Source of the DNA: Chrysochromulina tobinii
Lineage: Eukaryota > Haptophyta > Prymnesiales > Chrysochromulinaceae
NCBI GenBank assembly: GCA_001275005.1
Contig: JWZX01003073.1
Span: 1 to 64,000 of the forward strand
Direction of reading: 5' to 3'
Length of the DNA: 64,000 nucleotides
Of the stretch, positions 1-64,000 are shown one piece after another (position 1 is the first letter of the stretch; each line of letters begins with the position of its first letter). The notes below the pieces were generated by a model. It ran no database searches. It was not told the origin of the DNA and saw only the letters and a program-made list of their open reading frames with translations. A program made the position numbers and the translations under genes.

Positions 1-164
1 GCACTGTGATTCCCCTCTGATGGCCACTCATTACCCTTGATTGCCCCCCTCATCAGGTGCTCGCTCAGGAGGCGAAGCTCGCACTGTGATTCCCCTCTGA
101 TGGCCACTCATTACCCTTGATTGCCCCCCTCATCAGGTGCTCGCTCAGGAGGCGAAGCTCGCAC
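1..164. repeat. Tandem direct repeat, 80-bp period, spanning an intron-exon border
   Basis: Bases 1-84 recur exactly at 81-164. Each unit has a pyrimidine-rich stretch ending in CATCAG followed by GTGCTCGCTCAGGAGG. The second CATCAG/GTGC border (136/137) is the acceptor of the coding exon that follows. The array is cut by the window edge, so its full copy number is unknown. It may be a real tandem duplication that created an intron, or an assembly artefact. Confidence 0.9.
57..136 (+). other. Candidate 80-nt intron whose 5' end copies the next exon
   Basis: It starts with GT at 57 and ends in CAG at 136. Its first 28 nt are identical to the first 28 nt of the exon at 137. The last 43 nt align without gaps (about 35 of 43 identical) to the end of the CDPK intron at 42034-42118, including CCTCTGATGGCC and the terminal TCATCAG. 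The upstream exon is not visible, so this is inferred from junction logic. Confidence 0.55.
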
Positions 165-775
165 GCCTTCTCGAGCAGTGTGGCGAGGCCAAGGCCAGCC
201 TCGCGTCACTGGTCGACGAAGGGCGGCGCAAGCGGCAAGAGCTAGGCTCGATGGAGGTGGCCCTCGCCGACTTGCGCCTCGAGCTGCAGCAGGCAGATGG
301 CCAACGGCTCGCCCAATTGGCGGAGCTCCAGGCGCAATCTCGGCAGATGCAAGCAGATGCACTAGCGGCCGCGACAGCGCGCGCGGCGACGCGCAGCGAT
401 GCGGCGAACGCAGTCGCCGATGCGAAGCGATTGCATGCGGCCAATGCTCTCGCGCGCGTGGAGCTTGACGCCACGCGTAGGGTGCTCGAGTCTCTGCAAC
501 AAGAGACCGCCAACTTTACCGCCGAGGCCAAGACACGTTTCGAGCATTCGAGCGAACAGCTCGAGCGGACGACGCGGCCGGCGCTCGCAGACGTCAAGGC
601 GCGCCTGCTGAGTGTGCGCGCACGGCTCGAGGAGGAAGCCAAGCGGATGCATGCGCTGCAACAGGCCGGATGGACGAGCCCGAGAGTCCAGGTGTCACCG
701 ATGGTCGCCACCTCTTCTGCGACGGCGCTCGCCATCAAGAACTTGCTCGCAGAGAGGCAGCTGCTCAGCAGGTGA
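137..775 (+). CDS. Coiled-coil protein, 3' part (5' exons outside the window)
   Basis: This open frame of about 212 codons starts directly after a CAG acceptor and has no credible ATG, so it is an internal or 3' exon. The protein is almost entirely charged heptad-like helix rich in Ala, Glu, Arg, Gln and Leu, typical of a long coiled coil. No enzymatic motif is visible. The frame closes inside an AG/GTGAGT donor at 770-776. A possible acceptor (CCGCAG, near 870) would add about 13 codons ending near 912, which is unproven. A cytoskeletal or flagellar structural role is possible but cannot be shown. The exon start lies inside the 80-bp tandem repeat. Confidence 0.6.
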   Translation: MLAQEAKLARLLEQCGEAKASLASLVDEGRRKRQELGSMEVALADLRLELQQADGQRLAQLAELQAQSRQMQADALAAATARAATRSDAANAVADAKRLHAANALARVELDATRRVLESLQQETANFTAEAKTRFEHSSEQLERTTRPALADVKARLLSVRARLEEEAKRMHALQQAGWTSPRVQVSPMVATSSATALAIKNLLAERQLLSR

Positions 776-1118
776 GTTGGTTGTCTGGTCTTGTTGAAGG
801 CAGAAGTGGGTCGAGAACAGGGCTCGACACGTGCCGTACGCTATGCCTTGATGTTGCCGATGTCCGCAGATCGCTTGGGAAATTTCAGAATTGCTGGCAC
901 AGACTGCCGTAGTGCCATTTTGTGGTGCTGGCCTCCTGGCCAGCGCAGCACACAGGTCCTCGCGAGAACAGGTAACAGAAACCGCGTTGCCCTTCTCGGC
1001 TCGACCGGAGTGTGGAAAAAAAGGCGGCACGCGGTTCTTTGTGGGTGTTTTTGTGAAAAGCAGCGCACCCCGACCCGTTCCTTTTACATGGACACTTCTG
1101 TGATACAATGTATGAGAG
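776..1118. other. Intron or 3' region, no recognised gene
   Basis: It begins with a good donor (GTGAGT). Nothing beyond the possible short terminal exon near 870-912 looks coding. Short overlapping frames here have no conserved motif. Confidence 0.5.
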
Positions 1119-1141
1119 CTTGACTTGACTTGACATGACTT
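1119..1141 (+). promoter_or_regulatory. (TTGAC)n promoter-proximal motif
   Basis: About four tandem TTGAC units, the last one degenerate, lie roughly 86 bp before the ATG of the RING gene on its coding strand. The same pentamer array precedes several other genes in this window, always on the sense strand. Its function is unknown: promoter element, transcription-start region or 5' UTR signal. Confidence 0.55.
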
Positions 1142-1226
1142 ACGTGCGGTGAAGACTTCGTCAAGTCTTCGTCTTCCTCTACCGCGCGGCTGCTCCGACC
1201 AAGACCGTCAACCCGTACGGAAGCCT

Positions 1227-1931
1227 ATGACAGCCGTCGGTACTGGCTCAGGTGCCGGTGACAACCTCGCCGTCGCGGGGCTGCAGAGTCTCGCAGCCAA
1301 CGCATCTGTTGGTCTGGTTGAAAATTACAACATCAACGCCCCCATCTTCTGTGAGAGCCAGTTCTGCTCCACCAACGGAATCTGCTGCGGCTATGACTCA
1401 GTCGCCAACATGTACTTTTGCGCGTCGCACTGCTCTTGCAATAATCGCACGGGCGAGGCCGAATGTACTTGCGACGCCGGCTTCAGTAAGCCGCCGAGCT
1501 GCATGCAGCAGGTGCCGCCAACGGTCTGGCTCGCAGTCATCCTGACCGTCGGCACATTGCTCGTGCTCTTCATCGCGTGGGGTTTCCGTTGCCAGGATGA
1601 CGGCGCGGACGAGGAGATGCAGCGGGCGCCGCGCGACCCTCTGCTTCGTGAGGCGACTAGCGCCGCCGCTGCAGCTGCACGGCCGTTCTCGACACGCGGC
1701 ACCACCGACAACCGGACGACGGCTGGCGAGAACTCGTTGACAGGAGCGGGCACCGCCGGCGGAGACGCGAGCATGCAGCGACGTACGTGCTGCGTGTGCC
1801 TCGATAAGCCCATTCAAGTGGTGCTCATCCCGTGCGGACATGCGTGCCTCTGCCGGAAGTGCTCGCGTAAGCTCGAGACATGCCCAATCTGCCGGCTCCA
1901 GATCCAGGCCACACAACGCTTCTACTTCTAA
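1227..1931 (+). CDS. Membrane-anchored C-terminal RING finger protein (probable E3 ubiquitin ligase)
   Basis: The protein has about 234 residues. A Cys-rich, EGF-like stretch occupies residues 40-90, with many CxC pairs that are likely disulfide-bonded in the lumen. One hydrophobic helix lies near 98-118 (VWLAVILTVGTLLVLFIAW). An acidic and Ala-rich linker leads to a C-terminal C3HC4 RING of the MGRN1/MEX3 type (CCVCLDKP, then PCGHACLCRKC, then CPIC) ending about 8 residues before the stop. Known RING chemistry makes it an E2-recruiting ubiquitin ligase acting on the cytosolic face. The frame is open upstream without an ATG, so 1227 is the first ATG. That start gives no clear signal peptide, and an upstream exon supplying one is possible. 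A TTGAC array lies just upstream. Confidence 0.82.
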   Translation: MTAVGTGSGAGDNLAVAGLQSLAANASVGLVENYNINAPIFCESQFCSTNGICCGYDSVANMYFCASHCSCNNRTGEAECTCDAGFSKPPSCMQQVPPTVWLAVILTVGTLLVLFIAWGFRCQDDGADEEMQRAPRDPLLREATSAAAAAARPFSTRGTTDNRTTAGENSLTGAGTAGGDASMQRRTCCVCLDKPIQVVLIPCGHACLCRKCSRKLETCPICRLQIQATQRFYF

Positions 1932-2370
1932 CGGAAATGTGTGGGCCGTGCGCGGCCGACGAGAGCGTGGCGCGCCGATTCATCCGTGCATGCGGTACTT
2001 CTGCGACGCGGCACCGCATCGCAGGTATCATCAATCAGAACCCGCATGCGCCGTCCCTCAGCGCGCCGCGCACACGAGACGCGCGACTGTCACGCCGCGC
2101 GGCGGCGGCGGCGCGGCACCGCGTCGGCCGTCGCGCGTCTCTTTCAAACGAAATGATGATCCTGATGCATCGAGCCTGTATAAATAGTATTCGGTGTACT
2201 ATTCAGTGTTCGCTAAGTGATCGTGCAAATGGGCTTTAGTGTATTTACGACGGCCACCGACGGCGGCGCGGACAAAATGACGCGGACACGAGCGCACCCA
2301 GAGACGTCCAGACTCAGAGGAGGCAGATGGCAGATGCATCTCAGCCCGGCGCCGTCGGCGCCTCACTGCA
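1932..2370. other. Convergent 3' intergenic region
   Basis: This lies between the stop codons of the RING gene (+) and the START-domain gene (-). I see no conserved coding sequence or structured RNA here. Confidence 0.6.
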
Positions 2371-5300
2371 TCACTGGCGAGTCGCTGGCGAGTCGTCCGA
2401 GCCGCCTCCCTCGCCAAAAATCTCAAAGTAGTTGTCGATGATGGCGGCCATCGGCCCGTAGAAGGAGGGATCGTCCTGGATGCGTCGCAGGTAGACGTTG
2501 TCAGCGGTGGGCGCGGCGCCGCTAGAGATACGACGCACGTCAGGTGTGCTTCCAGCGCCTCCGGCGTAGATCGCATTTGCATCGGCCAGTGATTGGGTCG
2601 CCTTCTGCGCCTCGCGCATGAGCGTGCTCAGCAGCGAACCGGCCACCTTGTTGGTCACCATCGAGACGAGCGTCTGCGGCAGGCTGCCCGCTTTGAGGTC
2701 GACATGACTGACCCACCTGACCCTGCACGATGTTTTCGTGAGGGGGTGGATGAGAACCTTGATGCACTTGAACGACGCGAGCTTGATGCCCTCCGCGCTC
2801 GCTGGGACTTCCACAGGTGCCGCGTCCCCGAGCGACGCGCCGAGCAGCAAGATGGACTGGCGCTCTTGTAGAGAGTCGGAAATGGACCAGTGGATGAGAG
2901 CGCCGCGCTTCATCATGGGCGTCAGGTCGAACTGCACGTACGTGGTGCGCTCATACGGAGAGATATGCGTGAGCACCTCGGCGGCTCCGCAGAAGGGCAT
3001 CCATTTAGGCCAGAGCTCGGCTTCGTGTGCCACCGCCGATGCATGCAAAAGGGAGGCACCTGAGAGTTCGCCGTCGATGCGTACCCATAGGGACCCATCC
3101 TCGTCCGGTCGCCACTGAGTGCGAAGCCCGAGTGCCTCAGACGCAGGTCGCCAGCCCCCACTACCCAGCTCGTCCAGCTCGCGCAAGGCTATCTGCACCT
3201 CGGTCGTCGAGACCAGAATCATGTTGAGCATCGTGCGCATGTTCTTGAGCCACTCCTGCTCCGTTTCGTCACGAGGTGTGAGGCAAGCCTTTGTGACGAG
3301 CTTCTCGACGCCTCGAAGCACCTGCGACCGGCGCAGCAGAGGGGTACGATTAGAAAGGTGGGGTTGGGAAGGTGGTAGGGGAGACTATCCTCGGGGTGGG
3401 GCGGGAGCGCAAGTTCGCAGGGCGGGTACTTGGGGGATGAGGCGGGTAGAATGGGGGGGTGGGGCGGGTCATCCGGGGTTGGGGCGGGTATGGAGGGTCG
3501 GGGCGGGGTGGAGGGGGCAGGGGAAGCACCTGCCCACACGCGAGGATGCGGTTCGCGCGCAGGTGACGCGACATTTCCTTGAGACCGTCCTGCAGCGCCA
3601 CGCCATGCTCGGCGTACAGCGTCGCACTCTCGGCGAAGAGATCCTCTGAGAGCTCATCCAGCTGGGCAGCGTACCAATTGGCGGACTGTGGCTCGGCGTC
3701 GCGCCCGAGCGCGCTCACGTGGAGCTCCTGCTGCCGTGCGAGCTCTATCGCCTCGACGAGCTTGCGCTCAGCCATCTCGAGCTCCCGCTCCGTCGGGCCT
3801 ACCGGAGGGTCCTGCCCCTTAAGGGCGATCACGCCGCGGTAGGCCTCGATGGCGAGATGGTGATCTCCGAGCTTGAGCCGCAGATTGGCCGCGGACAGCG
3901 CCATCGAGATCTTTGGCTGCAACTTGATCGCAGCCTCGATGCACTCGCATGCCTTCTTGAACTTGCCCTCCTTGTTGAACTGCTTGGCACGATCGAAGAG
4001 CTCCTCGGCGCTCAGGCCCGTCAACATCTGGCCTTGCACGGCCAACTCGGAGGCCTGCATCGTCAGAGTGCGAGCGTTGTCGGCGGCGGAGGCGATGCCC
4101 TGGCGCAACCGTTTCATAGGTGCCCAGGCTCCACCCTCCTCCTCCACAACTCCACCCTCCTCCGCCACGTCCTCCTCCTCCCCCCCCTCCCTCCTCCCCC
4201 TCCTCCTCCTCCTCCTCCTCGCCATCGTCGTCCTCCTCGCCCTCTCCCCACTCCTCCTCTTCCTCCCCGCCGCCTGCCACAGCCTTCTTCGCGCCTTCGA
4301 CTAATGCAGGCATGCCGCCAGCAGCAGCAGCGGCAATGCCAGCAGCGCGGTCGCCCTTGCCGGTCGAACCTGGCGCCGCCTCCGCGCCCGCTGCCTCCTC
4401 GGCAACGGCCGCCGGCAGCGGCGAGGCAAGCTCGAAATAGTTCGTCCCTGACACTCGATCTGGTAGCTCGTCGCTCGTCAGGACGCCAGATGCGGCGGCG
4501 CTGGGGTCGGCGGCATTCGGTTCCAAGCTCGAGCGCGAGCGGAGAGCACTTGGCGGCTTCGGCAGTACGGGCAGGGTGCCGCCGGCGGCGCCACCGGGCG
4601 CCCCATCCAGGCTCGAGGCGGCAGCGGCGCTGGACGGCGGCGGCGGCAGCTGCTTATTGACCTTGAAAAAGACGAGGGGCTTCAGCTTTCGTTCTTGGGG
4701 AGGTGGGACTAGGCTGCCCACCGCGTGCGCGTCGGCCAGTAGCCCAGGCTCTCCCGCGACCAGCCACGACTCCATCGGCGCGACCGCCGACGCCGCGTGC
4801 CCCGCCGGATCCTCTATGCCGATGCCCTCTCGCTTGCCTGCGGTGCGCTCCGAGCCCTGATCAGCCGCCTCTTCGCTCCCAGCCACGCTCTCGTACCGGT
4901 AGAGCTGGAGCGGGCGCGCGATCACGTACGCGGCGAGGATCGAGCCCAGGACCGACGCGATTCCCGTGGCCACGCCGGCGGCGATCAGGCTTGACGACAC
5001 TGAGTGGCGAGGCAGTTGATTGATGAGGTTCGTGGCCGAGCCGGCCTGCACGAGCGCGACGATGAGCGCGAGCGGGCAGCCGAGGGACGAGAGTAGGTAG
5101 GCCAGGTTGAAGACCGTGCACAGGCCGTGCTGGCGCTGTACGCGCGCGAACGAGGCGGCGAATCCGAAGGCGTAGCCGGGGATGTAGAGCGCGAGCACGC
5201 TGCTGCTCATTGCCGTGAGCACGGCTGTGAGCACGGTCTGCGTGAAGCTGACGCTCTGCACGAGCCGCTGGATCTGTACCGCAAACCGGTAATTCTCGGC

Positions 5301-5480
5301 GATCGAGAGGGGCCGCGCATGCCGCCGGCGCCCAGCGGGCGTATTCTCCAAAGCAGCCGATGTGAGGCCCTCTGACACAAGCCCATCATTCCTGCGAATC
5401 GACTGGAGTTTCCGCGAGTAGTTGGCCAGCCGCGCGGCAATGTCCTGCTCGTCCAGCGAGAGGGCATCGCGCATCTCCAT
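2371..5480 (-). CDS. Membrane protein with TPR and START lipid-transfer domains
   Basis: The ATG at 5480 (MEMRDALSL) opens a multi-segment gene. The N-terminal part has about four hydrophobic helices (within 5300-4900). A long Pro/Ala/Gly and then Asp/Glu-rich linker follows. Next is a TPR-like helical repeat (4040-3780; FDRAKQFNKEGKFKKACECIEAA), then a C-terminal START/StAR-related domain (3300-2600; the region with WPKWMPFCGAAEVL and CRVRWVSHVDLKAGSLPQTLV is typical). An in-phase intron at 3529-3322 joins ...CGQ to VLRGVEK. The frame changes once in the GAG/G-rich tract near 4150-4200, which holds a run of seven G. This is either an indel or a short unrecognised intron. The likely role is binding and moving a sterol or phospholipid at a membrane contact. 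The family assignment is good, the ligand unknown. Confidence 0.75.
3322..3529 (-). other. 208-nt intron flanked by CAGGTGCTTC direct repeats
   Basis: The donor CAG/GTGCTTC and the acceptor CAG/GTGCTTC share ten bases, so the intron's first seven bases equal the first seven of the next exon. Phase is 0 and the joined reading frame continues a coherent protein. The intron is strongly G-rich on the + strand, with repeated GGGGCGGG-like units. Confidence 0.75.
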
Positions 5481-5906
5481 GGTTGTCACTGTGACAGTAA
5501 ATGAAGGAAGCCAGCCAGCCGTTCGTGAAGCTCAGGTCCACAGGTGCGCCCGCGACGGGTCACCTCGACGCGCAGAAAAAGACTGCTGTGAAGTTCAGCG
5601 AACCGTTTTCTTCATAGTTCAACACGACGCGAATTTGACAGTCGGTCTAACGCCGGTCATTTTGAGCTGACCTTTACGGTACGTGTAAACATAAAAGACA
5701 AGTCTTTGACATGCAACAGAAAAGACACGTATTTTGACAATAGGCTCTCTGTGACACACACTCGCCACGCGGTGCTCGGCTGCCGGGGGATGATGGCGCA
5801 TGGGGCTTGCTCCAAATGCTCGACCTCGTATAGACCTCGTACGAGGTCGTCGTCATCGATCGCGTCGTCCAAGTCGCGACCGACTCGCTAGGACACGACA
5901 ACGATC
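5481..5906. other. Intergenic region, no gene seen
   Basis: This separates the 5' end of the START-domain gene from the 3' end of the HTTM gene, both on the minus strand. It should hold the START gene promoter. AAGACAAGTC-type sequence near 5695 loosely resembles the TTGAC motif but is not an array. No convincing coding frame is present. Confidence 0.5.
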
Positions 5907-7523
5907 TCATGGCCCGTAGCAGTGCACCTCATCCCAATTCTCTCCTAGCAGGACTGGCAGAGGCTGAAATAGCATGAGACTCACTGGCCACTGCGGCGGC
6001 GGTAGCAGCGCGACCTCATCGGCGGCGCACGATGGGGGGAAAAGTCCCCGCCCGAGCGAGCACGTCGCCGTCCTGGCCTTCGCGTCCCACCGGTACACAA
6101 CGTCTACACCAGCCCCACGCTGTCGCCACGCCTCGATGTTGGCCTTCAATGCAGGCGGCACGGCCACCGAAAGGCGCGTGTACGAGAGCTCGAAGCTCTC
6201 TCCTCTCGCCTGCGCCTCGCCGATGAGGCGCCGGAGCTCGAGGGCGGGCACGCTGTATAGGGCGGCGGTGGGCGCGTCGGCCGCGGGTCCAGCCACAGCC
6301 TCAAGTCCGATGACGCGCCCAAGCATTGGGTTCCACTGACGCGCTGTGTGGCCCGCCGCGGCGAGGAGGGCGCGCGCGGCAGGACTGATCGAAGCGGTCA
6401 CTTCCGCCGGGTACTGCGCCGCCATCCTTTCGGACGTAACTGACGTGACGCGGATGGTGGAAAAGGCCGCGCGGCTGAGTTGGCTCGGAAGGAGCCCATG
6501 CAACAGGCCAGTGGGCACGAGCAGGTGGTTGGAGCCGGCGTGGAAGCGCTGGTTGCTGAACATGTTGGGAGCCATCTGATCGACGACTCCGAGCATAGGC
6601 AAGCCAAACGCGTAGACGGCCGCCACGGCAAGCGGTCCACGCATACGAAGCGCGTTCTGGCCACCTGCTGACGTGTCAACCGTGACCGTCGGTTGCATCA
6701 AGACAACCGCACGCGAGAGTAAGATGAATTGGGCAAAGTATGCTGTCGGTGCCGTGTCAAAAAAGAAGGGATGAGCTCCAACAAGGCGTCCGGCGATGGC
6801 GATCACAGCCGCGAGGGCAGCGAGCACCGTTACGCTGAGGGCACGTGTCTCAGAAAGAGCGGCCGCGACCGCGTCCGGCGCAAAGAAGAAGAGGTATTGC
6901 GCGGCGCACACGGAAAAGCCACCGGCATTGTTCGGCGGTGGCGTGAGCACGACGAGGAGGTGGAAGACCAAGGCGAGAGCGAGGCCGGCTCGGCGGCGTG
7001 TTGCGAGCAGCAGCGGGATGGCCAACTCAACCGCGAGGGCGGCACCGGGCGCAAGCTTGCTGAGCAAGAATGCGACCTGTGCGCTTTGAGCAAGCGGGGG
7101 TGCATACGCCGCGATGAGTTGGGCAAAGAAGATCGTGCCGCACGACGTGCGTGCATCGAGAAAGCTAGTGTTGAGCTTCCAGAACGCCGCGCCAGCGTAA
7201 AATGTGATCAGCTGCGCCCGAATAGCGGGCGCAGCTCGCGCCACATCTGTGCCGGCCGCCACAATGGTGATGTCCATGAGCACCGCCCACAATTCGACCT
7301 CAAATATGATCGGCATCGACGATATGCGCAGCGCAAGTCGCACGAGCGTCACGAGTGTGAAAAGTTGACGAGACTTGGAGAAGGCGGTGAGCAGAACGAG
7401 GATCAGTAGAACCGTGCTTGTCTGTGCAAAGAAACCACCGACGGTGGAGCCGCCGTACAGTTGGTTGACGGCCTGGATGAGCCAGACGCTGCGCACGTAG
7501 GCAGAGAAGAGAGTGAACGACAT
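5907..7523 (-). CDS. HTTM-like multi-pass membrane protein
   Basis: This is an uninterrupted 538-codon frame with a clear ATG. Roughly nine to eleven hydrophobic helices fill residues 25-330. Conserved-looking stretches include FYAGAAFWKLNTSFLDARTS, FHLLVVLTPPPNNAGGFSV and FSNQRFHAGSNHLLVPTGL, which match the HTTM (horizontally transferred transmembrane, gamma-carboxylase-related) family as found in algae. The soluble C-terminal 200 residues are less distinctive. HTTM proteins relate to vitamin K-dependent gamma-glutamyl carboxylase, but carboxylase activity is not shown for most members and should not be assumed here. The intronless structure fits the family's history of lateral transfer. 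A TTGAC array lies about 80 bp upstream on the coding strand. Confidence 0.75.
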   Translation of the reverse strand: MSFTLFSAYVRSVWLIQAVNQLYGGSTVGGFFAQTSTVLLILVLLTAFSKSRQLFTLVTLVRLALRISSMPIIFEVELWAVLMDITIVAAGTDVARAAPAIRAQLITFYAGAAFWKLNTSFLDARTSCGTIFFAQLIAAYAPPLAQSAQVAFLLSKLAPGAALAVELAIPLLLATRRRAGLALALVFHLLVVLTPPPNNAGGFSVCAAQYLFFFAPDAVAAALSETRALSVTVLAALAAVIAIAGRLVGAHPFFFDTAPTAYFAQFILLSRAVVLMQPTVTVDTSAGGQNALRMRGPLAVAAVYAFGLPMLGVVDQMAPNMFSNQRFHAGSNHLLVPTGLLHGLLPSQLSRAAFSTIRVTSVTSERMAAQYPAEVTASISPAARALLAAAGHTARQWNPMLGRVIGLEAVAGPAADAPTAALYSVPALELRRLIGEAQARGESFELSYTRLSVAVPPALKANIEAWRQRGAGVDVVYRWDAKARTATCSLGRGLFPPSCAADEVALLPPPQWPVSLMLFQPLPVLLGENWDEVHCYGP

Positions 7524-7603
7524 CGCGGTTCCTCTATCTGTGTTCCCCCCTCCCTCCCAGAATTATTTTTCTGCCACACAAAGGCGCGCGACCAGGTCGC
7601 AGT

Positions 7604-7629
7604 GCAAGTCAAGTCAAGTCAAGTCTTGC
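7604..7629 (-). promoter_or_regulatory. (TTGAC)n promoter-proximal motif
   Basis: Four perfect units read GACTTGACTTGACTTGACTT on the minus strand, about 80 bp before the HTTM start codon. Two looser partial copies follow to 7660. Its orientation relative to the gene matches the other arrays in the window. Confidence 0.6.
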
Positions 7630-8055
7630 CGGGGTAGTCAAGTCATCTCCAGTCATCTCACCTGTCAAGCATTCGCTCCGAGCTGCGCGCGCGGTGAGTC
7701 CAGTCCGGTCGTTGAGTCGAGGGGATCGCCCCACGGTGTCGACGGGGTGTCTGCACCCGCGCCCACATCTCTGATGTCAACAGATGTGGTGTCGTACACG
7801 GAGTGACCCGCATCGATCGATGATGAAGAGCCAACGGTCCCATGCCAAGATCCCGCGCGCGTGAAACCACACTTCGGGTTCACAAATTGGATATACCAAT
7901 TACCCAATTGCAACGTACCATGATCGCTTGATCGCATGTCCGGTTACGCAAGCACGAATCACTTATGTCTTATGATATGGCTTGCGTGAATTTTTATTAC
8001 GGGTGTTCGAACGGATCCGGGATCCCGCGCAGAACCGCAGTGTACGAACTCATAG
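7630..8055. other. Intergenic region, no gene seen
   Basis: This lies between the HTTM promoter and the 3' end of the SGNH hydrolase gene. Short frames here lack conserved features. Confidence 0.5.
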
Positions 8056-8958
8056 TCATACCCAACCAACGTTGTGCAAGGCTTGCACGATACACGCACC
8101 CCAGAGTTCATGGCCTGCTGCATTCGGATGCAAACGGTCAGGCATCAGGTCACGGCGAACAATCTCGGGCCGAGTGGAAGCTGGGGCAATTCCAGCTTGC
8201 GGACCCGCGCCGGACGCAGCGGCAGCCAAGCCGAGGTCTGCCGCGGTGCTCTTCTTGGCGGGTGACTGTGTGTAGAACGGAGCGCCGCAGTCCACGTAAC
8301 TGACGCGGCTTGGATAGAGCCTTTGGAGATGGGAAGCCACCGCCTTCTCGAGCGCCGAGTTGACTGCGACCACATCGTCCGTATAGTGGCTCGTTCCCGA
8401 GGAAGCAGTGCGCGAATGCCTGCGCTTGCGCTTGTCGCCACGAGGAAGCAGCGCATTGATGAGCAGGCGTGTGCGCGTCGCATTGAGAAGGTAGCTTGCG
8501 ACGGCGAGAATGCCGCGCGTGGTGTCACCAACGGAATGCCCGTGGCCTAAATTGTTGGTACCAATCAAGAGGTTCACGTTGAGCCACGGGTCGTTCTTCA
8601 TAAGTGGTGTGAATTCGCCTGCTTGCAAGCGCCACAAGAGATGCTGCGTGCAATCCGCTGAGATGGCAAGTGGCAACGGAGATGGCCAATGCTTCGCCAG
8701 AGTACTGTTGAGCACGCCCGGCACGCCACGAGTGCGTGGCATCGTCTTGCAATACGACGTCCCACGCCAGCTCTCTGTGATGCTGTCGCCAAAGAGCACC
8801 AGTCGCGGCTTGTGCTGTTCGACCGCTGGTGTGTAGGTGGCTGCAGCGATTCGCATGCTCTCATGGCACGAACGCCAAGTGTAGAGCTCTTTGCGGTTGT
8901 GCACGCTCCATGGTAGGGTGCGCGGCGAGGGCACGTCGGGAACTTCGTTATGTGACAT
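8056..8958 (-). CDS. SGNH/GDSL-type hydrolase
   Basis: The protein has about 300 residues and starts at the ATG at 8958 (MSHNEVPDV). The SGNH blocks are present in order: block I LVLFGDSITESW (catalytic Ser), block III LLIGTNNLGHG (Asn of the oxyanion hole), and block V DRLHPNAAGHELW (catalytic Asp and His). The spacing resembles platelet-activating-factor acetylhydrolase-like and carbohydrate-active members. It should hydrolyse an ester, with substrate unknown. No signal peptide is visible with this start. A 61-nt GT-AG intron just upstream (8976-9036) appears to lie in the 5' UTR, because the preceding frame is closed. The gene is head-to-head with the DnaJ gene, with under 200 bp between the start codons. 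Confidence 0.82.
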   Translation of the reverse strand: MSHNEVPDVPSPRTLPWSVHNRKELYTWRSCHESMRIAAATYTPAVEQHKPRLVLFGDSITESWRGTSYCKTMPRTRGVPGVLNSTLAKHWPSPLPLAISADCTQHLLWRLQAGEFTPLMKNDPWLNVNLLIGTNNLGHGHSVGDTTRGILAVASYLLNATRTRLLINALLPRGDKRKRRHSRTASSGTSHYTDDVVAVNSALEKAVASHLQRLYPSRVSYVDCGAPFYTQSPAKKSTAADLGLAAAASGAGPQAGIAPASTRPEIVRRDLMPDRLHPNAAGHELWGACIVQALHNVGWV

Positions 8959-8975
8959 GAATTCGGCGGCCGCAC

Positions 8976-9036
8976 CTGTGAACGGAAAGACAGTAAATTT
9001 TTTCAAACCGAGGTGGGTGCGGTGGTGGTGACTCAC
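8976..9036 (-). other. Probable 5' UTR intron of the SGNH hydrolase gene
   Basis: The donor is CCGG/GTGAGT at 9036 and the acceptor TTTCCGTTCACAG is at 8976. The flanking frame upstream contains TGA, so the intron is best placed in the untranslated leader. Confidence 0.5.
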
Positions 9037-9144
9037 CCGGCCTTCACACTGCTACATCACTGACGAAACACACGTGAAAAACCCCGCGCATCGAGAGGGG
9101 CGCGTTCGCGTCACCAGCAGAGGGCGCGCTGCCCGCGCCGGTCC

Positions 9145-12100
9145 ATGGAAAAGGTGACTTTTGGCTTCTACCACGCGCTCGGCGTCACGTTCGACGCCGA
9201 TGAGCAGGCCATCAAGAAGGCGTTTCGCAAGCTGTCCCTGAAGCTGCACCCTGACCGCAACCCGGGTGACGAGTCCGCCAAGGACAAATTCCAGATCGTC
9301 AACTCGTCCTACGCATGCCTCTCGGAGACGCCGCGTCGGGAGCAGTACGATGCGATGTTCCGCATGCGCTGCGTCCTCGACCAGGGAAATCTCACGGCAG
9401 ATCAGCTTCGCGAGCTCGAACTGGATGCAAACTACATGTTCCCCGTGCTTGGCGTCAAGACCCTTGGCATGCGTGAGGAGGCCGTGCTGATGCTCAACCT
9501 CGAGGACGGGCTGCCAAAAGCTAGCGTTGAACGCTGGCGTAACGGCGAGAACATCGACCAGCGGCCGCTCAGCTCGCTGCGCTCCGTGGACGCGGACGAC
9601 AACCCGCCGAACGGCGTCAAGCTTGCATTCCGAGAGGAGAGTAGCAAAACGGAAACGAAGGTGCACCTGCTCGCGCGCTCGGTCGGAGAGCGCGGGACAA
9701 TCGTGCTGCTGCTGCGTACGCTCACCAGCGCCGGTGCGAAGCTGCGCACCGACGACCGCCTGATGCCGCCCCCGCCGCGGCTCACGGCATGGCTAAAGCT
9801 AAGCAGCACGAGCTTGATGTACGGCAAGCAGAGTGTTCGCGTGTTCGCGCTGCTGGGGCGCTCGAAGCTGCTCCTCTTCTCGGACGCGCAGCTTCGCCAG
9901 CTGAAGCAGCTCATCACGCTCGAGACGGGCGCCGTGCAGCTGCGCCACACGCCAGGAGAGCAGGAGTTTGAGCTCACCATCAACCCGCCTACCTCGCCAA
10001 ACACGAAGAGCTCTGCATTTGGAGCCGGGAAAGACTTGCTCAATATGGGCAAGTCGATGTTCAAGCTCACGCTGAGCGCCGAAACGGGCTTCGTGGCGGG
10101 TCAGTGGGCCACAGCCATCTCCGAAGGGCTCATGCAGGCGGGACTCAACGCCGAGGGTGTCACTATGCAAGCGTCGGCCTCAGGCGCCACAGGCGCGGGC
10201 GCACCCACCAAACCGAAATGGGGGCCGGAGATGATGGGGGCTGCGCCGGCGGACCCGTTCGACATGCCCAAGAGCTCGAAGGCGGCAGTGGGGAGCGGGG
10301 GCGGCGCGAGCGCCAAGCCAAAGACCGAGCAGGTCGCCGAGGCCGACCTGCTCGGCGATCTGGGAGGCGGCGATGAGGCCGACCTCGTCCGAACGGCCTC
10401 ATTAGGATTGAATTCCGACCTGCGCGAGCTCGTTGCAAAGCCGACGGCCGACATCCAGGCGGAAGAGGGCGAACCCGTGGCGGATGAGCCGCCGGAGGAT
10501 CCGGAGCCGAGCCCACATCAGTCCAGCCGACCGCCAATGACTGGCGGTGCTCCAACACCCAACCTCATGGGGTTCACTCCGTCGGGTGGGATGGGCACGC
10601 GGAGCAGTAGCCAATCATCAGGCAGCCTCATGGATATGATCGATGATGCACCGCTGATGGGGCTGTCGATGAATACCCCGCCGATGGGGATGTCGATGAT
10701 TACCCCGCCGATGGGAATGATGAATACGCCGATGGGGATGTCGATGAATACACCGCCGATGGGGATGTCGATGAATGTACCGCCTTTGGGGATGACGATG
10801 GCACCGTCGTCGATGGCACCTATGGTGTCTTCGGGAGCGGCAGGATCGGCGACGTCCTGGCAGCGGCAGCTCACTCTGAACAAGCCGATGCAGGGCAGCC
10901 GGCTTGGGCTCGATATCGAGCAGGGGAGTCTCCCGGATGTGGTGGTGGTGTGCGAGGTCAAGGCCAACTCGGCTGCTGAGAAGGCGGGCTTGAGGGTGGG
11001 CGAGCGGCTGTACACAGTCGCCGGCAAGCCTGTGATGAACACCGACAACGCATTTGACTTGCTCTGCGACGCCATCGGCGACATTAAGTTGACCGTTGGC
11101 CCGCTGACGCCGCCGCCGTCAGTGCCCATGCATCTACCTATGGCACCACCGTCCGACTCTGCCTTCAGCGACTCTGCCTTCGGTTTCATGGCTGGGGGCA
11201 ATGGCGGTGGCGGCAGCGCCCCTGTGTCACCGTCGACCACCGTCGGTGACTCTGCCTTCGGTTTCATCGCCGCCGCCGAGCCGGCACCGCCGCTGGTTTC
11301 GTCACCGCCGCTGGTTTCGGGCTTCGGCTTTATGGATGGCAGCAATGGCGGTGGCGGCAGCGCCCGGGTGTCGCCGTTGGGCGGTGGCGGTTCTGCCTTC
11401 GGCTTCATCGACGTCGGCAATACCTCGCCCCCGGCCGACCGACCGCCACGAGCGAGGCCACCCGCACCCTCCATCCCCTTTCCCGTGTGCGAGGGCTCGG
11501 AGCTACTCGTCGAGTGGCAGCTGCCTGTGTGGGCAGGCGACAGTGCAGGCGCCGTGCACCACTATGAACTCCAATGGCGAAACGAGGAGGAGGATTGGTG
11601 GACGGCCTCATCGAGCTCGCGGACCATCGCGCTCACGCGTGCGCGGCTGCGGGGACTGCGGCCGGCCTCAGCCTACTGGTTGCGCGTGCGCTCCATCGGT
11701 GCGGACAACGGCAAGTCCGACTTCTCGAGCTCGATCTGGCCAGCCCTCACGCCCACCTCGCCTCCGCAAGCCTTCGCCAACTCCGACGGCTCGGTACACG
11801 TGTTCCTCGAGCCGCTGCCGCCCTTTGCGACCTACTACGAGGTGCAGTGGATCCCAGCTGCCAAGTATGCCAGAGGCCCCAAAGTCGCGTTAATGAATTG
11901 GAAGCTCGCTCAAGCCGATGTGCTTCCGAACGGCCAAGGTGGCGCAAACGGCAGCGCGGGCCCTTGGTCAGCCCTTGCCGTCGCTGCGAATGCATGGAAG
12001 GGTGCCACCATGGTCCTGCGGCAACTGCCGCGCGGAGGCCCATACCTATTCCGCGTGCGGACGGCCAGCGAAGATGGCCTGACCTCGCCTTACTCGGCGC

Positions 12101-12420
12101 CCTCCTCTGAGGTATCCACGGCGGTGGGCGCGTTGCCGCCCACCCACTTTCCGTGGATGCTGCCGGACACCAACGCCATGGTGAAGCAGCTCGCCGAGCT
12201 TGGCTTGACAGCCGAGCAAGCGACAATTGCACTGCAGCAGACCGGAGGGACGAGCGTCTCAGCTGCTGCTGATTGGCACTTTGGCAAAGCTAAAGCGATG
12301 GCAGCGAAGGGGGCATGGGGTGCGGCGGCCAGAGGGGCACCAGTGGCGGCAGTTGCGCCGACACCGCCGCCGCAAGCAGCAGCAGCAGCAGCACAACCGC
12401 CACCCAATCTTTTGGATTGA
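9145..12420 (+). CDS. DnaJ-PH-PDZ-FN3-UBA multidomain protein
   Basis: This is a single 1,091-codon frame with an ATG at 9145. Residues 1-75 form a J domain with the HPD motif (KLHPDRNPGDE), the signature for stimulating an Hsp70 ATPase. Residues about 210-330 look like a PH-like fold (VRVFALLGRSKLLLF, later FKLTLSAETGFVAGQWATAI). A Met-rich low-complexity stretch (MGMSMNTPP units) lies near 490-565. A PDZ domain is at about 572-652 (SRLGLDIEQGSLPDVVVVCEV, AEKAGLRVGERLYTVAG). Gly/Ser/Ala linkers with repeated SAFGFM/I precede two fibronectin type III-like modules (768-992). A UBA-like three-helix motif (MVKQLAELGLTAEQATIALQ) is near 1005-1050. It is probably a scaffold linking Hsp70 to membranes, PDZ ligands and ubiquitin. 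The domain identities are good; the combined function is inference. Confidence 0.85.
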   Translation: MEKVTFGFYHALGVTFDADEQAIKKAFRKLSLKLHPDRNPGDESAKDKFQIVNSSYACLSETPRREQYDAMFRMRCVLDQGNLTADQLRELELDANYMFPVLGVKTLGMREEAVLMLNLEDGLPKASVERWRNGENIDQRPLSSLRSVDADDNPPNGVKLAFREESSKTETKVHLLARSVGERGTIVLLLRTLTSAGAKLRTDDRLMPPPPRLTAWLKLSSTSLMYGKQSVRVFALLGRSKLLLFSDAQLRQLKQLITLETGAVQLRHTPGEQEFELTINPPTSPNTKSSAFGAGKDLLNMGKSMFKLTLSAETGFVAGQWATAISEGLMQAGLNAEGVTMQASASGATGAGAPTKPKWGPEMMGAAPADPFDMPKSSKAAVGSGGGASAKPKTEQVAEADLLGDLGGGDEADLVRTASLGLNSDLRELVAKPTADIQAEEGEPVADEPPEDPEPSPHQSSRPPMTGGAPTPNLMGFTPSGGMGTRSSSQSSGSLMDMIDDAPLMGLSMNTPPMGMSMITPPMGMMNTPMGMSMNTPPMGMSMNVPPLGMTMAPSSMAPMVSSGAAGSATSWQRQLTLNKPMQGSRLGLDIEQGSLPDVVVVCEVKANSAAEKAGLRVGERLYTVAGKPVMNTDNAFDLLCDAIGDIKLTVGPLTPPPSVPMHLPMAPPSDSAFSDSAFGFMAGGNGGGGSAPVSPSTTVGDSAFGFIAAAEPAPPLVSSPPLVSGFGFMDGSNGGGGSARVSPLGGGGSAFGFIDVGNTSPPADRPPRARPPAPSIPFPVCEGSELLVEWQLPVWAGDSAGAVHHYELQWRNEEEDWWTASSSSRTIALTRARLRGLRPASAYWLRVRSIGADNGKSDFSSSIWPALTPTSPPQAFANSDGSVHVFLEPLPPFATYYEVQWIPAAKYARGPKVALMNWKLAQADVLPNGQGGANGSAGPWSALAVAANAWKGATMVLRQLPRGGPYLFRVRTASEDGLTSPYSAPSSEVSTAVGALPPTHFPWMLPDTNAMVKQLAELGLTAEQATIALQQTGGTSVSAAADWHFGKAKAMAAKGAWGAAARGAPVAAVAPTPPPQAAAAAAQPPPNLLD
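10640..10810 (+). repeat. Met-rich coding minisatellite
   Basis: Imperfect units of about 27-30 nt (coding MGMSMNTPP and variants) repeat about six times inside the DnaJ-PDZ gene. All units keep the frame. Confidence 0.8.
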
Positions 12421-12979
12421 GCGCCGATAGTCAGCAAAGCACGTCGATAGTAAGATAGCTGCACGCACGCCGAACGGCATTGGGCTACAAGTTTGGGGCG
12501 AAATTAGCATGTGCAATGAGGGCCCGAGGCGGAGCGGCAGGCTTGGTAAGATCTGTCGCGGTGAGAAGACCACATGAGACGATCACAGGTGGTTGTGCAT
12601 GAGGATGCATGTGGATGCATTTAGACGCGGCTGTACGCTTTAATTGGAGGCGGTACCGTCGACGCCGACGGGGGTGTGCAGCTCGTTGGACGTTACCAGC
12701 GCGCAGCGGGCCGATGGGTACGTGATACGTGTATCCGACGACGCGTGGTCAGTTTCATCTTTCACGGTGTCGAGAACGATTGACAATTCAAGAATTGGTT
12801 CTTGGTTCTTTTCGCGAAATGGCGAAAAACGTAACCGGTCTAAGGACTAAGGAACCTCAGTAATCGTTCCGGACGGCCCGGCGTCGTTCGGACCAGCCGT
12901 TTGCGTATTACCAATTACGCGCCGTAGGGCTAGGGGTAGCAATTCCGGGAATCCCGCCAACGGCCAAGCCCATTCCCCG
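12421..12979. other. Intergenic region, no gene seen
   Basis: This is the 3' flank of the DnaJ gene up to the GH5 relic. No conserved coding sequence was recognised. Confidence 0.5.
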
Positions 12980-13690
12980 CTTCGGCCTTCGCAAGATTGA
13001 AGATAATCCCATGTTCGGTCCCAGATCCCAGGCATGTTGAGTGTCATCAAGGAAAGCTGGCCGCGGTGAATTGCTTTTGCGGCGCAGTCCGTGGGGCCGT
13101 TTAGCGTATAAGTATGCGGGGCGGTACACGACCTCGCCGATTATTGCCGATGTGCGGGCGCCGCTCACCAACTTGTACCTTAGGTGCGGCCGCGCGCCAT
13201 AGGTTCTCACCCTACCAAATGCCTGCCTCGTTGGAGTAGACATGTCCTGCTGGCCTGGTGCGGAGGGTGTATCACACAGGGTGGTGGTATGCCCTAGGCG
13301 TGCCCGGCGCGGTTGGGTCATGCTGCGTCCTGCACAGGCCAAGGCCCTGGCCAACGCCCTGCACGAAGATGGCCCAGCGGGGACAACGCCGGTAGTGAGA
13401 CCCCAGCTCGGAAGCCAGCGCATCCCACTGGTCCGCTGCTTGGTAGAATGGTGACGAGGCGCCCGCGAGCGTGGCGCGCCCCAGAACATGGCAAACGGCT
13501 CGTTCTTGAGGTCGGCAGACACAATGTTCCAGTAATTGTCGGCGTCGCACAGTTCGGTCGCAACCAAGTTGAGCCCACGCGGCAAAGAGGCTCGTTCGTG
13601 CACGCATGCTCACCCTACCGCCATCTGGCCAAACACCCGCTTGAAGGACGTGCAGGTCGAGGAGCACGAGCAAACCAGCATCGCCCCGGC
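12980..13690 (-). pseudogene. Decayed glycoside hydrolase family 5 (cellulase-like) gene
   Basis: Collinear pieces of a GH5 domain occur on the minus strand in alternating frames. LLVLLDLHVLQAGVWPDGG (near 13680-13620) is the beta-3 region. NYWNIVSADLKNEPFAMFWG (near 13530-13480) contains the LKNEP acid/base motif. DQWDALASELGSH with CPRWAIFVQGVGQG (near 13440-13340) follows. Then come VVYRPAYLYAKRP (near 13120) and PGIWDRTWDYLQ (near 13030). At least three frame changes separate them and no ATG-to-stop frame covers the domain. Order and spacing match secreted eukaryotic GH5 endoglucanases. Short introns could explain some but probably not all breaks. A pseudogene is the simplest reading; poor assembly is the alternative. 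Confidence 0.65.
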
Positions 13691-13830
13691 CAGCTGCACG
13701 AGTAGTGAGAGCTGTTTCTTGTGGCCTTGGGTGACCCTCACGTTTCTCAGCGCCAGTGAATAAGGCGGCGGCGGCGGGAAGCGCCCTTCACACCCGGTCT
13801 CGATGCCGCACTCACTGGCTGCATTCGCTC

Positions 13831-15333
13831 ATGGTGCAAGTGTCGCGCATGCACCAAGTGGCACAGCGAATGTGCGACTCACCACCCACGTGCTCTCGTT
13901 GGCCATACTTGGCTATTGAGCATCCCACATCCACATGGCATCGAATAGCTGCAGGCGCGAGCCCGTCGCTGCACCGGTGGCGTCAGCCGCAGCCGCAAGG
14001 CGTTTCCCCTCGCAGCGAGCCGCGACATGCCCTGTGCGAGAACGATCGTCTCCTGGAGCGGTTCGCAACGCGTGCTTACCAAGTTTCCCGGCCGACCCTT
14101 GCGTTTCAGAGCCCACGCCCTCCATTCAGCCTCATGCCAGTCGCAGCAGCAGATTTGGCGGTCGCTCGCGCCTCGTTGCCTCCGCTACGGAACTCCAGTA
14201 GTAGCTTACTACCGACACGAAAGCTCGTGCCTTGGCACAGCTCTGGGGTGCGTGATGGGGTTCCATTGATGTCGCGGTCGTCCGAACGCCTCGAGCAGTT
14301 GGCACCAGGCCTTGGAGGTCCTACTCTGCTGATGCCTGTACCAGACCTTCCAACTCTCGAGAGCGTCGCTTTGCGTGCAATCAGCGAGCGCGAGTATCAC
14401 CTTTCCCGGCTACACGCGCTGTTGCTGTCGGCGATTGGCCCCGTGCCAGTGGATCCGGTGGACTTACCTGCATATGCAACGCTGCTGTCAACAGTTCGCA
14501 GCGCATCGGCCCAAGAGCTGCAGGCGCTGCGACTCGCGAGCGTTGATGTCGTCGAAGCAATAGTGCGCTGGCGAAGGCGGCGCCGCCGCCCATTTGAGCC
14601 ATTCGTGTGGCGGTCGCACAACTACTTGCTCAAGATGCTCCTCGACGTATTCTTTTTGGGCCTCGCCTCGACAGTGGACGATGCGGCCGCGGACCCGTTC
14701 CTGCTGCGCAGCTTTGCCGAGGCACTCGAGCACGGGCGTCGCATGGAAGCGGATACAGCTGCGCTGCTCAACGAGCAGACCGAGGCCGCACGGGTCATCC
14801 AGGCGCGCTACCACGAAAAAGCCGAAAAGACCGGACTGAGCGTGGCCGTCGCGAGTCCCGCGTCGCACTCCGTGGCTGCTGCGACGTCGTGTGCGCCTTC
14901 GTCGGGGGGGAGCGCCGCACCGGGCGCTCGCGCCGCGTACGCGCGGCGCAAGTACCTCTGCTCTTCGTTCACGCCCGAGCGGCGGCACACGAAACAGGAG
15001 ATGGTCCGCATGTGGGCTGCGGAGCGTGTGCTCGAGGCGGAGCGCACGCACCTGGGAGCGGCCTTCGAACCGATCTCGCCGGTGCTGAGGCCTACAGACG
15101 TCGAGGTCCGGCAGATGGCCGATCTCATCTGGTTTGGCGTCGGCGAGCCGCCTGAGCTCGTCGCCCTCGATGCGAGCATGCCCAGGCATCCGCGTCCTAA
15201 GGCCCGTGATCCCGATCCTTGCCTCAAACCCCCAAGGCCGCCAGTGGGGCGTGCGGCCTCGCGCAGCGCGTCGACGGCGCTGCAAGGCACGTCGCCAATG
15301 CTCAAGCCGATCACCCCAGGCGGACGCTCGTGA
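13831..15333 (+). CDS. Hypothetical protein with basic/hydrophobic helical core
   Basis: The frame is open from 13756 without an ATG. The first ATG is at 13831, and another at 14131 (MPVAAADLAV) may be nearer the real start, because the first 125 residues look like non-coding translation. The part that looks genuine runs from about 14280 to 15180. It is helical, with LESVALRAISEREYHLSRL, then a polybasic run followed by RPFEPFVWRSHNYLLKMLLD. Later come an IQ-like helix (ARVIQARYHEKAEK) and KQEMVRMWAAERVLEAERTH. I do not recognise the family. The VWRSHNYLLKM segment is the best seed for a homology search. It lies divergent from the GH5 relic and ends 455 bp before the convergent Kv channel gene. 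Confidence 0.5.
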   Translation: MVQVSRMHQVAQRMCDSPPTCSRWPYLAIEHPTSTWHRIAAGASPSLHRWRQPQPQGVSPRSEPRHALCENDRLLERFATRAYQVSRPTLAFQSPRPPFSLMPVAAADLAVARASLPPLRNSSSSLLPTRKLVPWHSSGVRDGVPLMSRSSERLEQLAPGLGGPTLLMPVPDLPTLESVALRAISEREYHLSRLHALLLSAIGPVPVDPVDLPAYATLLSTVRSASAQELQALRLASVDVVEAIVRWRRRRRRPFEPFVWRSHNYLLKMLLDVFFLGLASTVDDAAADPFLLRSFAEALEHGRRMEADTAALLNEQTEAARVIQARYHEKAEKTGLSVAVASPASHSVAAATSCAPSSGGSAAPGARAAYARRKYLCSSFTPERRHTKQEMVRMWAAERVLEAERTHLGAAFEPISPVLRPTDVEVRQMADLIWFGVGEPPELVALDASMPRHPRPKARDPDPCLKPPRPPVGRAASRSASTALQGTSPMLKPITPGGRS

Positions 15334-15788
15334 GCAAGGAACCACAACTAGCAGCACTGATCCGTCTCACATCGTCTCCGACAGCGGACAGCGGCGTTGT
15401 ACCCTTGACCTCGAACGGATGCATCGGCGTCACAGTGCGGAGACCGCGACCGGAGTCGTCGTATTAGGACCATTTTTACCAATAACTCATTGCCAATAAG
15501 AATAACTACCGAGACCCCCCAAGTGCCAAAGATGACCCCGATACTACTGTTTAGTGTAGCACGGAGAAGTCACCCAGGCCGGCTGAAATGTCGAAAACCG
15601 AACCGCGAACGCGGGTAACGGAACGACAACGGCTCAAGGCACCGAGTCACGCAACGTGACGGCGGAGGCGGTATCGACCCATCCCATGGGATGCTCGATC
15701 GGCAAATGCGGAGCATCATCTCATGCCCATCTCATGCCAGTATGCGTTGGACTCCCGGAGTTTATCCGGGGGATGTTTGTGAGGGACT
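15334..15788. other. Convergent 3' intergenic region
   Basis: This lies between the stops of the hypothetical gene (+) and the Kv channel (-). No conserved feature was seen. Confidence 0.55.
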
Positions 15789-17276
15789 TTATGTGCCTTT
15801 CGGGACTATGATCTTGGGGTCGAGGGGCGTGGGGCGCTCGTCGATGCCAGCCGCGTGCCTCCGCAGCACGTCCTTCACCTGGGCACGCAGCTTGTTCTCG
15901 TGGCGCTCGAGCAGCTCGTCGATCTCCGCGAGCAGCTGGTAGTTGGACTCGTGGATGATCGTCTGGATAATCTTGATGGGATCCTTCTTTTCCGCCTCCT
16001 CCTTTTTCGCCGCCACCGACCCCGGCGTCGGCGGCTGGGCCGACGCACCTTCCTTTTTTGGTGTGCTCGGCGCCGTTGGTAGCAGCAGGCTGCCCAAACC
16101 CGACAAGCGCTTTTTCGGCCCGTCGGGCGAGAGCTGCTCCGCCGCCCGCCGCGCCGCCTCGGCCGCCTCCTCCTGCGCCTTACGCGCTCTCCGCTTGCGC
16201 TCAAGCTCCTCCTGCTTTGCTTTCTTAAACTCGCGATACTCGGAGTCGAAGTTGGCGCCGATGATGGTGATGGGTAACGAGAGCACAATGAGGCCTGAGA
16301 ACATGGTGAACACCGCGACCAGCTTGCCCAACTCAGTCACGGGGAACTGGTCACCGTAGCCGACGGTGGTCATCGTGACGATAGTCCACCACATGCTGGT
16401 CGGGATGGACTCGTAGGGCGACCTCGAGCCGTCGGGACGCACGTACTGCTTGCGAATCTCATCGTACTCGCCCATCTCGAACGTGTAGATCAGCGTCGCG
16501 AACAGGAGCGAGAAGACGCCCATGAACGCGAAGAGCATCAGGAGCGCCGTCGCCGACTTGCGCAGCGTGGTCAGTAGCATGATGATCCCCTGGAAGCTCT
16601 TGGACATTTTAAATATGCGTGTGATGCGCGTGAGCCGGATGAGGCGCAGCACGGATAGCACTTGGGGCGAGCCTCCTGGAAGCGACCTCTCGATGTACCA
16701 CGGGATGATCGAGATGAAGTCGACGATGTTCGCTAAGTTGATCAAGTACTTCAGCACGCCCGGCCCGGCCGGCGATGTGAAGAGCCGCAGAATATACTCG
16801 ACCGTGAAGACCATGATGCAGAAGGTCTCGATCTCGCCGAATGGGGTGCGGTTCTCATCGAGCGGCGACTGCACCGGCCTGTGTCCAAAGGAGCGGTAAC
16901 TGTTTGGCGGCTGCGGCGACACTTTGCTGCCTTCGATGACCTCATCGGTCGTGGCATTGACCCACACATCGACAAAATGTCGATCCTCAGGAGCGGAGGC
17001 GATGGTGAACGAACCGATCGACAGCAAAATTATCATCATCATGAACGTCGACCACACTTGCGCAAGGACTGACGACCCCGGTTCGTCGAGCAGCGTCCAC
17101 AGCTTCAGCTGGTAGTACCTGAAGCTGCCGTGAGGGGGCGCTGGTCGCATTTTCGCCTTGCTGCTACTGCTAGCCTCGGATGTGCCCTGGCCGTTCGCCG
17201 TAACTTGTCCTTCCTCGCCTGTTTCCTTCCCGCTGAACAAGGCATCCCCTGGCTGGCGCCCATCGGATTCGCCCAT
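15789..17276 (-). CDS. Voltage-gated potassium channel (Kv-type, six-transmembrane)
   Basis: The protein has 495 residues in one exon from an ATG at 17276. The six-TM plan is visible. S1 is VWSTFMMMIILLSIGSFTI, S2 begins at FCIMVFTVEYILRLF, and S3 is ANIVDFISIIPWYIE. S4 carries regularly spaced basic residues (VLRLIRLTRITRIFKMSKS). S5 is LLMLFAFMGVFSLLFATLI. The pore has the K+ selectivity filter MTTVGYGDQFP. S6 contains a PITI hinge rather than the classical PVP. The N-terminus (about 65 residues) is too short for a T1 tetramerisation domain. The C-terminal tail is a Lys/Glu/Ala-rich coiled coil that may replace T1 in assembly. It should repolarise the plasma or flagellar membrane. It is divergent from the NOTUM gene, 187 bp away. 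Confidence 0.92.
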   Translation of the reverse strand: MGESDGRQPGDALFSGKETGEEGQVTANGQGTSEASSSSKAKMRPAPPHGSFRYYQLKLWTLLDEPGSSVLAQVWSTFMMMIILLSIGSFTIASAPEDRHFVDVWVNATTDEVIEGSKVSPQPPNSYRSFGHRPVQSPLDENRTPFGEIETFCIMVFTVEYILRLFTSPAGPGVLKYLINLANIVDFISIIPWYIERSLPGGSPQVLSVLRLIRLTRITRIFKMSKSFQGIIMLLTTLRKSATALLMLFAFMGVFSLLFATLIYTFEMGEYDEIRKQYVRPDGSRSPYESIPTSMWWTIVTMTTVGYGDQFPVTELGKLVAVFTMFSGLIVLSLPITIIGANFDSEYREFKKAKQEELERKRRARKAQEEAAEAARRAAEQLSPDGPKKRLSGLGSLLLPTAPSTPKKEGASAQPPTPGSVAAKKEEAEKKDPIKIIQTIIHESNYQLLAEIDELLERHENKLRAQVKDVLRRHAAGIDERPTPLDPKIIVPKGT

Positions 17277-17462
17277 GGGAGGGGAGGGCGTTTTTCAACC
17301 TCTCGATCGGTCGTTGTTTTACAATAGTATCAGTTACGGATCGTGAGCTGTTTCGGGCACACCGAACCATGCTCGTTTTGTTCAAACCAAAGCAGCGCGG
17401 ATGTGACCCCTTCCCTGCGCGTTGTGAAAAGTAGCCAACTCAACCTTGGGGCGGCACACAAG

Positions 17463-18537
17463 ATGGAGCTCGTCGAAGCGACGACAGCACTGCTCACGCT
17501 CCTCAACGCTAGCAACGTGCCGCTAGCAAAATGCATGGACGGCACTCCGGGTGGCTACTACCACGCCGCCAATGCAAGCTCGCGCTCGTGGATCATTGAG
17601 CTGGAGGGAGGCGGGGAATGCGTGGACAAGGCCGACTGCGAAAAGCACATCCACTCGGCACTCGGCTCGTCCAATTTCTTCCTCAAAAACACCACGCTGA
17701 AGTTTTTTGCTGCAAGACGACGCCGTGGCCAACCCTCGCTTGCGTCAAATGAACCGCGTGTACGTCCCATACTGTTCTCAGGACTTGTGGACTGGCCAGC
17801 GTGTTGCTGCGAGCGATGAGACGTTTGGCTACTTCTTTTCGGGCCACTACGTCCTCGAGGGCGTGCTCGACGCGCTCGATGCGCTCGGGCTCGCGGGCGC
17901 CCATGACATCATCCTCACGGGTGAATCTGCGGGCGGCATCGGCGTGTGGCCGCACCTCGACTGGCTAGCCGCTCGGTATCCAAAGGCGAAGGTGACTGGT
18001 GCTCCTCTGGCGGGCTACTACTTCTTTGCGGTGCCGTACACCGGCCCTGGGCACACGTCGTCGTCGCTCGCTGACTTCCGCGAGGACGCTTGGCCAGGCC
18101 ACTACAGCCTGTGGAACAGCACGGTCGATGCGAGCTGCGCGGCAGCCATTGAGCCCTGGCGTTGCATGCTATCCAACTACTCATTCCCTTACATCGAGAC
18201 GCGCGTCTTCATCATCGAGGCGCAGACAGACAAGGTGCAGCTCGAGGCGCACGACTGGGTGCCGTCGAGCCAAGACCCATTCTGGAGCGCTCCGGTCCTC
18301 GACTACTTTGGCGAGTGGAGCCACAACATGAGCGTCGCTCTCAGCCCTTCGATGGCAGTTGGCCATCCGAACGGCGTCTTCTCACCGGCGTGCTTCATTC
18401 ACACCGACGGCTGGGAGACGACGCTGATCAAGGGCATCAACTACTTGACGGCGTTCGACCGATGGTACTTTGATGACGAGACCATGAAGCTGCAGGATGA
18501 CTGCGGCCTCCTCTGTAACCCGACTTGCCCTCACTGA
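17463..18537 (+). CDS. NOTUM/pectinacetylesterase family hydrolase, frame broken by one base
   Basis: The ATG at 17463 opens the N-terminal part (GGYYHAANASSRSWIIELEGGG and CVDKADC, typical of the family). At the T6 run 17703-17708 the frame moves by one base into the second segment (NRVYVPYCSQDLWTG, then the nucleophile elbow ILTGESAGGIG with the catalytic Ser, then HTDGWETTLIKG near the catalytic His). Treating one T as extra gives an intact protein of about 357 residues, the usual catalytic length. The family removes acyl groups from polysaccharides (plant pectinacetylesterase) or palmitoleate from Wnt (animal NOTUM). The algal substrate is unknown but probably extracellular. No signal peptide is visible, so a 5' exon may be missing. 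A homopolymer assembly error is more likely than decay, because everything downstream is conserved. Confidence 0.8.
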
Positions 18538-18633
18538 GGCCAAACCACCCCTCGTCGCACGTCGGGTGCTAATAGCTCCTCGGAGGCGTGCGTTTCTCAA
18601 ATACAATTGTATGTCCCGAGTGAAATCCCGAGT

Positions 18634-20535
18634 ATGAATGGCGATCCCTGTCGACAAAAACGTCAGCTTCAGACATTTTCAATGGTTTTGAACATGTCCG
18701 AATCTCCTGCCACTCTTGGCACGGGCGGCTCGTCGTCGGCGGGCAGCGAAACCGGTCGTCAGATGCCAAGAGCCGGCACCGAGCATCTCAACCTCGAGAA
18801 CCTTCGGGAGGTGATCATGGACAACGGCGAGAAGCTCAAGACGCTCTTCGAGATGTGGGACGAGGATGCCTCGGGTACGATTAGCCAAAAGGAGTTTCGC
18901 GCCGCACTCAAGACGCTTGGCTTCACGGCGAGCGACGCCCATATGAACGCTCTCTTCGATAAGCTCGACAAGGACAAGTCGGGCCAAGTAGACTACAAGG
19001 AGATGGTCAAGGCGGTAGAGGGCGCAGGCAAGAAGGGCAAGGAGAAGATTGCGCTTGAGCGCAAGCTGCTCGAGGAGAAGCGCGCCCGAGAGGCAGCAGA
19101 AGCGCGCGCGGCTGCTGGCGGGGGGGCCGCCGTCGAGGCGGCGATTTCGACAGCCGTGGCAGCGGCTGTCGAGCAGGCGAAGGCCGAGGCTCAGCAGCAG
19201 GTGCAGGAGCTGCAGGAGCAACTAGAAGCAGCGCGAGCTTCTGCAGGAGGAGCTTCTCCGGCTTCCAAGGCGGTGCAGGAGCAGTTGATAGTGATCGAGG
19301 AGGAGAAGAGGGCCATCAAGCTAGAGGCTACTGAGCTCCGCGATGAGCTCGATCAGCTCCGGCGTACCACCGGAAAATTAGAGAGGTCTGACGCAGAGTA
19401 TAGGAGGCAGCTGAAGCGACTCGAGGAAGAGGCGCTCGAGGCGAAGGCGCTTCGCGAGGCGCTCGAGGCGAAGAGCGCCGAACTCGAGAAGATGCGGCAG
19501 GCCTTCGAGCAAGAGCGCCAGCAGTGGAAGGCGAAGGAGATCGAGAGGGTCGAGCTGGTGCAGCAGGTGCAGCAGAAGGCAAGCGAGTGGAGCCAGCAGA
19601 AGGCAGGTGAGGTGAAGCGCATCGAGGAGCAGTGGACGATCAAGGTTCGTCAACTCGAGGAGAAGGCAGCAAAGGTGCAGCAAGAGGAATCTCTGCGTTC
19701 GACGCTGCAAGCCGCAATCCTCGCGTCCGCGTCGGACAGGCAGCAGCAGGAAGACTCAGTCCACTTTTGGCAGGCGCGCAAGTTGAATTGGCGCTCCTCG
19801 CCGGCGGCGACCCCGTCTGCCGCGTGGTTGCAGCCGTTGGCACCTCAGCTTCCAGAGCGAGTGTATCCTCTGCCCTCCGCACACTCGATGTATGAGGAGG
19901 AGGACCCCTTCGTTAAGTCTGGAGAGGTGGCCCGCCTCACGCAGAGCATCGGGTCGCATATCGGGTCGCAGCTGCACGCGATGCACGCGCTGCAGCTTTC
20001 CGCAGCTCCGCATTTGGCGCCGCCGCCGCACATGAGCATACCGCCGCACGTACCACCGCACATGAACATACCGCCGCAGATGAACATACCGCCGCTGATG
20101 GCTCCGCCCCCTTTCGACTCGCCCTCCTCCGGCGACGGCCCACCTTCGCATTCTTGGCATGGGGCGAGCCCGGGCTATGGGGCGAGCCCTGGCTGTGGGG
20201 CGAGCCCGGGCTGTGGGGCGAGCCCGGGCTATGGGGCGAGCCCTGGCATGGGGCTGCCGCCGCCCATGCCGTCCTGGCATGGAGCAGCTGCCGCCCACGG
20301 CGGCGCGCCGCCCTGCATGCACGCGGGGCATTCCGGCGGCTACACCAACGGCCCCCCCCACGGCGGCGCGTCGCCCTGCATGCACGCGGGGCATCCCGGC
20401 GGCTACACCAACGGGCACGCCTCTGGCTCCGCGTTCGCCGCATCGCCGCACGGCGCGCCGGCGCCCAGGCAGTTCCATCAGATGGTGCCGCCACCGCCGC
20501 CGCAGCAGCAGCAGTACCATCATCAGGTCCTTTGA
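18634..20535 (+). CDS. EF-hand coiled-coil protein with Pro/Gly/Met/His-rich repetitive tail
   Basis: The protein has about 633 residues from the ATG at 18634. ATGs at 18682 and 18694 (MSESPATLG) are alternatives. Two canonical EF-hands lie at about residues 75-130: WDEDASGTISQKEF and LDKDKSGQVDYKEM, both with full Ca2+-coordinating positions. A coiled coil of more than 200 residues follows, rich in Glu, Lys and Gln (ERKLLEEKRAREAAEARAAA). The tail is low complexity: HMxIPPHVPP units, then GASPGYGASPGCG units, then two copies of a roughly 20-residue CMHAGHxGGYTNG unit. It looks like a Ca2+-responsive structural or adaptor protein, perhaps basal-body or axoneme-associated, but localisation is not shown. 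Confidence 0.8.
   Translation: MNGDPCRQKRQLQTFSMVLNMSESPATLGTGGSSSAGSETGRQMPRAGTEHLNLENLREVIMDNGEKLKTLFEMWDEDASGTISQKEFRAALKTLGFTASDAHMNALFDKLDKDKSGQVDYKEMVKAVEGAGKKGKEKIALERKLLEEKRAREAAEARAAAGGGAAVEAAISTAVAAAVEQAKAEAQQQVQELQEQLEAARASAGGASPASKAVQEQLIVIEEEKRAIKLEATELRDELDQLRRTTGKLERSDAEYRRQLKRLEEEALEAKALREALEAKSAELEKMRQAFEQERQQWKAKEIERVELVQQVQQKASEWSQQKAGEVKRIEEQWTIKVRQLEEKAAKVQQEESLRSTLQAAILASASDRQQQEDSVHFWQARKLNWRSSPAATPSAAWLQPLAPQLPERVYPLPSAHSMYEEEDPFVKSGEVARLTQSIGSHIGSQLHAMHALQLSAAPHLAPPPHMSIPPHVPPHMNIPPQMNIPPLMAPPPFDSPSSGDGPPSHSWHGASPGYGASPGCGASPGCGASPGYGASPGMGLPPPMPSWHGAAAAHGGAPPCMHAGHSGGYTNGPPHGGASPCMHAGHPGGYTNGHASGSAFAASPHGAPAPRQFHQMVPPPPPQQQQYHHQVL
20036..20430 (+). repeat. In-frame minisatellites in the EF-hand coiled-coil gene
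   Basis: Three arrays lie end to end. There are 18-24-nt units coding for IPPHM-type motifs (20036-20100). About six 15-nt units code GASPG(Y/C) (20160-20250). Two 63-nt units code the CMHAGH(S/P)GGYTNG block (20298-20423). Confidence 0.8.
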
Positions 20536-21216
20536 GAACACTCCAACACAGATCTGGCTCTGCCAATTATTGGCACCCGACCACTTTGCAATAATAGTAG
20601 CGCCCGCGGCTCGCTCGGTTCCGCGCGGGGGATGCGCCTTTCGGGCTTTCGCGTTTCGCTTGAATGCGCCCTTTTCGCCTTGTTCCGACCCACCTAGTGT
20701 AGAGAAAGTGTAGAGCGTTGTCGTGTGTCTCGATCCGTGTGCGCGTGTTACGCCGCCCGCGGTCCGGCGGAGCGCATACACGCGAATATCGCACAGCACC
20801 GGTGGAAGCTGGAACCGCGACCGCGCGCCGCCGCGGGGGCCCCCGCGCGGCGCCGCCCGCGGCGACCGACCCGACACGCCGCGCCACACGGAGCAGATCG
20901 CCCGACCCCGACGAGACGCCGGACGCACCGGACGAAACCGCGACGGTGGGGTGTCTCTGTCTGTCTCTAGGCCACTAGGCCCGCTATACTAGTGTAACAC
21001 AAGTGTACGCCAGTACGGGGGTACCTCGGGGTACATCACCCGTACACGCTCTCGCTCATCCGCTAGACGTCTCTAAGTCTTAAGAAGACCGCGTGACTAT
21101 GTTACCGCGACACTGGCCCAACTAATGCCATGACGACCCGCAGCTCTCACTTGTCAGTACTCTGCGCGATCTGGCGCGGATGAGCACAACTTTGAGCTCA
21201 CTTTGAGCGCGACGTC
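20536..21216. other. Convergent intergenic region with GTAC-rich and CG-rich sequence
   Basis: This lies between the EF-hand gene (+) and the TPR gene (-). Open frames exist only because the sequence is GC-rich. Around 21000-21060 there is a GTAC-rich stretch with inverted repeats (GGGGTACCTCGGGGTAC). No gene was recognised. Confidence 0.5.
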
Positions 21217-24169
21217 TCACAGCCAGGGCCCATCCTTGGCGCGACCCCAGTGCAGCTCCATGGCCTTGCGGCTGCGGAAAGCAGCCCAGTGGCGGAGCAT
21301 GGCTCGGTCCAGCGTGGCCGCGGAAAGAGGATCGACGTGCCCGCTCACCTGCGAGGTGGGTGGCGGCGGCATCCCGGTCGGCTGCCAGCGCGTCGCGAGC
21401 TCCTCGTAAAAGTTCGGCGGCGCCTCGAGCGGCTGCCGCCGGAAGCGAAGCCAGCCGTCCGCCGCCGCATCCTTCTCGCCTACCTGCCAGCGCAGCAGCG
21501 CCAGATTGAAATTGGGCGCCAATTCGGTGGGCGCGAGCCGCACGCACTGTAGGAGCTCCTCCTCCGCCTCGCCGAAGCGATCCATGCACGTGAGAAGGCA
21601 CGCGCGGTTGTTGCGCCGCCGAAGCTCGGTGCGACGCAAATCCGCGTCGGTTGCTGCCGAGGCCTTTGGCGGGGGCGCAGTCGGCGCGTGGGCGGCGGCC
21701 GGCGTGTGGGCGACCGCCGGCGCGTGGCTGGTGTCGAACCCGGTCGTCACACGCGCCGTCACACGCGGCGTCTCGAGCGCCGACTCGATGGCCGAGAGGG
21801 CCTGCGCGGGCTCAAACTCACACAGGAGCGCATCGGCGACGAGGTCGGAGAGAGCAGCCGAGTGCCGCACGCCGTAGATGTGCAGCAGCTCGAGCAGCGC
21901 GTGCGCTTGCCCATCGCAGAGCATCGCGAGAGCCAGCTGGCGCAGCAGCGCCGTCTCAGACACGCGCAGAAACGCGAGCAAGGGCGAGAGCGCGCGCGAC
22001 TGCTCGAGGACCGCGCGCAGCTCGCGCACGCACTCGGACCAGCCGCCGCATATGAGCCACGCGCGACCGTACAGGTAGCGCGCCGCCAGAGGCGTGAGCA
22101 CCCGCCGTGGCTCATGCAGCAGCAGCACAGCCGTCGGCGATCTTCCCACAGGCGACCTTCCCGAGGCGCTCCCCTCGGCGCTCGTGGATGCGCTCACCAC
22201 GGCGCTCAACGAGGCAGTAGCGGCACTCACGGCGACGCATGAGGCGGGCGGATCGCCACTGGCTCCCTCAAAGTCTGCCTCGCGCAGGAACTCTGCCACC
22301 CGTCGCGCCGCGTGACGCTGTGCGGCGGAGGCCGCCGTGTGCGCGGCCGCGCTGTCATAGTGTGCGAGTAGGTTGTACAGAAGCCACGCGCCGACAGCAC
22401 CTGTGGGGAGAGAGGAGAGGGCGCCGTGGTAAGCACTTGCATGCACCGACGGAGGTTGTACAGAAGCCACGCGCCGACCGCACCGTCCGAGCCCCCAAGA
22501 CTGATCGCGCGCTGCAGCGCCTCGAGCGCTTCCATCGGCTCGCCGCAGCTCGCGTGCACCACGGCGCACGTGGTTGCATGCACAGGGTCTTCGACGAGCG
22601 CTCGCGACGGCGCGTCCAGCAGCGCGGCGCGTGCATCGGCTGCACGTCCGAGAAGCAGCAGCAGCGCCGATCGCGCGCGGTCGCACTGGCAAGCGAGCAC
22701 GAAGTCGTTGGCGGCGGTGGCGGTGCTGGCGGCGATGGCGGCGACGGCAGCAGCGCCGCCGATTGAAGCAGCGGGCTCGATGGCGGGGATGGCGGCGGCG
22801 GCGGCGGCGGCGGCGGCAGCGGCGGAATGGGAATGAAGGGCGACGCGACCGATGCAGTGAGCATGCACGTACACGGCCCACGCCAGTGCCTTCATCCTCT
22901 CGTCCACGCGAGGCACGTTGGGTGCAGCGGGTAGATCCACAGTCAGAGCTACCGGTACAAGCACTGCGTCGTCAGCTCGAGTCCTCGCAGCATCCGTCAC
23001 CGCACCAGGCAAGCACGCGCCGCTCAGGCACAGCGCTCGGCACAACGCGTCGATGCCCGCGCTCGGCCCCCCGCCTGCGAGGACGAGCAGGGCGGCCGTG
23101 CCCCCGCAGATCCACAGCGTCGGCTGCCAGCTGTTGAGGCCCTCGCGCCGTCTCGGGCGCTTGGAGGAGCGCACGGCGGCGGGCGGAGGATGGGCCACCA
23201 CCGACGGCAGCCCCGCGACGGTCCGTGCGCGCTTGGCTGGAGGCGGGAACACCGTCTCTGTAACCACCGTCCCTGGCTCCGGCGCGAGGAGAAGCACTTC
23301 GTCGACATCCTCCTCGACGTCCTCGTCAACATCGACGTCATCGTGGCTCTCATCCTCCAGACGAGTGGCGCCGTGCCCGTGGCCGCTGGCACCGGACGCT
23401 TCCCTTCGGTCTGGGTGCATGCACTGGTTGCATGCATCGTTGGCACCGGACGCTTCCCATCGCTCTGCGGCGCGGCCGAGCTCGGCAAGGGTGCGCGCAA
23501 TCTCGTCTGGGAGAGATTGCGAGCCCCCGAGCGCGGCCGGTGGCGGCGACGACGTTGCTGTGCCCGCCTCGGCACCCAGCTCGGCGAGCGCGCATCGAAG
23601 CGCCGCGAGCAGCGTCTGCAACGCTTCAGTCGGGTCGTGAAGGGTCCGTGTGGACGACGAGGAGGTTGAGAGGCTTCCCGCAACTCCGACCGCCAGCCGG
23701 AGCAGCGCAACGGCGGGCGGTTGGTCTTTCGACGATGGTGGGGCGGCGGCGGAGGCCGAGCCCATGGTGGTGGCGCGATGGCGACAGAAGTCACGGAGCT
23801 GCCGTAGAAGCGAGCGGCGCGAGGAGGCAAGGCTTTCGGCCGTCGCGGTTCCGCATCGCACCGATCCGAGCAGCGCTGCGTGGCCAAAGTAGATCTCGCG
23901 CCACTGCACGAGCCTGGCCCTCGCGCCACGAGGCAAGTTGCGCACGCTTTCGAGGCCGAGGCGCGCATGCCGAACAACCTCGTCCCAGCGGCCCAGGGCG
24001 GCATACGCCTCGCACGCATGGGCGTGCACGGCGACGGCGAGGCGCACTGCCGCTGGCGTGCCAACCTCGGGAAGCGCGAGCTTGTGGCTGAGTGCTGGGT
24101 CGGGCGGCAGGAGCAGGAGTGGCGAGTCGCTCGGCGGCGGCGGCGGAGGCGGCGGCTGCGGCTGCTGCG

Positions 24170-24243
<74 letters not shown>

Positions 24244-24332
24244 ACAGCGATGACCAGGCGTGCGAGGGTCAGGTGGTGGCCCAGGGCGGCATGGTGGCGA
24301 AGGGACGAGACAATGTGACGCTCTTCGGCCAT
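21217..24332 (-). CDS. Large TPR-like helical-repeat protein with polyglutamine tract
   Basis: The ATG at 24332 (MAEERHIVSSLRHHA) starts exon 1 (24332-22484). An 83-nt intron (22483-22401) is followed by exon 2 to the stop at 21217, giving about 1,010 residues. The joint is phase 1 and restores GAVGAWLLYNLLAHYDSAA. The sequence is rich in TPR-like helix pairs, for example AYAALGRWDEVVRHARLGLE near the start and RACLLTCMDRFGEAEEELLQ with LAPNFNLALLRWQVGEKDAA near the end. A run of about 24 Gln and a poly-Ala stretch (14 residues) lie in linkers. An acidic Asp/Glu/Val segment is near residue 350. I cannot name the family. A scaffold in a multi-subunit complex (TRAPP, APC/C or IFT type) is plausible but unproven. 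Confidence 0.72.
22401..22483 (-). other. 83-nt intron whose first 31 nt copy the downstream exon
   Basis: The donor is GACG/GTGCGGTCGG and the acceptor CCCCACAG/GTGCTGTCGG. The first 31 nt of the intron and of exon 2 differ at one position only. The joined frame is phase 1 and coherent. The direct-repeat period equals the intron length exactly. Confidence 0.85.
24171..24243 (-). repeat. CAG/CTG trinucleotide tract encoding polyglutamine
   Basis: About 24 units with a single interrupting TTG on the + strand are translated as Gln in the TPR gene. Flanking GGC/GCC repeats encode poly-Pro. Confidence 0.95.
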
Positions 24333-24383
24333 CGAGTCGGGAGGGCTCTCGGCGCTCGCTCCGCTCGGCGCCGCCCCACGGGA

Positions 24384-24405
24384 GACAAGTCAAGTCAAGA
24401 CAAGC
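24384..24405 (-). promoter_or_regulatory. (TTGAC)n promoter-proximal motif
   Basis: GCTTGTCTTGACTTGACTTG on the minus strand lies about 52 bp upstream of the TPR gene ATG, on its coding strand. Confidence 0.55.
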
Positions 24406-24643
24406 AAATCCCAAACGCGACGGTCGTAAGCGTGAATGTGAATAGCGGGACACACAGAACGCACTCGACTCTCTGGCGGAGGGGATCAGGCAAAAAACGC
24501 CGTCATGAGTGGACCAGTGCATGTTTCGGCTTCCGCAACGGGACGTTCAACAAATCGTCCCCCAGGAGTCATGACGTCTACAAGTAGGGCATTGACCGCC
24601 CCCGAGGCCCCGATGCCCGTTCACGTCTCGTTTCGAGACCTCC

Positions 24644-27109
24644 ATGCCCCCCGATGTCCCCGAGAACGCCGAGACGGACGTCGCTTGGCGAGAGGTGGCA
24701 CGCCGCACTCGCATGATCGCCGCACAGTGGAAGCGGCTCTACATCGCTGAGCAGTCAGCAGCCGCCGAGGCCAAGGCGGCAGCCCTTCAACAAAAGGAGC
24801 TGCGCAAGAAGGTGGAGCAGGACCTGAATATTGCACTGCGGCAGAGCGAGGCGGCGGCGCAATCGCTGAAAGCGGCAGTATTCGAGAAGAAACAGTGGCA
24901 GGATCGCAGTACAGCTCAGCAGTTCTCCGCAACGTACTTGGAGCTCGATGCGACTCGTACGCGGCTGTATGAGACGGAGGCGTCGCTGAAATCGACCCAG
25001 CGGGCGTTTGAGGCGTTGCAGCGCCAGTACGATGAGTATCTTGGGCAGAGCACTGGGGCGCTTAAGAGCCAAAGTGCGGCAGCGCGCGCGGCCATCGAGA
25101 GCACTGAGCGCCACTTGGAGGATGTCCTCGAGGCCAAGCGGCGCACCGAGGATGATCTGATCGCGGCCCGCATTAAGATCGGCGAGCTGCTGTCAAAGTA
25201 CCCGGAGGGGGCGCTCGAAGGCGCGCACCAGAGGGTGCACGAGACCAAGACCTATTGCGAGGCGCTCGAGCGCACAATCCTGACGCTCCAGGCTGAGAAC
25301 GCGCGCTGGAAGGACCGCGCGCGTGGCGCCCTGGCCTCCGAGCGGCTGATGCAGCTCAAGGGCGGGATGGTCCCGCCGGGCTTGATCGCGCAGCCGTCCG
25401 CGCTCGACACGAAGGATCGCGTCTCGCTCGGCTTGGAGCCCGGGGACGACCCGAACGACCCCGTGAAGCTGCGCTTAGAGCTGCGCCGATGGCGTGAGCT
25501 GGCAGAGTATGAGACTCGTCGCGTCAAGGCGTTCCAACGAATCCTGTGGGACTCCGATGTGCTGCTCGGAGAGAAGCGCTTCACGCAGGCGCACAAGCTG
25601 CAGGTGATGGAATGGCTTCGCATGCAATTGGAGGACCTTGAGGCTTTCGAACCGCCCAAGGCAGCAGTCCCACCCAAGAAGCCGCTCGGAACGGCGCGGG
25701 GCAGCGCCTCGGCACGGCGCGCCAAGTATGGCAACGGTCCCGGAGGTGATGGCTCTGGAGGCAACGGCTCCGGAGGCTTGAACAGCGACGATGCGGCGCG
25801 GCTGGCCGAGCTGCGCAGGCGGCAGGCGGCTGGGCAGCTTACGAACGCGGAGCGGTTGGAGATGGAGGCCCTTCAGCGCAAGCAACAAGGGGGTGCCGGA
25901 GGCAACGGCTCTGGAGGCAACGGCTCCGGAGGCTTGAACAGCGACGATGCGGCGCGGCTGGCCGAGCTGCGCAGGCGGCAGGCGGCTGGGCAGCTTACGG
26001 ATGCGGAGCGGTTGGAGATGGAGGCCCTTCAGCGCAAGCAACAAGCGGCGCGGCTGGCCGAGCTGCGCAAGCGGCAGGCGGCCGGGCAGCTCACGGACGC
26101 GGAGCGGTTGGAGATGGAGGCCCTTCAGCGCAAGCAACAAGGGATCTACGGTGCAAACGGCAACGGCTCTGGAGGCAACGGCTCCGGAGGCTTGAACAGC
26201 GACGATGCGGCGCGGCTGGCCGAGCCGCGCAGGCGGCAGGCGGCTGGGCAGCTTACGGACGCGGAGCGGTTGGAGATGGAGGCCCTTCAGCGCAAGGGCG
26301 GCTCATGGGGCAAAGTTCGCGGCGTTGTGCAGGCTAGCGCACGCTTCAGGATGAGTCCTTTTGGCGAGACCAAGTGGCGACGCGAGGACCAGTCCTCTTG
26401 GAGACGAATCCCAGGGCCCCTCGCGACGTTCCTTCAGAGCTTCGACTGCGCGGAGAAGGACAACGAGGAGCATGCGAGAATGCGCCAGGTTCTCTTTGAT
26501 CGGTTCGATGCGAACCATAACGGTTACATTTCGCTCGCCGAGTGCGGCGCCGGCATTCTGATCACTTTGGGGGGGCACTGCAAGACTTTTGGCCAGGGGG
26601 CCATGGCCACAAAGCTGTACCATCGCTTCTATAAATCGTACATCTGGGCCTTCAGCGATGCACGCGACAGCTCGGACGCGCGCGGAGGCAAAGGCAAAGC
26701 GGGGCTCGATGACGACGATTACGTGACCAGGCCCGAATTCCGGCTGCTCATCTCATACCTCCGCATCTACGCGACGTGGTACGAGGTGTTTGCAAACCTG
26801 ATCGACAACAGCACCAACGAACTGGTGGCTCAGGGCAAGGTGAAGCGCGACACGCTCGACGAGAAGCCGATCGAAACGGACAACCGCATCCAGCGCGACG
26901 AGTGGGAGAAGGCGCTGCCCATGACGCGCGCCGCAGGCGAAACGTGGGCGCCGTTCATCAACCTACGCAACGCCTCGGCTGCGGACTTCGACGTCATCGA
27001 CAAGAACCGTGGCGGCCACATCTCCTTCCCAGAGTTTTGCGAGTGGCTCGAGGCGGCCGAGATCGAGGCGGGCACGCCGTTTGGCCTCGACCTCGGCGTT
27101 GGCGAGTAA
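24644..27109 (+). CDS. Coiled-coil/calflagin-like EF-hand protein with 32-residue internal repeats
   Basis: The protein has 821 residues in one exon with an ATG at 24644. Residues 1-330 are coiled coil. Residues about 365-550 hold four copies of a roughly 32-residue unit (AARLAELRRRQAAGQLTDAE then RLEMEALQRKQQ), separated by GGNGSGG linkers. The C-terminal 250 residues have an EF-hand (FDANHNGYISLAE). This is followed by a calflagin-like region: EFRLLISYLRIYATWYEVFA, a degenerate second hand, and a terminal hand DKNRGGHISFPEFCEWLEAA. Calflagins are flagellar-membrane Ca2+ sensors in trypanosomes. A ciliary role would fit the ARMC2 gene elsewhere in the window, but no acylation signal is visible at this N-terminus. 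Confidence 0.8.
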   Translation: MPPDVPENAETDVAWREVARRTRMIAAQWKRLYIAEQSAAAEAKAAALQQKELRKKVEQDLNIALRQSEAAAQSLKAAVFEKKQWQDRSTAQQFSATYLELDATRTRLYETEASLKSTQRAFEALQRQYDEYLGQSTGALKSQSAAARAAIESTERHLEDVLEAKRRTEDDLIAARIKIGELLSKYPEGALEGAHQRVHETKTYCEALERTILTLQAENARWKDRARGALASERLMQLKGGMVPPGLIAQPSALDTKDRVSLGLEPGDDPNDPVKLRLELRRWRELAEYETRRVKAFQRILWDSDVLLGEKRFTQAHKLQVMEWLRMQLEDLEAFEPPKAAVPPKKPLGTARGSASARRAKYGNGPGGDGSGGNGSGGLNSDDAARLAELRRRQAAGQLTNAERLEMEALQRKQQGGAGGNGSGGNGSGGLNSDDAARLAELRRRQAAGQLTDAERLEMEALQRKQQAARLAELRKRQAAGQLTDAERLEMEALQRKQQGIYGANGNGSGGNGSGGLNSDDAARLAEPRRRQAAGQLTDAERLEMEALQRKGGSWGKVRGVVQASARFRMSPFGETKWRREDQSSWRRIPGPLATFLQSFDCAEKDNEEHARMRQVLFDRFDANHNGYISLAECGAGILITLGGHCKTFGQGAMATKLYHRFYKSYIWAFSDARDSSDARGGKGKAGLDDDDYVTRPEFRLLISYLRIYATWYEVFANLIDNSTNELVAQGKVKRDTLDEKPIETDNRIQRDEWEKALPMTRAAGETWAPFINLRNASAADFDVIDKNRGGHISFPEFCEWLEAAEIEAGTPFGLDLGVGE
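25735..26300 (+). repeat. 96-nt coding repeats with Gly-rich spacers
   Basis: Four nearly identical 96-nt units (AARLAELRRRQ...) lie within the calflagin-like gene. Three have GGCAACGGCTC-type linkers before them and one follows directly. High nucleotide identity suggests recent expansion or conversion. Confidence 0.9.
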
Positions 27110-27547
27110 AGATCGTAAGATGGCGCTTGGGTTTCGCTTGCCCGTTCCGTTCGGTGCTTCGATCCCGCCCGTCGGCGCGCGCGCGGGCCGCGAATTTAAA
27201 ACATGACGCTTCAACGTTCCGTTGCCTTCCGGTCGGGACTCGGGTTGTCGGAGGGTTCACTTAAAATTTCGATCTATATATTCGTTAGTATTACGGAGTC
27301 TATAGACTATACGCGCAACGACCTGCACGCAGGTCGCAGCACGGGATTGTCCGCACGGCATCGCCATCGGGTACCATCACGCACGTCACCGCACAGTCGT
27401 CGTACATGCATCGCCCTTGTCGGGCGTCAACAGCGCGAGACGTCAGACCGCCGAGTCAGGCACGCCGCCCATCGCTCCGGACACACGCAGGCTCACACGG
27501 GGGCCCGTTCTGTGTGGTGGCTCTGCTGGTCCCACAGCCTGGTCGGC
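27110..27547. other. Convergent 3' intergenic region
   Basis: This lies between the calflagin-like gene (+) and the LrgA/B transporter (-). An AT-richer patch near 27265-27310 may hold 3' processing signals. No gene was seen. Confidence 0.5.
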
Positions 27548-29137
27548 TCACACGGAGTCGTGCTTGCCCGCAAGGCCCTTGAGCATGGATTGCACCGCGG
27601 GTACTGCTGCCCACAGCGATGCAGCGATGCCCGTCAGGCCGTAGCCGAGTGCCGCAAAGGGGAGCGCGGCGGGCTCGGTTGCGGCCAGCGCGGCCGTGCC
27701 GAACCCGTGGCAAGAGGCGGCGGTGGCGAGGCCTCGAACTAGGGGGTCGACGAAGCCGCCGAGAGTGAGCAGCCGTTGGCAGAGGACGGCCCCGACGAGG
27801 CCGGTGACGAGGACGGAGGCGGCACAGATGGGGATGTTGCTCTCGGGCGTGCCGAGCTGCTGTGCAATAGGCATCGCAAGCGCCACCGTCACGGAACGTG
27901 GAACGAGCGCAAGGGTCAGATCCGGTGTGAGCCCCAGAGCGCGCGCCGCCGAGGCGGTGACGAGCATGGAGAGGAGCGAGGAGATGGCGGCGCAGCCAAC
28001 AATCTCCGCGGCATGGCGCACGAGCAGCGCGCGTTGCCCATAGATATGGAACCCAAACGTGAGAACGACCACGCCTAGGAAGCTCATGAGGACGTCTCCG
28101 GAGCCCTTTGGCTTGCCATCCTTGCCCTTGGTCAGGTAGGTCTTGAGCGTCGTGTAGTAGCCCTCGCCGGTCAGCTGGCCCGCGCACGCGACGCCGATGG
28201 TCGCGCACACGGCGGTAGCCACCACAGGGTGTGGCATCAGCGGGGCCAGTAGAGCAGGAGGGATGGAGCCGAAGATGAGGCCTCCGACAGTCCAGGCGAG
28301 CAGATGAAGCTGCTGGGCATAGAAGCCGAGGTCGGAGCCGGGCGTGGCTTGCGAGAGCGCGGCGGCCGAGCCGAGCGCGACGGCCGCGCACGTCACGAGA
28401 TGCAGCATCGTAAACGGCGCCGGCTTTGGCACCGGCGACACCGGCAGCAGCGCCACAGAAGCGAGTCTACGGATGCCGAGCACGATGACACCTGCCGAGA
28501 AGAGAGAAAAGGGCATGCCGAGCCCCAAGACGATGCCAATCTTGCTCAGCTCCGAGCTCGAGAGCGCCTCAACGGCGAGCGGAAGGACGACGAGCGCGGG
28601 TACGTAGAAGAGCGGCAAGTAGCGTCCTACCCACTTGAGCGCTGGAGCCGCCGCCGCCACGATGCTCTCGGCTGCGGCAAGGTTGCCGCTTGCGCTCAGC
28701 CCCCAGAGACCGCCGAGGATGCCGAACATGCCTAGGAGCGACGGCGGGAACTTGATGTCCGCGGCGGCCATGCCCTTGGTCAGCACGTTGTTGAGCGTGT
28801 AGAGGACCCCGACTGCCACGCCGAAGTGTAGCCAATCCTTCGCAACGAGGAGTGGCTCGGCGACGGTGGGAGACGCAACCGCACCGGCTGCTGCGCCAGC
28901 TGCCACTCCAGTCGCTTCCGACCCTGCCTTGGATGCTGCTGTGCCCTCCGCAGAGGCTGGCGTGGGCTTCGTGCAGAGTTGTCGTCGCTGACAGCCGTGA
29001 TGGATCCGACAGCTCTTCAATGAGCTCGATGGCTGAGATATAGCGAGTCGTTGTTGAAGCGGCATATGGCACGAAGCCTCACGTGTGATTTTCGCCAAGC
29101 CGGCGGTGAACGGGCGTCGCTGCACGCCTCGCAGCAT
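27548..29137 (-). CDS. LrgA/LrgB fusion transporter, PLGG1-like (plastid glycolate/glycerate)
   Basis: The protein has 529 residues in one exon with an ATG at 29137. The first 90 residues are basic and Ser/Ala-rich, consistent with organelle targeting, though no clear signal peptide is seen. An LrgA-like half follows (KFPPSLLGMFGILGGLWGLS and several helices). The LrgB-like half has the family motifs ALVPRSVTVALAMPIAQQLG and ATAASCHGFGTAALA. About twelve helices are predicted in total. The same fusion in land plants is PLGG1, which exchanges glycolate for glycerate across the inner plastid envelope in photorespiration. Plastid location here is inferred from the family. It is divergent from a plastid methyltransferase gene, so the two may share a light-regulated promoter. 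Confidence 0.88.
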   Translation of the reverse strand: MLRGVQRRPFTAGLAKITREASCHMPLQQRLAISQPSSSLKSCRIHHGCQRRQLCTKPTPASAEGTAASKAGSEATGVAAGAAAGAVASPTVAEPLLVAKDWLHFGVAVGVLYTLNNVLTKGMAAADIKFPPSLLGMFGILGGLWGLSASGNLAAAESIVAAAAPALKWVGRYLPLFYVPALVVLPLAVEALSSSELSKIGIVLGLGMPFSLFSAGVIVLGIRRLASVALLPVSPVPKPAPFTMLHLVTCAAVALGSAAALSQATPGSDLGFYAQQLHLLAWTVGGLIFGSIPPALLAPLMPHPVVATAVCATIGVACAGQLTGEGYYTTLKTYLTKGKDGKPKGSGDVLMSFLGVVVLTFGFHIYGQRALLVRHAAEIVGCAAISSLLSMLVTASAARALGLTPDLTLALVPRSVTVALAMPIAQQLGTPESNIPICAASVLVTGLVGAVLCQRLLTLGGFVDPLVRGLATAASCHGFGTAALAATEPAALPFAALGYGLTGIAASLWAAVPAVQSMLKGLAGKHDSV

Positions 29138-29584
29138 TTTTAACGCCGGGAATCCTCTGTCCCTTTTGCGAGCAGCAGCCTAAAATATTATATGATCTCG
29201 CCGGTCGAGATCATGAGTGAGTGAGTCTGTGAGTGAGTGAGTGAGTGAGTGAGTGAGTGAGTGGGCCGATTTCCCTCGAGTGCCCGCCGGGATTCGCTCA
29301 GCGGCTCGCCTCGCCACCGCACGAGGGCCTCAACGCTCACGCGAGGAGAGCGGTGTGCCCACGTGTGTAGCGCGCGCGCGCATGCCGCCACCACGCCGAG
29401 CACCACTTTTATGTACAGGCAAGTGAACATCATTGGTCCGCGCCACTGATGATGCTCTCTGGTGTTCACACAGCTTCACAGATCACACGCTTACTGTGTT
29501 GATCGTGTCGTAGACGTAGTGTACCGGTGTAACTTACTGACTGACGGACCAGCAATCGCCCCAATTATCGTTTGTTGTTTGGTT
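29138..29584. other. Divergent intergenic region
   Basis: This is a shared upstream region of the LrgA/B (-) and methyltransferase (+) genes. It contains the GAGT microsatellite at 29214-29263 and then no other clear element until the TTGAC array. Confidence 0.6.
29214..29263. repeat. (GAGT)n microsatellite
   Basis: About twelve GAGT units with one interruption (GAGTCTGTGAG) lie about 80 bp upstream of the LrgA/B start. Confidence 0.95.
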
Positions 29585-29617
29585 CTTGACTTGACTTGAC
29601 TTGACCTGACATGACTT
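29585..29617 (+). promoter_or_regulatory. (TTGAC)n promoter-proximal motif
   Basis: Six units, the last ones degenerate, make this the longest array in the window. It ends about 52 bp before the methyltransferase ATG, on the sense strand. Confidence 0.65.
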
Positions 29618-29668
29618 GTGAATGAAGGTGAAGTCGAAGAACTGTCACAAGCCAGGAGGCATCTCGTA

Positions 29669-30936
29669 ATGCGTCGCTCCTCCCTCCTCGTAGCGCTGCT
29701 GCCACTGGCGGCGGACGCCTTCCTCGCGACCGCGCCGCTCAGGCGATCGCTCACGGTTCAGCACAAAGTCGGCACTCCGCCGGTCGTGTCGCTGAGCTCT
29801 CCTCGCACCACGACTTTGACTATGGGCGTTGCTCAGTTTGTCGCGGCGCCACTCGCATTAGCCAATCGCGGCATGCTCGGTATGCGCGCGTCACTATCTG
29901 CCCAGATAGCTGCATGTGTCGGAGCTGCGGCTATCGTCGGCATCTCACTCATTCGACTCGCGCTGCCTCCACTGCTCGTTGCGCAGGAGCCGTCTGCGCC
30001 GTGGTTGCCCTGGCCTTTGCGTGGCTCGCGCGCGTGCTCAACACGCCCTCACGCGTGTACGACAAGGAGGCGAACTCGGTCGGCCGAGAGTACGACGCTT
30101 GGACCTCCGAGGGCATCCTCGAGTATTATTGGGGCGAGCACATTCACCTGGGCTACTACGGCGAGAAGGAGCGCAAGGGTCCGTTTTACGGCGGCAAGGA
30201 CTTTATCGAGGCCAAGTACGACTTCATCGACAAGATGCTCGAGTTCTCGCAGGCGCAGGCGCCCCTGAAGGTGCTCGACGTGGGCTGCGGAATCGGCGGC
30301 ACCAGCCGGTACATTGCCAAAAAGTTTCCGAAGGCGACGGTCACCGGCATCACCATCTCGCCTGAGCAGCAACGGCGCGCGACGGCGCTGGCCGCAGAGC
30401 GGGGCGTGAGCAACGCGAAGTTCGAGGTGTGCGACGCGCTGGACATGACGTACGAGGACAACACCTTCGACCTCGTCTGGGCGTGTGAGTCCGGCGAGCA
30501 CATGCCCGATAAGGTCAAGTACGTAGAGGAGATGGCCCGCGTGCTCAAGCCTGGCGGTCGAATCGTCATCGCCACGTGGTGCCAGCGCGAGGAGGGCGAT
30601 AAGCCGTTCACGCCCAAGGAGCGCGATACGCTCGACTACCTGTACGGCGAGTGGACACATCCGTACTTCATCTCGATCGAGGAGTACGGGCGCATCATGC
30701 AACGCACCGGCAAGCTGCAGAAGATCGTGACGGCCGACTGGGCCACTGAGACGATCCCGGCATGGCGTCACTCGGTCTGGGTCGGGGTGTGGGACCCGTG
30801 GCCGGTCATTCGTCGGCCGAAGCTGTGGTGGAAGGTCATCCGCGACGCGTGGTGCCTCGAGATCATGCACCGCGCCTTCACCAACGGCCTGATGCAGTAC
30901 GGCATGATGACTGCCACCAAGCCGGCCACCAATTGA
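29669..30936 (+). CDS. Plastid SAM methyltransferase, tocopherol/MPBQ methyltransferase type
   Basis: Exon 1 (29669-29879) encodes a signal peptide (MRRSSLLVALLPLAADAF) with Phe just after the predicted cleavage site, then a basic transit-like stretch. A 107-nt intron (29880-29986, phase 1) joins it to exon 2, giving about 386 residues. The mature enzyme has EYDAWTSEGILEYYWGEHIH, motif I VLDVGCGIGGTSRYIAKKF, and FDLVWACESGEHMPDK (post-I region). This matches gamma-tocopherol and MPBQ/MSBQ methyltransferases. These use S-adenosylmethionine to methylate tocopherol or plastoquinone precursors at plastid membranes. Which precursor is used cannot be decided from sequence alone. A hydrophobic segment (AVVALAFAWLARVL) before the catalytic domain may anchor it to a membrane. 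Confidence 0.88.
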
Positions 30937-31480
30937 GGCGCCGCGCATCGGCCGGGCGAGCTCTCGGTGATCCTACGGTGATCCCAGTTGCGCGAAGTGT
31001 TGCCGGAGTGCGCACAGCGAAGCGGACGCGTGTGCGACGCGCAGCGTGTCGAGACGCCGCCATCCGCCATGGCGCCGCGGTCCGCGGACCGGATTCAAGA
31101 CCTGACGGGTCACGCCGCGAGGCGCGACGGTGCCGGCCGCCGCGGCCCGTGCCCCGCGGCCGCGTCGGGGGGACCTCCGGATCGAGGGAACCACGCGCCG
31201 TAATGTACGTTGTTTCTCCACCCGGGTTGTTAATCACTTGTTCTCCGCCACGTGCCATGTGAGATGTGTGCCGCAACACCGGGCTCGAGCATGCGGGCTT
31301 TTTTAATGATTCCTAATTCACACGTACGTAAGGGGACGCTCCGAGTGTGTAGGCATCCCATAGTTATCATATGAACGACAGTTCACACATGCGCTCGCAG
31401 ACGAAGGGGTGACCCCGCCGGCACGCACGGATACCAAGCTAGATCTGGTACTGTGCTTGCAGGCAGGCCGCCAGGTAATT
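30937..31480. other. Convergent 3' intergenic region
   Basis: This lies between the methyltransferase (+) and eS21 (-) stops. It is GC-rich first, then AT-richer near 31200-31400. No gene was recognised. Confidence 0.55.
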
Positions 31481-32047
31481 TTAGATCTTGGAGCCGGCGT
31501 CATCGTAGCACTTCGTCCACAAGCGGTCCAAGGCGCCGTCCGCCTCGCCCATGGAGCGGATGAAGCCGCACAGCGCCATCGTGGTGAACTCACCGGTGTA
31601 CACGCCATCAGCGTTGACGTGGCCAATGTTGATCTGAATGCTGGCCTTGTCCTTGGCCTCGATCAGGCGGTTGGTCGCAGAGCTGCGAGCACGAGGGGCA
31701 AGCACGCAGGCGATTAGGCAAAGGGCTGCCATGGCGGGCGACGCATTGCAGCGTGGCCTGCCGATGGCTGCTCCCGTGCGCGCGGGGGACGGGTCAGCTC
31801 CCGTCCAGTGAGCTCTCACGCCTGGATCGAGGGAGACCGCTCAGGCATCCCGTGACTGATCCATCTCGCTCCTCAGTTAGTGCGCAGAGAGGCAGCCTCT
31901 CAGGCAAGGTCTCTGCCGAGTGCCGCTCACAGCCCGCAGACCACAGCCGGCCGCCCCAGTCGTGCGCCAGAGGCTGGCTGCTCACCACTTGCGCGGGATG
32001 TACAAATCGATGTTGACACCCTCCGAGTTGTGCGTGCCCGCAGGCAT
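31481..32047 (-). CDS. RPS21: 40S ribosomal protein S21 (eS21)
   Basis: Exon 1 (32047-31986) encodes a short N-terminus ending [10 protein letters not shown] 303-nt GT-AG intron (31985-31683) follows. Exon 2 (31682-31481) encodes [20 protein letters not shown] and [18 protein letters not shown]. The spliced product is about 87 residues, against about 83 in animals, with the family's near-invariant core intact. The Cys codon is split by the intron (TG/C). The ATG at 32047 was chosen by family length; an in-frame ATG 30 bases upstream is less likely. It is a component of the small ribosomal subunit. The intron position early in a ribosomal protein gene is typical of intron-poor eukaryotes. Confidence 0.95.
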
Positions 32048-32278
32048 GTTAGGGTTGACGGCACCGTGGTTGGGCATGGCTCCGAGCGGCGGCGACGTGT
32101 GGTTCTTGCTTTCACAGCGAAAGGTCAACTTCCTGACCCTTGAACCACCTATGAAAACATTCACTTCGTCCTCCATTCTAACAGTTTTCAGTTGTACCGC
32201 TCAACGACAAGGTGCTCGCATTTTTCAACATGGATTCGCTTCGCGCGAGCGGGGTAGTCAAGCGCCCCGGCTTCGCCA

Positions 32279-32330
32279 CTTCATGAAGCAGAGAGCGAGA
32301 TCGAATTCATGAAGGAGAGAGCGAGAGCGA
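32279..32330 (+). repeat. 26-bp tandem duplication containing a start codon
   Basis: TTCATGAAG(C/G)AGAGAGCGAGA occurs twice with a 26-bp period. It gives two ATGs (32283 and 32309). The first opens a 9-codon frame ending TGA that overlaps the second ATG. Confidence 0.85.
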
Positions 32331-33496
32331 ATCCTACGCTGGGCGCGGCGCTCAATCTAGCCAGTGCCTTCCTCTTCTCTATAGCCAGCCTCTTCGCCAA
32401 GGAGGTAATGATGGTGGGCATCACCGAGGGCACGCTCATCTTTGCAAGAGGCATTCTTGCGTGGACACTAAACGGGCTCATTGCAAAGGCGCAGGGCGAC
32501 CAATTCGTGCCAGTCATGTTCTTCCGGACCAGCAGCAGGCTGCGCTTGATTTTGGTTGCAAATGGCACCCTCAATTTTGTGTGTCTTCTCTCGTTTATGG
32601 TTGCAATGAATAGCTACGTGGACTTTGCAGACACATTTGGCATCCTCACCGGCGTCTACGCACTTTCGACGATGGCGTTCTCGAGGATGCTGGACAAATC
32701 TGAGCACGTTTCACTCGCCGAGCTCGTCGGCGCAGCCATCACCGTCGGTGGCGTCATCATCATTTCACAGCCTTCATGGCTCTTTGCCGCACGCAAGGGT
32801 GCCAGGCCTATCCACCCATTCGGCGTGTTCCTATGCGTGCTAGGCGGCGTCTTTGTCGGAGCCTATACTGTTGTGTGCCGCTACCTCGCCATGAACAACG
32901 TGTCGGGCGCGATGGTCAACTCGGCGGCCATGTGGGTCCTTTCTGTCCTCTCCCCCCTCACGCTCGCTGTGTGTGCCGTCTGCCTCGAGCAGACTCCGCA
33001 CTGGGCGCAGCTGCATCGACCAGAAGGAGGCTCTGCTTGGTCACTCCTGCTGGGCTATTGCGCCGCGATCACGAGCGCGCAGCTCGCCCTGATTACAAGT
33101 GTGCAGCACGTTCGAGCTGCCGTCGCCGCCATCCTAGGCACCATTGAGATCTTCTTCGCCTCCGTCCTCGGCATAGTCATCCTTGGCCAGCCCACCAACG
33201 CCCTTGCGATCCTAGGCAACATCGTCGTCTTTGCAGGCTGCGCCGTGGTCGCTTTGGGAGCGGCACGCGAGACGGAGGGCACTGCAGCAGTCGCCGTGCA
33301 GCCGGTGATCACGGCGCCTCGAGTAGCATTCTGCATCTCTGGCCTGGCGCGCTCCTTTGATGTGGAGCCACTCGACCACTCTGATCAGGCCGAGGAGGAG
33401 AAGGGAGAGGCGTGTGGGCTCCTGGCACAGGCACAGGCACGGCCGCGGCAGTGCCAGCCAGGGGGGGGTGCGATATTGTCCGGACATTCCAGGTAG
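32309..33496 (+). CDS. EamA/DMT-superfamily transporter
   Basis: The protein has 395 residues in one exon. Ten hydrophobic helices are arranged as two EamA repeats. The first starts NLASAFLFSIASLFAKEVM and the second FGVFLCVLGGVFVGAYTVVC. The final helices include ILGTIEIFFASVLGIVILGQ, the usual EamA ending. The family exports or exchanges metabolites such as sugars, nucleotide sugars or amino acids; the substrate is unknown. A 70-residue hydrophilic tail after the last helix is rich in Glu, Gln and Ala. The ATG at 32309 is the second of two tandemly duplicated start codons, and the first makes a short overlapping uORF. It is divergent from the eS21 gene, with 261 bp between the start codons. 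Confidence 0.85.
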   Translation: MKERARANPTLGAALNLASAFLFSIASLFAKEVMMVGITEGTLIFARGILAWTLNGLIAKAQGDQFVPVMFFRTSSRLRLILVANGTLNFVCLLSFMVAMNSYVDFADTFGILTGVYALSTMAFSRMLDKSEHVSLAELVGAAITVGGVIIISQPSWLFAARKGARPIHPFGVFLCVLGGVFVGAYTVVCRYLAMNNVSGAMVNSAAMWVLSVLSPLTLAVCAVCLEQTPHWAQLHRPEGGSAWSLLLGYCAAITSAQLALITSVQHVRAAVAAILGTIEIFFASVLGIVILGQPTNALAILGNIVVFAGCAVVALGAARETEGTAAVAVQPVITAPRVAFCISGLARSFDVEPLDHSDQAEEEKGEACGLLAQAQARPRQCQPGGGAILSGHSR

Positions 33497-33913
33497 AAGG
33501 GAGAGGCACGTGCCGCGCCACCGCCCCTGAACGCTGAAGCGCGAATCAGCGCCCCGCGCGCGCGCCGCCGGCGCGCACCGTTTTCCGTTTCGTGTGAATC
33601 GCAAAATTATAGCGCGCTTGAACCCACAAGCCTGCCATCAAGCTCTCTCCACATGTGTGCAGTGCTGCAGTGCGTCTCGAGGGCGAGGCACGAGGGAACT
33701 CGAGGGCTGGTCGGTAGTGTGGCTGGCCCTAAGACCTGCGCCGCAGCTGGATCTGCCCCTGCGTGAGCTCATCAAAGCTTGCACATCGCGGATCGCGTGT
33801 GAACGCGAAGTTTCAGTTGGTGTGAACTGAGATTTCGTAGAAGTCCGGCTTTCCTGCTGTACCGGCGGGATCGGCCCATTCGGTGACCGTGGGTGCACGT
33901 TCCGTTGTCAGCC
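33497..33913. other. Intergenic region, no gene seen
   Basis: This lies between two plus-strand genes and presumably holds the parvulin promoter. No TTGAC array is present. Confidence 0.5.
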
Positions 33914-34667
33914 ATGCAGCTTGCTACGGTCACGACATTACTACTTTCGGGGGGGGCATCTGCTTTCACGCTCAGCGCAGCTCCTGTCCTCCAGCAGCAG
34001 CTTGGTCACAGCGATCGATCATACCTACGCGCGGAGTTGCCTGCGATGCAAGGGAACTTTGAAGGGTTCAGCCTCGACACGCTGAAGCGCTCCTTTGAGA
34101 GGATGATCGACCTTAGGGTAGCCCGTCGCCTCGCACATCCTCGTACAAGGGCTTTGATGAGACAACACTGAGGCAGATGGAGCTAGTGGAAGGAGGATAT
34201 TGCCAACAGTCCTGAAAAATTCGCTGCGCGAGCGAAGCAGAGCTCCGTGTGCCCCTCGCGGCTGAAGAGCGGCGATCTCGGCTTTTTCACGCGCGGCAAA
34301 AGTATCGCACCGCCTCGGACCATCTCACACTGCTCAGCACGCGCCCTCTGCTGACCCTTTGTTGCACGAGTGTCTCCGCAGTGGTGAAAGAGTTCGACAA
34401 CGTCGTGTTCACGGCGGAGCCTGGCATGGTGCATGGACCCGTACGGACTGACGTGCGCTCTTCCGCCCGCCACGCTCGCCGCGATGACACCTCCCGATGA
34501 CACCTCCCGATGACACCTCCCGATGACACCTCCCGATGACACCTCCCGATGACACCTCTCGAGACCGCGAGTGGTGGCGTTGCAACCTGTGACAGTCTCC
34601 CCACTTGCGCCGTGAGCAGTTTGGATACCATCTCATCTTCATTCACTCGTGCCGCAAGCCCGAGTGA
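33914..34667 (+). CDS. Plastid-targeted parvulin-type peptidyl-prolyl isomerase, frame disturbed
   Basis: The ATG at 33914 starts a signal peptide ending ASAF (MQLATVTTLLLSGGASAF), typical of secondary red plastids. The parvulin core is split over exons. ASHILVQ and GFDETTLRQMELV lie near 34127-34186. IANSPEKFAARAKQSS and RLKSGDLGFFTRGK run to 34301. After an 80-nt intron (34302-34381), MVKEFDNVVFTAEPGMVHGP follows. After a 167-nt intron (34453-34619), FGYHLIFIHSCRKPE leads to the stop. Both introns join in phase. Between 34118 and 34195 the frame shifts three times by one base (near 34126, 34150 and 34188), which together restores it. With these ignored the product has about 167 residues. 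Parvulins speed proline isomerisation during protein folding. Clustered assembly indels or a recent lesion could explain the shifts. Confidence 0.72.
34482..34559. repeat. 13-bp intronic minisatellite
   Basis: GATGACACCTCCC is repeated six times inside the last intron of the parvulin gene. Confidence 0.95.
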
Positions 34668-35318
34668 TGCGGCCTTCTGCCTGCAAGGGCCGACTGCATG
34701 CGCTGCCCCCAACTGGCGATACTATAGGTTTCGTCACGGTAGATGAGAATCTGCGGGGTGCGTGAAGGGCGCGCCTTCTCTCCGGTGTGGATCAGCGCGT
34801 GGTCGCTAGGCTCGCGCACGGTTGACTCGCGGAGCACTGGCACATCTTCCTCCATGAGATCGCGCGAGATCGATGGCGTGATAGCGCGTTCCGGACCCCA
34901 CATGGCATGCGGTGTGCACATGTCGACATGTGAGCAATTCATGATATAAGGATCTGAGGAGCGCAATGCAGAACCCACCGATACTGACCGTTACCGGTAC
35001 CCGTCGACCGCACGACCGTGCCGGCAGGATCAGTCCTCCACTCGGCATTGCGATTTTTGGCTATTTGCGAGAACCGTGTCGTGGACTGTAACACTGTAAC
35101 TGGCGAAAACGTTTGGCGTTTGCGGCGCGCGGAACCGGCAAACAAACGGCAAACACGCGGAATGCCGCCCGCGCGCTCCCGTCCCGCTTGCGGCTTGCCG
35201 CTCGGGGCGCGTGTGGTGTTCCGTGACTGTTCCGGAGTTGCGCGCAGCGAGGCATGTTCCGACTCAAGTCAGGTATATTCATAAATAACAGACAGACCAT
35301 ACGGAAGCCTTTCGAATG
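34668..35318. other. Intergenic region, no gene seen
   Basis: This lies between the parvulin and PDI genes, both plus strand. Short frames show no conserved motif. Confidence 0.55.
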
Positions 35319-35345
35319 TTGACTGGACTTGACTTGACTTGACTC
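35319..35345 (+). promoter_or_regulatory. (TTGAC)n promoter-proximal motif
   Basis: Five units with one base inserted (TTGACTGGACTTGACTTGAC) lie on the sense strand about 176 bp before the PDI-like ATG. Confidence 0.55.
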
Positions 35346-35520
35346 TCTTGGGAACGGTTTTATTCACGGGAGTGCACTCTCGCAAAGCGCAAAGGCGACT
35401 CTCCGACTTGTCCGTGTCTGGCCGAGAGGGCCCACGAACGGTACCCGAGGGCCGACATCCTTCCCTGTTACTGGGTCTCTGGGCCTGCATCCAGATCGCA
35501 AGGCGGCGCCCCTTTTGCAC

Positions 35521-36177
35521 ATGATGAACGCCCTCTTCGTGCTGGGCTTGCTACTACCGCTCTCGCTGGGCGACTCTTTCGGGAAACGTTTCAGTGAGGT
35601 CCATGGGCAACGTTTCAGTGAGGTCCATGAGCTCACGGCACTCAATTTTGACAAGACGGCTGAGCCCAAGTCTGCGTGGCTAATCCTCTTTTACGCTCCA
35701 TGGTGTGGGCACTGCAAAAAGATGGCGCCAGACTTTGAGCGTTTGGCCGAGCACTACCATCGAGCGTCGCCACAGCGCGTGCACATTGGACGCGTCGACG
35801 CGACGCAGCACTCTGGCCTGGCGACTCGCTTCGACATCAAGGGTTACCCGACGCTCGTTCTCTTGCGTGGTGGCGAGCGCCTCGCCGATTACAGCGGCGA
35901 GCGCACTTTCGAAGCGTTAAGTCAGTTCGTGGACGAGCAGCTCTCCTTACCACCAAGCGCACCGCGCCCAGCGTCTCCGAAGACGGGCGCGCCAGCAGCA
36001 CGCGCGAAAAATCCCAAGAACGGCGCCGCTGCGTATTACCTGCACGCAAAGGAGGCGCTGAGCTGGGTCACCGACGATCCGTTCAGATTTGCAGGGTGCT
36101 GCCTCGCGACGGCCGTCGTCATCGGCGGCAGCTTCATCCTTGCACTTTTCGTCACGACAACTCCGTCGCCTCGATGA
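35521..36177 (+). CDS. TMX-like membrane protein disulfide isomerase
   Basis: The protein has about 218 residues from ATG 35521. A signal peptide (MMNALFVLGLLLPLSLGDSF) precedes an 8-residue duplicated block (RFSEVHGQ/RFSEVHEL). One thioredoxin domain follows with the active site APWCGHCKKMAP and the cis-Pro loop IKGYPTLVLL. A Pro/Ala/Lys linker leads to a single helix (CCLATAVVIGGSFILALFV) and a very short tail. The layout matches TMX1/TMX3-type ER oxidoreductases, which form or rearrange disulfides on membrane-bound clients. No KDEL-type signal is present, as expected for a membrane form. Confidence 0.9.
   Translation: MMNALFVLGLLLPLSLGDSFGKRFSEVHGQRFSEVHELTALNFDKTAEPKSAWLILFYAPWCGHCKKMAPDFERLAEHYHRASPQRVHIGRVDATQHSGLATRFDIKGYPTLVLLRGGERLADYSGERTFEALSQFVDEQLSLPPSAPRPASPKTGAPAARAKNPKNGAAAYYLHAKEALSWVTDDPFRFAGCCLATAVVIGGSFILALFVTTTPSPR
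35584..35631 (+). repeat. 24-bp in-frame duplication in the PDI-like gene
   Basis: CGTTTCAGTGAGGTCCATG is present twice with a 24-bp period. It adds eight residues just after the signal peptide. Confidence 0.9.
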
Positions 36178-36316
36178 TTGTTCTCGTCGGTCAAACACTC
36201 TGACCTGTAACATGTGGGAGCACACTCGGAGAGTTCTGAGAATGTACATGTACCATCATGGGTGAGAGATAAATAACGACTCGCGCGCGCGCGTGCAAGC
36301 TCTTTAAGCCTTTACC

Positions 36317-36329
36317 GTGACTTGACTTT
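36317..36329 (+). promoter_or_regulatory. Short TTGAC motif upstream of NECAP
   Basis: GTGACTTGACTTT has only about two units and lies 110 bp before the NECAP ATG on the sense strand. It is counted as a weak member of the motif family. Confidence 0.3.
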
Positions 36330-36438
36330 GTGTCTTGCTTTTGCATCATGCTTGAGATAAGAGAGGTCCTTTCGTCGAGCAAAGCCGCAAACTAGAAAGA
36401 CTAGAAACTTGTCAAGCTCCGTGTGAGGGCCAGCGACG

Positions 36439-37401
36439 ATGCAGGACCTTTTCGGTGATCTATCCGCTGCGGACACCGTGGAGCAGACGCTCTCGGTGCT
36501 CAACACGGCGCAGGTGTACAAGCTGCCGCCGCGGCCGTCGACGGCCGGCTGGCAGTGCGCAGATTGGCCGAAGACCAACCACATTTTCACTGGCCGTGTC
36601 ATGATCGTGGCCCTCGGCAAGCAATGCACCATCAAGCTCATCGACCCTAATACCGGCACCCTCTTTGCTCAGTGCCCTCTCGACAACGACAAGCCTGAGC
36701 TCTCGGTCGAGCCCGTCGTTGATAGCTCCCGCTACTTCGTGCTCCGCGTCTCCGATGGCTCTGGACGCTCCGCCTTCCTCGGCATCGGGTTCCTCGAGCG
36801 CAGCGACGCCTTCGAGTTCAACGTGACGCTGCAGGACCACGTGAAGCGGCTGAAGAACGAGGTGGAGGCGGCCAAGGTCGCGAGCGAGCCTCCGCCACCG
36901 GCTAAGGATTTGTCTCTCTCGGGTTCCATCAAGATCTCGGTCGGCGGTGTGGGCGGCTCCGGAAGCTCAAAGCCAAGGCCGGCGCCGGCCGCCGGAGGAG
37001 GGCTCATCGCTCTCGGCGCGCCTCCGGGGGGTCTCGGCGCGCCTCCGAGCGGCGGGCGCAGACGACCCGTTGCCGGCGCGCCTGCCGACGCGCCTGCACC
37101 CGCCGCTGCGTTTGGTAGTGACCCCTTCGGTGGTGCGTTCGCGCCTGCGCCCGCCTCCGCCGCTGACCCCTTCGGCGGTGCTTTCGGCAGCGCCCCGTTC
37201 GGCTCTTCGACTCCTACGGCACCGCCGGCGGCGCCGGCCTTCGGCGCCGACCCTTTCGGCTCGATGGCGGCCTTTGCGCCGGCGCCGGCCGCTGCCAGCG
37301 GGAGTGCGTTGGCCGACTTGTCCGCTGCCTTCGGGGACTCGAAACCCTTTGGGGACGCCCCGGCGGCGGGCAGTGCAGGGGGGTGGACGAACTTTGGCTG
37401 A
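36439..37401 (+). CDS. NECAP: NECAP-like endocytic adaptor (adaptin-ear-binding coat protein)
   Basis: The protein has 320 residues in one exon. The N-terminal 150 residues are the NECAP PH-like fold: VYKLPPRPSTAGWQCADW, GRVMIVALGKQCTIKLIDP, SSRYFVLRVSDGSGRSAFLG, IGFLERSDAFEFNVTLQDH. The tail is disordered, with several DPFG motifs and a C-terminal WTNFG that matches the WxxF-type ear-binding signal of AP-2 and GGA adaptors. NECAP regulates clathrin coat assembly and AP-2 activation during endocytosis. Ending exactly in WxxF(G) is as in animal NECAP1/2. It is convergent with the Nudix-methyltransferase gene. Confidence 0.93.
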   Translation: MQDLFGDLSAADTVEQTLSVLNTAQVYKLPPRPSTAGWQCADWPKTNHIFTGRVMIVALGKQCTIKLIDPNTGTLFAQCPLDNDKPELSVEPVVDSSRYFVLRVSDGSGRSAFLGIGFLERSDAFEFNVTLQDHVKRLKNEVEAAKVASEPPPPAKDLSLSGSIKISVGGVGGSGSSKPRPAPAAGGGLIALGAPPGGLGAPPSGGRRRPVAGAPADAPAPAAAFGSDPFGGAFAPAPASAADPFGGAFGSAPFGSSTPTAPPAAPAFGADPFGSMAAFAPAPAAASGSALADLSAAFGDSKPFGDAPAAGSAGGWTNFG

Positions 37402-38560
37402 GCGAGGCGGGTGTACCCACCGCGGTGCGTGTGCCAGTTCGCACCGTGGCGCGCGCGCGCGCGCGTGACTCTCATTGGCTCTGGCCCAGGGCGGCGTCAC
37501 GGGCTGTGGAAGGGGAGCGTCGTCTCGGGCGTCCAGATGTCTACCGGAACCGTCGAGGAGCTTCGAGCGCACGGTCTGCGCAACCGCAATCACGCATAGC
37601 CGCACCGCCGCGGCGGCGACGCGAGTCGCGAGAAGAGATGCGAACACCAGAGTCCCAGTGTGCATGCATGGATGCATGGATGGAGATGTGTGCTGGATGG
37701 GATGGGGCCAGGCGTGGACGGCCCCGCACCGCCCCGAGAGCAGTGTGGCAGTGGTGCGGAGTGTAGAGTCGGCACGGGAGATGGGCCACGCGGCTAGGGG
37801 CCGCTAGGCCGTGAGGCGTGAAAAACGTCGTTACCGTACCGCTACTATGTACTACGCCCCGACGAAACGTTGCTACGGTATACTACCGTACCACGGCGGT
37901 ACACGCGACACGGTCGACACACTTAATCAGCACCCATTCACACCGTACGTCCGGACCACGGCTCGCCAGGGCGCAGGGGGCCGGCGGCGGGGCGGCGCTA
38001 AAACGTAATACGTATTTTCGCACGGCGGCGCGGGGGTACTAGTACGGCGTACCGGTAAGCTTCACGACCGGCCGGGCCGGGCTTTATTTCCGCGGATCAG
38101 ACACGCCGCGCGCGGACCGGCGCGGACCGGAGTCCGGACGCGGAAGGATCGCTATTCGCGTCGCTTCCCGGCGCGTTTCGCGGTTCGGCCTTCCGTTGAC
38201 CGTTCCTCCTGCCGCGCCCGGGGAGATGCACCCGCCCGATACAGCGCGCCTGGGAAGATGCGCCCGGTACAGCGCGCCCGGGGAGATGCACCCGCCACGC
38301 GGTACGGCGTGCCCGCGCCGGCGCGTCACAGTTCGCTTCGCGTTCCCGTCCGGGCACGGAGCAGTAAGTAGTGCTGTCACTGTCGCCGCCGTAGCCGTAA
38401 AGTAAAGCGTCTCACCTCCGCCCTTCCACCAGCGCGCCGTGGTGAGCGCATCGTGAGCGCGCCGTGAGCGCCGTCCTGAGCACGGCCCCTCCGCCCTCTC
38501 ACCAGCGCGCGCCACTTACGTCACGCACGCGGCGCTCACCACGGTGCTCTCACCTGCCGC
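37402..38560. other. Large intergenic region with short degenerate repeats
   Basis: A (GC)n run lies near 37449. A TACCGTA/GTAC-rich stretch is at 37830-37910. A 60-bp-spaced duplicate of CGCCCGGGGAGATGCACCCG is at 38212-38300. Scattered copies of GCCGTGGTGAGCGC and GCCGTCCTGAGCAC lie from 38430 into the 3' end of the next gene. No gene was recognised. Confidence 0.55.
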
Positions 38561-41380
38561 TCAGCCTCCCCCTCCTCCGTGCTTGGCCTCCTCATAGGGC
38601 ACATTGGGGAAGACGCTCCGCTCGGTAGGCGCGCGGCACCCGTCATGAGCGCCGTCCTGTGGGGAGTGGGGAGGGGGGAGGGGGTGCGCCGTGGTGAGCG
38701 CGCCGTCCTGAGCACACCCCGCCTCGGGCCCATCCTGTAGACGCGCCGTATCGGGCACAGGTACGGGCGCGCCCCCCTCGGACAAGCCCGGAGACAGCGG
38801 CGCCGCTCCGGGTGGCAGTACGAGGAGCTGGCGGTCGTCACGCCCAGCGCTCTGCGAGAGCAGTCGAACGACGACCACGCCGCGCTGCGTGAGCATCTCC
38901 ACCATCTTCTGCTCAACACCACGCTCGTTGATCAGGATGGCATGCACGCCGTGCGTCGTGAGCAGGGCCGCCAGCACATCGGCTGTGGGCTCGTCGGTGC
39001 AATGGACGAGCACATTTGAGATAAGGCAGACCTCGAGTCCATCGCACGCTGCGTCCGCGTGCGCGCTCGCCGCGAGCACCGCCACTCCCGCGTGCGCGTC
39101 CCACTGCGCGAACGAATACGTCGCCGATGAGCTGGGACCGCGCAGCGCCTTCACGTACGGCTCCCACGAAGGCTGCAAGTCAAGGCTCACCAGGTGTAGT
39201 GCGGGCAGCTGCGGCATCGTACGCGCCGAAGCGGGCGCGGCGCGAGCCTCGGCGGACGTGAAGTGGTTACGGGAGGCGGTTACGCCAGCCTCGGCGGCCG
39301 CTGCGGGAGGCGGCGGGGGCGCTGGCGGCAAGGAAGTGGTTACGGTGGCGAAGGCGCCCTCTGGTGCGCGTGGGGGCCCGGTCTCCATGGCAGCCATTGC
39401 AGCCGTGGCGGCATCAATCAGTTGACTCATTTCCGGGTAATTCATGAGTTTCTTGGCACGGGCGGCGGAGATCCACACGTAGTCTGCGATCTCTCCAGCT
39501 TCAATGGTGATCTGTGCCCCTGAAACGTACTCGGCTAAGAAATAGACGCTCGTCTTGTTGCTCTTGCGCTTGCTGTCCCAATAAGACGTGCGAAAAATGG
39601 GTGTCGGTTGGGCACTGTTGTTCAAGAACGTGTAGCCCGTCAGCTCCTCCAGAGAAGTCTCTTCCATCGTCTCTCGCTTTGCTCCGTCGAGCTCATTTTC
39701 TCCATAGTTCAACCTGCCTTTCGGTGGTGTCCACCCCATACCGCCGGTTCTCGACTGAACCAAGAGGAATTCTGCTTGATGGTCTGGCTCACATCGTCGA
39801 AAGATCACGATGCCAGCAGCAGCATCGCGGCGGCGAAGGTCAGCGGCAGCGGGCTCAGCGGCGAGGGTGTTCGTGAGGCGCGACTGCATCCGTTCCTTTG
39901 CGCGGGTGAGCGCGCTGTCGACCGCGCCCGCGTTGCCGAATTGGGGGTTCATGCGCTCGCGAGCGAGGTTGGCTACGGCGTCCTCGGCTCCTGCCGACCC
40001 AGTGACGAAACTCGACCCAGTGACGAAACTCGACCCAGTGACGAAACTCGACCCAGTGACGAAGCTCGACCCAGAGACGAAACTCGATCCGAGCAGCCAC
40101 GCCGCTTGCTCGTCAGTCGTGCCGCGCCCAACGGCTGCCCAAAACTGGAGAAACCATTCGAAGGCGAGCAGCTCATAGCCCGGACCGCCGCCGAGGGCAG
40201 CGACGCGCAGACGCGCCGGGGGCGCAGCCCCATCGCCTGCGGCCCCAACGCCCGCGGCAGCCCCGGCCCCAACGCCCGCGGCAGCCCCGGCCCCAACGCC
40301 CGCGGCAGCCCCGGCCCCAACGCCCGTGGCAGCCCCGGCCCCAACGCCCGTGGCAGCCCCGGCCCCAACGCCCGTGGCAGCCCCGGCCCCAACGCCCGTG
40401 GCAGCGCCGCCAGCGGCACCGGCACCGGCACCGGCACCGCCGGGACGCGTCAGGTAGCGATCCAAGACGCCGCAGCGCGCGGCGCGCTCGTACAGGGCCC
40501 ACGACTCGGTGAAGCGCTGGAGGGACTTGAGGCGCAGGTAGATGGCCTGAAGGCCTGGGTGTGCGTACTCATCATCAGACCAAGTCCCTTTGCCCCTCGA
40601 GGACTTCATGGTGGGTTTGTCCACATAGAGCGCCTCGCCGTGCCGGATCATGGCCTCCACGTCGCCGGTCGCCTCGATGCGCTCTCGGCTGAGCTGGTTG
40701 ACGCGCACGTTGGTGGCGAGCAGGCCGCGCAGCAGCGGCAGCGCCTCAGGGCCAGCGGTGAAAGGGTACTTGCGACCCTCATCCTGGAAATAGCGCACGC
40801 TCCCGTCCGCGAGCTCGTACACCATGCCATCCTCGTCGACGCGCACGCCGCCGTCCACGTCCTCGCCCTCGTGCAGCGCGGCCTGCATCTCGCGTCCGAT
40901 GGAGCCGAAGCGAGACGGCGCGCCCTTGGGACGGCGCGAGGAGCCTCCACCGCCACCCCCACTGCGCTCGTCGAAGCGACCACCGCCACCCGCACTGCGC
41001 TCGTCGAAGCGACCACCGCCACCGCCGCCTTCGAAACGGCTGCCGCCTCCACCATCAACTCGCCCTTTGCCGCTCGAGAAGCGCCCGCCACCTCCTCCGC
41101 GCTCTTCGAGGCGCTCGCCTCTTCCGCCGTCGGGTCGTCCACCGCCACCAAAGCGATCCCCGCCACCACCGCCATGGACGCGGCCTTCTCCAGCGCCGCC
41201 ATCGAAGCGCCCTCCGCCACTCCTGCCCTGCTCATCTGGTCGTGCAAAGCGGCGGCAGCCCTCGCCTCGATTGGAGTCCCCCCGATTAGAGAAGCGGGCA
41301 CTCGCTGGAGCATCATCTCCGTGGGGTGTGCCACCGCCGCCCGCAGGCCGGTTGCGCAGGTGTGGAGGTACATACGCCAT
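38561..41380 (-). CDS. RGG-rich protein with a Nudix domain inserted in a methyltransferase-like fold
   Basis: The ATG at 41380 gives MAYVPPHLRNR, the conserved DDX3/Ded1-like N-terminal motif, then an RGG-type region rich in GGGGGRF (to about 40950). A conserved helical region follows (FTAGPEALPLLRGLLATNV; GEALYVDKPTMK). Motif I of a Rossmann methyltransferase (RVAALGGGPGYELLAFEWF) is at about residue 392. Repeats and a Nudix hydrolase domain come next (residues about 517-650). The Nudix box is GRLNYGENELDGAKRETMEE, with TSL in place of the usual xGU ending. Methyltransferase motifs then resume: LHLVSLDLQPSWEPYV (residue 728), VCLISNVLVHC (783), HAILINERG. The Nudix part resembles diadenosine-polyphosphate/mRNA-cap hydrolases. 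An RNA-cap role is inference. The C-terminal 70 residues are low complexity. Length is about 939 residues. Confidence 0.75.
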   Translation of the reverse strand: MAYVPPHLRNRPAGGGGTPHGDDAPASARFSNRGDSNRGEGCRRFARPDEQGRSGGGRFDGGAGEGRVHGGGGGDRFGGGGRPDGGRGERLEERGGGGGRFSSGKGRVDGGGGSRFEGGGGGGRFDERSAGGGGRFDERSGGGGGGSSRRPKGAPSRFGSIGREMQAALHEGEDVDGGVRVDEDGMVYELADGSVRYFQDEGRKYPFTAGPEALPLLRGLLATNVRVNQLSRERIEATGDVEAMIRHGEALYVDKPTMKSSRGKGTWSDDEYAHPGLQAIYLRLKSLQRFTESWALYERAARCGVLDRYLTRPGGAGAGAGAAGGAATGVGAGAATGVGAGAATGVGAGAATGVGAGAAAGVGAGAAAGVGAGAAAGVGAAGDGAAPPARLRVAALGGGPGYELLAFEWFLQFWAAVGRGTTDEQAAWLLGSSFVSGSSFVTGSSFVTGSSFVTGSSFVTGSAGAEDAVANLARERMNPQFGNAGAVDSALTRAKERMQSRLTNTLAAEPAAADLRRRDAAAGIVIFRRCEPDHQAEFLLVQSRTGGMGWTPPKGRLNYGENELDGAKRETMEETSLEELTGYTFLNNSAQPTPIFRTSYWDSKRKSNKTSVYFLAEYVSGAQITIEAGEIADYVWISAARAKKLMNYPEMSQLIDAATAAMAAMETGPPRAPEGAFATVTTSLPPAPPPPPAAAAEAGVTASRNHFTSAEARAAPASARTMPQLPALHLVSLDLQPSWEPYVKALRGPSSSATYSFAQWDAHAGVAVLAASAHADAACDGLEVCLISNVLVHCTDEPTADVLAALLTTHGVHAILINERGVEQKMVEMLTQRGVVVVRLLSQSAGRDDRQLLVLPPGAAPLSPGLSEGGAPVPVPDTARLQDGPEAGCAQDGALTTAHPLPPPHSPQDGAHDGCRAPTERSVFPNVPYEEAKHGGGGG
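40006..40090 (-). repeat. 18-nt coding repeats (GSSFVT)
   Basis: About five units of 18 nt encode GSSFV(T/S) just upstream of the Nudix domain. Confidence 0.9.
40240..40410 (-). repeat. 24-nt coding repeats (AATGVGAG / AAAGVGAG)
   Basis: About seven units of 24 nt encode Ala/Gly/Val repeats between the helical region and methyltransferase motif I. Confidence 0.9.
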
Positions 41381-41618
41381 TTGGCTCCGCGCCGGCGGAC
41401 TTCGGCTCCGTCCGCCTCGGGGCCCTCGGGTGTGGATGTGTGAATTGAGGCTCTTCACACTCCTATAGTTTCATGCCATAAATGTACCAGTCCGTTCAGT
41501 TGATCAGACAATGCACACTCTGAACGAGCTCTGAACCCCCAGTCATTTCGATACAGTAGCGCGAGACCGGGCGCGGGGCGCCGCGCGTTTGCACACGCCC
41601 AAGAGCGGTTCAGCTCCG

Positions 41619-42738
41619 TCACCTCTGGCTCTTCCTTTCCTTCGGATCGGACTTGAACAGCGAGACGAACTCCTCAAAGGTAATCTTGCCGTTGCCGTCG
41701 GTGTCGGCGAGGTTGAAGAGCTGCTGGATGGTCTCTGGCGTAACGTCCGCCGGCACGACCCTGAGCTTCGTCATCATCACGCGCAGCTCTTGCTGGTCGA
41801 TCGTGCCGTTGCCGTCCTGGTCGAAGACGTTGAACGCGCGCTTGAGCGCCATCTCCGAATGGCCGTAGATCGGACCGACCGCGGCGCAGAACTCCTCAAA
41901 GGTGATATTGCCCGTGTTGAGCACGTCGGCTGCCTTGAAGACCAGCTCCGCCTGCCCCTCGGGCGCCCCCAGTGAGCGCATCACCTTACGCAGCTCCTCG
42001 AGCTCGATGGTGCCGCTGCCGTCGAGATCGAACCTGATGAAGGAGGCAATCAGAGGCCATCAGAGGCCATCAGAGGTCATCAGAGGTCATCAGAGGTTCT
42101 CCGCCGTCGAGATCGAACGTTTGAAAGGCGGCCTTGAGCTCTTCGAGCGCGCCCGGCGGCAGCGAGGGCTTGTGCAGCTTCTGCGTGTTGCCGCGCATGA
42201 CCCCGGTCACCGGCGTTCGGCCGACCAGGGACGCGGCGCGGATAGCCGCGCGCCACGTGCGTCGCATGTCGTTGAAAACGCGCAGCTGGGCAGTGGTCGA
42301 GTCGGGGAGTGGGGCCGGCGAGGCGCTGTGCCCGAGCACCCAAGGGGAGGCAAGCAGGTCGGCCACGCGCGCACGCTTGGTCGGGTCGGGGGCAAGCAGC
42401 GAGAGGATGATCGACTTGGCATCGGACGACACGGGCTTCCAAGCCGGATCCTCGAAGCTCCACGCGCCGCGCTGCACCCGGCGGGCGACTTCCTCGTCAG
42501 GGGTCGCTCCTTGAGGATCGAACGGGTGGTAGCCGCCGAGCAGGATGAATAGAATCACGCCGAGGGCCCACAGGTCCACTGCCTCATCGTAGGCCTTCCC
42601 GGCGAGCATCTCGGGCGCCATGTATGCGATCGTCCCCGTGCGGCCAACCATATCGGGCATGCCCTCGCCGAAGAACTGAGCGAGCCCAAAGTCGCAGAGC
42701 TTGATGTCCGAGTGCTGGGATTTGTCGACGAGCAGCAG

Positions 42739-42774
<36 letters not shown>

Positions 42775-43398
42775 ACCGTGCAGGTGCTCGAGAGCTCTTG
42801 CCACCTGGAGCACGACGCCCGCCGCGTCGGCTTCCGAATACAGACCGCCTTCGCAGATGCGGTCGAAGACCTCGCCGCCCTTGACAAGCTCTAGCACGAG
42901 CGCCCAGGCGTTGGGAAGCTCGAACTCGTCCACAAGGCTCACGATGTGCCGATGACGGCCAGCCACTCGCATCACATTCATCTCACGCTCGAGCGCCGCC
43001 TTGTCGCTGTTTTTCTTGTCGACTAGTTTAATGGCGCGCACGATGCCCGTCGCCTTCTCCGTCGCCTCCTTGACCACCGCAAAGGCACCTTCACCGAGCG
43101 TCCTGCCCATCGTGTAGAGATCGCTGTGAGCACCAGACCCTGCCGTCTTGGACGAGCCGTCGAAGAGGCTCAGGCTCTCAGCTGGCTGCCGCTGCCGCCG
43201 ATCGAGCTCGAGAATTGCAAGACCGCATCCCGTCGCAGCCACCGCGCCACGTCGTAGGAGCGCTGTAGATAGCCTGCCGAGATGTCGGCGATGCATACGG
43301 GCTCGCCGGGGCGTCGAGCCGAGGCGACAAACATGCCTGTGGAAAATGTTTGGTCCTGTTTCGTCAACCCTCGTACACTTTATTCGCGCCAAAGACAT
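41619..43398 (-). CDS. Calcium-dependent protein kinase (CDPK)
   Basis: Exon 1 (43398-42119) and exon 2 (42033-41619) flank an 85-nt intron and encode about 564 residues. The kinase domain has the Gly loop LGEGAFAVVK (residue 101), catalytic Lys in RAIKLVDKK (124), HRDLKPENLLL, DFGLAQFF and GTIAYMAPE. All catalytic residues are present. A junction region (LPPGALEELKAAFQTFD) leads into four EF-hands: DLDGSGTIELEEL, ADVLNTGNITFEEF (degenerate loop), DQDGNGTIDQQEL and DTDGNGKITFEEF. This is the standard CDPK layout of plants, alveolates and algae, in which Ca2+ binding frees the kinase. No N-terminal Gly-2 for myristoylation is present. The first EF-hand is split by the intron, and splicing is required to complete it. 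Confidence 0.93.
42034..42118 (-). other. 85-nt introner-like intron in the first EF-hand of the CDPK
   Basis: The donor is CAAAC/GTTCGATC and the acceptor TTCATCAG/GTTCGATC. The first 16 nt of the intron (GTTCGATCTCGACGGC) are identical to the first 16 nt of exon 2. Between the repeats lie five copies of a CCTCTGAT(G/T)(A/G) decamer and a 43-nt tail that aligns with the intron at 57-136. Splicing restores a perfect EF-hand loop. Confidence 0.9.
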
Positions 43399-43748
43399 GC
43401 GTTCCTAATCACGCGGTCCGTCGGCGTTTGGGCTTCAGTTCAATTGTTTTGGCGCCAGCTCCGCCGTGTAGAGAACTGAAAGTACTATAGCCTAAGCGTA
43501 TAGCGGAGGTAGTCGGGACGAACTCGGGATCGCACCGACATCTAAGACATCGACAACGTTGCGCCCCATGCAAGAGCGAGCCTATGCACTTCAGACCATC
43601 CCAATCCTATGCCCAAGATCCCTCTGCCAGAACTAAGAGGCGCCAGGTGTGAGGTGAGCGCCTACGTAATCATCGTAGTACAGATCTCGGCCTCACCTAC
43701 CACTGTACCACATCAAGAAGCTGTGCGACCCTGGCTGTGGAGTATGCT
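43399..43748. other. Intergenic region, no gene seen
   Basis: This lies upstream of the CDPK ATG and downstream of the BRCT gene stop. No TTGAC array or coding sequence was seen. Confidence 0.55.
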
Positions 43749-44369
43749 CTACTCCATGCATACACAAGGGACCCCAAGCAGGGAGCCAGTACTCGTTATC
43801 GCGATGGCGCAACCCCTTCCGCCGACCGCCGCTACGAACTGGTCCTCGGTCCAGATCTCGACGCCCTCGGCCTTGGCCTTTTTCCTCTCCTCGGCTCCCG
43901 CGCCCCAGCCTGCAACGAGAATGCTGGTATTCTCGGTGATGGAGGAGTCGACCTTTGCTCCTGCCGCCTCGGCCGCCTTGGTCGCATCAACGCGCGCCAT
44001 CGTCAAGGTGCCGGTGAATACGATCGTCTTGCCCAACAGGCTCATGGCATCTGTTCCAACTTTTAGCGCACTTACTTGATGTAGGTTGCGAAACCTCCGA
44101 TCAAGATCATCCCAAGCCGTGACTCGCTCCTCTTCGAGGCGGACGGCCGCCTCCTTGAGCACCACGGTTTCGGCGGCCTTTGCGCGCATCTTAGCATTGG
44201 CCGCCGCCGTCTCGGCCGCCGCCGTCTTGGCCGCCGCCTTCTCGGCCGCCGCCTTCTGGGCCGCTGCCTTCTGGGCCGCTGCCTTCTCGGCCGCCGCCTT
44301 CTTGTCCGCCAGCATCTTCTTCCTCTCCATCTGCTCCAGCGTTCCAGTCTCCTCCATCTGCTGCATCAT
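43749..44369 (-). CDS. BRCT-domain protein with Ala/Lys-rich repeat helix
   Basis: The protein has 206 residues in one exon with an ATG at 44369. Residues 15-60 are tandem pentapeptides of the (E/Q)KAAA type that form a charged single helix. Residues about 110-185 are a BRCT domain: [54 protein letters not shown]. The conserved Trp of helix 3 is present. It most resembles the BRCT of bacterial NAD-dependent DNA ligase, RFC1 and PARP1. BRCT domains bind DNA ends or phosphoproteins in DNA repair. No catalytic domain is attached, so it may be an adaptor or a fragment whose other exons I cannot see. Confidence 0.8.
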
Positions 44370-45080
44370 ATTGTCAGAGTCCTGATTGCGGCGAGCGACA
44401 GTGCGGCTCTTCAGTCCGTTTTTGCGAGCTTGGAAAAATGCTTGTGTGAGCGCGATCGAAAAGCAAAAGGCGAGCTGGAGAGAACTTTGCGAGCATATCG
44501 TGAGGAGGGACCTAATTTCCGCTGCCCCCCGTGCCGCAGTGTGTGCCGGGTACCGGTGTGTCCCGGCTCCCCCGGTGTCTTTTTACGGTATTCCTCGGAG
44601 CGGGTGGAGTCCATGGTGGAGTCGGCACCCAGACAGGGTCTGAGCACAGGGTCGGGTTCCGCACTGGGTGGCCTCTTGCTCTTCTGAGTCGGCCGACGTT
44701 TAGTCGCGGTATGGTGCTTTCTTATTTCTGCGTTATACGATAGGCCGGGCGAAACGAAATAGGCGCCACCCCGTCCACAAGAGCTCCATGTCGGTCAATT
44801 GATGTCGGTGTCCGCTCCAAGCCAAGTCCCACGACCACAGACATCCGCGCCGCACAGCGCGCCTCGTCCATGCACCTGCTCCTGAGAGCGCTTTCGGCCT
44901 CCCGCATGCCGCATGCCACGCAGACCAGCCCGCTCCAAGCTGCTATTGGGCACCATTCCCCATCCGCAACGCAACGGCACGCCTCGCGCCGCGGCCACGA
45001 CCTCATCGTGCCCCCCCCTCCCCCCGCCCTACCTGCCCTACCCGCCCTACCCGTCGCGCTGGTCGCCTCGCGCGGCGCGC
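44370..45080. other. Intergenic region, no gene seen
   Basis: This lies between the BRCT gene start and the ARMC2 gene stop, both on the minus strand. A poly-C/CCCTACC run is at 45010-45055. No conserved coding sequence was found. Confidence 0.5.
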
Positions 45081-47855
45081 TTAGCGGACCGGTAACATCT
45101 CGTACTCGTCGACGAGCGCCGCCTCATACTCGTCCCCCTCATCAGCAAAGGCGCCCTCCTCGCCGAAGGCGCCGTTGGCGCCGTCGTCGGCCGTAGGCAG
45201 ACGGCCCACGAGCTCGAGTAGCAAGGAGGCCGCCTGTGGCCACTCGGCGAGCAGCGGCGCCGAATCGGCAGCGAAGCGCCACGCGGCTGGCCTCGGCTCA
45301 ACAAGCCGTGCGCGCAGCTCACAGGTGAGCGTCGTGTCGAGCGGGTTCACGCTCACGCCGCAACAGAGGTTGCACAGCGTCTTGGCCGCGAGCAGTGCCG
45401 CGCCGACGTCGGAGGCGATCGCCTCGGCGGCTGCGGCCTCGTCCACGGGGACCGGCGGTGCGGACGAGAGGAGGTACAGGAGCAGTCCGGCGAGCTTGGC
45501 GGCTCCACCGACCTCGATCAGGGCTGCTCGCATGGGTGGGTCCGCCGCCAGGTTGATGAGCGCGCCGCACGCGGCTTCGGCGACGTGTGACGACGAGTGG
45601 TCGAGTAGCAGCAGCAGCGCTTCATGCACGCGCACTCGACAGATCGTGTGACGCGCTTCGGGCAGTCGCGACAGGTTGCCGAGCGCGCGTGCGGCCTCCA
45701 CCTGCCCCTCGGCGTTCGGGAACGTGAGCGCGGGCACCAACGCCATGCAAAGCGTCTCATGGCTTCGCAGCAGCACGGAGCCGTCCACGAGGTAATAGGA
45801 GAGGTTGGTCACCGCCGAGACGACATTCAGATGAAGCTCGTCATCACCCGCCATCCGCGTGCCTTGAAGCAGCCGAAGCAGCGCGAGCGACGCGGGCGCG
45901 GTGGCGATGCGCTCGCCAATGTGCGGCGAGATCGCGAGGTGCGCGATCAGGCGCACGAGCTTCACGAGCACGTCGAGCAGCTCTGCCGCTTCGCCGCCGC
46001 TGCCGCTCCTGCCTGCGTCCCCCCCCTCGCCGCCCTCGCCGCAGTCGCCTTCGCTGCCGACGCCCTCGGTGCCGCCGGCGGGCCTCTCGGCATGCTTGCC
46101 GCCCTCGACATCGCCTCGCCCGCCGCCCGGACCCTCGCGGTTCGTCGCGCCGTCGCGAGCGTCTGCGGCCGCCGGGTCGACCCCTGCGGCAAGCTCCCGC
46201 GTGCTCGCGTCGTCCCGAGCACCTCCCGCCGCCGCGTCGTGATGAGCGCTCGCCTGCGCGCCCATGGATCGTTCGTGGACGGAGGCAGCGTGTCCGCGGC
46301 TCGTGCGCGCGAGGAGCTCCTCCGCGTGGCTCTCGAGCAGCCCGAGCAGCCGCGGCAGCGCGAGCCTCGCGATGGCCTCGCGGTTGGGCGGGTGCGCTGC
46401 CGAGAGGTTGCCCAAGATGAAGCACAGCCGGATCAGCAGCGGCCGGTCCTGCGAGTGCAGCGCGAGCGCCTGCAGCAGCGCGTCCAGGTGCTCCTCGCGC
46501 GCGTCCAGCCGCTGCCGTACGTCCTCGTGCAGAGACAACTTCGCTAGCACCCGCGACACGTTGAGACAGAGCTCGGCATGATGCGGTGCCGCGCGCAGGA
46601 GGGCGCAGAGCTCCTCGACGCAGCTCGTCGACACGAATTGCTTGCGGCTGGAGCCCGAGACCGCGACGTTGCGCAGCGTGGCCGTGAGCTGCACCAGCAG
46701 GTGCGCCGGCCGCACGCTCGCCTCCTTGGCCGCCGCCGCGCTGCCGCCGGGGCGCGGCGTGGGCGGCGCCGCCAGCATCTGATCCGTCTGTTGCTTGACC
46801 GCCTGCGAGAGGATGCCGACGGCATGGAGCTGCACGAGCGCCTTTTGGTTGCTTGCGTCGGCCGAGACGTTCTTGAGCGCGCCCGCCGCGAACACCATCG
46901 CCTCGCTCCCCTTGGCGTCCCCTTGGCTCAGCACCGCGAGCAGCAGCGGGAGCAACCCCAGCTCTCGAAACCGGCGGTCGTTACTTTCCGATTTCGAAAG
47001 ACGGAAGAGGAGCTTGCATGCGCCGAGCTGGGCGGAGCGGTCGGCGCGCGCCCCCAGGATCAGCCGGCACAGGCGCAGCAGCAGCGGCCCCTCGCGCCGG
47101 TCCATCAGCCCACCCGCCGCCGCGAGGATGCACTTCCGTCGAGCAGCCAGCTCCTCGCCAAACACTGGAGGCACACCGGCTGGGCCCGCGGAGCTCGCGG
47201 GCTCGCGCAGCCGTTCCCAGAGGGCGTCGCAGGAGCGCAGCAGCGGCTCGAGCGCCGCATCCGGCCGCAGCTCCGCCAGTAGCCCCTGCGTCTCCGCCCA
47301 CCATGCCTGCTGCTCGACAGGCATGATGTTCTCGTCCGCTCCCGCAGGGCCGATCGCAGGCGGCGGCGGCAGCGCGGCGGCAGGTGCGCCGGCGGGCGCC
47401 CCTGGCACGGGCGGCGGCGGCGGCAACACCGCGGCCGCGGCACCGCTGCTGCTGCTGCCGCCACGGCCGCCGCCGCCGCTGCTGCTGCTGTTGCTGCTGC
47501 CGTAGCTGCTCACCGTGGGCGCTTCCGCTGCCGGATGCGGCAAGGAGGATGGCAGCGACGCATCGAGAGAGAACACCTCGGCACCGCCGTACATGCTCGT
47601 CGGCCGTGGAACTGGGGCCATGGATGTACCAAAGAGCTCACGGTTGATGTGGAACGAGGAGGTCGGACGGTTTGCGAGCTCTGCGGCACTCACGCCGCCG
47701 CCGACGTTGCCGCTGATGGATCCGCTGTTGTGGAAGAGGCTGCGAGATGAGTTGGCCGGCGTGAACGGGCGCGACGGCTCAGCGAGCGATGCGCGCGCCT
47801 CGCGGCGCGCGTTGGCCGCCGACGACCGGGACGCTTCGGCCATGGCACTTCGCAT
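45081..47855 (-). CDS. ARMC2: ARMC2-like armadillo-repeat protein (axonemal)
   Basis: The first in-frame ATG is at 47855 (MRSAMAEASRSS). The frame is open further upstream, so a 5' exon is possible. Length is about 924 residues. The first 200 residues are Ser/Gly/Pro-rich and disordered. The rest is armadillo-like helical repeats. ARMC2-specific stretches include ACKLLFRLSKSESNDRRFRE, EAMVFAAGALKNVSADASNQ, LLIRLCFILGNLSAAHPPNR and VVSAVTNLSYYLVDGSVLL. In animals and Chlamydomonas ARMC2 is needed for axoneme central-apparatus (radial spoke/IFT cargo) assembly, so this supports a flagellate. An internal Glu/Gly/Asp-rich insert (46000-46260) is low complexity. It is divergent from the giant SecA-like gene. 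Confidence 0.85.
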   Translation of the reverse strand: MRSAMAEASRSSAANARREARASLAEPSRPFTPANSSRSLFHNSGSISGNVGGGVSAAELANRPTSSFHINRELFGTSMAPVPRPTSMYGGAEVFSLDASLPSSLPHPAAEAPTVSSYGSSNSSSSGGGGRGGSSSSGAAAAVLPPPPPVPGAPAGAPAAALPPPPAIGPAGADENIMPVEQQAWWAETQGLLAELRPDAALEPLLRSCDALWERLREPASSAGPAGVPPVFGEELAARRKCILAAAGGLMDRREGPLLLRLCRLILGARADRSAQLGACKLLFRLSKSESNDRRFRELGLLPLLLAVLSQGDAKGSEAMVFAAGALKNVSADASNQKALVQLHAVGILSQAVKQQTDQMLAAPPTPRPGGSAAAAKEASVRPAHLLVQLTATLRNVAVSGSSRKQFVSTSCVEELCALLRAAPHHAELCLNVSRVLAKLSLHEDVRQRLDAREEHLDALLQALALHSQDRPLLIRLCFILGNLSAAHPPNREAIARLALPRLLGLLESHAEELLARTSRGHAASVHERSMGAQASAHHDAAAGGARDDASTRELAAGVDPAAADARDGATNREGPGGGRGDVEGGKHAERPAGGTEGVGSEGDCGEGGEGGDAGRSGSGGEAAELLDVLVKLVRLIAHLAISPHIGERIATAPASLALLRLLQGTRMAGDDELHLNVVSAVTNLSYYLVDGSVLLRSHETLCMALVPALTFPNAEGQVEAARALGNLSRLPEARHTICRVRVHEALLLLLDHSSSHVAEAACGALINLAADPPMRAALIEVGGAAKLAGLLLYLLSSAPPVPVDEAAAAEAIASDVGAALLAAKTLCNLCCGVSVNPLDTTLTCELRARLVEPRPAAWRFAADSAPLLAEWPQAASLLLELVGRLPTADDGANGAFGEEGAFADEGDEYEAALVDEYEMLPVR

Positions 47856-48127
47856 TTCTCTCGACACGGTTGGCGAGTTCCTTTCCACAGGCCCAACGGC
47901 CGAAGGCCCATGTTCATGGAGTCAGAGAATTCCTGGAACTCGCACACATAGGATTCCTTGAGTCAGAACCGGGAGTTTGGAGGTTTTGAGATGACAGCGT
48001 CCGCAAGTACCGGTAGTCCCGATTGGGAAAGTTCTTGGGACGCTCGGCAAACCTGCACGCGGTCGAAGCGCGCGCTTTCTGTCGCGGTCTTGTCCGCGAT
48101 CTTCGGGTCGTGACGATCCAGGAGCGA

Positions 48128-51100
48128 ATGTTCACACAGCGCGCTGGAAGCTTTGAACGTGCATCCCGGCGCAAGTCGGAACATGCGGCAGCCGACAAAA
48201 TCGCCAAACATATCTGCACTGCGGAAACAAACCACAGGGAGAGATGCGGAGCCGACCTCGAGAAGCGAGATGAGCTCACCCTTATCGTTCAGCAAGCAAC
48301 GGGGGATGCGCACGCCGCCATCCTGGCTCCGATCGCCCCGCAGCTCGAAGTGTTAGCGCTCATCGAGGGCCTTCTTGATGACGCCGCGGGGTCGCGTGTG
48401 AGGAACCCCGATTCAGTACTTTGGAATAGCATCGACCAGCGGCTCAGCGTAGCCGGCCTGAAGGCCGGTAGGGCCAGTGCTGGCCGATGCGGCTCACCCC
48501 TTCACGCATTGAGCGCTGCTCTTGGACCCGACGGCGATCTGTCAACTTCTTTCGCGCATCGAGAGCTTGCACGCCGAATCGCCGACAAGCTTGACTCGGT
48601 GGTGCAGGAGGGGCCCCAACGCATAGGAGACGTGAATATTCTCAACCTCGTCACTTGGGGTCGGTTGCCCGACGCCGTCGTTGACGACAGCGAGATCGAG
48701 CCCAAGAAATGGCAGGCGCTCTCCGCATATATCCGCGACGATGAAGACCTTGACCAAGTTGGGGCGGACTGGCTCATCTTGGCGCTCGCATGCCTCGTGC
48801 TCGGCCGCAAAATCCTCGTGTACAGCGATTGTTTCAACGTTGCCGTTCGCTTCACACCCGAAGATACTGATGGGGCTCGCTTTGTGCCCGCCGCACAGCT
48901 TCCACCAAGCTCTCAGTGGATCCGATTGACCATGCTCAACGGCCAGTTCTACACTCCCTTGGAGGCGGTCCCCACTCGCGCTGATGGGCTGCTGGCTAAG
49001 CTTGACGAGATGGCCTCGCTCATGGACGTGCAGCTCAAGAGCCAAGCCGCAGGGCTGCCGGCTGTGATGCTCCTCGGCCTAACTGGTGTTGGCAAGAGCA
49101 CGATGATGCACATCCTCTCCGGCAATCAGATGTATGCATGCATCTGCCCCACCAGCGTCTTGCCACTGCGGTTACCATGATGCTGACGCCCGCAATGCGA
49201 TGATGCACATGCAGGTATCTGTTTGACAACGGCACCAACAAGTACGTCAGCGTGAAGGACGAGCAGATTCAAGGCTCGAAGATCGGACTCACAACCAACT
49301 CAGAGACTAAGATGGCGAACGCAATCCGGATCCAGGTACCGTTTTCGGATCCGACGTGGCTCCTTATTGACACGCCAGGCTTTGGAGACACAGAGGGTCC
49401 AATGGACAACATTGTCAGCGCTGTGTCGATAGCCAAGGTGCTGCACGCTCGCCTGAAAACACTGCCAGCCTGTCCAGTCGTTAGTCCAGTCGCCAACCGC
49501 CGGTGTACTCACAGCCGCTTGTCCCTTCGACGCAGGTCACGTGCATGTGCTCCTCCCTTCGAGTCATTATGCTCATCAACCAGAGCGACATTGTGAACGC
49601 GAGGATGACCGCATTTGTCGACCTGGGTAAGACGATCTCGAAATTGTTTTCCGACTTCGAGACAGCGTCTAAATCACTCACGATCTGGGTGCCCAAGAAG
49701 TACACGGATAATGAGGTCGACGAAAAGCGCCTCACGAAAATGCTCGCCAGGGCTCACAAAGACAAGACGAACGAGGAGGCTCAGAGATTGCTCGGGTTGC
49801 TGCTACAGCAGCTCGATGTTGAGCCTCTTCGCGTCGTCAAGTATTCAGAAGAGGGCGGCGGATCGGATGACGACAGCGACTCCGATGCCGAGATGGTCGA
49901 GAAGCCCAACCCGGGCTCCGCCTCTGACGTCACGAGCCCCGCGAGCGGCGCGTCGCCGCCGCCAAAGCGTGCGCGGACCGACGACGAGGAAGATCTGAGT
50001 GGCGAAGAGGAGATCACGATGAAGAAGGTCACGTTCGACGTCAGTAAGCTCCTGCGCCAGCTCGACCACATGAAAGCGCTCGATCGGCCTTCGGAGCAGG
50101 TCTTGCTTCCCCTCTCGAGCGAGTCGCAAGAGCATCTGCGAGAGGTGGCACGTGAGGTGCGAGACCGCTGCGAAGCTGCTGTTGAGCTGCCTGACTTTGA
50201 GACGATTGCCAAGGGATTTGAGTTGCTCTCTCGCATCATCGAGCGACTGCGGGAGGCGGAGCCCGGTGCGACCGACCCACGTCGCGCGACAATGGTCAGA
50301 GACGTCAAGGAGGCGACGAAGATCGTCATCGCGCAATATGTGCTAGCGAAAGACAAAGTCAAGGCGCGCATCGAGGAGCAGTTGAAGCTGCGCATGGAAC
50401 GCCTCGGCAATGCACTGAGTGAGACGAACTTGAGCAGCCAACTGGATCAAGAGGCGCTTCACGCCTTTTCGTGGGCTCGCCGCTGCCTCGGAGCCGCTAA
50501 ACAGATCGAAACGTACGTCGAGAGCCTTCCAACGGAAGAGTCGCTTCAGTTACGCCTTGAACTTCTGCTCAGTGGGCTATGCGATCAAACGATCAAGCTC
50601 GAGGTATCGGACCCAGCCTTCAAGGTGACCCTCATTAAGCTTGGTCAAGTGTGCTCGTACTTCCAGACCGATGCGACTGACAGCATCTTTGCTGCTGTCG
50701 GAAAAGAAGCGGGAGAGTGGCGGCTGACTGTGCTCAAGGCTCTCATCGAAAAGATGGCGTCGCTAAAAGAGGATGTGAGCAACATCATTAGCCTTGGCTA
50801 CCGGGACGTCGAGGCCGCAATAGCTCGTTCCATCGCGCAGCACGACGACAGTTTCCCGAGGTCTGCGTTCGTCGCCGAGGAGGCGGACAATGCGGCCGCT
50901 TTTCACTTTGATCAGGCGGGAGAAAAGCTTCGAATCATGCGGGAGGCGCAGCAGCGCCTCAGCCCATTGGCGCCGGAGCTCACTGGCGTGCTCGAGAGCA
51001 CCTGCGAATGCATTCTTGCACGGCTCGATGCCTACCTTCAATGCGTGATCCAAGCGGCCGCCGGTGCCACCGTACAGCTCTCGACTCCGCAGCTCATTGA

Positions 51101-54100
51101 GCTGACGACTCATCTCGCTGCTCTGAGCAAGGCACGAAGCTCGTTCAAGCTCCGCATTCACTTTGAGCCGTCTGAGACGTCTGCAACTACTGGTGTCGAG
51201 ATCATGGACGCTTCGACTCTGGCCGCAGATGACTCGTGGGTCGCTCTGCCTCCGCTTGGCACGAATGCACTGGACATGCGCTACCGGAATGGTATTGATT
51301 GCATCGTCGCGTGGCATGCCCGCGTGTTGGAACCTGTGCTCGAGGATGTTAAGAAGGCGGAAACGTACTCGTCAGACGCTGACTGTGTGAGCCGAATCTG
51401 CGCGCACCGCGCAGCGCTCGAGGTTGCGAAGCATCTCTTCCTCCTCGGGTCCAACTCTCGCACGGGCATCGAGCCCAAGGTGGCAGAGGCCATTCAGGGT
51501 GCGACCGCGGGCCGGCAGAAGGATCTTGAGCATAAGATTCACGGCGAGCTCGAGCGGTACACGAAGGAGGCGATCAGTGAGGTGCAAGACCTCGATAACG
51601 GCCGATGCTCGTACGCCGACTTCCGTAAGAAGCTGACACTGCTCGAGGCCGCAGCGTGGTGGGATGCTCTTGCGCAAGAAGCCACGATCGGCAAGGCACT
51701 CGATGCCATGTGGCGTGCCTTTCACGACCGGGAGGTTCGCCTCGTGTCAGGGGCCGAGAGCATTGAGAGTCTCCTGCGCAGTGGCCGCCACGAGGCCGCA
51801 GCGGCCAAGTTCCGCAAGCTCAGTGAGATGAGCCCACTGTGGTCGACCGGGGGTGCCGGCACTGAGCCGAATGGCAAGGCGCACGAGGCCAAGGATCTCT
51901 TCGACACGTGCGTAGCTAGCATTCAACAGGTGCTTGCATCGAAGATTCTCGCCGTCCAACAGAACTTGCTTCGCGAAGGCTCCTGGGCCGCATCCGATCC
52001 ACCCCGTGTCGACAAGGCTGTCTTGGACAACCTCAAGCGCGCCGATCAGTTTGTCGATCTAACGACACACATGGAAGCTCTCGGGGACTGTCTTCAAGTT
52101 GGAGAGCTGCTGCATGCAGGCTCTCTGTGCAAGAGCAGGGTCGAGAGCGAGTTCCGCGACATGAAGGCCCGTGTTGAGGAGCTGGCCAATGCCATAGCCA
52201 AGGGGTCGAGGGAGCGCCTCGAGACGGCATGGGCGCGCGCCAAGGACGTGTATGAGGTGCTGCGTGTGCTCTACAGCAAGGCCGCCTATCCCGCGCTCTT
52301 CCAGATGCTCTACGAGCATGTTGAGGGCGACTTTCCGGATTTCGTGCAGATCGAGACTGCCTTCTATCGGAGCCTCAAGATGGCGAGCCAGAACTTTCCG
52401 AGGCTGAAGCTCACTGACCAGTCAGTGCTTACTCAGACGCTGAAGGAATTTGAGGGCGTGCTGCCCGCGACGGACGTGATGGTAGCAGGGCTCAAGAAGG
52501 ACTTCGACACGCGTCACGAGGCGATGGCGGCGCGTCACTCCGATAACATCGACAAGAACAAGACGGACATATGCAACGACTTCCTCAAGCACACGTACAC
52601 CTCCTCGACGTACCGAAAGATGCAGGATCTCTACCGCGGCCCTGGCGAAGACTCGCACGAGTTCGCCGAGGCGTGCCAAGAGCTTCAGGGCAGCCTCGAA
52701 AGACTTGTGAAGGAGATGAGCACGGGGATTCTCATCTTCAAGCTGACCGCGACGAATCATTCCGAAGCGCTCGGCAGTTTCCCTCTCGTCGAGCGCATCG
52801 TCGCACCGTGGAACTTCTTGCAGGCCGCGCTCATCACCCAGCACAGCACGTTCCTCGAGAGGTTTTATAGCAACATGGTAGAGAAGGAGCCTGGCACAGT
52901 GCCACCGGCACCGTTCGTCCTCAAAGAGTCACTCGAGCAGGTGGTAGCGCTGATGGTTGCCAGCCTCAAAGATTCGCTCGAGCCACTGGTCAGTCAGTTC
53001 TGCCAGAATCATCTCGAGACGGCCGCAGCTGGCATTCAACAGATCGACATGGTGATCGAGCAACTGCGCTCAGCCCCGGAACTGTACGAGAATGCTCGTC
53101 ACTTGATCGATGAGGTGAGAAATCGGCAGAAGGCACACCTGGAGTCCCTCAAGTCAGACAGCTCTACGGCCACAGATGGTAAGAATCTGAAGGCATGGCT
53201 CTCGAACCGAGCGGGCCTCCTGCGGCAGCTTGATGCGCTGCAGCGGAAAGGGAACATGCAAGCCGAGTACGAAGCCACATCAGACGCCGTTATCCTACAG
53301 ATCAGGGGAGACTTCAAGGCGAGGCTTGCGCCTGTGCTCGATGGCCACCTCTGGCGCAACATGAAGAAGGACGAGCTCGAGTCCGCACAGTCTGCTGTCT
53401 CGGCATATCAGCGCATCCTTAGTGATTTGCCGGCAGGCACTCAGGATCTCGCGATCAGCGAGGACGACCTGAAAGAAGTCAATGTGCGGATTCAGGTGAA
53501 GAAGCGCAGCTTCGTCGTGGTCAATTTCGAGTCCAAGGAGCCATCTGAACAGGCAAGCATCATCTCGGACCACCTGGCCATGCCAACCGAGTACTCAGAC
53601 TTCGTCGAAAGATATCGAGCCGGATACAAGAAGGTTAGCGAAGACGCGTATCAGATCATGATGAACAAGCCAGTCACGGCGTGGGCACCTCGTGAGCTCA
53701 GCCGCGTAATGATTCGGATGCGCAGCTACGTACAATATGACACCTTCGACACCGCAGGCCCTGCCGATCTTGAGCCATATCATAAGTGCGAGAATAAGCT
53801 CCTCGAGCTGCATGCTCAAGGATCTGCTTGTCTCACGGCTATGATTCAGGTGCTCTCGGTCCCTGGCGGCGATGCTTCTTCTGAACTTACGGGCTACCTG
53901 AAGGGATATCTGGAGCTCCTCCGTATTGCGGTCAACGCAATCGAGTGTAGCGCATCCAATCGGAGCGACCAGCTGGCCATAAGACAAGTCGACGATCACG
54001 TGTACTGCCGAGGACACGACCAAGTGATCATTGACTTTGAGACGGCACGGTCACATGCTCACCATGCCATCGTCCAGGCCACTGAGCTTTTCGGGCTTCT

Positions 54101-57100
54101 GCTCAAGGAGTTGCAGACGCTGCAGATGCACTCCATGACGCCAGCTCGATGCCCGGCCGACCTCAATGCAATGGGCACGGCTCTGCGCCGGCTGCAGCGT
54201 TGGGAGGGCAAGCCCGGTGAAGACTCCATGTTCGACCTCATCGTTCAACTTGAGCAACTTCTCCCCAAGAAATCCGTGGCCTCCGCGTCCGCAGATTCCA
54301 GCAGCGTGTCGTCTGAGCAAACGGCGGCTGATGTGATCCGACTACTCGCAACGCACGCCACGCGAGTGCAGAACGCCGGCACCGTGATCTGCATTCAACT
54401 CGACAAGACAAAGGAGCTGCTTGATGCCCCTCGCGATCCGCAGAATCCCGTGCCTCTGCCCAAGGAGCCGTTCGAGCTCGCTCTGAGCAAGCAGATGGAC
54501 GATCTCGTCAACGAGCTCTCGTGGAAGGTAGACGACGTGCGCTCAAAGCGGGCGTGTTTGAAGTCCGGAGTGATCGAGCAAGTGTCGGACTTCAATGGTG
54601 AATTCATCAAGCTGCTGCAGACTCAGAAGTACACGTTAGCAGGCCAAGCCCTCAAGGGACTTAAGCGCTTCGAGTTCCTCATGGAGATGAGCGAGTTCCG
54701 GGAATGCCGTGGACGTGCCGCCGATTACAACGAGGAGATGAAGAACCATGCAAAACGCCTCGAGGACCAAGCAATTGCTGCTCTGCCTTCGGCACGTGCT
54801 CCCGAGGACCTAGCCGAGCATTTGATCCGGCTCAAGAAGCTTGAGGATGGTATTCCATCCTCGACGAGCGTTGCCCGAGAAGCGATCAAGGTGCTTCTGG
54901 TTGCGCTACAAAAGAAGTTCCCGCAGGGCATGGTCATGCTCGGCGCGTGCCTCAAATCAATTGATCCTGTCCTCGGCAATGCGATTGTCAACTCCTCGGA
55001 GATCTTTGCCGCTCTGCGCGTCACGCTCTTCAATGCGCGCACGCAGCAAGCCTTTGGAGACGTGCTCACGGGCCTCATAGGTGAGCCTGACATGGATAAG
55101 ACGGTGCTCGAACGCCGATACAATGAGTTCAAAGACACGTACGATGGCGACGTGAAGTGGGCGCTCGGTGGGGGCTGCTTTGGCGAAGAGGTGAATTATT
55201 GCGCCTCTAAGGCCAAACAGCGCACAAAGCTGAGTATGACCAAGCAGGCAGGAGCACTTATTGGCTTCACACCAAACGCGCTGGACAGCCTGCCTAAGGT
55301 GCTGGCTGCGATCTGTGCACTCTGGAGCGTGCAGTTTTATCTGAAAACGCGCGATCCGACCTCGAGCTTGGCCGACGCGGCAATCCGCCAGCCGCACGCC
55401 GTGCAGGTGCTGTGCATCTTGCGCCTCCTCGGAGCTGTCGGTAAAGGTGGGGTTCATCTCGAAAACCACCTCGCAGAGGTGCCCACCGGAGAGGGCAAAT
55501 CACTCGTTCTCGCCGTGACTGCTGCGACCCTTGCCCTCTACGATTACCACGTCGATTGCGTCTGCTACAGCAACAACCTGTCCAGTCGCGACCATGATGC
55601 CTTCAAGGACCTGTTTGGCGCACTCGGTCTCTATGATGAGAGCTCACCGCGCATCCGGTATGGCACCTTCGAGCAGCTAAGCGAGCGCCTCATGACAGAG
55701 AAGCACGGCCTGATTCGCGAGCAGATGCTCGCCTCGCTGCAGGGCAAGAAGCTCGCAGCCGACAAGCTCGCGAAGCCTGCTATTCGTCGCGTCTTGCTCA
55801 TCGACGAGGTCGATGTGTTCCTCGACCCAAGTTTCTTCAGCGGCATCTATCGGCCGGGCTTGATGATGCATGACGAGCGCGCGGCGGCTCTAATGCGTGC
55901 AATTTGGGCGAACCCGTCGCAGAACCCATTAGAGCTGGCTGAGTACAAGGCACTCTTCACGCAGCAAGCCATCGTCGCGAAGGGATACGAGTGGTTCGTA
56001 GAGTCAGCAGCCCGCGAGATGCAGCGCACCGCTGCCGATTTCAAGAAGAAGCCTCAGATTCGCGGCCGCGATTACGAACTCACCAACGGGTGGGTGTGGT
56101 ACAAGTCGCAGGACAGCCTGGTGCGCAGCGACCAGCTGAACTACTCGTACATGACGAATTGCGTCTACCTATATGAGCACGAGCGTGGCAGCGTCGAGGA
56201 GGCCCAGCTGCTCGAGCACGGGCTGCCGCTGCATGCCATCTGCGGCGAGTTTTCATATGCTCTGCTGCCGTCCACCAAGCCGTACAGCACCGCCGTGCCC
56301 GCCTTTTACAACTTCATCCTTGGCGTGACTGGCACACTCCGCGAGGGAAGGCTGCCGCCAGAGGCCCGCGACCTGCTGCGCGACCAGATCTTGATCAAGC
56401 ACATGACCTACTGCCCATCCATGTACGGGGCGCTGCAGAGGAACTTTGACAGCAAAAGCAAGGACGACGTCCAGGTGGCGTCAAACTCCGGCGAGCACTT
56501 CATTGCGATCAACAACGAGATCGTCAAGCGGCTGAAGCCGACCGACCACAAGTATACGGGCAAGCGTGCCGTGCTCGTCTTTTTCGAGAGCATCGAGGAG
56601 CTCGATCGCTTCTACAACTCGAGCTACTTCGCACGGCTGAAAGATGGCGCCAATTTACTCACCGAGGTCACGGCGAAGGAGCCGGAGGAGCGTGACTCGC
56701 TCGTCTCGAAGGCCACGCGGCAGGGACAGATCACGCTAGCGACGCGGGTCTTTGGGCGCGGCGTCGATTTCATTGTGGACGACGAGCACATGGTGACCTG
56801 TGGTGGTTTGCACGTGCTGCTCACCTTTTTCCCCCGCGACGTGCAGGAGGAGGTTCAGATCATGGGTCGGAGCGGGCGTCAGGGTGAGAAGGGCTCGTTC
56901 TCGATGGTGATGAACAGCCTTCACCTCCAGGACTTTGGAGGAGACATGGCGCCGGCCGACACGATCAAGACGTGGGTGACAAACGCTGAGCTGTATCAGG
57001 AGATGTCGAAGATTCGGTCGGCCCGCGCAGCGGATGACTTAGCGGAGCGACTTGCTCAGGCTGAATCCGCAAAGGAGAAGCATGATAAAGTCGCGACAGC

Positions 57101-57914
57101 TCTGCACTCGTACCAGCGACGCCATGACTCCAAACAGCTCTGCGAGCTGCTCAAGAGCTACAACCGCATCGCGAGTTCGACGACGAGCCGCACGCTCATT
57201 TTGATCGACGTGACCTGTTCGATAGACTCGTTGATCGAGAAAACCAAGGCGTGCATCGGCGAGTTCTTCGATCGCTGCCAGAAGGTCTTGGATGAGGAGG
57301 GTATCGTCTCAGGCTTCGAGCTACAGCTTGCTGGGTTCTCAAACTACAACGTTCGAATGGAGGAAATCCTCGAGGCATCTACGTGGGAGCTGAAGCCGCA
57401 CAATTTATCGCTGTTCCTGAATTCGCTCCACGTTCGCGGCGGTTGGGGTGAGGAGGCGATCGAAGTCGGCTTGATGCATGCTCTGTCAGAGCACCAAAAG
57501 CGTCCCATCGACCAGATTATCATCATCGGTGACGCTCCTGCCAATTCACTCTCTGATATTGATCTTAAGCGTGGTGGCGACGGGAAATCCTACGGCCGTG
57601 ACTACTGGGACGCGCAGAGGCCTCCCTGGGCTCCATCTGGGATCCCCAAGAGAGATGCGGCTGGGATGCTGCAAGAGATCCAAGCTGTGAAACCAGTGCC
57701 TCTTCACTGCTACTGGATGGCCGGCAGAGCCAAAGATAGCTTCAATGCGATCGCAGCGTTGACTGGCGGTGGTACTTCGCAGAAGCTTGACGTCAACTCA
57801 AAAGAGGGCGCACAGCTGCTGACCGATGCTGTTTGCAAGCAGATCCTAACGTCGCTCGGAGGGGCGGCGCTCGCGGACGCCTACGAGCGGATGAAACCGT
57901 CTTTTAGCCGCTAG
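48128..57914 (+). CDS. Giant OTU-like / GTPase / SecA-like helicase / vWA protein
   Basis: There are three exons: to 49131, 49215-49476 and 49536-57914. Introns are 83 and 59 nt, both in phase. Length is about 3,214 residues if the ATG at 48128 is used; the frame is open from 48023, so a 5' exon is possible. Residues about 110-280 look OTU-like (LHALSAALG; DWLILALACLVLGRKILVYS; LNGQFYTPL), but the catalytic Cys context and His seem lost. A P-loop GTPase follows: GLTGVGKSTM (317), DTPGFGD (387), INQSD (G4). A helical region of about 1,900 residues precedes a SecA-like motor: EVPTGEGKSLVL (2403), LLIDEVDVFLD (2510), QIMGRSGRQGEKG (2868). The C-terminus is a vWA domain (2973-3093; LILIDVTCSIDS, IIIIGDAPAN). 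SecA couples ATP hydrolysis to polypeptide movement, and the other domains suggest ubiquitin or membrane recognition. The combined role is unknown. Confidence 0.85.
49132..49214 (+). other. 83-nt intron in the giant SecA-like gene with duplicated exon sequence
   Basis: The donor is CAGAT/GTATGC and the acceptor CATGCAG/GTATCT. The 13-mer CGATGATGCACAT occurs in the upstream exon (49101) and again at the intron's 3' end (49198). Splicing completes the P-loop helix in phase. Confidence 0.85.
49477..49535 (+). other. 59-nt intron in the giant SecA-like gene
   Basis: The donor is TGTCCA/GTCGTTAG and the acceptor TTCGACGCAG/GTCACG, phase 0. It joins the GTPase G3 region to the strand that carries the G4 motif (VIMLINQSD). 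The donor is not canonical beyond GT, so a nearby alternative is possible. Confidence 0.65.
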
Positions 57915-58741
57915 TCGGGTTGTAGCACATGCATGAATCGACACAAAACTCGTTGGAGCCGAAGGGGCTGGGAGTGGAGCCGAGCGAGGATGAGCGGAGA
58001 GAGCGAAGAGGTGTGCGTCGCCGTGCCGCTTGGCTGTTCCATGTGCAGTGGTGTGGGCTGGGGAAGTCATATCTTATGGAGGCACAAGGGCAAGGAAGCA
58101 CGGCAGAACCTGCTGAGGTGCCGAAGGAAGCTGCTGGAGTGCCGACTCGAGAGGGACCACGGAGATGCAGACACGCAACAGGAGGAGCACCGTGGCGCTG
58201 AACACCGTCTGTCCTGCATCTAAGGTACATGCATGGGGCGGGGTGGGGTTATGAAACGGCGATGAGCAGCGCCGGGGTTAGGGACACACAACGTTCGAGC
58301 ACAACGTGCGTACTCCGGAGCCCGTAGCCGGTGTGGGGGTGAGCAGTGCTGGTCGGTGGCTGGGTGGGGTGCGGTGAAGAGGCGAGCGAGGTCCTCGCAC
58401 CGCACTCCACAGCGGGGGCAGAGCCAGCAGCCACGCACCAGCGTGTTTCTACGCACAGCATGTGGACCGCCTGTGTGGGACTGAGATGTGAGTATGATGA
58501 AAACTGTCGGACAACACGAGGCAGCGCACGTATAAGCGAAGATTACGAACGAAAGTACAAAGTTAAAACCCGAGCGAACCCCGCCGCATTCTCGCACCAG
58601 CCGTATAAACTATAATCTCTCAGATGGTAAGCAATCAGAAAGGCATCGCTCGCATCTGAGGGGAAATAACAAATATCGCCCGAACCGCGCACGCAGAAGC
58701 CCAAAGCGGCTCGTCTTCACTAATCGAATCGTGTGTAGTCA
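57915..58741. other. Convergent 3' intergenic region
   Basis: This lies between the stops of the SecA-like gene (+) and the kinase-PARP gene (-). A pair of overlapping frames near 57930-58220 has no conserved motif and is treated as non-coding. Confidence 0.5.
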
Positions 58742-61177
58742 CTATGCTAGCTTCAGCAACCAGAGAACAACCACGTGGGACTCGTCGTAGATGCAGAATT
58801 CGTCGTACAGCGTGTTCCTATGAGCAGTGGAAGGCCCAGCATGCTGTGCACCACTCAGATTGAAGCGGCAGATGAACATAAAGTTGCCATTGGTGCCGCC
58901 CTTGCAGTATCCCTTCGACTTGTTTGGATCAGGTGCACCGTACAGTCCCTTGCCAAGCATGCCCGGGGCCGCATACCGGAGCAGAAGCCCCTCGTGCTCG
59001 ATATTGGCGGCCGCTTCTTGCGAGCACCCGTGGAAGAGCAGCGTGTCGCACCCGCCATATCCCTTCGCATGCTGGTATGCCTGCAGCGGGTCGATGTTGA
59101 ACGTTGAGCTCTTCTTGAACGCACGCAGCGCAGTCTCTTTCTGCACCATCACCGCGCTCGCCACGCGAAGATGCCCGTTTGAGCGCCGCTGCCGAGCATC
59201 AAAGAAAGCTCTGATTGCTTGCTCCGACACGCAGTTCTCAGCGAGCTCTAGCCAAAGCACCACGCCTGGCGCGCTTTGCTTCCGCCTCGCCTCTTCGTCC
59301 CGCAGCTGCTTGAGTCGCGCGTCCTGAGTTGCCAGGTTCTGTGAAAGCTGCAAGAGTTCACCTTCCGCCCTGCGCTTCTGGTCTTGAAGCTGACTAGCAC
59401 TCTCAGCCGCCTCTCGAATACCACGCTCCGCCTCCGCAGTGCGCTGCAGCAGTGCCGCCTTGGCCGCGCCGAGCCGCTGATGTTCCTGCGCCACTGCTGC
59501 CTCCGCATGCTTGACAACGGCCTCCTGCTTGTCAAGCAGTCTCTGGCGTTCCGCTGCTTCCCAACGATGCTGACGCTGGAGCCGCTCCTGTTCCGCCAGA
59601 GCCTGGCGCTCGGCGCCCGTGTCCAGAAACGGATGCCGCAATGCCTCCGCCGCGCTCATCCGCCGCTGCAGAGCATCAGCCAGGTTGGTGGCCGGCGGTC
59701 GGTCGAGGTCAAGAAGGCCGTCTAGAAAGGAGGGCAGATGATCGCCACCCTTCGAAGAGGCAGAAGCAGTTGACCAGCGCTGAAGTTGCTCGGTTGGAGG
59801 CGGGCTGAAAGTAAAGTCTCCTTCGTCGCAGCACATCAGGAGCGAGCAGACTCCGAAGGCGTACATGTCAGTTGCGGCCGTAGGCTGTGCGCATGCTTCG
59901 CTCGAGCGCATCTCGGGTGCAATGTACTTGGCTGTGACGACGCCGAAGGTCGAGCTGGCCACACTAGCGACCCAAAGGCTGGTAGCGCAAGGAGCTTGCT
60001 CGCGCACACCCTCAAAATCAGCCAAGTGAGCCGTCTCCTGAGATGAGATGAGCACATTCTCGAGCTTGAGATCTCCGTGCGCATAGCCGTGCGTGTGAAG
60101 ATGATCGAGTGCCTGTGCGAGCTGCATGAGCACGCGCCGCCGCTTCCAGAGCTCGGGCGCTAAGCGCGCACGCCACGAAGCGGCATCACCGTTCGCGTAA
60201 AATGGCAGCTGAACGTACGCGACAGGCATCGGTGTCGGTGGGTTCTTGGGTTGAAAGACTGCCTCGACTTGTACGATGTGAGGATGCTGTAGCTTACGCA
60301 GAGCCTCCACCTCGGCGACCAGACGCTTCCACTCCCTACCAGCGGCATCCAGCTCATACTCCTTGAGCACGCACGCAGTCGAACGGCCATGCGAATCGGT
60401 TCCGAACTCGGCACTAAAGATGCGATGGCGCGAGCTCCGATGATCAGCAATCACTTGCAGTTCTGAATACTGATCGAGCTCACGCTCTACAAGAAGACTT
60501 TGGATAGCCGCTCCGTCGATGGCACCGAGGCGAAGCAGCTGTTCCTGTGCGAGGAGCTCAGGAAAGTGCGTGGCCATACGCCAGATGCGCATGCGTTCGT
60601 GACGCAGCTTGGCTTCCGCCTGCTGCAGCTCGCGCCTGGCCTGGGCGGTAGCTTCCGCTGCTCCGGGAGGTGGCCGTCGCTTTTTCTCAGCGTGGCTGGC
60701 TTCGTGTAGATCGTCCGCAGCCTTTTCCCACTCGGCATGGAGCGTATGGAGCAGCGCTGTGTTCGGGAGCTGGCCGCTGAGGTATGCTTGAAGGTCGGCA
60801 AGCTCATCACGCAAGCTCGGAAGCCGCTGCAAGTAACCCCCGACGGACGGAAGCAGCGAGCCCTGCAGGGCCTCAAGTCGTTGCTGCTGCACGGGCGTTT
60901 GGGCAGTTGCCGGGTCGAGTAGATGTGCGGTCTCATCCTGCAGGAGCTGGTAGCGCTCCCCGTGGTCTTCACCGACACGAACGGCTCGTGATAGCTGCTC
61001 GACGTGAGCTTGTCTGGCTGAGTCACGACTCCTGACAAGCTCGAGTGTCGGAGAGGTGCCGTTGACGGCGGCACCCCGGATGAGCTCCTGGAGTTGCCGC
61101 AGCTGACTGCGGCTAGCTTCAACTTCCTCAAGGATGCGCCTCAGAGCATCGGCGATCGTGATGTCTTGCACAGCCAT
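58742..61177 (-). CDS. Pseudokinase-PARP fusion protein
   Basis: The protein has about 811 residues from the ATG at 61177 (MAVQDITIADALRR). The frame is open to 61240, so an upstream exon is possible. Residues 1-215 are coiled coil. A protein-kinase fold follows: VLKEYELD (Lys, about 267), HPHIVQVEAVF, HGDLKLENVL (HGD replaces HRD), ADFEGV (DFE replaces DFG), KYIAPEMRSS. The catalytic-loop change is tolerated in some kinases, but the DFG change argues for weak or no activity. A second coiled coil leads to a C-terminal PARP catalytic domain (713-811): TLLFHGCSQEAAANIEHEGL (His), GKGLYGAPDPNKSKGY (Tyr), and YDEFCIYDESHVVVLWLLKL. It would transfer ADP-ribose from NAD+ to a target. It is intronless and lies convergent with the SecA-like gene. 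Confidence 0.82.
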   Translation of the reverse strand: MAVQDITIADALRRILEEVEASRSQLRQLQELIRGAAVNGTSPTLELVRSRDSARQAHVEQLSRAVRVGEDHGERYQLLQDETAHLLDPATAQTPVQQQRLEALQGSLLPSVGGYLQRLPSLRDELADLQAYLSGQLPNTALLHTLHAEWEKAADDLHEASHAEKKRRPPPGAAEATAQARRELQQAEAKLRHERMRIWRMATHFPELLAQEQLLRLGAIDGAAIQSLLVERELDQYSELQVIADHRSSRHRIFSAEFGTDSHGRSTACVLKEYELDAAGREWKRLVAEVEALRKLQHPHIVQVEAVFQPKNPPTPMPVAYVQLPFYANGDAASWRARLAPELWKRRRVLMQLAQALDHLHTHGYAHGDLKLENVLISSQETAHLADFEGVREQAPCATSLWVASVASSTFGVVTAKYIAPEMRSSEACAQPTAATDMYAFGVCSLLMCCDEGDFTFSPPPTEQLQRWSTASASSKGGDHLPSFLDGLLDLDRPPATNLADALQRRMSAAEALRHPFLDTGAERQALAEQERLQRQHRWEAAERQRLLDKQEAVVKHAEAAVAQEHQRLGAAKAALLQRTAEAERGIREAAESASQLQDQKRRAEGELLQLSQNLATQDARLKQLRDEEARRKQSAPGVVLWLELAENCVSEQAIRAFFDARQRRSNGHLRVASAVMVQKETALRAFKKSSTFNIDPLQAYQHAKGYGGCDTLLFHGCSQEAAANIEHEGLLLRYAAPGMLGKGLYGAPDPNKSKGYCKGGTNGNFMFICRFNLSGAQHAGPSTAHRNTLYDEFCIYDESHVVVLWLLKLA

Positions 61178-61743
61178 GCCAGCAACTTCAAAGAGCTCAA
61201 CGGCGAGGATGCGCTCATAATAGGTGCTGCCATCGTACAAGAGAGCGCTTAAGGCCGCTTCACTATTGGCGAATTGGAGAAGCCCAGTCGACCTATGGAC
61301 AGAAGCGTTGAGTCAGGACACGATCTATGGATGCAGTAGGGATGTGAGCTCGCATACCCATCTATCCTCACGTCCAATACATCGCCATGGCATTGGAAAA
61401 TCCTGCGCGAGGTGAGCATTCTGTTCAAAATGCGAGAGCTCATGTCTGCTGGAGGTGGCACGCACCTTTTCAAGTGGCTGGAGTTCAGGCCATCCACATT
61501 TCGGACGCGCACGACTGTCGTCATCGACCACGATCGAGTCCGACGGAATGCGATGCTCGGGGCGGGGCGTACTGTGCTTTCCCTAGCGAGCGAGCTCCAT
61601 GATCGCGCTTCGCGTGAGCGTGAAGAGCCGCCGTGAATTCAAAGAAGGGCCTTATCTCCACTTTTTCTTTTTGCCGAAATTTCCAGGCGGGGTGTGCGGA
61701 CAAGTCCTATTCACAGATTCCTCGCGTCCCGAGAAATCTTCGA
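61178..61743. other. Divergent intergenic region
   Basis: This separates the kinase-PARP (-) and pseudouridine synthase (+) starts. The frame preceding the kinase-PARP ATG is open to 61240 and may hold part of a 5' exon. The frame preceding 61744 is open from 61633. No TTGAC array was seen. Confidence 0.5.
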
Positions 61744-62439
61744 ATGCTGCGAGGCGAGGACAAGGCGCTGGCCGCCGCCGCACTGGTCGGCGTCGTGCTC
61801 TTGCTATGGCGGTACTCACGCCGCGCAGGATCGCAGCAACAACCCGTGCGACAGCTCGCTGGCAATGTAATTGCATTGTACAAACCGTATAATACGCTGT
61901 GCTCTTTCGTCGATGAGGCCGGCGCGCGCGGCCGCACAACGCTCCTCACACTGAATCTCCCTGCGGGCCTCGTTAACGTTGGGCGTCTCGACCGCGACAG
62001 CGAAGGACTACTCTTGCTCACCGACGATGGCGTTCTGTGCAACCGCGTGCTGCAAGGCGGTGTTTCTAAACGGTACCACGTCCTTGTAGCAGGCACTCCG
62101 AGTGACGCTGCACTTGCTGCCATGGGAGCGGGCGGATTATGCATCCGTGGCCGGGCAACGCGCCCGTGCCGCATCCGCCGACTCGAGTATACGTCGACCG
62201 AAGCAGGGCTGCCCGGGACTAGCCACGTCGCATCCTGCAATCCGAGCAATTCGACGTGGCTGGAGTTCACGCTCGAGGAAGGCATGAATCGGCAAATCCG
62301 AAGGACGACGTTGCATTCAGGGCATCGGACATTGCGCCTCGTGAGGATGGGCGTGGGCACGTTGCAAGCGGAGCGGCTCGCGCTGCAGCCCGGTGAGTGG
62401 ATGTACGTTGAGCCGCACGATATTCTGCCCGACACATAG
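61744..62439 (+). CDS. RsuA/RluE-type pseudouridine synthase with an N-terminal hydrophobic helix
   Basis: The protein has about 231 residues from ATG 61744. A hydrophobic segment (LAAAALVGVVLLLWRYSRR) near the N-terminus could be a membrane anchor or organelle-targeting signal. The catalytic domain follows: NVIALYKPYNTLCSF, VGRLDRDSEGLLLLTDDG with the catalytic Asp in GRLDRDSEG, KRYHVLVAGTPSD, EGMNRQIRRTTLHSGHRTLR. These are the standard RsuA-family motifs. No S4 RNA-binding domain is present, as in RluE-like members. It should isomerise uridine in rRNA, most likely of plastid or mitochondrion given the bacterial ancestry, but location is inferred. Confidence 0.9.
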   Translation: MLRGEDKALAAAALVGVVLLLWRYSRRAGSQQQPVRQLAGNVIALYKPYNTLCSFVDEAGARGRTTLLTLNLPAGLVNVGRLDRDSEGLLLLTDDGVLCNRVLQGGVSKRYHVLVAGTPSDAALAAMGAGGLCIRGRATRPCRIRRLEYTSTEAGLPGTSHVASCNPSNSTWLEFTLEEGMNRQIRRTTLHSGHRTLRLVRMGVGTLQAERLALQPGEWMYVEPHDILPDT

Positions 62440-62538
62440 CAGGATACATTGGCGAAGTGGCGTACACAGTATCCGAAAGTACGAGTGTAGCGGGGGCGTA
62501 TGAGATGGACATACATAAACAACAGTCAACCCTGCGGA

Positions 62539-62592
62539 AGACTTGACTTGACTTCCCCGCGGGTTTGGACCTGTGTTTTGACTTGACTTGGC
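62539..62592 (+). promoter_or_regulatory. Two (TTGAC)n motifs upstream of the TFIIS-N gene
   Basis: GACTTGACTTGACTT (62539-62553) and TTGACTTGACTTGGCTTG (62578-62595) lie 70 and 20 bp before the ATG at 62609, on the sense strand. Confidence 0.6.
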
Positions 62593-62608
62593 TTGTGAAA
62601 ATCGATCG

Positions 62609-63261
62609 ATGTCGCACACTTCAGTCCTGCTCGTGGCGGAGCTTCACGACGCGCTGAAGCACGCGCTCGCTGAGCAGAGCACCGCGCACGCACAGCAGCA
62701 GGCGATCTTGAAGCAGCTGGCGGACGTTCGGGCGAAAGAGCAAGCTGCACTCCACTCAGCGCAGAACATCCTCTCATCCTTGAAATGCATGCGCATGACG
62801 CTCTCTGCTTTGCAGGCGACGCAGATTGGAGTCACCGTCAGCAAGCTCCGAAAGTCTGACGCAGTGGCTGTCGCCAGCATAAGTGCTGAACTCATCAAGT
62901 CGTGGAAGGCGATCGCAGAGTGTGGAGGCCGTGGAATGGAGGGCGACGGAGTGGTGGACAGGAGCGGCAAGTCACCCACGAAAGCAGCAGCCAGCAGCAG
63001 CAGCAGCAGCGCCGCCGCATGCAGCGATGAGGAACGGACGGTTGGCTCGGTCGCCAGGCTGCAGGACCGTTATGCCAAGCTCGAAGAGCAGAAGAACAGC
63101 CGCAAAAGTGAGCCCAGAGAGCCTTTCCCTGGATCTTCTTGCCTTCTTGCCGAGGTGCTGTGCTGACGTGCGACCCTCTTACCAATGTTCCCCTCGTCCT
63201 CACAGTCCATGCACTCGACGACAGGGAGGCGGGGGTGCTCCAGAAGAAGATAAGGAGGTGA
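62609..63261 (+). CDS. TFIIS N-terminal (LW) domain protein
   Basis: The ATG at 62609 starts exon 1 (62609-63107). A 98-nt GT-AG intron (63108-63205) joins in phase to a short last exon ending KKIRR-stop at 63261, giving about 184 residues. Residues about 55-110 match the TFIIS N-terminal domain: LKCMRMTLSALQATQIGVTV, SKLRKSDAVAVASISAELIK, SWKAI. This four-helix bundle is shared by TFIIS, Spn1/IWS1, Mediator Med26 and PPP1R10 and docks to transcription-elongation complexes. No central or zinc-ribbon domain of TFIIS follows, so it is not full-length TFIIS. A poly-Ser stretch and a coiled coil make up the rest. A role in transcription elongation is likely but the partner is unknown. Confidence 0.78.
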
Positions 63262-63676
63262 TCGATGAGAGTCGAGGGAAATCGAAGCAGCGACGACGGA
63301 CCGTGGGTCGCCCCAACCGGATACCCTGGCCCAAACCCCTGCACATGTGTCTCCCTCGTCCCCCTGGCACAAACATCACCCCGGGACCGCCGACGGAACG
63401 GAAAAGCCCCTTTTGCCCCAAATGCCACTTTTGTTTTGTTCAACATAAAGCTGATATGACCTAACGCTAACCCGCTGATCCTAACCAGGCGAGATGGGGG
63501 CGCGCAGCACTTGCACACACACACATGGCGAGAGGTCCGTGGACGACACGCCCGGACACACGACATGCGCGGGAACCGCCCCAAATGGTACAGAGGACGC
63601 CATGCAGAGAGAACGTGCCGGTCCGCCTGGCGGCAGCTTATCGAACGGATGCGACACGTGCAAGGGTTTCGGCCAC
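63262..63676. other. Convergent 3' intergenic region
   Basis: This lies between the TFIIS-N gene (+) and the partial gene (-). No gene was recognised. Confidence 0.5.
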
Positions 63677-64000
63677 TCAACCAGGGTTGCTGCTCGGCCC
63701 GGCCTGTTTTTTGGTGAACTCCTTCACCATCTTGCCCTGCTTTGCAGCGTCGACGATGGCAGCGGCGGCTTGCTGCGCTTTGAGCTTGTCGCGCACAGCT
63801 TTGGAGGCGTTTTTATTCGAGGCGAGCGTGGCCGCCTGGTTGTGGTGCGTCTGAACGGCCTCGACCTTCACACAGAAGATCGGCTCATACTTCTCCATCG
63901 GGAAGCACTCGCAAGGCTCTCGCCTGCATGTGCAGTGCTTCGTGGCCCAATGGGTTTTCATGACCGTCATCGAAGTGATCTTGATGCCTACACAGCCCGG
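63677..64000 (-). CDS. Hypothetical Cys-rich/Ala-Lys-rich protein, C-terminal part
   Basis: The frame is open to the window edge, so this is the 3' end of a gene that continues beyond. The visible 107 residues contain a Cys-rich patch (HCTCRREPCECF), a conserved-looking strand (KYEPIFCVKVEAVQTHHNQA), and an Ala/Lys-rich helix (KLKAQQAAAAIVDAAKQGK) before the stop. An ATG at 63970 could be a start, but upstream codons also read sensibly (GCVGIKITS). I do not recognise the family. Confidence 0.5.
   Translation of the reverse strand, partial: PGCVGIKITSMTVMKTHWATKHCTCRREPCECFPMEKYEPIFCVKVEAVQTHHNQAATLASNKNASKAVRDKLKAQQAAAAIVDAAKQGKMVKEFTKKQAGPSSNPG

Follow-up and report, generated by a model that had tools for sequence, protein, structure and literature searches.

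The origin of new spliceosomal introns is a long-standing question, and introners, similar introns found in unrelated genes, are regarded as a major source of them. According to the accessible portion of the 2022 survey by Gozashti et al. (PMC9860276), introners are present in 175 genomes, the target duplications of earlier introner families are 3 to 9 bp long, and at both intron ends the survey required similarity within ten intronic bases. The original prediction for the intron described here, which referred to introners as known from Micromonas and Aureococcus, was too narrow in this respect. Routes proposed for intron gain include tandem duplication, break repair, intron transfer by recombination, and template switching by reverse transcription (PMC3443670, in the sections available), and Rogers and Bendich (2025) report direct repeats of 4 to 30 bp (mean, 11.4) at or near the borders of 213 introns of several classes, which the excerpted text ascribes to insertion (PMC11782384).

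The window, by which we mean the whole 64,000-nt stretch of Chrysochromulina tobinii DNA analysed, contains a CDPK-like kinase gene interrupted by an intron whose beginning duplicates the beginning of the next exon (Table 1). The duplicated 16-mer, GTTCGATCTCGACGGC, occurs within the window only at these two places (42103-42118 and 42018-42033), and both the repeat and the decamer array that had been claimed for the intron are present. Splicing from GT 42118 to AG 42034 gives a predicted CDPK-like protein of 564 aa with an intact EF-hand, TFDLDGSGTIELEE, and the reading frame of the unspliced gene hits a stop 15 residues into the insert, in keeping with the further claims that the donor GT comes from duplicated coding sequence and that splicing restores the EF-hand exactly. 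The array decamers each hold a CTGAT-like word resembling a branch site, which we take to be a candidate for that role. The ungapped 35/43 match of the last 43 nt to the intron end at 57-136 is also reproduced; the same 43 nt match themselves when shifted (33/43 and 32/43) and match the tandem copy at 14-56 (35/43), and besides these no window site reaches at least 30/43. A public protein, P0001, is 94% identical over 91% of the query and runs uninterrupted across the kinase junction; it may represent a spliced transcript or an intron-less gene, and its source contig may be DNA or cDNA. Kinship judged from proteins is mixed: the best-ranked hit with an organism name is from Prymnesium parvum (51%) for the kinase protein and from Pycnococcus provasolii (52%) for the LrgB protein.

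Table 1. Positions of the two introner introns of the window and of their associated features
Feature	Position	Strand	Remarks
GT-AG introner intron of the CDPK-like gene	42034..42118	-	85 nt; EF-hand restored on splicing; EF-hand_6 across the junction
First 16 nt of the kinase intron, duplicating the beginning of the next exon	42103..42118	-	Source of the donor GT
16-mer repeated where the downstream kinase exon starts (FDLDG)	42018..42033	-	
GGAGAACC after the 16-nt repeat in the kinase intron	42095..42102	-	No counterpart at this place of the kinase exon
Decamer array (CCTCTGATGA-like units, each holding a CTGAT-like word)	42043..42096	-	Period 10, 5.4 copies
Family tail TGATTGCCTCCTTCATCAG, including acceptor AG	42034..42052	-	
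Upstream coding exon, CDPK-like gene	42119..43398	-	Predicted start codon is that of the longest frame
Downstream coding exon, CDPK-like gene, up to the stop	41619..42033	-	564-aa spliced protein
Second introner intron of the window	57..136	+	5' end copies 28 nt of the next exon perfectly
Exon copy of the 28-mer belonging to intron 57-136	137..164	+	
Exact tandem duplication (80 bp) comprising exon copy and introner	1..164	+	Contig start (C1914, first base)

The 80-bp tandem duplication around the second intron may be genuine or an effect of the assembly end, and the left of its introns is not visible whole because the duplication sits at the contig start. Other open reading frames of the window are 58742-61240 (minus strand), coding for a protein kinase domain and a PARP catalytic domain; 49503-57914 (plus strand), whose 2,803-aa product, in a eukaryote-like genome, has SecA DEAD-like and helicase C domains; and 9145-12420 (plus strand), where DnaJ, PDZ, and fibronectin type III domains are accompanied by a UBA-like match slightly below the cut-off.

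The tail is abundant in the window's own genome (53.15 Mb, 2,253 contigs). A genome-wide search of the kind suggested with the original prediction finds 4,492 matches (2,175 + 2,317) to TGATTGCCNNCNTCATCAG at up to two mismatches and four (1 + 3) to the reversed pattern, which supports the introner claim; within the window the same pattern has three matches at up to three mismatches, all exact, a count that 3 of 100 shuffles also reach. The exact tail TGATTGCCTCCCTCATCAG occurs 879 times in the genome and is followed by GT in 590/879. With up to four mismatches allowed, about 359 kb of sampled DNA, the window and overlaps included, contains 217 distinct tails, with GT next in 145 and GC in 30; these stretches were selected for many tails, with 40 loci drawn from one tail variant ending in GT, and because the sample is therefore GT-enriched, the share of GT is estimated by 590/879 and not by 145/217.

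Upstream of many GT-flanked tails lies a copy of the exon that follows them. A copy scoring at least 10 is present within 450 nt upstream in 72/145 of these tails and, with exons swapped, in 10/725, so that repetition of the downstream exon by the intron's 5' end, as proposed for the kinase intron, is detectable in about half of the GT-flanked sample. No copy reaches this score in the other 73/145, and age or another route must account for them. The 72 tails of the 217 that lack a following GT were left out of this count; 34 of them also score at least 10, many being tandem units of introner sequence. Exclusion of four introns whose copy held array words or was too long, and of ten that had several tails, left 58, with exon copies of 10 to 42 nt (mean, 23.1; standard deviation, 7.4); the 25 mismatch-free copies among them span 10 to 33 nt (mean, 21.1; standard deviation, 6.1). 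The copy in the intron starts with GT in 57/58, as the downstream copy does by row selection. The filtered introns have a median length of 83 nt (range, 51 to 229), copy length is negatively correlated with inserted length (Spearman, -0.43), and the inserted part has a 10-nt period (0.42 identity at lag 10). The 3' end is shared across the family, and the 5' end is locus specific in most of the 58, being shared in the subfamily of the kinase intron described below.

Several sampled loci depart from this arrangement. At L042 (minus strand; 2376 on the reverse complement) and L040 (plus strand, near 4353), the exon duplicate lacks the initial GT, and a donor near the end of the duplicate, located by eye, would add 24 nt and about 33 nt to the mRNA, respectively. 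Introner tails are found in tandem units of 21 nt at L043 (plus strand, tails ending at 6600-6684), 77 nt at L036 (plus strand, 6635-6789), 60 nt at L047 (minus strand, 8068-8188 on the reverse complement), and 71 nt at L035 (minus strand, 3983-4054 on the reverse complement); these are introner sequence becoming minisatellites.

The inserts behave as introns lying in the sense orientation of coding DNA. Reading frames assigned by codon usage on the two sides agree in 39/42 introns with the insert removed from GT to CAG and in 6/42 with it kept; the 42 are the filtered introns other than 12 directly after another tail and four with short flanks, and with the kinase gene, whose exons are also in the training set, taken out, agreement is 38/41. 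Codon usage places 93 of the 217 tails in sense and 4 in antisense, with 48 unclear and 72 having flanks that are too short; beside clearly coding DNA, tails are therefore in sense in 93/97. Applied to pieces of its training exons, the method finds the right strand in 393/420, and as a control, random pieces of L031-L050 yield 258 sense, 279 antisense, and 663 unclear. Among six proteins chosen by eye from 14 spliced ones, five have a Pfam domain across the junction (an asparaginase C-terminal domain, an endonuclease/exonuclease/phosphatase domain, an ADP-ribosyltransferase, an EF-hand, and a Tudor-knot), and the sixth is without a match. Because of the tail count, the agreement of frames after removal, and the sense orientation, the tail-bearing inserts are, as judged from sequence, a genome-wide introner family. 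The reversed-pattern and swapped-exon controls rule out chance or a simple repeat.

Local spread along a contig is unsupported, the introns of one contig being no more alike than distant ones (0.216 versus 0.214 for 134 introns; 817/2,000 permutations reach the observed value). No stable RNA fold was found in the window introns (z, -0.11 and 0.84) or in two tail models (z, -0.83 and -0.81). The last 20 nt of the tail (for example, 42034-42053, minus strand) start with CTGAT and end with ATCAG, forming a 5-nt inverted repeat in 148/217; these words are mostly fixed by the search pattern, and the 20-mer fold is not clearly better than those of shuffles.

The inner end of the exon copy, where it meets the array, is not at a fixed distance and tends to fall on a short match to the array. 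Overlap at this junction averages 1.18, 1.28, 1.42, and 1.23 nt at word lengths of 5 to 8 (scorable in 37, 30, 24, and 22 of the 58 introns, respectively) and 0.53 to 0.55 nt in simulations, and it is because the overlap exceeds that of the matched simulations, 0/500 of which reach the observed value at each word length, that the end is placed on such matches. Matched simulation was used in preference to plain permutation because maximal matching inflates overlap. For the odd 22-mer of the L003 intron, the genome search gave itself (0 mismatches) and one place at three mismatches, and no donor.

The kinase intron belongs to a small subfamily with a common 5' end. GGAGAACC is present at 12 genome places at up to one mismatch, five of them exact, including that of the window (the exact places were read), and it recurs behind the same 5' end and before the same array on contigs C853, C1406, C1468, and C2012. 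The 24-mer GTTCGATCTCGAAGGCGGAGAACC has seven genome places at up to three mismatches, among them C836 and two at C1406, and its reversed pattern has none. The motif GTTCGATCTCGANGNC has ten exact genome places, six in subfamily introns or their exons and four elsewhere; at C853 the shared 5' end lies directly behind another tail, and a one-mismatch match to this motif is at 291-306. The kinase, C1406, and C2012 introns were read whole, and those of C853 and C1468 in part. The original prediction had treated the 16-nt repeat as a target duplication. That the kinase insertion alone made it is not supported, as the first 24 nt of the intron, 8 beyond the repeat, are also present in other introns, and the reading of the repeat as newly duplicated in the kinase gene is accordingly set aside. 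Because those 24 nt recur elsewhere, the kinase intron appears to have arrived with a matching 5' end at a target that resembled it.

The exons downstream of these introns differ in how far they match the shared 5' end. At C1406 all 26 nt are present in the exon, as they would be where the sequence originated. At C2012 the match of exon and intron extends over 18 nt with one mismatch; beyond it the exon diverges, the intron going on with the donor-like AGAACCTC, and the kinase exon departs in the same manner after its 16-nt match; such resemblance of a recipient site to the flank of the donor intron is found in this one subfamily. The C1406, C1468, and C2012 introns are in phase 1 in a similar G-[SL]-I-S frame (by eye), and these members may be paralogues. 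The kinase intron is in phase 2, and because the frame is different, its match is one of nucleotides and not of protein homology. The residue at the kinase match is F, and Y occupies this position in 12/12 of the closest homologues, F being common in more distant ones; this one residue would be consistent with donor exon sequence having been brought into the target.

Homology-assisted template switching during DNA synthesis is the mechanism we infer for the exon copies, and we give it an even chance of being correct. Each introner copy supplies the acceptor side only, consisting of the branch-site-like decamer array and the fixed end CTCATCAG, and the donor GT is the first dinucleotide of the 10- to 42-nt copy of the following exon, such that splicing restores the exon. 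Synthesis of the target exon would halt, and the new DNA end would anneal to an introner by a short match, either a few nucleotides in the array or, alternatively, 16 to 18 nt where the target is similar to the 5' end of the donor intron itself. Copying would then run through CATCAG and switch back to the target at a GT lying some tens of bases upstream; for the kinase gene, the donor would be an intron starting GTTCGATCTCGANGGCGGAGAACC. The base after the donor GT is G or A in 43/46 of the filtered introns not directly after another tail and in 256/522 GT sites of training exons, and selection for donors, instead of the return step, may account for the GT that marks the outer edge. A further proposal, which we regard as rather unlikely, is that the introner is self-guiding, the acquired 10- to 42-nt exon copy steering further copies to matching sites. 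These would be the same exon (giving tandem copies), paralogues, and chance look-alikes such as the kinase EF-hand. If true, this would amount to intron homing without a dedicated endonuclease, by way of a carried target sequence.

The main rival, which explains most of the same facts, is target-primed reverse transcription of intron RNA, a reading we consider possible and hold only tentatively. An excised intron RNA ending in CATCAG would be copied by a LINE-like enzyme at a nick before GT, the other strand would be cut 10 to 42 nt away, and the cDNA would pair by microhomology, with gap filling leaving a long, variable duplication. LINE insertions are marked by a fixed 3' end, a variable 5' end, a duplication of variable length, and microhomology at the 5' junction, and these hallmarks match the variable copy length and the inner-end microhomology observed. 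The almost exclusively sense orientation of the tails also favours this reading, as do 26 RVT_1 matches in the genome, 22 of them above the cut-off; 19/26 lie in open frames longer than 1,000 aa, and these places are possible LINE-like elements. However, target-primed reverse transcription alone leaves unexplained the 16- to 18-nt match of two recipient exons to the intron 5' end, and the kinase F, against Y in the 12 closest homologues, suggests by its one residue a carry-over of donor exon, which is impossible for an excised intron RNA. The choice between template switching and reverse transcription hinges on whether donor exon bases travel with the intron.

Repair of a staggered double-strand break, in which the filling of long overhangs yields the exon copy and introner DNA serves as captured filler, is improbable. 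It accommodates the varying copy length, gap-fill direct repeats are among the proposed routes of intron gain (PMC3443670, as far as its available text goes), and direct repeats of 4 to 30 bp near the borders of 213 introns (PMC11782384, likewise in part) agree with it. Filler capture, however, predicts neither the same tail nor a recurring 5' end without strong selection, and both thousands of the same tails, the sampled ones abutting an exon in one orientation, and the recurrence of one intron's 5' end in other genes therefore argue against it. That most copies stem from recombination among existing ones, by which introns would move with duplicated genes or expand in tandem between exon copies, is more doubtful still: the 80-bp and other tandem units, which show that exon copies may also recombine, the 12/58 filtered introns that begin directly after another CATCAG, and the possible paralogy of the C1406, C1468, and C2012 members speak for it, but nearly all of the 58 exon copies differ in sequence, and the phase of the kinase intron is unlike that of the C1406, C1468, and C2012 introns (by eye). 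A non-autonomous DNA transposon, the usual kind of introner and the common explanation of introners in the available part of PMC9860276, with direct repeats of 10 to 15 bp often found at MITEs according to the Amoebophrya paper (PMC7789003, in part), is very improbable here, since a transposase is expected to leave one fixed, short copy length and the perfect copies span 10 to 33 nt, the inner end varies and coincides with microhomology, and no terminal inverted repeat is seen by eye save CTGAT/ATCAG within the tail.

The long, sometimes perfect exon copies often preserved at the sampled junctions are a readable record of the insertion step and separate models of it, a fixed short duplication pointing to a transposase and microhomology to template switching or target-primed reverse transcription. 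Surveys that require similarity at both ends may miss introners with a 5' end derived from the host exon, and the 58 introns described here would probably fail the both-ends criterion given in the accessible portion of PMC9860276 at their 5' ends. In the literature searched, which is represented largely by partial texts, an introner family with exon copies of 10 to 42 nt is not described, and the sections on introns available from a paper on Phaeocystales genomes (PMC12480563) make no mention of introners.

Comparison with described systems, each represented by part of its text, places the family among introners while setting its exon copies apart. It resembles the introners of PMC9860276 in consisting of similar introns in unrelated genes, one type there carrying the acceptor and taking its donor from the duplicated target, and it differs in the length of the exon copy, which is variable and 10 to 42 nt here and 3 to 9 bp there. 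The introner elements of Micromonas (PMC3879977) are likewise of many copies and conserved sequence and lie only in sense in transcribed regions, but a long exon copy is not described in the text available, which favours reverse splicing. Those of Amoebophrya (PMC7789003), also invasive introns of a marine protist with direct repeats at exon-intron borders, have repeats of 3 to 5 nt and inverted repeats of 8 to 20 nt in the portion accessible, whereas the introns here have long direct copies and GT-AG borders, with no such inverted repeat noticed by eye. The stwintrons of Hypoxylaceae (PMC12403724) are similar introns at new positions, for which an RNA intermediate is suspected, and unlike the present family they are without target duplication and splice-site co-option in the text at hand. 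Exon duplication can also give a splice site by the routes in the available sections of PMC3443670, but these are separate events, and here one repeat family forms the acceptor at thousands of places. Direct repeats at intron borders are shared with the introns in the excerpt of PMC11782384, which belong to no family of similar introns and whose repeats of at least 22 bp are 72 to 86% alike, whereas 25 copies here are perfect at 10 to 33 nt and start at splice sites. The family works like introners of the acceptor-carrying, donor-co-opting type, its unusual feature being the long, variable exon copy, which does not agree with the fixed, short duplication of a DNA transposon.
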